From contig JAOUQB010000011.1 in the NCBI GenBank assembly GCA_029879555.1, positions 1-18,044 of the forward strand: a stretch of 18,044 nt of DNA, in the 5' to 3' direction. Both the position numbers and the translations under genes were made by a program. Every line of letters begins with the position of its first letter. Position 1 is the first letter of the stretch. Source of the stretch: Nitrospirota bacterium (GTDB lineage Bacteria; Nitrospirota; Nitrospiria; Nitrospirales; UBA8639). The notes beneath the pieces are model-generated. The model was not told the origin of the DNA. It did no database searches and was given only the letters and a program-made list of their open reading frames with translations. This document shows positions 1 through 18,044 of this stretch, in pieces.

Positions 1-107
1 AAATTCAATTCAGGCCATGGACGAGCCCATTGGGCTTATTGGTCGCGGTGAGGTCTTGGTGTCCATCCCTTTCTTCTCAATGGCAACTGCTCCATACTTC
101 CCTCTCA

Positions 108-140
108 TTGTTGATGATGCATTATTCTCATTTCTATCTA
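108..140 (+). promoter_or_regulatory. Possible sigma-70-type promoter of ppdK
   Basis: A TTGATG box (111-116) and a TATCTA box (135-140) are 18 nt apart and end 31 nt before the ppdK start. Both boxes are imperfect and the implied leader is short, so this is only a candidate. The rest of 1-107 shows no gene or site I can support. Confidence 0.25.
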
Positions 141-171
141 AGAGTCCTGGTAGGGTAAAGGAGAGCGAGAC

Positions 172-3100
172 ATGCGGCAGAAAAAATACGTCTATTTCTT
201 CGGTGACGGTAAAGCTGAGGGATCGGGAAATATGAAGGAGCTCTTGGGTGGCAAGGGGTCTGGGTTGGCTGAGATGACCAACTTGAAGATTTCGGTGCCT
301 TCCGGATTCACGATTACCACCGAGGCCTGTGTAGAATATTTCTATTCCAAAAAACGATATCCTGGTGGCATGTGGGATCAAGCGCTCCATGGTCTTCATA
401 AGGTGGAAAAGACCATGAAGGCGCGATTGGGTGATGTTGACCATCCCTTATTGGTGTCTGTTCGGTCCGGGGCGAGAGCGTCCATGCCTGGCATGATGGA
501 CACGGTATTAAATCTTGGCCTGAACCAGCAGACAGTGCAAGGTCTTTCGAAGAAAACGAATAACCCCAGGTTCGCGGTGGATGCGTATCGGCGCTTCATC
601 ACGATGTTTTCGAGTGTGGTGATGGGCATGTCCCGCGAGGGTTTTGAAAAAGCCTTAGAGGCGGTGAAGCGCGCTGAAGGGGCCACTCATGATACGGATT
701 TGCAGGAAGAAGCGTTGGGCGGTTTGGTTGAGCAATATTTAGCATTAGTCAAATTGGAAACGGGACGTGATTTTCCACAAGATCCCTTCGAGCAACTGAG
801 AATGTCCATTAATGCCGTGTTTGATTCCTGGTTTGGTGACCGGGCAGTGACCTATCGGCGGCTCTATGACATTCCGGATGAATGGGGGACGGCGGTTAAT
901 GTGCAGTCCATGGTGTTTGGGAATATGGGGAATACGAGTGGAACTGGGGTCGCCTTTACTCGAAACCCAGCTAATGGCATGTCGACCTTTTTTGGAGAAT
1001 GTCTTCTAAATGCGCAAGGAGAAGATGTGGTCGCCGGGATTCGGACGCCTTTGCCGGTAGGATCGTTACACGAAAGTCTCCCCAGTGCGTACAAAGACCT
1101 CATTAAAACCCAACGTATTCTTGAAAAACATTATCGGGACATGTTGGATCTTGAATTCACGATTCAAGAAGGTAAATTGTACATGTTGCAAACCCGGGTG
1201 GGAAAACGTACGGGGATTGCGGCCGTTCGCATTGCGGTGGATATGGTTCGAGAGGGTCTCATTGACCGGAAAGAAGCTGTCAAACGTGTAGCCCCAGAAC
1301 AACTCTCCCAATATCTCTATCCCATATTTGAAAGCAGTGAAGAGGAAAAATTTCCATCAGTCGGCAAAGGATTGCCAGCTGGCCCAGGGGCTGCGGCAGG
1401 GCGAATCGCGCTCACCCCCGATCGAGCGGTGGAGTTGAAGGCCAAAGGCGAACGCGCCATTTTAGTTCGGCATGAAACCAGTCCTGATGATATTCACGGT
1501 ATGCATGCGGCCGAAGGATTTTTGACGGCCAAAGGGGGAATGACCTCTCACGCGGCAGTCGTCGCCAGGCAGATGGGTAAAGTCTGTATTGCTGGTTGTG
1601 ATGCGGTTGATGTCCTGCCAGATGGGACGGTGCAATTTGGCACGCTAATTTTATCTGAGGGAGAGTATATCTCTTTAAATGGCTTCACGGGGAAAGTGTA
1701 TGTCGGGGATATTTCGGTGGTTGATTCAGAGGTGATTCAAGTCATTCAAGGTCGTATGGATTTCAAGGACTCGGAAAAATATCAGTATTTTTCCAAAATC
1801 TTAAAGTGGGCGGATGCGTTCCGTGGGTTGCGTGTCCGCTCGAATGCGGATGTGCCCGATCAAGCCCAGATTGCCCGTGGCTTTGGGGCGGAAGGAATCG
1901 GCCTCTGCCGCACGGAACATATGTTTTTTGCCGAGGATCGTGTATCCATCATGCAGCAAATGATTTTGGCCTCCTCTCGCGAGGAACGGGAGCTGTATTT
2001 GGAGCAGTTGCTTCCCCTGCAGCGGCAGGATTTCATCGGGCTTTATCGTGAGATGAAGGGATTCCCGGTCACCATTCGTTTATTGGACCCCCCGCTCCAT
2101 GAATTTTTGCCGAAGCGAGAACAGTTGTTGGTGGAGCTGGCCAAACTGGAGCTCACGAACGGCGATCCAGCAGAAATGAAAGAGAAACAACGGATCTTAG
2201 ATCGAGTGGAGGAGCTCCACGAATATAATCCTATGCTGGGCCTTCGAGGGTGTCGTTTAGGGATCACGATGCCGGAGATCACCAGAATGCAAGTCCGAGC
2301 CATTTTCGAGGCAGCTTGCGAAGTGGCCAGGGAAGGCAAGAAAATTGTTCCGGAGATCATGATTCCGTTGGTCGGCATGGCTTCGGAAATGAAAGCCCAA
2401 AAAGAACTCATTCGGGAAGTGGCTCAACACACCATGGCGCAATATGGCATGAAATTGAATTATTTGGTGGGGACGATGATTGAATTGCCACGTGCGGCGA
2501 TTACAGCCGGGCAAATTGCCAAAGATGCGGAATTCTTCTCCTTTGGGACGAATGATTTGACCCAAACCACATTTGGGTTTTCGCGCGACGACGCCGGGCC
2601 CTACATCGGGTTTTATCTGGATCGGCAGGACCGATGCCCGGTCTGTCAGCGCAACAATGTGGATTGGAAAAAAATGGTCTGCCGGATGTGCAAAGCCACC
2701 ATCGACAAGAAGGCCGAGAATATTTTAGATGCCGATCCGTTTGCCGTGTTGGACCAAGAAGGCGTGGGGGCGTTGATGAAGTTGGCCATTCAGGATGGTC
2801 GGAACACTCGCCCAAGCATTAAGTTGGGGATTTGTGGTGAACATGGAGGTGAGCCGAGTTCGGTTATGTTCTGCCATGAATTAGGGCTGAACTATGTGAG
2901 CTGCTCACCCTATCGTGTGCCCATTGCACGGCTGGCTGCGGCCCAAGCGGCGTTGGCCGTTCTTGAGCGACGTGAGGGTCAGCCTTCGGTCAAGAAAACG
3001 GGTAAGGCAAAACAGACCGCGACTAACAAACCGACTAAGTCTGTCGCCAAAAAGAAAGCACACACGAAAAAAGCAACGACAAAGAAAATTGCCACTAAAA

Positions 3101-3192
3101 AAGTTGCAGCCAAAAAGGCGGCAGTGAAAAAAAAGGCAGTCACGAAATCTGCGCCTCGTAAGAAATCCTCAACCTCCTCAAAACGACGGTGA
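172..3192 (+). CDS. ppdK: Pyruvate, phosphate dikinase with zinc-ribbon-like insertion and lysine-rich tail
   Basis: The enzyme reversibly converts pyruvate, ATP and phosphate to PEP, AMP and pyrophosphate. In autotrophs with a reductive TCA cycle it feeds pyruvate into gluconeogenesis. The order is an N-terminal ATP-grasp domain (about 1-345), a swivelling phosphohistidine domain with GGMTSHAAVVARQMGK (catalytic His460, regulatory-type Thr458), and a PEP/pyruvate barrel ending in GICGEHGGEPSS (catalytic Cys888) and the family signature VPIARLAAAQAAL. AAGGAG at 158-163 lies 8 nt before the ATG and fixes the start. The protein has 1006 residues against about 870-900 for the family. Two features add length: an insertion with Cys822, 825, 837 and 840 (CX2C-X11-CX2C), and a 66-residue C-terminal tail (941-1006) with 24 Lys, 3 Arg and no acidic residue. 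The stop overlaps the ribD start, so the two are probably cotranscribed. Confidence 0.96.
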   Translation: MRQKKYVYFFGDGKAEGSGNMKELLGGKGSGLAEMTNLKISVPSGFTITTEACVEYFYSKKRYPGGMWDQALHGLHKVEKTMKARLGDVDHPLLVSVRSGARASMPGMMDTVLNLGLNQQTVQGLSKKTNNPRFAVDAYRRFITMFSSVVMGMSREGFEKALEAVKRAEGATHDTDLQEEALGGLVEQYLALVKLETGRDFPQDPFEQLRMSINAVFDSWFGDRAVTYRRLYDIPDEWGTAVNVQSMVFGNMGNTSGTGVAFTRNPANGMSTFFGECLLNAQGEDVVAGIRTPLPVGSLHESLPSAYKDLIKTQRILEKHYRDMLDLEFTIQEGKLYMLQTRVGKRTGIAAVRIAVDMVREGLIDRKEAVKRVAPEQLSQYLYPIFESSEEEKFPSVGKGLPAGPGAAAGRIALTPDRAVELKAKGERAILVRHETSPDDIHGMHAAEGFLTAKGGMTSHAAVVARQMGKVCIAGCDAVDVLPDGTVQFGTLILSEGEYISLNGFTGKVYVGDISVVDSEVIQVIQGRMDFKDSEKYQYFSKILKWADAFRGLRVRSNADVPDQAQIARGFGAEGIGLCRTEHMFFAEDRVSIMQQMILASSREERELYLEQLLPLQRQDFIGLYREMKGFPVTIRLLDPPLHEFLPKREQLLVELAKLELTNGDPAEMKEKQRILDRVEELHEYNPMLGLRGCRLGITMPEITRMQVRAIFEAACEVAREGKKIVPEIMIPLVGMASEMKAQKELIREVAQHTMAQYGMKLNYLVGTMIELPRAAITAGQIAKDAEFFSFGTNDLTQTTFGFSRDDAGPYIGFYLDRQDRCPVCQRNNVDWKKMVCRMCKATIDKKAENILDADPFAVLDQEGVGALMKLAIQDGRNTRPSIKLGICGEHGGEPSSVMFCHELGLNYVSCSPYRVPIARLAAAQAALAVLERREGQPSVKKTGKAKQTATNKPTKSVAKKKAHTKKATTKKIATKKVAAKKAAVKKKAVTKSAPRKKSSTSSKRR

Positions 3193-4322
3193 CCACCGTC
3201 CCATCCGATCATCTCTACATGAAGCGCGCCCTTTCCCTGGCAGCCAGGGGGAAAGGGAAGACCAGTCCGAACCCCATGGTGGGGGCCGTCATCGTGAGTC
3301 ACGGTCACGTGGTCGGCGAAGCGTATCATCAACAGGCAGGAAAACCGCATGCAGAAATTTTGGCGCTTCACCGAGCGGGACCGCGTGCGCGAGGTGGCGT
3401 TCTCTATGTCACGTTGGAGCCCTGTTGCCATAGTCGTAAACGTACGCCGCCTTGTGTGCCACTCCTGATTCAGTCTGGTCTCTCGCGAATCTGTGTGGCG
3501 ATGGCCGATCCCAATCCGCAGGTGAGCGGCCAGGGTATTCATATGCTCAAACGTGCCAGACTTCAAGTCACGGTGGGTGTGTTGGAAGATGAAGCTCAGC
3601 AGCTTAATGAAGTGTATCGACAGTGGATGATGACGGGACGACCATTTGTCATCTTGAAAGGGGCGATGACGTTGGATGGTAAAATTGCGACGGCAACCGG
3701 AGACTCAAAATGGATCACCGGGGAAGAGGCGCGACAAGATGTCCATCGTCTTCGAAGTCAGGTGGATGCGGTGATGGTGGGGATTGGCACTGTCCTGGCT
3801 GATAACCCTGACCTCTCAGCGAGAGGCTCCGGGAATGCCTCAAGGGAACGAAGAGGCCGACAACCGGTCCGTGTCGTCTTGGATAGTCAATTGCAAATTC
3901 CCGCGACGGCAAAAGTTGTACAATGGGTCCATGAGCAACCGACCATTGTGTGTACGACCACTCAGGCCTCGCCTCGAAAAATTCACACATTACAAAAGCA
4001 GGGCGTACAAGTATGGGTCGTACCTCAGAAACAGGGCAAGGTTTCCTTGAAAGCGGCATTAGGAAAATTAGGGCAAGCCGGGATGTCCTCGGTCTTGTTA
4101 GAGGGTGGGAGTACCGTCAATGCCACAGCCCTTCACGAGGGTTTAGTCAATCAGGTACGATTGTATATGGCTCCCGTCTTAATGGGAGGCCAGGATGCCA
4201 AAGGCTTGATTGGGGGGGGCTCTCCTAGGAGGCTAGAACAGAGTTGGTGCCTTGTGAATCCAGAACTCACAAAGATTGGGAAAGACTGGCTGGTGAAGGC
4301 GAATATCGGTTCTCGAAAATAG
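3189..4322 (+). CDS. ribD: Bifunctional riboflavin biosynthesis protein RibD (deaminase/reductase)
   Basis: RibD deaminates diaminohydroxyphosphoribosylaminopyrimidine and then reduces the product, two early riboflavin steps in the cytosol. The N-terminal CMP/dCMP-deaminase-type domain (about 10-150) shows PNPMVGAVIV, HAE (zinc ligand His54, Glu56) and EPCCHSRKRTPPC (zinc ligands Cys79 and Cys89). The reductase domain (about 155-370) begins RPFVILKGAMTLDGKIA and has the family's TGEEAR and VGIGTVLADNP segments. Length (377) is normal. The GTG start at 3189 overlaps the ppdK stop (GTGA) and gives DHLYMKRAL, where the family normally begins. An ATG at 3219 is the alternative but would cut this helix. 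No other rib gene is nearby and I see no FMN riboswitch. A run of eight G at 4212-4219 lies inside the reading frame. Confidence 0.95.
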   Translation: MTTVPSDHLYMKRALSLAARGKGKTSPNPMVGAVIVSHGHVVGEAYHQQAGKPHAEILALHRAGPRARGGVLYVTLEPCCHSRKRTPPCVPLLIQSGLSRICVAMADPNPQVSGQGIHMLKRARLQVTVGVLEDEAQQLNEVYRQWMMTGRPFVILKGAMTLDGKIATATGDSKWITGEEARQDVHRLRSQVDAVMVGIGTVLADNPDLSARGSGNASRERRGRQPVRVVLDSQLQIPATAKVVQWVHEQPTIVCTTTQASPRKIHTLQKQGVQVWVVPQKQGKVSLKAALGKLGQAGMSSVLLEGGSTVNATALHEGLVNQVRLYMAPVLMGGQDAKGLIGGGSPRRLEQSWCLVNPELTKIGKDWLVKANIGSRK

Positions 4323-4430
4323 GAGCAACTATCCAGACATTTTTGCCTGACGTGTGATTTGAAGCCGTAAGCCACAGACCCTGTGACAGATATGCCAATG
4401 AACGAAAAACCGATGGGAGGTCACTAGCCC

Positions 4431-5225
4431 ATGACAAGCCTGAGCCCCACTGACCACCAAGACTTAACGAGAGCGGTGGACCTTCTCGAAAATCCATCCT
4501 TTGCAGCGAAGGTGACGAATCTCATCGGAGCGCCGGTAGAAAAAGCCATCACGATGCTGCCTAATGGCGTGTCTGAAAAGTTAGTGGGCACCACGCACAA
4601 AGCCTTATCCAAAGCCATGGATTTAGCCGTTTCGACGCTGGATGAACGCTATCGAGGCGAATCTGCCGATGGCGCCCATCGAGTCATGACCACCGTGAGC
4701 GGTGCCGTAGGAGGAGCCTTTGGGTTAATGGCGCTGACCGTGGAGTTGCCGATCTCAACGACCATTATGTTGCGGTCCATTGCTGATATCGCCAGAAGTG
4801 AGGGCGCACCACTTTCTGATGCGGCGACCAAGTTAGCCTGCTTAGAAGTGTTTGCATTGGGTGGGACCAAACACGATGATGATGGCGTCGATACAGGATA
4901 TTTTGCGGTCCGTGCCGCCTTAGCGGGGGCGATGACGGAGGCCGTGAAGTATTTGGCCGAGCATGGATTGTCGAGTTCCGGAGCTCCGGTGCTCGTCAGG
5001 TTTCTCGCCAAAATTGCCTCGCGATACAGTATCCAAGTCACAGAGAAAGCGGCGGCTCAGGCGATTCCTTTAGTCGGTGCTGCGGGTGGGGCCACGATCA
5101 ATTTGTTGTTTATGGATCATTTTCAGAATATGGCACGCGGACATTTTATCGTGCGCCGGTTAGAGCGAACCTATGGCAAAGACCTCATTCGAGAAGCCTA
5201 TCAACGGTTAGCGTCGAGAAACTAA
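4431..5225 (+). CDS. EcsC family protein
   Basis: The 264-residue protein matches the EcsC family (named after the third gene of the Bacillus ecs locus), whose biochemical role is not established. The recognisable core is the glycine-rich hydrophobic stretch followed by VELPISTTIMLRSIADIA (about 91-122), then LACLEVFALGG (about 135-145) and a second hydrophobic helix ending IPLVGAAGGATINLLFMDHF near the C-terminus. It probably associates with the membrane. The ATG follows GGGAGG (4415-4420) at 10 nt. It is 108 nt after ribD and 13 nt before the next gene, with which it is very likely cotranscribed. The preceding 108-nt gap shows no clear terminator or promoter. Confidence 0.88.
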   Translation: MTSLSPTDHQDLTRAVDLLENPSFAAKVTNLIGAPVEKAITMLPNGVSEKLVGTTHKALSKAMDLAVSTLDERYRGESADGAHRVMTTVSGAVGGAFGLMALTVELPISTTIMLRSIADIARSEGAPLSDAATKLACLEVFALGGTKHDDDGVDTGYFAVRAALAGAMTEAVKYLAEHGLSSSGAPVLVRFLAKIASRYSIQVTEKAAAQAIPLVGAAGGATINLLFMDHFQNMARGHFIVRRLERTYGKDLIREAYQRLASRN

Positions 5226-5238
5226 GGAGATCGCAAAT

Positions 5239-5571
5239 ATGCCGTATAGTTTTTTAATTTTTGGATTGCTCTTTCTCGCCTCCTGTACGCAGGAAACCCA
5301 AAATAAAATCGGACGGGCGGTACAGAACTGGACGGGCACTGATGGGGTGTTGGAAGTGTATGCGGGAGAAAAACTCGTCAAGCGATTTTTGAAAATTGAC
5401 AAATTAACGACCGCCACGGGTACGGAAGATGGCCAGCCACGTCCGTACCGTTTTGGCTATGGGGTCTTGGATGCCAACTTGAATGGTCTTAAAGATCCTG
5501 GTGAGCAAAAAGTCTATTTCGAATTCAGCGACTACTCGACTCCGTATATCTTTTACGAAAGCCCGACCTAA
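5239..5571 (+). CDS. Small putative lipoprotein, function unknown
   Basis: The 110-residue protein starts with a short hydrophobic signal and a lipobox LASC, so Cys16 should be lipidated after cleavage by signal peptidase II. The mature part is about 95 residues with a compact beta-rich look (VLEVYAGEKLVKRFLKIDKL, then YGVLDANLNGLKDPGE and VYFEFSDYSTPYIFYE). The DxNxNGxxDxGE stretch resembles a calcium-binding loop, but that is only a resemblance. AAGGAG (5224-5229) overlaps the stop of the EcsC gene and lies 9 nt before the ATG, which suggests translational coupling. I do not recognise the family. Confidence 0.8.
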   Translation: MPYSFLIFGLLFLASCTQETQNKIGRAVQNWTGTDGVLEVYAGEKLVKRFLKIDKLTTATGTEDGQPRPYRFGYGVLDANLNGLKDPGEQKVYFEFSDYSTPYIFYESPT

Positions 5572-5599
5572 TCCCTCGCAATAGATATTTTCTTTTTTC

Positions 5600-6910
5600 A
5601 TGCCATTCAAGGGGTTCATGAAGCTGCGCTCTGCTCCCTTTTGTTGTCTTTTCCAAGCCGTATGCTGGGGTGTCATGTTCTTTGGCCTCCAAACCGCCTT
5701 TGCCCTTGAGCCTTCACCTCTTGGTTCCTTGGTCCGAGACTATATTCGCGGAGGATCAGCCGAATCTTCTCAGGAGATTCTTCAGGCAATCCTTCAACAT
5801 CCCGATGCCAATTTCCACACGGTAGAAGCGGCGATCCGTCAGGCCCCGCGCTATTCGAACGCTCCGGTTGGTGCGCAACCTAAACGATTGGTAACGGTAC
5901 GAGGTCAGGATGCCTCGTTTGCGTTGTATGTGCCTCCTACCTATACCCCTGAGCGAGCCTATCCCCTGATTGTGTGTTTGCATGGGGCGGGGTTTACTGG
6001 CGAAGCCTATCTGGATCGATGGGTCCCGCGCTTAGAGAATCGATATATCCTGGCTTGTCCCACAATTTCTATGGGGGCCTGGTGGACGCGATTTGGCGAA
6101 GATCTCACCTTGGCAGTTTTGGGAAATGTTTCGGAGGAATATCACATCGATCCCGACCGGGTTTTTCTAACGGGTATGTCGAATGGCGGAATCGGCACGT
6201 GGATCATTGGGATGCACCATGCCGACATTTTTGCGGGTATTGCGCCCATGGCCAGTGGCATTGACGATGTCTTATTTCCTTTTCTAGCAAATTTGACGCA
6301 GACCCCGGTTTACGTGATTCATGGGGCGGAAGATCAGGTTATGCCCGTAGAGCTTAGTCGGAACTTGGTGAAAGAAATGACACGGCTCGGGATTCCTCAT
6401 CTCTATCACGAACATCAATGGACGCATCCACATGCCGGTGGCCATTTCTTTCCTCGACAGGAATTGCCGGAGTTGATTGCCTGGTTTGATCAGCAGCGAC
6501 AAATGTCATTGCCAAGAAAGGTTACAGTGGTCAGAGATGCGACGCATCTGACGCCATTCTCTTGGGTGCGGATTGATTCGACCGATCAGATTGCCGCCTT
6601 CACCGAGAACCTAATTGATAGTCGTGATGAAATGATCACGGGAGGGATTTTCGCCAAGCTTCATGCCGAGATTACTACCTCCAACACCATCGTTGTGACT
6701 GCCAATCGAATCAGGCGTTATACGGTTTTTCTCAATCAGGACCTGGTGGATTTCTCCAAACCTGTGACCGTGGAAACGAATGGGAAGATTTCGTTTGAAG
6801 GGATGGTAGAGCCCAGTATCGAAACCCTTCTTCAAGAAGTTCGAAGCGGCCCAGACACTCATATCCTTTTCCCCGCCAAACTCATCATTAACTTGCCATC
6901 ATTCCAGTGA
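5600..6910 (+). CDS. Secreted alpha/beta hydrolase (PHB-depolymerase/feruloyl-esterase-like)
   Basis: The 436-residue protein has an N-terminal signal peptide with a likely cut after AFA (residue 35, counted from 5600) and an alpha/beta-hydrolase domain (about 85-295). The oxyanion segment is PLIVCLHGAG. The nucleophile elbow GMSNGG gives Ser194, HGAEDQVMP gives Asp245, and HAGGHFF gives the probable catalytic His282. A beta-rich C-terminal region (about 300-430) resembles the extra domain seen in some secreted prolyl-oligopeptidase/PHB-depolymerase-like esterases. The substrate is unknown. The start is uncertain: ATG 5600 has no Shine-Dalgarno, while ATG 5618 follows AAGGGG at a short 3-nt spacing and gives the better signal peptide (MKLRSAPF...). 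It follows the lipoprotein gene by 28 nt on the same strand. Confidence 0.85.
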   Translation: MPFKGFMKLRSAPFCCLFQAVCWGVMFFGLQTAFALEPSPLGSLVRDYIRGGSAESSQEILQAILQHPDANFHTVEAAIRQAPRYSNAPVGAQPKRLVTVRGQDASFALYVPPTYTPERAYPLIVCLHGAGFTGEAYLDRWVPRLENRYILACPTISMGAWWTRFGEDLTLAVLGNVSEEYHIDPDRVFLTGMSNGGIGTWIIGMHHADIFAGIAPMASGIDDVLFPFLANLTQTPVYVIHGAEDQVMPVELSRNLVKEMTRLGIPHLYHEHQWTHPHAGGHFFPRQELPELIAWFDQQRQMSLPRKVTVVRDATHLTPFSWVRIDSTDQIAAFTENLIDSRDEMITGGIFAKLHAEITTSNTIVVTANRIRRYTVFLNQDLVDFSKPVTVETNGKISFEGMVEPSIETLLQEVRSGPDTHILFPAKLIINLPSFQ

Positions 6911-6954
6911 ATATTGCTTCTTGTAGGGAAAGGCGAAGATCGAAAAAGCAAGAG

Positions 6955-7833
6955 TCAGGATGTTGAGTTCGATGAGTTGTGGCAGTGTTGTTCGCGGATG
7001 GTGAGGGCTTCGGGCATCCATTTTTCGAATTGTTTAATGCGGGTTTCGTGGCTGGGATGGGTGGACATAAATTCTGCCGGTTGCTGCCCCTGGCTCATCT
7101 CCCCCATGCGCTCCCACAAGCGGGGCGCTTCGGTCGGATCGAAACATGCGCGGGCGACGAATAAGAGCCCCATATAGTCGGCTTCCGACTCATGGTCCCG
7201 TGAAAAGGGTAGGAGAACCCCGTATTGGGCGCCAACGCCTAAGGCGCCCATGACCGCGCGTTGCGTTTGATAATCCATATCTCCCAAGGCCACGCTGGCC
7301 GCCATCGATCCAATCTGGACTAACTTTTGGTAGGCCATTCGTTCTGCCCCATGCCGGGCAATGGCATGGGCAATTTCATGGCCCATGACGACGGCCAAGC
7401 CATTGGCATTTTCTGCCACAGGAAATAACCCCGTATAGACCGCTGTTTTCCCGCCTGGTAACGCAAACGCATTGGCCTGGTCGGATTGAATGACATTAAA
7501 TTCCCAGTCAAACCCTGGATCCACATCTGCGGCGGCATTGGCTAATTTCCGACCAATGGTTCTGATGAGGTCCACTGCTTCTCCTTGGGGAACCACTTGG
7601 GATTGGCTGAGAATATCTTGGTAGGATTGCAAGCCTAACGACATTTCCTGCTCACGGGTCATATCCACGAGATGTGTGCGCCCGGTGATGGGGACGGCTT
7701 CTTGATTCGAGACGTAATAGTACAGGCCGTAGATGGCAAACAGCGCAATGGGAATCAAGCGGACTTTCCAGCTCATGCGTTGGCGTGGCTGGCCACCCAT
7801 TCCGCGTCTTTGGCCAAATGGTCCTAGGCGCAT
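6955..7833 (-). CDS. Membrane-anchored M48 family metalloprotease
   Basis: The protease domain shows the zinc motif HEIAH (His152, Glu153, His156 from the 7833 start) in VVMGHEIAHAIARHGAERM. A downstream ESEAD supplies the third zinc ligand, as in M48 (BepA/LoiP/Oma1-type) peptidases. One membrane segment near the N-terminus (VRLIPIALFAIYGLYYYV) should place the enzyme on the outer face of the inner membrane, where such proteases help envelope quality control. The C-terminal STHPSHETRIKQFEKWMPEA is the usual M48 end. The open frame extends to 7953, but that start overlaps the upstream gene by 68 nt and adds low-complexity sequence. ATG 7833 gives MRLGPFGQRR... and 292 residues, the expected size. 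It lies 52 nt downstream of the DUF937 gene. Confidence 0.92.
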   Translation of the reverse strand: MRLGPFGQRRGMGGQPRQRMSWKVRLIPIALFAIYGLYYYVSNQEAVPITGRTHLVDMTREQEMSLGLQSYQDILSQSQVVPQGEAVDLIRTIGRKLANAAADVDPGFDWEFNVIQSDQANAFALPGGKTAVYTGLFPVAENANGLAVVMGHEIAHAIARHGAERMAYQKLVQIGSMAASVALGDMDYQTQRAVMGALGVGAQYGVLLPFSRDHESEADYMGLLFVARACFDPTEAPRLWERMGEMSQGQQPAEFMSTHPSHETRIKQFEKWMPEALTIREQHCHNSSNSTS

Positions 7834-7885
7834 AGCGTGCTCATTCCCAGTGAAGGCCGTGCAGGTTGACCTGCTAGAGACATGC

Positions 7886-8440
7886 TCATGCTCCGAAAAA
7901 TTTCTTGGCCGCGATACCGAGCAGATCGTCGGCAATGGATCCATCTCCATCAAAGTCTAGAAGGGACGTGAGCCCTCCTAATCCTGAAGGTTGCGCTTGG
8001 GCCTGGGCTCCGAGCATGCCTGAACCAGTGGCCTTTTGACTGAGCGCACCCATCGCCAGTGAAGCCACCATGGGCAACATTTGCTTCAGGATATCTTCCC
8101 CAATCCCGGTGTTTGCCGCAGCCTTGGAGGCGATACCCCGGCTGACCTCTTTGCTGCCGAACACATGCCCTAATATCCCGTTGCCATCTTGAATGCTCTC
8201 TGCACGGCCCAGTAACTTCGGTTGTTCCAGATATCGTTGGTGATTGCCTTTTCCCAGGGCTCCTAACAATGCCCCTAAGCCATCACCTGAAGATCCGTTA
8301 TTGCCAATGGCTCGGGCCACCGCCGGTAACAATTGGCCCAGGGCGTTTTGTGTTTGTGATTCCCCAAGACCGAGGGATTTGGACATGTTTTGAACAACTG
8401 CACCACCGCCTGCGTTCAGAATCGTCTCTAAAAGATTCAT
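7886..8440 (-). CDS. DUF937/YidB-like protein
   Basis: The 184-residue protein is rich in Gly, Ala and Leu. It starts MNLLETILNAGGGAVVQNMSK and contains ILGHVFGSKEVSRGIASKAA, both typical of DUF937 (E. coli YidB type), a family without an established function. The C-terminus LLDFDGDGSIADDLLG contains a DxDxDG loop like those of dockerin/EF-hand repeats and common in this family, so calcium binding is possible. AAAGGAG lies about 9 nt upstream of the ATG on this strand. It precedes the M48 protease gene and the two probably form an operon. The 272 nt upstream (8441-8712) show no gene or convincing promoter. Confidence 0.88.
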   Translation of the reverse strand: MNLLETILNAGGGAVVQNMSKSLGLGESQTQNALGQLLPAVARAIGNNGSSGDGLGALLGALGKGNHQRYLEQPKLLGRAESIQDGNGILGHVFGSKEVSRGIASKAAANTGIGEDILKQMLPMVASLAMGALSQKATGSGMLGAQAQAQPSGLGGLTSLLDFDGDGSIADDLLGIAAKKFFGA

Positions 8441-8712
8441 GAGAAAAACTCCTTTCGCCAGAATGAAGGAATAAAAAGGAAAATGTATGTGCCTTTAAGA
8501 CTTTCACAAACGAGAGGGGAAGGAAAGCTTACGTTAAGCCGGGGAAAAGTGCTATACGGGATTTCACTGAGAAAAAAAGGCTTGTTGAAACTCGCTTAGG
8601 TGTAGAGGCTTAAGGGCTGACAGGGTTATCTGGCCAAAACCCACTATGGCGTTGAGAGAGGATAGGCTGAGGGAATAGGTGATATTGACTGGGCGTCAAG
8701 AAATATTGGGTA

Positions 8713-9147
8713 TCATGTATTCGTAGCCTTTCGATGATGTTGTTGGTGGGCGATTCCAAATCCAAGACAGGCAAGGCCAAAGATAGGAATCATGAAGAGG
8801 TCTTCGCGCAAAGGACGGATGACGGCATGAATATTAGGTGCGAATGGGAGAAAACCAACGGCTATGGTTGGAAAAACTTCTTGATCCGTAAGGGTCCTAA
8901 GATCGGCAATTCCCGCATTCACAATGGTCGTGCCCTGCCTTAACTCATCAGACTCCAAAAAGCGATAGGTTACAGCGACTTGTCTTGTTGAGGAGGTTGA
9001 GGTAAGGGAGCCTCTCGGGCGATAGCCGGGCCGATCGGCTAAGGGCTTTGCTTCGATCCCTTCTGCCATGACGGGTTGGCCGAGTATCCCAAGCAGAACC
9101 TGCTGGCCTTCTTGATAGAACCAGCCACCGATGAAAAATATTCCCAA
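8713..9147 (-). CDS. Two-TM membrane protein, DUF3592-like; start uncertain
   Basis: The protein has two hydrophobic segments, one at the N-terminus and LFMIPIFGLACLGFGIA near the C-terminus, around a soluble domain of about 90 residues. The domain order (VAVTYRFLESDELRQG, then IAVGFLPFAPNIHAVIRP, then TM) resembles DUF3592, whose function is unknown. The only standard start codon in frame is TTG 9147, which has no properly spaced Shine-Dalgarno and cuts the first TM helix. The frame is open upstream to 9297 and would encode KGKKPFILEVP..., then LPSSLLLLGLGIFFIGGWFY, a complete TM segment. CTG 9225, preceded by AAGAAGGGGAAC, is a candidate non-AUG start. A sequencing error or true CTG initiation would explain this. 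It follows kbp on the same strand. Confidence 0.65.
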   Translation of the reverse strand: MGIFFIGGWFYQEGQQVLLGILGQPVMAEGIEAKPLADRPGYRPRGSLTSTSSTRQVAVTYRFLESDELRQGTTIVNAGIADLRTLTDQEVFPTIAVGFLPFAPNIHAVIRPLREDLFMIPIFGLACLGFGIAHQQHHRKATNT

Positions 9148-9183
9148 TCCTAGCAGGAGGAGAGAGGATGGGAGGTGGGATGA

Positions 9184-9237
9184 AAGAAGGGGAACCTCAA
9201 GGATGAATGGCTTCTTTCCTTTCAGGTTCCCCTTCTT
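9184..9237 (-). repeat. 14-bp perfect inverted repeat downstream of kbp
   Basis: AAGAAGGGGAACCT (9184-9197) and its exact reverse complement (9224-9237) flank a 26-nt loop, inside which AAGG (9199-9202) can also pair with CCTT (9218-9221). On the - strand the hairpin lies 9 nt after the kbp stop codon and is followed by TCATCCC rather than a U-tract. It could be a weak terminator, a processing site or an attenuator between kbp and the two-TM gene. It also overlaps the possible N-terminal coding extension of that gene. Confidence 0.7.
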
Positions 9238-9245
9238 GGCACTGA

Positions 9246-9683
9246 TTACGGTAACGGAATTCGGATTTTTTGTCCGGGATAGATCAAATTGGCATCTTTA
9301 ATGACTTCCCGATTGGCCTCAAAAATTTTGGGGTAGGCCATCGCATCCCCTAAATATTTCTTGGCAATTTTTGAAAGGGTATCGCCAGATTGGATGATAT
9401 AGTATTCGACCTTGGCTTTTTGCTCAGGGGCGGTTAGTTTTTCAGCAAACACCTCAGCAACCCCTTTGACATTGCCCGCTAACAATACGGCTTTTTCTTT
9501 GGTTTCTGGGCTGGGTGCTTGGCCGGCCAGAAAGACCTTCCCGTCGTCTTCCTGAAATTCAACGGTTAAGTTGGTAATGCCAAGTCCGCGGGATTCGAGA
9601 TGTTCCCGAATTTTTGCGGCGGGATCGTCCTTGCTTCCAAATACTTTTTCTCCGATGCTTTTGACGAAATCAAATAATCCCAT
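9246..9683 (-). CDS. kbp: Kbp/YgaU homologue, BON and LysM domain protein
   Basis: The 145-residue protein matches the E. coli potassium-binding protein Kbp (YgaU) in length and architecture. It has an amphipathic start MGLFDFVKSIGEKVFG, a BON domain (about 21-85, with KEKAVLLAGNVKGVAEV) and a LysM domain (about 93-143, YYIIQSGDTLSKIAKKYLG ... IFEANREVI ... LIYPGQKIRIP). In E. coli Kbp binds K+ and is linked to stress and cell-envelope physiology; the same role here is inferred from homology. The open frame reaches 9860, but ATG 9683 is preceded by AGGAGG at about 7 nt and gives the family's conserved N-terminus, so the longer start is rejected. The 281 nt to the divergent gene at 9965 contain no other gene I can support. 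Confidence 0.93.
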   Translation of the reverse strand: MGLFDFVKSIGEKVFGSKDDPAAKIREHLESRGLGITNLTVEFQEDDGKVFLAGQAPSPETKEKAVLLAGNVKGVAEVFAEKLTAPEQKAKVEYYIIQSGDTLSKIAKKYLGDAMAYPKIFEANREVIKDANLIYPGQKIRIPLP

Positions 9684-9964
9684 TGAAATCCTCCTGCAGA
9701 TAGGGAATTGGTGAGAGAGGGGGATTGAATTGTCATGCCACCATATCGGGTCTGTCGCTATTAGTAAAGATCCTGGTGCGGAGATTGTTGAGGGGGGATG
9801 ATGAGGCTCTTGAGAAATATCTTCAGGCATGATTTCATAGAAAGGCTGGGGAAACATCACGGGTGTTGTGTCGCGGTGGGTATCTCTGGCCCATCGCTAT
9901 TCCCTCATCACATCTCACGGCCTATCAGAATGCCGGTGATCGGCATGGGCATCAAGGGGGCGCT

Positions 9965-10657
9965 ATGAATTCAGAAAAATCTCATGCGGACCATTCGTCA
10001 CCGCGGTTCAGCGGGAAACAAGTCGTGCTCTTTGTTGGCCTGGCGGTGTTGGCGACTGCGTTGGTGACCACGTGGTGGGTCAATCAATATTTATATGCGG
10101 CAACCTTTGAACCGACGCGGTTAACCGAATCCGAGCAACGGACCTTGGACCGTAAAATGACGCAATTAGGACAAATCGAGACGCCGATATCCTCTTCTTC
10201 AACTTCAAAGGGTGCTTCCTCTGAGGAGCCACTTGTGCCCGAACCGTATTCGGAGGAGGGGGCTTCTCGAGAAATTTTGTTGACGGAGCGTGAAGTGAAT
10301 GCGCTGATTGCAAAGGATGTCGAGATGTCCAGGTATGTGGCGGTGGATCTTTCGGACAACCTCGTCAGTGTGAAATTGGTCGTGCCTGTGAATGACGACG
10401 TGCCGGTTGTGGGTGGGAAAACGTTGAAACTCAATTTTGGAGTTGCACTAAGTTACGCCCATGGCAAACCGGTTGTGGCGATGCAGGGGATCAGTTTAGG
10501 GGGCGTGCCATTACCCAGCGCCTGGTGGGGCGATATTAAACATCTTAATTTGGTGGAAGAATTTGGCGGAGCCGGCGGGTTTTGGGATCAATTCGCCAAA
10601 GGGGTGGAAGATTTGACCATCCACGACGGCCAATTACGCATCCAACTTAAGGAATAA
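9965..10657 (+). CDS. Membrane-anchored periplasmic protein of unknown function
   Basis: The 230-residue protein has a short cytoplasmic N-terminus, one TM segment (about 18-40, VVLFVGLAVLATALVTTWWV) and a periplasmic part. A Ser/Glu-rich linker (about 75-100) leads to a conserved domain, LLTEREVNALIAKD ... VDLSDNLVSVKLVVPVNDD ... GGKTLKLNFGV ... VEEFGGAGGFWDQFAKGVEDL ... GQLRIQLKE. I recognise this as a conserved family of Gram-negative membrane proteins that carries no reliable functional name. The frame is open from 9863, but ATG 9965 follows AAGGGGG and begins a conventional anchor. It is transcribed divergently from kbp and convergently with the gene at 10704. Confidence 0.8.
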   Translation: MNSEKSHADHSSPRFSGKQVVLFVGLAVLATALVTTWWVNQYLYAATFEPTRLTESEQRTLDRKMTQLGQIETPISSSSTSKGASSEEPLVPEPYSEEGASREILLTEREVNALIAKDVEMSRYVAVDLSDNLVSVKLVVPVNDDVPVVGGKTLKLNFGVALSYAHGKPVVAMQGISLGGVPLPSAWWGDIKHLNLVEEFGGAGGFWDQFAKGVEDLTIHDGQLRIQLKE

Positions 10658-10703
10658 ATCTTTCCGGCGTCTATTAGTTAACTCAACTGCGAAGGTGCGA
10701 GTC

Positions 10704-11384
10704 TCACGGAAGTACCAGCCAGGGCATGGGAGGTAAGACGGCCCAATACAACGCCTGGGCATCTTTTGGTTCCATGGACAGGACGAGATAGGGCTGTGAA
10801 GGTTGGCCGAACGCCTCTTTCCATGTCGAAACATTGGCGGTCACTCGGCCGGTCCAATTCGCCATCTGTTGGAACGCATTGTCCCAAAAAGAGGGGAGGT
10901 GATGCGTTTGAATAATCACCATCATTCGGTCATCCAAAACTAATTCATACCGAAGAGGCATATCCTCGACAGTTTGGGCTTTGGGTGCGGATACCTGGGA
11001 GGATTGGTCCTCTTCGCGAGTCGCCTCAGCCGTTTTCTCAGGAATCGGAGGTGGTGAAAGGGTGAGGGGCGAAATCATGGGGTCTTTGGTGGCGAGGGAA
11101 AAACTGGAAGGCTGGGGAATCGAATTTCCTATCCAGGCAATGTCATGGAACGGAAAGGTTCGCAAGGTCATCCCTCGAGCTTTCAAGATGCCTAACTTAC
11201 GGGGAATATCGATGATCATGTACAACGATTTAGTTTTAGCGATCGGCAATTCCATTGTAACCGAAGGAGGAGGTGTGACTTTTGGGGTTGGAGCGGCGAG
11301 CGAACGGGGGGGCTCTAGTCCAAAGAGGCAGAGTCCTACCCAGAGCACACTCATGAAACTCGAACGGAAGATGGAAGACGTCAT
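10704..11384 (-). CDS. Secreted protein of unknown function at the end of the L,D-transpeptidase operon
   Basis: The protein of about 226 residues has a signal peptide (MTSSIFRSSFMSVLWVGLCL...) with a likely cut after SLAA. A Pro-rich stretch follows, then TKSLYMIIDIPRKLGILKARGMTLRTFPF, which faintly resembles the first strands of a YkuD domain (compare MYVVVDTAQNRLEVREGETI in its neighbour). No catalytic HGC motif is present. A second Pro/Ser/Glu-rich linker (about 105-140) leads to a C-terminal domain with ELVLDDRMMVIIQ and YLVLSMEPKDAQALYWAVL. I do not recognise the family. Start choice is uncertain: ATG 11384 lies 19 nt after the preceding gene, ATG 11354 is an alternative, and the frame is open to 11438. 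It may be a degenerate or accessory partner of the transpeptidases. Confidence 0.7.
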   Translation of the reverse strand: MTSSIFRSSFMSVLWVGLCLFGLEPPRSLAAPTPKVTPPPSVTMELPIAKTKSLYMIIDIPRKLGILKARGMTLRTFPFHDIAWIGNSIPQPSSFSLATKDPMISPLTLSPPPIPEKTAEATREEDQSSQVSAPKAQTVEDMPLRYELVLDDRMMVIIQTHHLPSFWDNAFQQMANWTGRVTANVSTWKEAFGQPSQPYLVLSMEPKDAQALYWAVLPPMPWLVLP

Positions 11385-11403
11385 CACGGCAGGTCGCGGG
11401 TGG

Positions 11404-12105
11404 CTAGTAAATAATGAGTGTGGACCCCGTTGGCACATGACGATAGAGATATTCTAAATCGGTATCACCCAAACGGATGCAGCCATGGGTGACATTCGTT
11501 CCTAATAATCGTGTGTAGAGGGTGCCATGAATGAAATAACCATTACCAAATCCCAGGGCATAGTCCCCCAGCACCCCCGTTTCAAGGCGGTCTTTGGGTT
11601 TGGTGGGAACGGATTCTCCCTCTTCGATAAAGGCCCAGTCCGGTTTAACCCAAACGGGATTTTTAATTTTGTTGAGGATCGTATAGACCCCGCGCGGAGT
11701 TTCAAACACCCAACCTTTATTCGGATCTCTGGGGTCTTGCAGGCTTGCGCCACTGCCAGTCGAGGCTACGGCCGTATGAATGATTGTCTCGCCCTCTCGT
11801 ACTTCCAGCCTATTTTGCGCAGTATCAACGACCACATACATGCCCTTGGGAGCGAGTCCTTGCATGGAAGTGCGGATAGGAAAGGGCCGAGCAGAAACCT
11901 TGGCAGTGGAAATCGCCGCGTCATTTTTCTGGAGATGTTTCTTAGGTGAGGTAAGGCTAGTGGCCAGAGATGCCGTTGTGATGACAGGAAGGGTAATGAG
12001 CATCAGCCAGAGAAGGGCCTTCACGAATGGCGCTTGAAAAATTGAGTGTCGAGAATTAGGGCTTGGCATACAAGTCTGCTCGTTGGGAGCTTGGTTCTTT
12101 TTCAT
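11404..12105 (-). CDS. L,D-transpeptidase, YkuD domain with canonical HGC motif
   Basis: YkuD enzymes form 3-3 peptidoglycan cross-links or attach lipoproteins to peptidoglycan in the periplasm. The 233-residue protein has an N-terminal signal/anchor (ALLWLMLITLPVITTASLA, about 30-48). Its C-terminal YkuD domain starts MYVVVDTAQNRLEV and contains TPRGVYTI, FIHG (His193) and THGCIRL (His207, Cys209), the canonical catalytic arrangement. The ATG at 12105 overlaps the end of the upstream transpeptidase gene by 50 nt. ATG 12069 would shorten the overlap to 14 nt. Neither has a clear Shine-Dalgarno, so coupling to upstream translation is likely. Unlike the two larger transpeptidases in the window it lacks the helical domain and keeps the standard HGC. 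Confidence 0.9.
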   Translation of the reverse strand: MKKNQAPNEQTCMPSPNSRHSIFQAPFVKALLWLMLITLPVITTASLATSLTSPKKHLQKNDAAISTAKVSARPFPIRTSMQGLAPKGMYVVVDTAQNRLEVREGETIIHTAVASTGSGASLQDPRDPNKGWVFETPRGVYTILNKIKNPVWVKPDWAFIEEGESVPTKPKDRLETGVLGDYALGFGNGYFIHGTLYTRLLGTNVTHGCIRLGDTDLEYLYRHVPTGSTLIIY

Positions 12106-13282
12106 GTACGTTACGGCGTTGGATATGGTCTTCCAAGGTATGGAGGGTGCTTACCACTTCGTTGTTAGTATCGAGCGCACCAACGATCGTAATCGGTCCT
12201 CCCAAGGCCATGCGTTGAAACACGTGTTCCATCGCCTCGTTCTCCAGGGCAATGCATCCATTGGTACGATCGTCGGAATTGAGGTTTTTGCCATGGATTT
12301 CAATGGCGCTACCCACAGTTCTTCCTTCAGGAATTTCCCCCAAAGCTTGGAGCTCTTGGAAGCGGTTTTGATGTTCTGGACTGGGATAGTTGATGAGCAG
12401 GGCGCGATAAAATTTGGTTTCTTCACCCCCTTTTTTCCGAATCACACGAAATCGTCCTTCGGGTGTCGCCCCGTCTCCTTCAAATTGTTTGTCCAGTAAA
12501 CCGGAAAAACCCAAATCAACCGGATACTCGGCGACCACCTGACCCTGACGATAGAGTAATAATTTTCGAGAGGCCTTGTGAGTGATAATCGCTGCCCCAC
12601 CCGTTGCAGTTGACCATTGAATGGTGTCCTGTGCCCATTGATTCCAGCGAGCCAGTTGTTCAGAGTCAGAGTACCGATGCATCTGTTCAACCATATGCTT
12701 CTCGACAGTTTGGAGGGATGAGACCGCATTCTTCACGGCCAGCCGAGCTTTCCCAAACTGACCGGCCTCTAATCGTGTGGAGGCCTCGTTCAACAGGCCT
12801 TCGGCATGAGAAAGAGTTGAGACGTCCGGGCCCATTTCAAATAACGAGGTGAGGGATCGTAATCGGGAGACCTGGTCATATTCGGGGCGAATCAGATCAT
12901 CAATGTCCATTCGAAGGGCCAATGATTTTTGGCGGATCGCCTCCAAGAGAAGGGTGCCTTCACTCATCAATTCGTTGTATCTCTGGTGAAAGGTGGTTCC
13001 ATCTTTGGGAAACCACCATTGATTGACAGCTGTCCGCCAGTCGTGACGAATTTCAAGGAGCCGGTGATGGAACTGTTGATACTGATCCGGGAATAACTGG
13101 TGGCCGCCTTGAACGAAGAGTGTGCGATCTAAGGTTTCAACTTCGACTGGAAACCGTTCGGGATAGTCAGGAGTTCCCCACCAAGAATACGCCAAGACGG
13201 GAATGCCAATGAAGGTCACGGTTAATATCAACGGCCATAGCCGTTTCAGGATAGTTCCCCATTCGAGCCGTAGGATCTTCAC
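12056..13282 (-). CDS. Membrane-anchored L,D-transpeptidase with TNGC active-site variant (copy A)
   Basis: The 408-residue protein has a TM anchor (about 15-35, LWPLILTVTFIGIPVLAYSWW), a periplasmic helical region (about 45-230) and a YkuD domain (about 235-370). The YkuD domain reads KASRKLLLYRQGQVVAEYPVDLG ... GDGATPEGRFRVI ... IEIHG (His330) ... RTNGCIAL (Cys343). The usual [ST]HGC is TNGC. This [T]-x-G-C-[IV]-A version occurs in a distinct YkuD subgroup, so it is probably active, with the second histidine replaced. It is paralogous to the gene at 14406-15626 along its whole length, with the same 13-residue His-Cys spacing. The ATG lies one nucleotide after the stop of the DUF4398 lipoprotein gene, so the pair is tightly coupled. 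Confidence 0.9.
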   Translation of the reverse strand: MKILRLEWGTILKRLWPLILTVTFIGIPVLAYSWWGTPDYPERFPVEVETLDRTLFVQGGHQLFPDQYQQFHHRLLEIRHDWRTAVNQWWFPKDGTTFHQRYNELMSEGTLLLEAIRQKSLALRMDIDDLIRPEYDQVSRLRSLTSLFEMGPDVSTLSHAEGLLNEASTRLEAGQFGKARLAVKNAVSSLQTVEKHMVEQMHRYSDSEQLARWNQWAQDTIQWSTATGGAAIITHKASRKLLLYRQGQVVAEYPVDLGFSGLLDKQFEGDGATPEGRFRVIRKKGGEETKFYRALLINYPSPEHQNRFQELQALGEIPEGRTVGSAIEIHGKNLNSDDRTNGCIALENEAMEHVFQRMALGGPITIVGALDTNNEVVSTLHTLEDHIQRRNVHEKEPSSQRADLYAKP

Positions 13283-13283
13283 C

Positions 13284-13913
13284 TTATACCTGAACTTTCT
13301 CCGCCTGACTGACGGTAGAAAGGATGCGTTCGTGAATCGCCAATGCGACGGTTTCCACCACGTGGGCGGTACTCATGACTTGGATGTAGTCCCCTTGGCT
13401 CAGCATTCCTGTTTCAATGGTATTGAGCAGGGCCTCTGCTCCTTGTAGGGCCTTCTGCAATTCATGGAACTGTTGTGGTTCAGGGAGATGGGCTCGTCGT
13501 TCCAGAAGAAGCGCTTGGGTTTGCTGAATATTTTGCCTGGCTAAGATCAGGGCGATCTGGGCATTGTTTTTGGTTTCTTCAAGGTTCAACGAGGCCTCAG
13601 ATTTCGCCTGATCCGCTTGCGCCAGTGCCAGGTCTAACATCCGTTTTCCTTGAGCGTAGGTTCTCCACCATGCGAACTTGGCATCTTGGTTATCTAGTTC
13701 GTTAATCGCTTGGCTATATGAAAGCTCCGCTTGCTGCAATTGTTCATAGGCGTATTCTTGGGCGCCAGACAAGCGGGCGTCGTGTAATGTTCGCAAGACC
13801 GCATCGATTTGCCCCGAAGGCCGTTCGGCGCATCCCTGAGTGACAAGGGTTCCGGCAATGGCCAGGAGTAGGCACCATTCCCAAAATTTCAGCCGTAAAG
13901 ATTGTGTCTGCAT
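13284..13913 (-). CDS. DUF4398-type coiled-coil lipoprotein (copy A)
   Basis: The protein has 209 residues from ATG 13913. A hydrophobic signal (WCLLLAIAGTLVTQGC) ends in a lipobox-like sequence with Cys28, although Thr and Gln at -3 and -2 are not ideal. The remainder is almost entirely helical, with DAVLRTLHDARLSGAQEYAYEQLQQAELSYSQAINELDNQDAK and a long KSEASLNLEETKNNAQ helix, as in DUF4398 lipoproteins. Its role is unknown; a periplasmic scaffold for the coupled L,D-transpeptidase is my inference. It is paralogous to 15630-16244. The frame runs from TTG 13934, but ATG 13913 gives a normal signal sequence. A terminator (13951-13984) lies just upstream, and I find no sigma-54 site of its own. 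Confidence 0.83.
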   Translation of the reverse strand: MQTQSLRLKFWEWCLLLAIAGTLVTQGCAERPSGQIDAVLRTLHDARLSGAQEYAYEQLQQAELSYSQAINELDNQDAKFAWWRTYAQGKRMLDLALAQADQAKSEASLNLEETKNNAQIALILARQNIQQTQALLLERRAHLPEPQQFHELQKALQGAEALLNTIETGMLSQGDYIQVMSTAHVVETVALAIHERILSTVSQAEKVQV

Positions 13914-13950
13914 GTCTCGCTTCTGATTCAACAAGATTGTGTCTATGCTC

Positions 13951-13984
13951 TAAATAAAACAGGGGCCAAACGATTTGGCCCCTG
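13951..13984 (-). terminator. Rho-independent terminator after the 37-codon gene
   Basis: CAGGGGCCAAA (13960-13970), loop CGA, and TTTGGCCCCTG (13974-13984) form a perfect 11-bp GC-rich stem. On the - strand it is followed by TTTTATTTA (13959-13951). It lies 78 nt after the stop of the 37-codon gene and 37 nt before the DUF4398 copy A start, so it separates the two. Because no separate promoter is visible in the short gap, partial read-through into the copy A operon is likely. Confidence 0.9.
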
Positions 13985-14062
13985 CCGTGTTTCCCATTGG
14001 TTTGCTGGAGATGAATGTGCTAGCAGGGATTCTTTCTCAGCCAACCTAGAAGGAAATTGATT

Positions 14063-14176
14063 CTACTTTCCGAATGGCTTCTTGGCCGGAGCGCCTTGTG
14101 GTTTTCCTGCTGGTGCGGCTGAAGGTTTTCCGGTTGGCATGGCTTTGGGTTGATTTTTTTGATTGGGTTGGTTCAT
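14063..14176 (-). CDS. 37-residue Lys/Pro/Ala/Gln-rich small protein
   Basis: An ATG at 14176 opens 37 codons, MNQPNQKNQPKAMPTGKP followed by SAAPAGKPQGAPAKKPFGK, ending in TAG at 14063-14065. AAGGAGG (14190-14184) lies 7 nt before the start, one of the best Shine-Dalgarno sequences in the window. It has its own sigma-54-type promoter (14233-14248) and its own terminator (13951-13984), so the transcription unit is complete. The composition (about 19% Lys, 19% Pro, no acidic residue, three GKP units) predicts a disordered, strongly basic peptide. No signal peptide or TM segment is seen. I do not recognise it. Binding to anionic polymers (nucleic acid, teichoic-like or membrane surfaces) is conceivable but only inferred from charge. 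Confidence 0.75.
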   Translation of the reverse strand: MNQPNQKNQPKAMPTGKPSAAPAGKPQGAPAKKPFGK

Positions 14177-14199
14177 GGAAGGCCCTCCTTATGGGTTGC

Positions 14200-14218
14200 G
14201 TAAATCAATATGATTTAC
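14200..14218 (-). repeat. Palindrome at the 5' end of the small-protein transcript
   Basis: GTAAATCA (14200-14207), loop ATA, and TGATTTAC (14211-14218) form a perfect 8-bp inverted repeat. With the sigma-54 start predicted near 14222, the hairpin would begin about 4 nt into the mRNA and end 9 nt before the Shine-Dalgarno. It could stabilise the short transcript or act as an operator. Confidence 0.6.
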
Positions 14219-14232
14219 TCCTGAGTATCAAC

Positions 14233-14248
14233 AGCAAAGGTAATGCCA
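14233..14248 (-). promoter_or_regulatory. Sigma-54 (-24/-12) promoter of the 37-codon gene
   Basis: On the - strand the sequence is TGGCATTACCTTTGCT, against the consensus TGGCACGN4TTGCW. All critical GG and GC bases and their spacing are present. Counting 12 nt from the GC puts the start near 14222, giving a 46-nt leader. The 16 nt are identical to the promoter at 16371-16386. Confidence 0.8.
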
Positions 14249-14332
14249 GATTGTTGGATGCGGGCAGGCCTCAATAACCCAAGATATCTTAGGAAAATAG
14301 CAATGGAGCTAGTCGATAGAGATAATTCGAAA

Positions 14333-14362
14333 GACAAGCTGTCCAAATGAAGAAATTTTGTC
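14333..14362 (-). promoter_or_regulatory. Putative enhancer-binding-protein site (UAS) for the small-protein promoter
   Basis: On the + strand the site reads GACAAGCTGTCC (14333-14344, dyad GACA-N3-TGTC) followed by GAAGAAATTTTGTC (14349-14362). It begins exactly 85 nt upstream of the sigma-54 promoter, the usual range for an activator site, and lies just after the stop of the copy B transpeptidase. The same composite element is at the same distance at 16470-16500. Confidence 0.65.
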
Positions 14363-14405
14363 TCTGCTGCGTTGGATGCTTGAGAGCGCTGAAAGGATGA
14401 AGATC

Positions 14406-15626
14406 TTATTCAATAACCTGACGGGACAAGCCAATGGGAGAAGGTTGGACAACCGATTCCCGTTGAGTGTGATGCTGTTGAATAGGCTCCAAGGTCTTGG
14501 AGACGGGGTTAATGGGATCGAGTGTGCCGACGATGACCACGGGAGTGTTCAATGGAATAAGGGGAAAGAGAGTATCCATGGTGGCGTTGTTTAAGGCAAC
14601 GCACCCGTTCGTGAGCTCTCGTTGTCCTGGCCGTTGCCCGTGGATTTCAATGAGGCCTCCGATTCCTCGATTGCCCGGGATTAATCCCTGGGCTCGAGCA
14701 TGTGAAAATCGGTGTTGGTGGGCAGGGGTCGGGAAATCCAGCAGAAAGGCTTTATGAAATTTCGTTTCTCCCTTGTGTTTCTTTTGAACAATATGAAAGA
14801 GGCCTTCCGGTGTCGCGCCATCCCCTTCGTAAAGTTTGTCTTGGAGCCCGGAGAAACCGAGGTCGGTAGGATACTCATGCCGAAGGAGCCCGCCTTGATA
14901 GAACTGAAGTTTCCGGGACGCTTTAATCACCACCATCGCCGAGCCACCTGTTTGGCGTGAATGTTCGATGGTGTCCTTCACCCATCTCGCCCACTGTGCG
15001 ATCTTTTTCTCATTGGAGTAGCGAATCATTTGACGGATGAGAATTTCCTCGATAGGCCGAATGACGACCTGGGCTTGCATCAATAGGTGCGGGACGGCAT
15101 CAAGCTGACCTTGAGCCAAATGAGAGAGTCCTTGAGCGAGATAACTCTCGGCGTGGGAGAGCGGGGTGCGTTTCCCACGGAAATCGAACAATCCATTGAG
15201 GCGGCGTAATCTAACGAGTTGGGCCTGTTCCGCTTTGAGCGAGTCTTTGAGCCCATTTTGCTGGAAGAGAGCTTTCTTTTCAGTATCCGTCAGTAAGGTG
15301 GCGCCCAATTGCATGAGTTGTTGATTCGTATCAGTGAATTCTTCAAGGGTCCAGGTTGCCCACCACCGCGTAACTTCGACACGCCAATGTTGACGGAAAT
15401 CGGTGACTTCCTGGTGAAAGGCGGCATATTGCTTGGGGAACAAATTTGCGCCCCCAGCCAGCCAAATTTGGCGGTCTAGGTGTTCGACGGCTGTGGGAAA
15501 TGTGGGAGGAAGACCTGGCGCACGCCACCAGAGAATCAGAAGAGCGGAAAGAAGAAACAGGACTCCGGCTCCCAGCCAACACGACTGTCGTTTGGCCAGC
15601 GTGGGGCCAGAGCCCTGATCTCTCAC
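14406..15626 (-). CDS. Membrane-anchored L,D-transpeptidase with TNGC active-site variant (copy B)
   Basis: The 406-residue protein has a TM anchor (about 17-34, WLGAGVLFLLSALLILWW), a periplasmic helical region, and a YkuD domain (about 230-365). The YkuD domain reads KASRKLQFYQGG ... DLGFSGLQDKLYEGDGATPEG ... IEIHG (His329) ... LTNGCVAL (Cys342). It is a full-length paralogue of the gene at 12056-13282. Shared stretches include FxxAVE/VEV-xLDR, LSHAE, GGxAx(V/I)xxKASRKL, LGFSGL and EGDGATPEG. As in copy A, Asn replaces the histidine before Gly-Cys. The start ATG lies 3 nt after the DUF4398 copy B stop, so the two are cotranscribed from the sigma-54 promoter at 16371-16386. Expected role: peptidoglycan cross-linking or lipoprotein attachment in the periplasm; which of these is unknown. 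Confidence 0.9.
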   Translation of the reverse strand: MRDQGSGPTLAKRQSCWLGAGVLFLLSALLILWWRAPGLPPTFPTAVEHLDRQIWLAGGANLFPKQYAAFHQEVTDFRQHWRVEVTRWWATWTLEEFTDTNQQLMQLGATLLTDTEKKALFQQNGLKDSLKAEQAQLVRLRRLNGLFDFRGKRTPLSHAESYLAQGLSHLAQGQLDAVPHLLMQAQVVIRPIEEILIRQMIRYSNEKKIAQWARWVKDTIEHSRQTGGSAMVVIKASRKLQFYQGGLLRHEYPTDLGFSGLQDKLYEGDGATPEGLFHIVQKKHKGETKFHKAFLLDFPTPAHQHRFSHARAQGLIPGNRGIGGLIEIHGQRPGQRELTNGCVALNNATMDTLFPLIPLNTPVVIVGTLDPINPVSKTLEPIQQHHTQRESVVQPSPIGLSRQVIE

Positions 15627-15629
15627 TGA

Positions 15630-16244
15630 TTAAGCTTTGACCTTTCCAGCTTTTTGCATGGCATGGGCGACTTGTTCGTTAACTCGAGTGGCTAGGGCTA
15701 AAACGGATTCCGCTTTGGCTTTCACGCCCAAGTAATCTTCTTTGGCCATAATCGGATCAATTTCGCCAAGCGTGGTGTCTGCCGCTTGAAGATCGCCGTG
15801 TAAGGCTTGTAGGTCGGCTTGTGTCCCTTTTCCTCTTGGAGCTTGAGCCAAGAGATTTTTGGCATCAGCCAAGGTAGTTTTGGCCAGCACAACCGCGGCT
15901 TCTGCATCCATTTTAGCTTGTTGTTTATTGGCAATGGCTTTGGTCTTGGCTTGTTCGGCATTGGTCACCACTTTTGCCAAGATCGCATTGGCTTCGTCGT
16001 AATTTCGCATGAGGACAAAGGCCTGGTCCTGTGTGGTAATTTCTTCTTGGGCTTTTTGGTATTCGTCTTCAGCCAGGCGTAAATCCTCCGACGCATAATC
16101 AGTTGCACCGGCTTCTTTGGCAGCCTGAATAGCTTGTAAGGCCTGATCGGTGACTTGGACGGGTTTTTCAGCACACCCCCAAGCAAGGGTTCCGCAAAGA
16201 ATGGCGAGAGTTCCTGTCCGAATGATTGTTGATGCAGCGTTCAT
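15630..16244 (-). CDS. DUF4398-type coiled-coil lipoprotein (copy B)
   Basis: The 204-residue protein has a signal sequence ending LAWGC (Cys24 as probable lipidation site). An almost all-helical, Ala/Gln/Lys-rich body follows: ALQAIQAAKEAGATDYASED, then DLRLAEDEYQKAQEEI and KTKAIANKQQAKMDAEAAV. This composition and the early A-G-A-x-x-Y-A motif match DUF4398 lipoproteins and the paralogue at 13284-13913. AGGAGGT (16261-16255) lies 10 nt before the ATG. The gene is the first of a two-gene unit with the L,D-transpeptidase 3 nt downstream, under the sigma-54 promoter at 16371-16386. A periplasmic spacer/scaffold role next to peptidoglycan is inferred from the pairing, not shown. Confidence 0.87.
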   Translation of the reverse strand: MNAASTIIRTGTLAILCGTLAWGCAEKPVQVTDQALQAIQAAKEAGATDYASEDLRLAEDEYQKAQEEITTQDQAFVLMRNYDEANAILAKVVTNAEQAKTKAIANKQQAKMDAEAAVVLAKTTLADAKNLLAQAPRGKGTQADLQALHGDLQAADTTLGEIDPIMAKEDYLGVKAKAESVLALATRVNEQVAHAMQKAGKVKA

Positions 16245-16316
16245 CTGTCTTTCGACCTCCTAGTGTTTTTTGGGGGGTGAACAGCCCCTGAATAAAGTGA
16301 AGAGAGACCGGATTGA

Positions 16317-16336
16317 CCTTCAACGAATATTGAAGG
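16317..16336 (-). repeat. Inverted repeat in the leader of DUF4398 copy B
   Basis: CCTTCAA (16317-16323), loop CGAATA, and TTGAAGG (16330-16336) form a perfect 7-bp stem. It lies about 24-43 nt into the predicted sigma-54 transcript, well ahead of the ribosome binding site. A leader hairpin also occurs in the 37-codon gene's transcript, though the sequences differ. Confidence 0.55.
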
Positions 16337-16370
16337 ACCGAGGATGTTCATGTTCCAGGTCATGATGGAT

Positions 16371-16386
16371 AGCAAAGGTAATGCCA
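16371..16386 (-). promoter_or_regulatory. Sigma-54 (-24/-12) promoter of the DUF4398/L,D-transpeptidase copy B operon
   Basis: The - strand sequence TGGCATTACCTTTGCT fits the RpoN consensus in every critical base and is identical to the promoter at 14233-14248. The predicted start is near 16360, giving a 116-nt leader before the ATG at 16244. Confidence 0.82.
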
Positions 16387-16690
16387 AGAAATGCTTCGGT
16401 AGAATGTCTTCAAAGCCTCAAAATGGTCTGTAAATAAGAGGAATGCATCAAAGAGTGACGATGCACCGTGGACAGGTTGTCCATGCGAAGAAATCTTGTC
16501 CAAGGGTGATGGGATTTTGTATGACTAATGTGGGTACTCGAGCGGCGCTCGTGGGGAGATTTTGGAGATGGGAAAATTATGAAAAACTGGCAGTCCGGAC
16601 AACTTGAGTCCTCGATATAGAGGCTGGAGGTGGGAAGGTGCCCCACTTCACAAAGGATCGTGGATGAGACCGCATGTCTTTGAGGGGGTT
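16387..16690. other. Intergenic region upstream of the copy B operon
   Basis: No open frame here has a ribosome binding site or recognisable product. The stretch holds the composite activator site (16470-16500) and a 6-bp inverted repeat TGCATC/GATGCA (16444-16449 and 16460-16465). The part from 16501 to 16690 shows nothing I can support. Confidence 0.5.
16470..16500 (-). promoter_or_regulatory. Putative enhancer-binding-protein site (UAS) for the copy B promoter
   Basis: On the + strand GGACAGGTTGTCC (16470-16482) is a perfect 5-3-5 dyad, followed by GAAGAAATCTTGTC (16487-16500). The GACA begins exactly 85 nt from the promoter end at 16386, matching the arrangement at 14333-14362. The spacers between element and promoter show little similarity, which argues for selection on the element itself. 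Confidence 0.68.
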
Positions 16691-16729
16691 CTTCAACCCA
16701 CCATGGGGCCGTGCCCTGGTGGGTTGAGG
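16691..16729 (-). repeat. Strong hairpin downstream of the coiled-coil gene
   Basis: CAACCCACCA (16694-16703) pairs perfectly with TGGTGGGTTG (16717-16726). Three further outer pairs (one G-U) and an inner GGG/CCC extend the stem. On the - strand it starts 24 nt after the stop of the 105-residue gene. No U-tract follows, so it is either a non-canonical terminator or an mRNA 3'-end stabiliser. Confidence 0.6.
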
Positions 16730-16752
16730 CATTCTATGAGGAAGGCTTGGTC

Positions 16753-17070
16753 TTAGCCCACCAATTCAGCGACAGGCTTCTGGGAAGAACGATGAATATA
16801 TTTTCGGGATTGTGTCCAGCGACGGTGAGATGATGGCGTGGGTTTCAATGTTGGCTGCTGGTTGATAGATGATTGCGAATCTTTCGTTATGGCCAAAGTA
16901 TCCTCAGCCTGTTGTAGCTCTTTGAGGCGAGAATGATGTTGCTCCAATTCCCAAGCTACCGCCTTGGTGAGTTGAGCAATCTTGGCGCTTAGTTGATCCA
17001 TGGTGCGCTCATGATGTTTCACTTCACTGTTTCTGGCCACACTAATGTACTTGGCGTCTGCGTATGTCAT
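16753..17070 (-). CDS. 105-residue coiled-coil protein, function unknown
   Basis: The ATG at 17070 is preceded by AGGAGGAGG (17089-17081), 10 nt upstream. The body contains a heptad-like amphipathic helix (about 18-62, MDQLSAKIAQLTKAVAWELE then HHSRLKELQQAEDTL), which predicts a coiled coil. A Ser/Pro/Gln-rich linker and a basic C-terminal tail (HRRWTQSRKYIHRSSQK) follow. There is no signal peptide, TM segment or Cys, so the protein should be cytosolic. It has its own sigma-54-type promoter (17158-17173) and a 3' hairpin (16691-16729), forming a stand-alone unit. I do not recognise the family. Because it shares the promoter type with the neighbouring envelope operons, a role in the same response is likely but inferred. 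Confidence 0.72.
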   Translation of the reverse strand: MTYADAKYISVARNSEVKHHERTMDQLSAKIAQLTKAVAWELEQHHSRLKELQQAEDTLAITKDSQSSINQQPTLKPTPSSHRRWTQSRKYIHRSSQKPVAELVG

Positions 17071-17157
17071 CTTGATGGTTCCTCCTCCTGTGGTAATGAT
17101 TCTTCAACCTGACCAATTCATCAATTCCGGATCTGCGGATGGTAGAGGGATACATCA

Positions 17158-17173
17158 AGCAAAAGTATTGCCA
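17158..17173 (-). promoter_or_regulatory. Sigma-54 (-24/-12) promoter of the coiled-coil gene
   Basis: The - strand sequence is TGGCAATACTTTTGCT, with the critical TGGCA and TTGCT at the correct spacing. It differs from the other two promoters at 3 of 16 positions, all outside those blocks. The predicted start is near 17147, with a 77-nt leader before ATG 17070. Confidence 0.75.
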
Positions 17174-17622
17174 GGATTGATGGAGGTGACAGTGAGCCGT
17201 ACAATCGCTTGATCTTCTTCGTGAATTTGTCTGGGTGCCTGTATGCCAGGGAGAGAAAGAAAGCTGTGACTCTCGGCAATCGTTAATCTGGATGACAAGA
17301 AGGATGGAATCGTGTCGAGAAGTGAGAAGATTGGCAAATGTTGCACGAAATTGGACAGTGTCCGCAAAGAACAAAGAAAACTTGTTCGACACTTTGATCA
17401 ATGTGCAGTCGAGATGTATAGCGTTGGAACAGCGCCAAGATCATGCCGACCGGTGTGTTGAAGATTTTTGGGGATATTTTTGTTGGTCTGTGAGGGTTTA
17501 TGGCGATTTCTGATCGTCCTGCTCTAGGGGGCGGCATTTTTTCCGAAAGGGTATCGTAGATCAGCGATGGTTGGTATTGTTGGAGAATGGTGCAAGCCAT
17601 TTGAACGGGAAGGACTGGACTC
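17174..17622. other. Long intergenic region between divergent units
   Basis: No open frame here has a convincing ribosome binding site or product. A + strand frame at 17235-17513 has neither a recognisable sequence nor a good start. The stretch contains the activator-like site at 17353-17387 and presumably the promoter of the gene at 17623, which I could not identify. Confidence 0.5.
17353..17387 (-). promoter_or_regulatory. Possible enhancer-binding-protein site for the coiled-coil gene
   Basis: GGACAGTGTCC (17353-17363, dyad GGACA-N1-TGTCC) is followed by AGAAAACTTGTTC (17375-17387). It echoes the GACA/TGTCC plus AGAAA-TTGT layout of the two stronger sites, but with different internal spacing and about 180 nt from the promoter. 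It could also serve the divergent gene at 17623. Confidence 0.4.
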
Positions 17623-18044
17623 ATGCCCAAAGCGTTTACGAGTAAGCAGTTTCAGCTTAGTCTATTGGATCTTATGGGCCGGAAGGATCACTGGGCCTGG
17701 CCGCAGTTTGTAGGACCCTCCATTTCCAAACCCCAACTCAAAATTCATTATCAGCAAGAATATGCGGTGTATGTTCGTGATTTCCCCGTTTTTCTCGCGC
17801 GCATTCATGGGAAGAACCCACCCCTGGGCGTGCGAAGAATGTTGGCGGAAAATATCTTTGAAGAAGATACGGGACAATTGTCATTGGGTCGATCCCATCC
17901 TGACCTCTTTCTCCAAATGATGGAAGGCTTAGGATTTCCTCAGAAGGATTTTATTGACATCACGCTCCTCCCCGCGACGCAACGATATCGGCGATGGCTG
18001 GATCGGATGTCCAATCATCCGGATTGGGTGGTCGGGGCTGCGGT
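17623..18044 (+). CDS. PqqC/haem-oxygenase-fold (CADD-like) protein, 3' end outside window
   Basis: The frame opens at ATG 17623, preceded by GGGAAGGA at about 10 nt, and runs off the window after about 140 residues. The N-terminal helix DHWAWPQFVGPSISKPQLKI and HYQQEYAVYVRDFPVFLARI, then MLAENIFEEDTGQLSLGRSH and PDLFLQMMEGLGF, match the TenA/PqqC/haem-oxygenase-like superfamily annotated as iron-containing redox enzymes. The Glu of ENIFEED and the His of RSHPDLF fall where metal ligands occur in CADD-like di-iron oxygenases; the remaining ligands would lie past the window end. The substrate is unknown. It is divergent from the sigma-54 cluster. Confidence 0.8.
   Translation, partial: MPKAFTSKQFQLSLLDLMGRKDHWAWPQFVGPSISKPQLKIHYQQEYAVYVRDFPVFLARIHGKNPPLGVRRMLAENIFEEDTGQLSLGRSHPDLFLQMMEGLGFPQKDFIDITLLPATQRYRRWLDRMSNHPDWVVGAA

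Follow-up and report, generated by a model that had tools for sequence, protein, structure and literature searches.

Comparison with genomes of related nitrite-oxidising bacteria of the marine type identifies three conserved σ54 (RpoN) promoters in an 18,044-nt stretch of DNA from a Nitrospirota bacterium, preceding a gene for a 37-residue protein, a lipoprotein/YkuD operon and a coiled-coil gene. The best explanation overall combines RpoN promoters with two putative activator circuits and an envelope or stress output, and we place its probability at about 0.8. The stretch (the window) comprises positions 1 to 18,044 of the forward strand of contig JAOUQB010000011.1 in assembly GCA_029879555.1 (GTDB lineage Nitrospirota; Nitrospiria; Nitrospirales; UBA8639), and its features are collected in Table 1.

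Little is known of how nitrite-oxidising Nitrospira regulate their genes, and our literature search for Nitrospira with σ54 or RpoN found nothing on these promoters. Comparative genomics alone yields three promoters open to testing, exact positions for two predicted activator sites, and one conserved small protein. Cultured relatives put transcript mapping within reach.

Table 1. Coordinates of the features in the window
Feature	Position	Strand	Remarks
σ54 promoter TGGCATTACCTTTGCT, lipoprotein/YkuD operon	16371..16386	-	9/10 orthologous loci
Upstream element GGACAA-N14-GACAACCTGTC	16471..16501	-	84 nt before TGG
DUF4398-like lipoprotein	15630..16244	-	PF14346 E 0.0024, below cut-off
YkuD-domain enzyme	14406..15626	-	predicted membrane helix 12-33, helical domain 46-226, YkuD domain
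σ54 -24/-12 promoter TGGCATTACCTTTGCT, small-protein gene	14233..14248	-	kept at 12/12 second-lipoprotein loci
Upstream element RGACAA-N14-GACA-N3-TGTC, putative activator site	14333..14363	-	84 nt before TGG
Leader hairpin GTAAATCATATTGATTTAC, 7-8 bp	14200..14218	-	just after predicted start; covariation in relatives
37-aa Lys/Pro-rich small protein MNQPNQKNQPKAMPTGKPSAAPAGKPQGAPAKKPFGK	14063..14176	-	16 genomes, pN/pS 0.28
Intrinsic terminator, 13-bp stem	13958..13986	-	after small ORF
Second lipoprotein-like protein, downstream of terminator	13284..13913	-	paralogue of 15630-16244, 30% identity
Second YkuD protein	12056..13282	-	paralogue of first YkuD, about 40% identity
105-aa coiled-coil-like protein	16753..17070	-	gene in 15/20 genus genomes
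σ54 promoter TGGCAATACTTTTGCT, coiled-coil gene	17158..17173	-	15/15 genomes with gene, spacer variable
Different upstream element GTCATCCAGATTAAC (GTNA-N7-TRNC)	17282..17296	-	108 nt before TGG
Further TGTCGA element	17377..17391	-	203 nt before TGG

Three σ54 promoters are conserved upstream of orthologous genes

The first-pass annotation of this DNA had read three 16-mers as σ54 promoters on the correct strand ahead of the genes named above. The positions it gave are exact, all on the minus strand, and its distances of 57–127 nt to the start codon are essentially right (56, 126 and 87 nt to the start codons at 14176, 16244 and 17070). All three sites carry TGGCAYR-N4-TTGCW-like boxes with GG-N10-GC. 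The pattern TGGCAN6TTGCT occurs without mismatch at three places in the window, exactly these sites; 2000 Markov-simulated windows held a mean of 0.065 exact copies, and none held three. Allowing up to one mismatch gives six places in the window, whereas shuffled sequences average 1.36 and reach six in 0 of 200 cases. The three one-mismatch places (3785, 9456 and 15929) are all covered by longer ORFs, in agreement with the earlier statement that the window has no further intergenic site.

Genome-wide, TGGCAYN5TTGCW occurs at 19 places in the draft genome versus 8 for the reversed pattern; the motif alone is thus a weak predictor, and the three sites are established by conservation tests. The promoter precedes the orthologous genes in relatives at every locus counted in Table 1 except the tenth lipoprotein locus, which is cut by a contig end, so that the promoter reading of the first-pass annotation is borne out. 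Because a strict pattern located the sites, conservation of the boxes is partly built in, and the fair measure is how many of the orthologues have a site. The 12 second-lipoprotein loci were found by protein similarity, and their small-protein promoters comprise 10 strict matches and two that end in TTGCG. Column identity across the 15 coiled-coil promoters is 100% in the boxes and averages 71% in the spacer and 58% in the flanks; here too the boxes served to choose each site, and still none of the 15 genomes is without one. Judged by this conservation, the three sites are genuine σ54 promoters, far from chance, and transcription is predicted to start near 14222, 16360 and 17147.

Two promoters share an upstream element that the third lacks

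The lipoprotein/YkuD and small-protein promoters have in common the element RGACAA-N14-GACA-N3-TGTC. Across 20 genomes of the genus this element occurs at 18 places, all 18 at these two promoters, while the reversed pattern occurs at none. The composite of element and promoter gave 26 places versus 1 for the reversed pattern in 48 genomes of the family, 20 of them promoters of small-protein (16), lipoprotein (2) or YtxH (2) genes. The other six lie at unrelated genes, some inside ORFs, as do the six matches in 187 genomes of other families, so that some background attaches to this pattern. The element recurs in two other genera and is kept in up to 16 genomes. The small-protein loci of G010, G038, G047 and G009 were found through the element and are not independent evidence for it; the independent support is that of the 12 loci which protein similarity identified.

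At 15 of the 16 small-protein promoters the element stands 83–86 nt before the -24 box, and at the YtxH genes 84 and 86 nt before it. At the lipoprotein promoters the distance is 105–107 nt in seven cases (one clade) and 84 nt at the two others, those of G000 and G004, where the small-protein element sits in the same locus. A relaxed family-wide search with N9 between TGG and TTGC (the promoters have N8) gave 10 places versus 4 reversed, 0 of 10 at lipoprotein or small-protein promoters; it serves as a control for box spacing only and carries no information on further members of the regulon.

The coiled-coil promoter carries a different, palindrome-like element, GTNA-N7-TRNC, at 107–109 nt upstream in 14 of 15 genomes, and TGTCGA at 201–206 nt in 12 of 15. 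A Pfam scan of the coiled-coil-like protein returned no match. The shared element at two promoters and the different one at the third point to two activator circuits, probably, rather than one.

The small-protein gene is under coding selection

Across 16 genomes the small ORF shows 717, 706 and 1823 differences at the three codon positions, pN is lower than pS in each of the 120 pairs, and the pN/pS ratio indicates that the protein is under purifying selection. Its ribosome-binding site, AAGGAGG, is strong and kept in relatives. The protein is unannotated, and standard gene calling seems to miss it. A GC-rich stem stands at the position of the terminator also in those relatives whose aligned sequence extends there. 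In the leader hairpin 98.9% of cells are paired, and two pairs have changes on both sides (13 of 16 leaders, with G008, G002 and G010 excluded as near copies); this covariation is built on few independent changes. The hairpin of the window is no more stable than shuffled sequences (z -0.69).

The lipoprotein/YkuD operon has a paralogous pair downstream

PF14346 matches the window lipoprotein at 18.8 bits, below the cut-off of 27.9; the family is listed for several close homologues, some of which NCBI names DUF4398 protein. The YkuD domain of the enzyme scores above the Pfam cut-off and carries the catalytic His329 and Cys342, neither of which varies among the 15 aligned sequences. The predicted structure (mean pLDDT 76.8, the catalytic loops being weakly predicted) confirmed the YkuD fold in Foldseek, with matches to LdtMt1/2 and YkuD; none among the matches listed spans the whole enzyme, and the best cover the YkuD part only, with TMq about 0.2. 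Among solved structures, a sequence-profile comparison places Pgp2, an L,D-carboxypeptidase, nearest. Of the earlier assignment as an L,D-transpeptidase, the YkuD fold and domain stand; the specific activity goes beyond a fold assignment, and carboxypeptidase activity would be as possible as 3-3 cross-linking or attachment of a lipoprotein.

The second lipoprotein-like protein has no Pfam family above cut-off; its ORF is listed from a TTG at 13934. Among the 48 family genomes searched, matches to the lipoprotein and YkuD enzyme are absent from G003, G009 and G011–G014, as well as from G018; the first six are relatives by genus in our judgement, and the operon is thus not universal.

The host has rpoN and several activator candidates

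The first-pass annotation had tied its reading to the presence of rpoN in the genome, and the gene is present. A PF04552 profile search of the draft genome gave 0 matches, but the absence that this suggests was rejected: a full-length RpoN query matched residues 1–201 of 505 with 77% identity where contig C483 ends. This N-terminal part stops with the contig, which places the C-terminal domain in an assembly gap. PF04552 is found in 18 of 20 genomes of the genus.

The host genome has 13 strong matches to the activator domain PF00158, nine with GAFTGA; PF00158 also matches in 14 of 14 control genomes and so alone proves nothing. An NCBIfam scan of 10 of the 13 candidates gave none over cut-off, and inspection by eye of the ORFs listed in two relatives recognised no activator gene near the loci. 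In 16 activator loci, exact GACA-N1..3-TGTC has few occurrences, none beside TGGCAN6TTGC.

A model with two activator circuits, and its alternatives

We propose that one NtrC-family enhancer-binding activator would turn on the small-protein and lipoprotein/YkuD promoters with RpoN. It would bind to the shared element, at a nearly constant distance of about 110–130 nt upstream of the start. In relatives this circuit may extend to the YtxH genes, and the coiled-coil promoter would respond to another activator at GTNA-N7-TRNC. With a hairpin at its 5' end and a terminator at its 3' end, the small-protein mRNA would be short and probably stable, and some transcription would continue past the terminator into the second lipoprotein/YkuD pair. 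The output would be a burst of small protein together with remodelling of peptidoglycan or its outer-membrane link, presumably triggered by envelope or general stress.

A single activator could instead serve all three promoters, the coiled-coil promoter having degenerate copies of the same TGTC half-sites. TGTC elements do occur there (TGTCGA and, in the window, GGACACTGTCC near 17355), but none of the 15 coiled-coil genes has GACAN3TGTC upstream and GTNA-N7-TRNC is nearly always at its own position, so that we regard one activator as unlikely. Duplication of a promoter-lipoprotein-YkuD unit would fit the paralogy of both pairs and could have left the shared element and the identical 16-mers as functionless remnants. 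This is hardly credible, since the genes have diverged to 30–41% identity, yet boxes and element persist at near-fixed spacing in three genera, and the element also precedes the unrelated YtxH genes.

The remaining alternatives concern the small-protein transcript. A short, terminated (predicted) transcript with a leader hairpin and σ54 control could be mainly a regulatory RNA like the σ54-driven GlmY, its ORF being secondary; the codon-position bias, the conserved ribosome-binding site and an Rfam search of the window without a match make this quite improbable. The palindrome at +4 to +22 could also act at the DNA level, as the operator of a repressor, instead of folding into a hairpin in the RNA. 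The paired changes are compatible with either reading and the folding energy is unremarkable, while nothing decisive speaks against an operator and the very 5' position also suits an mRNA-stabilising stem; we consider the operator somewhat unlikely.

Under the two-circuit model, the clustered RpoN regulon of the first-pass annotation keeps its three conserved promoters but is not uniform, given the different element at the coiled-coil gene and the units that lie several kb apart on the chromosome in some relatives. Of the envelope role which that annotation gave to the whole cluster, the part concerning the lipoprotein and the YkuD enzyme is plausible; its extension to the small and coiled-coil proteins goes beyond the evidence.

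Comparison with known systems

The promoter type is known; the regulon is apparently undescribed. As in RpoN promoters with NtrC-family sites, the boxes are TGGCA-N6-TTGCW with GG-N10-GC, the genome has rpoN and candidate activators with GAFTGA, and conserved upstream elements stand at fixed spacing; here, in contrast, the targets include an unannotated small protein and the activator is putative. PilR recognises TGTC half-sites; literature searches gave nothing usable on PilR/GlrR half-sites and none on YtxH with σ54. σ54 has been described as a controller of the bacterial exterior and tied to lipoprotein and peptidoglycan genes (Francke et al., 2011; PMC3162934); in the available portion of that article, Nitrospira appears in a taxonomy figure legend only, and the present genes and elements are unmentioned.

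The YkuD enzymes LdtMt2, B. subtilis YkuD, Pgp2 and Csd6 share with the window enzyme the domain, the invariant catalytic His and Cys, and the fold. Known members have the motif SHGC[IV]R, whereas here it is TNGC[IV]AL (or TSGC), and a long helical N-terminal domain is present. The QseF/GlrR regulon of enterobacteria (GlmY) likewise places a short transcript under σ54 control with TGTC/GACA half-sites. Its consensus, TGTCN10GACA in the available portion of PMC8745638, does not occur in the shared element, which instead has GACA-N3-TGTC preceded, 20 nt upstream, by another GACA. Here the product is a protein, and no glmY or qseEGF neighbours were recognised at the loci. Tentatively, at somewhat under even odds, we suggest an undescribed σ54 envelope/stress regulon of marine-type Nitrospirales with a putative TGTC/GACA-reading activator. 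Its most conserved output would be a 37–39-aa Lys/Pro-rich protein that works together with lipoproteins of the DUF4398 type, YkuD enzymes and YtxH proteins; such a system would be a functional analogue of the phage-shock or QseF systems, built from different parts.

Sigma-54 sites and RpoN in the host genome

The first-pass annotation had placed three RpoN promoters in the window; the three 16-mers were confirmed in the sequence, and all lie on the minus strand, the correct one, 56-126 nt before a start codon. By pattern count the window contains exactly three matches to TGGCAN6TTGCT, each of them on the minus strand; three such sites in one window were seen in none of 2000 simulated windows. 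Across the whole draft genome TGGCAYN5TTGCW occurs at 19 places, compared with 8 for the reversed pattern. Judged from translations, some of the 19 precede a flagellar-type protein, universal-stress-type proteins and response regulators.

Coordinates of the promoters and neighbouring genes in the window
Feature	Position	Remarks
Promoter, small-protein gene	14233-14248	
Promoter, lipoprotein/YkuD operon	16371-16386	
Promoter, coiled-coil gene	17158-17173	
Paralogous lipoprotein/YkuD pairs, in tandem	11404-13934 and 14406-16244	third YkuD protein included
Third YkuD protein	11404-12105	after the tandem pairs; motif THGCIRL
Other envelope-/stress-type genes	4431-9860	EcsC, M48 peptidase, DUF937, BON-LysM protein

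The host draft genome comprises 605 contigs, of which the window is C71. The Pfam DNA-binding domain of sigma-54 had no match in this draft (91.76% complete); it was matched in 18 of the 20 genomes of the genus, including 9/9 of the good ones. With the full-length RpoN of a relative as query, the rpoN gene presupposed by the annotation was located on contig C483: the first 201 of 505 residues align at 77% identity, and the match stops there because the contig ends. The activator domain PF00158 gave 16 matches in the host genome; 13 scored above 180 bits, and GAFTGA is present in 9 of those 13. Since PF00158 was also matched in all 14 control genomes, GAFTGA is the informative feature.

Conservation of the promoters

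The 20 genus genomes were searched for orthologues of the three genes. The lipoprotein promoter is present at 9 of 10 orthologous loci (at least 70% identity, the window's own counted); the tenth has just 31 nt of contig upstream. For the second lipoprotein, which is encoded after the small gene, protein similarity identified 12 loci, and TGGCATTAYCTTTGC stands ahead of the small ORF in all 12 (final base T in 10, G in 2). The coiled-coil gene occurs in 15/20 genomes, each time with the promoter. Its spacers vary: column identity is 100% in the -24/-12 boxes, averages 71% over the six spacer columns and is 58% in the flanks.

An element at a nearly fixed distance from two of the promoters

Alignment of the three upstream regions gave a repeat common to two of them, those of the small-protein gene and the lipoprotein operon. 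The pattern TGGACANNNTGTCN5GAAGAAATNTTGTC, with up to 3 mismatches, occurs at 18 places in 11/20 genus genomes (reversed pattern, 0), and by position all 18 are at lipoprotein or small-protein promoters. A composite pattern, GACAN3TGTC and, after a gap of 71-101 nt, TGGCAN6TTGC, occurs at 26 places in 21 of the 48 family genomes (reversed pattern, 1): 16 small-protein promoters, 2 lipoprotein promoters, 2 sites ahead of YtxH genes (PF12732 above cut-off) and 6 at other genes or within ORFs. Over the whole order (235 genomes) the counts are 32 and 2 reversed. Just 6 places fall outside the family, in 187 genomes, none near a recognisable member of the small-protein/lipoprotein/YkuD/YtxH gene set.

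The element lies 83-86 nt from the TGG in 15/16 small-protein promoters (96 nt in genome G047), and 105-107 nt at seven lipoprotein promoters and 84 nt at the other two; the step of ~22 nt between distance classes is close to two DNA turns. In 15/16 small-protein promoters there is an additional GACA half-site another 20-21 nt upstream. At the YtxH-type genes of G004 and G016 (loci L111 and L127) the shared element likewise precedes the promoter, at 84 and 86 nt. In another genus, a doubled element and a sigma-54-like site precede an epimerase-like gene (L106 in G041, L107 in G043).

GACAN3TGTC was found in 0/15 coiled-coil promoters. Here GTNA-N7-TRNC is present at 107-109 nt in 14/15 and a TGTCGA element at 201-206 nt in 12/15, for which a second activator would be the simplest reading of the sequences.

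The small protein and the lipoprotein/YkuD operon

The 37-39-aa small protein occurs in 16 genomes, which belong to three genera. Pooled pN/pS is 0.28, pN is below pS in 120/120 pairs, and differences by codon position number 717, 706 and 1823; judged by these comparisons, the protein is under protein-level selection. A 50-aa version from a relative retrieved 3 entries among 5.8 billion proteins, so gene callers seem to miss the gene. Its leader contains a 7-bp stem. Across 13 sequences this stem is 98.9% paired, and two of the pairs are altered on both sides; 1/500 shuffles matched its covariation score, and the window copy has an unremarkable folding energy (z -0.69). A 13-bp terminator lies 3' of the ORF, and most relatives whose sequence extends that far have a stem in the corresponding position. 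In G009 and G010 the small gene is present without an intact YkuD match, and the gene is thus independent of the YkuD operon.

The window lipoprotein is DUF4398-like; its own match is below the Pfam cut-off, and homologues are listed with PF14346. Its partner carries a YkuD domain with His329 and Cys342 invariant in 15/15 aligned sequences; in the predicted structure this domain is accompanied by a membrane helix and a long helical domain. Of the 48 family genomes, 15 have YkuD matches of this type. Five remoter, weak DUF4398-type paralogues in four genomes (L047, L048, L049, L050, L052) have a sigma-54-like site (TGGCGTAGGATTTGCT in four of them, TGGCGCAAGACTTGCT in the fifth) whose distance to the matched start is 133-161 nt; upstream of that site, GGACAAA lies at ~105 nt and, in 4/5, TGTC at ~78 nt, so the regulon may be larger. 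The remaining three weak loci (L035, L036, L051) begin at a contig end.

Proposed mechanism

From the observed boxes, elements, spacing and selection we infer a circuit in which RpoN polymerase would be poised at the boxes and an NtrC-type activator, binding the fixed-distance element, would open the promoter in response to a signal that is probably envelope stress or stress in general. Its products would be the small protein, the lipoprotein and the YkuD enzyme, with YtxH in relatives; the coiled-coil gene would belong to a parallel circuit.

Comparison with known systems

The literature searched on Nitrospira with sigma-54 and RpoN had nothing on these promoters; sigma, RpoN and transpeptidase do not occur in the main text of PMC10579370, on cultured marine Nitrospirales, and the literature searched yielded no mention of DUF4398. 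The promoter type is known, and PMC3162934 has already put forward sigma-54 as serving the cell exterior. By sequence, the nearest solved relatives of the YkuD protein are Pgp2 and a Csd6-type entry; by fold, its predicted structure is closest to L,D-transpeptidases.
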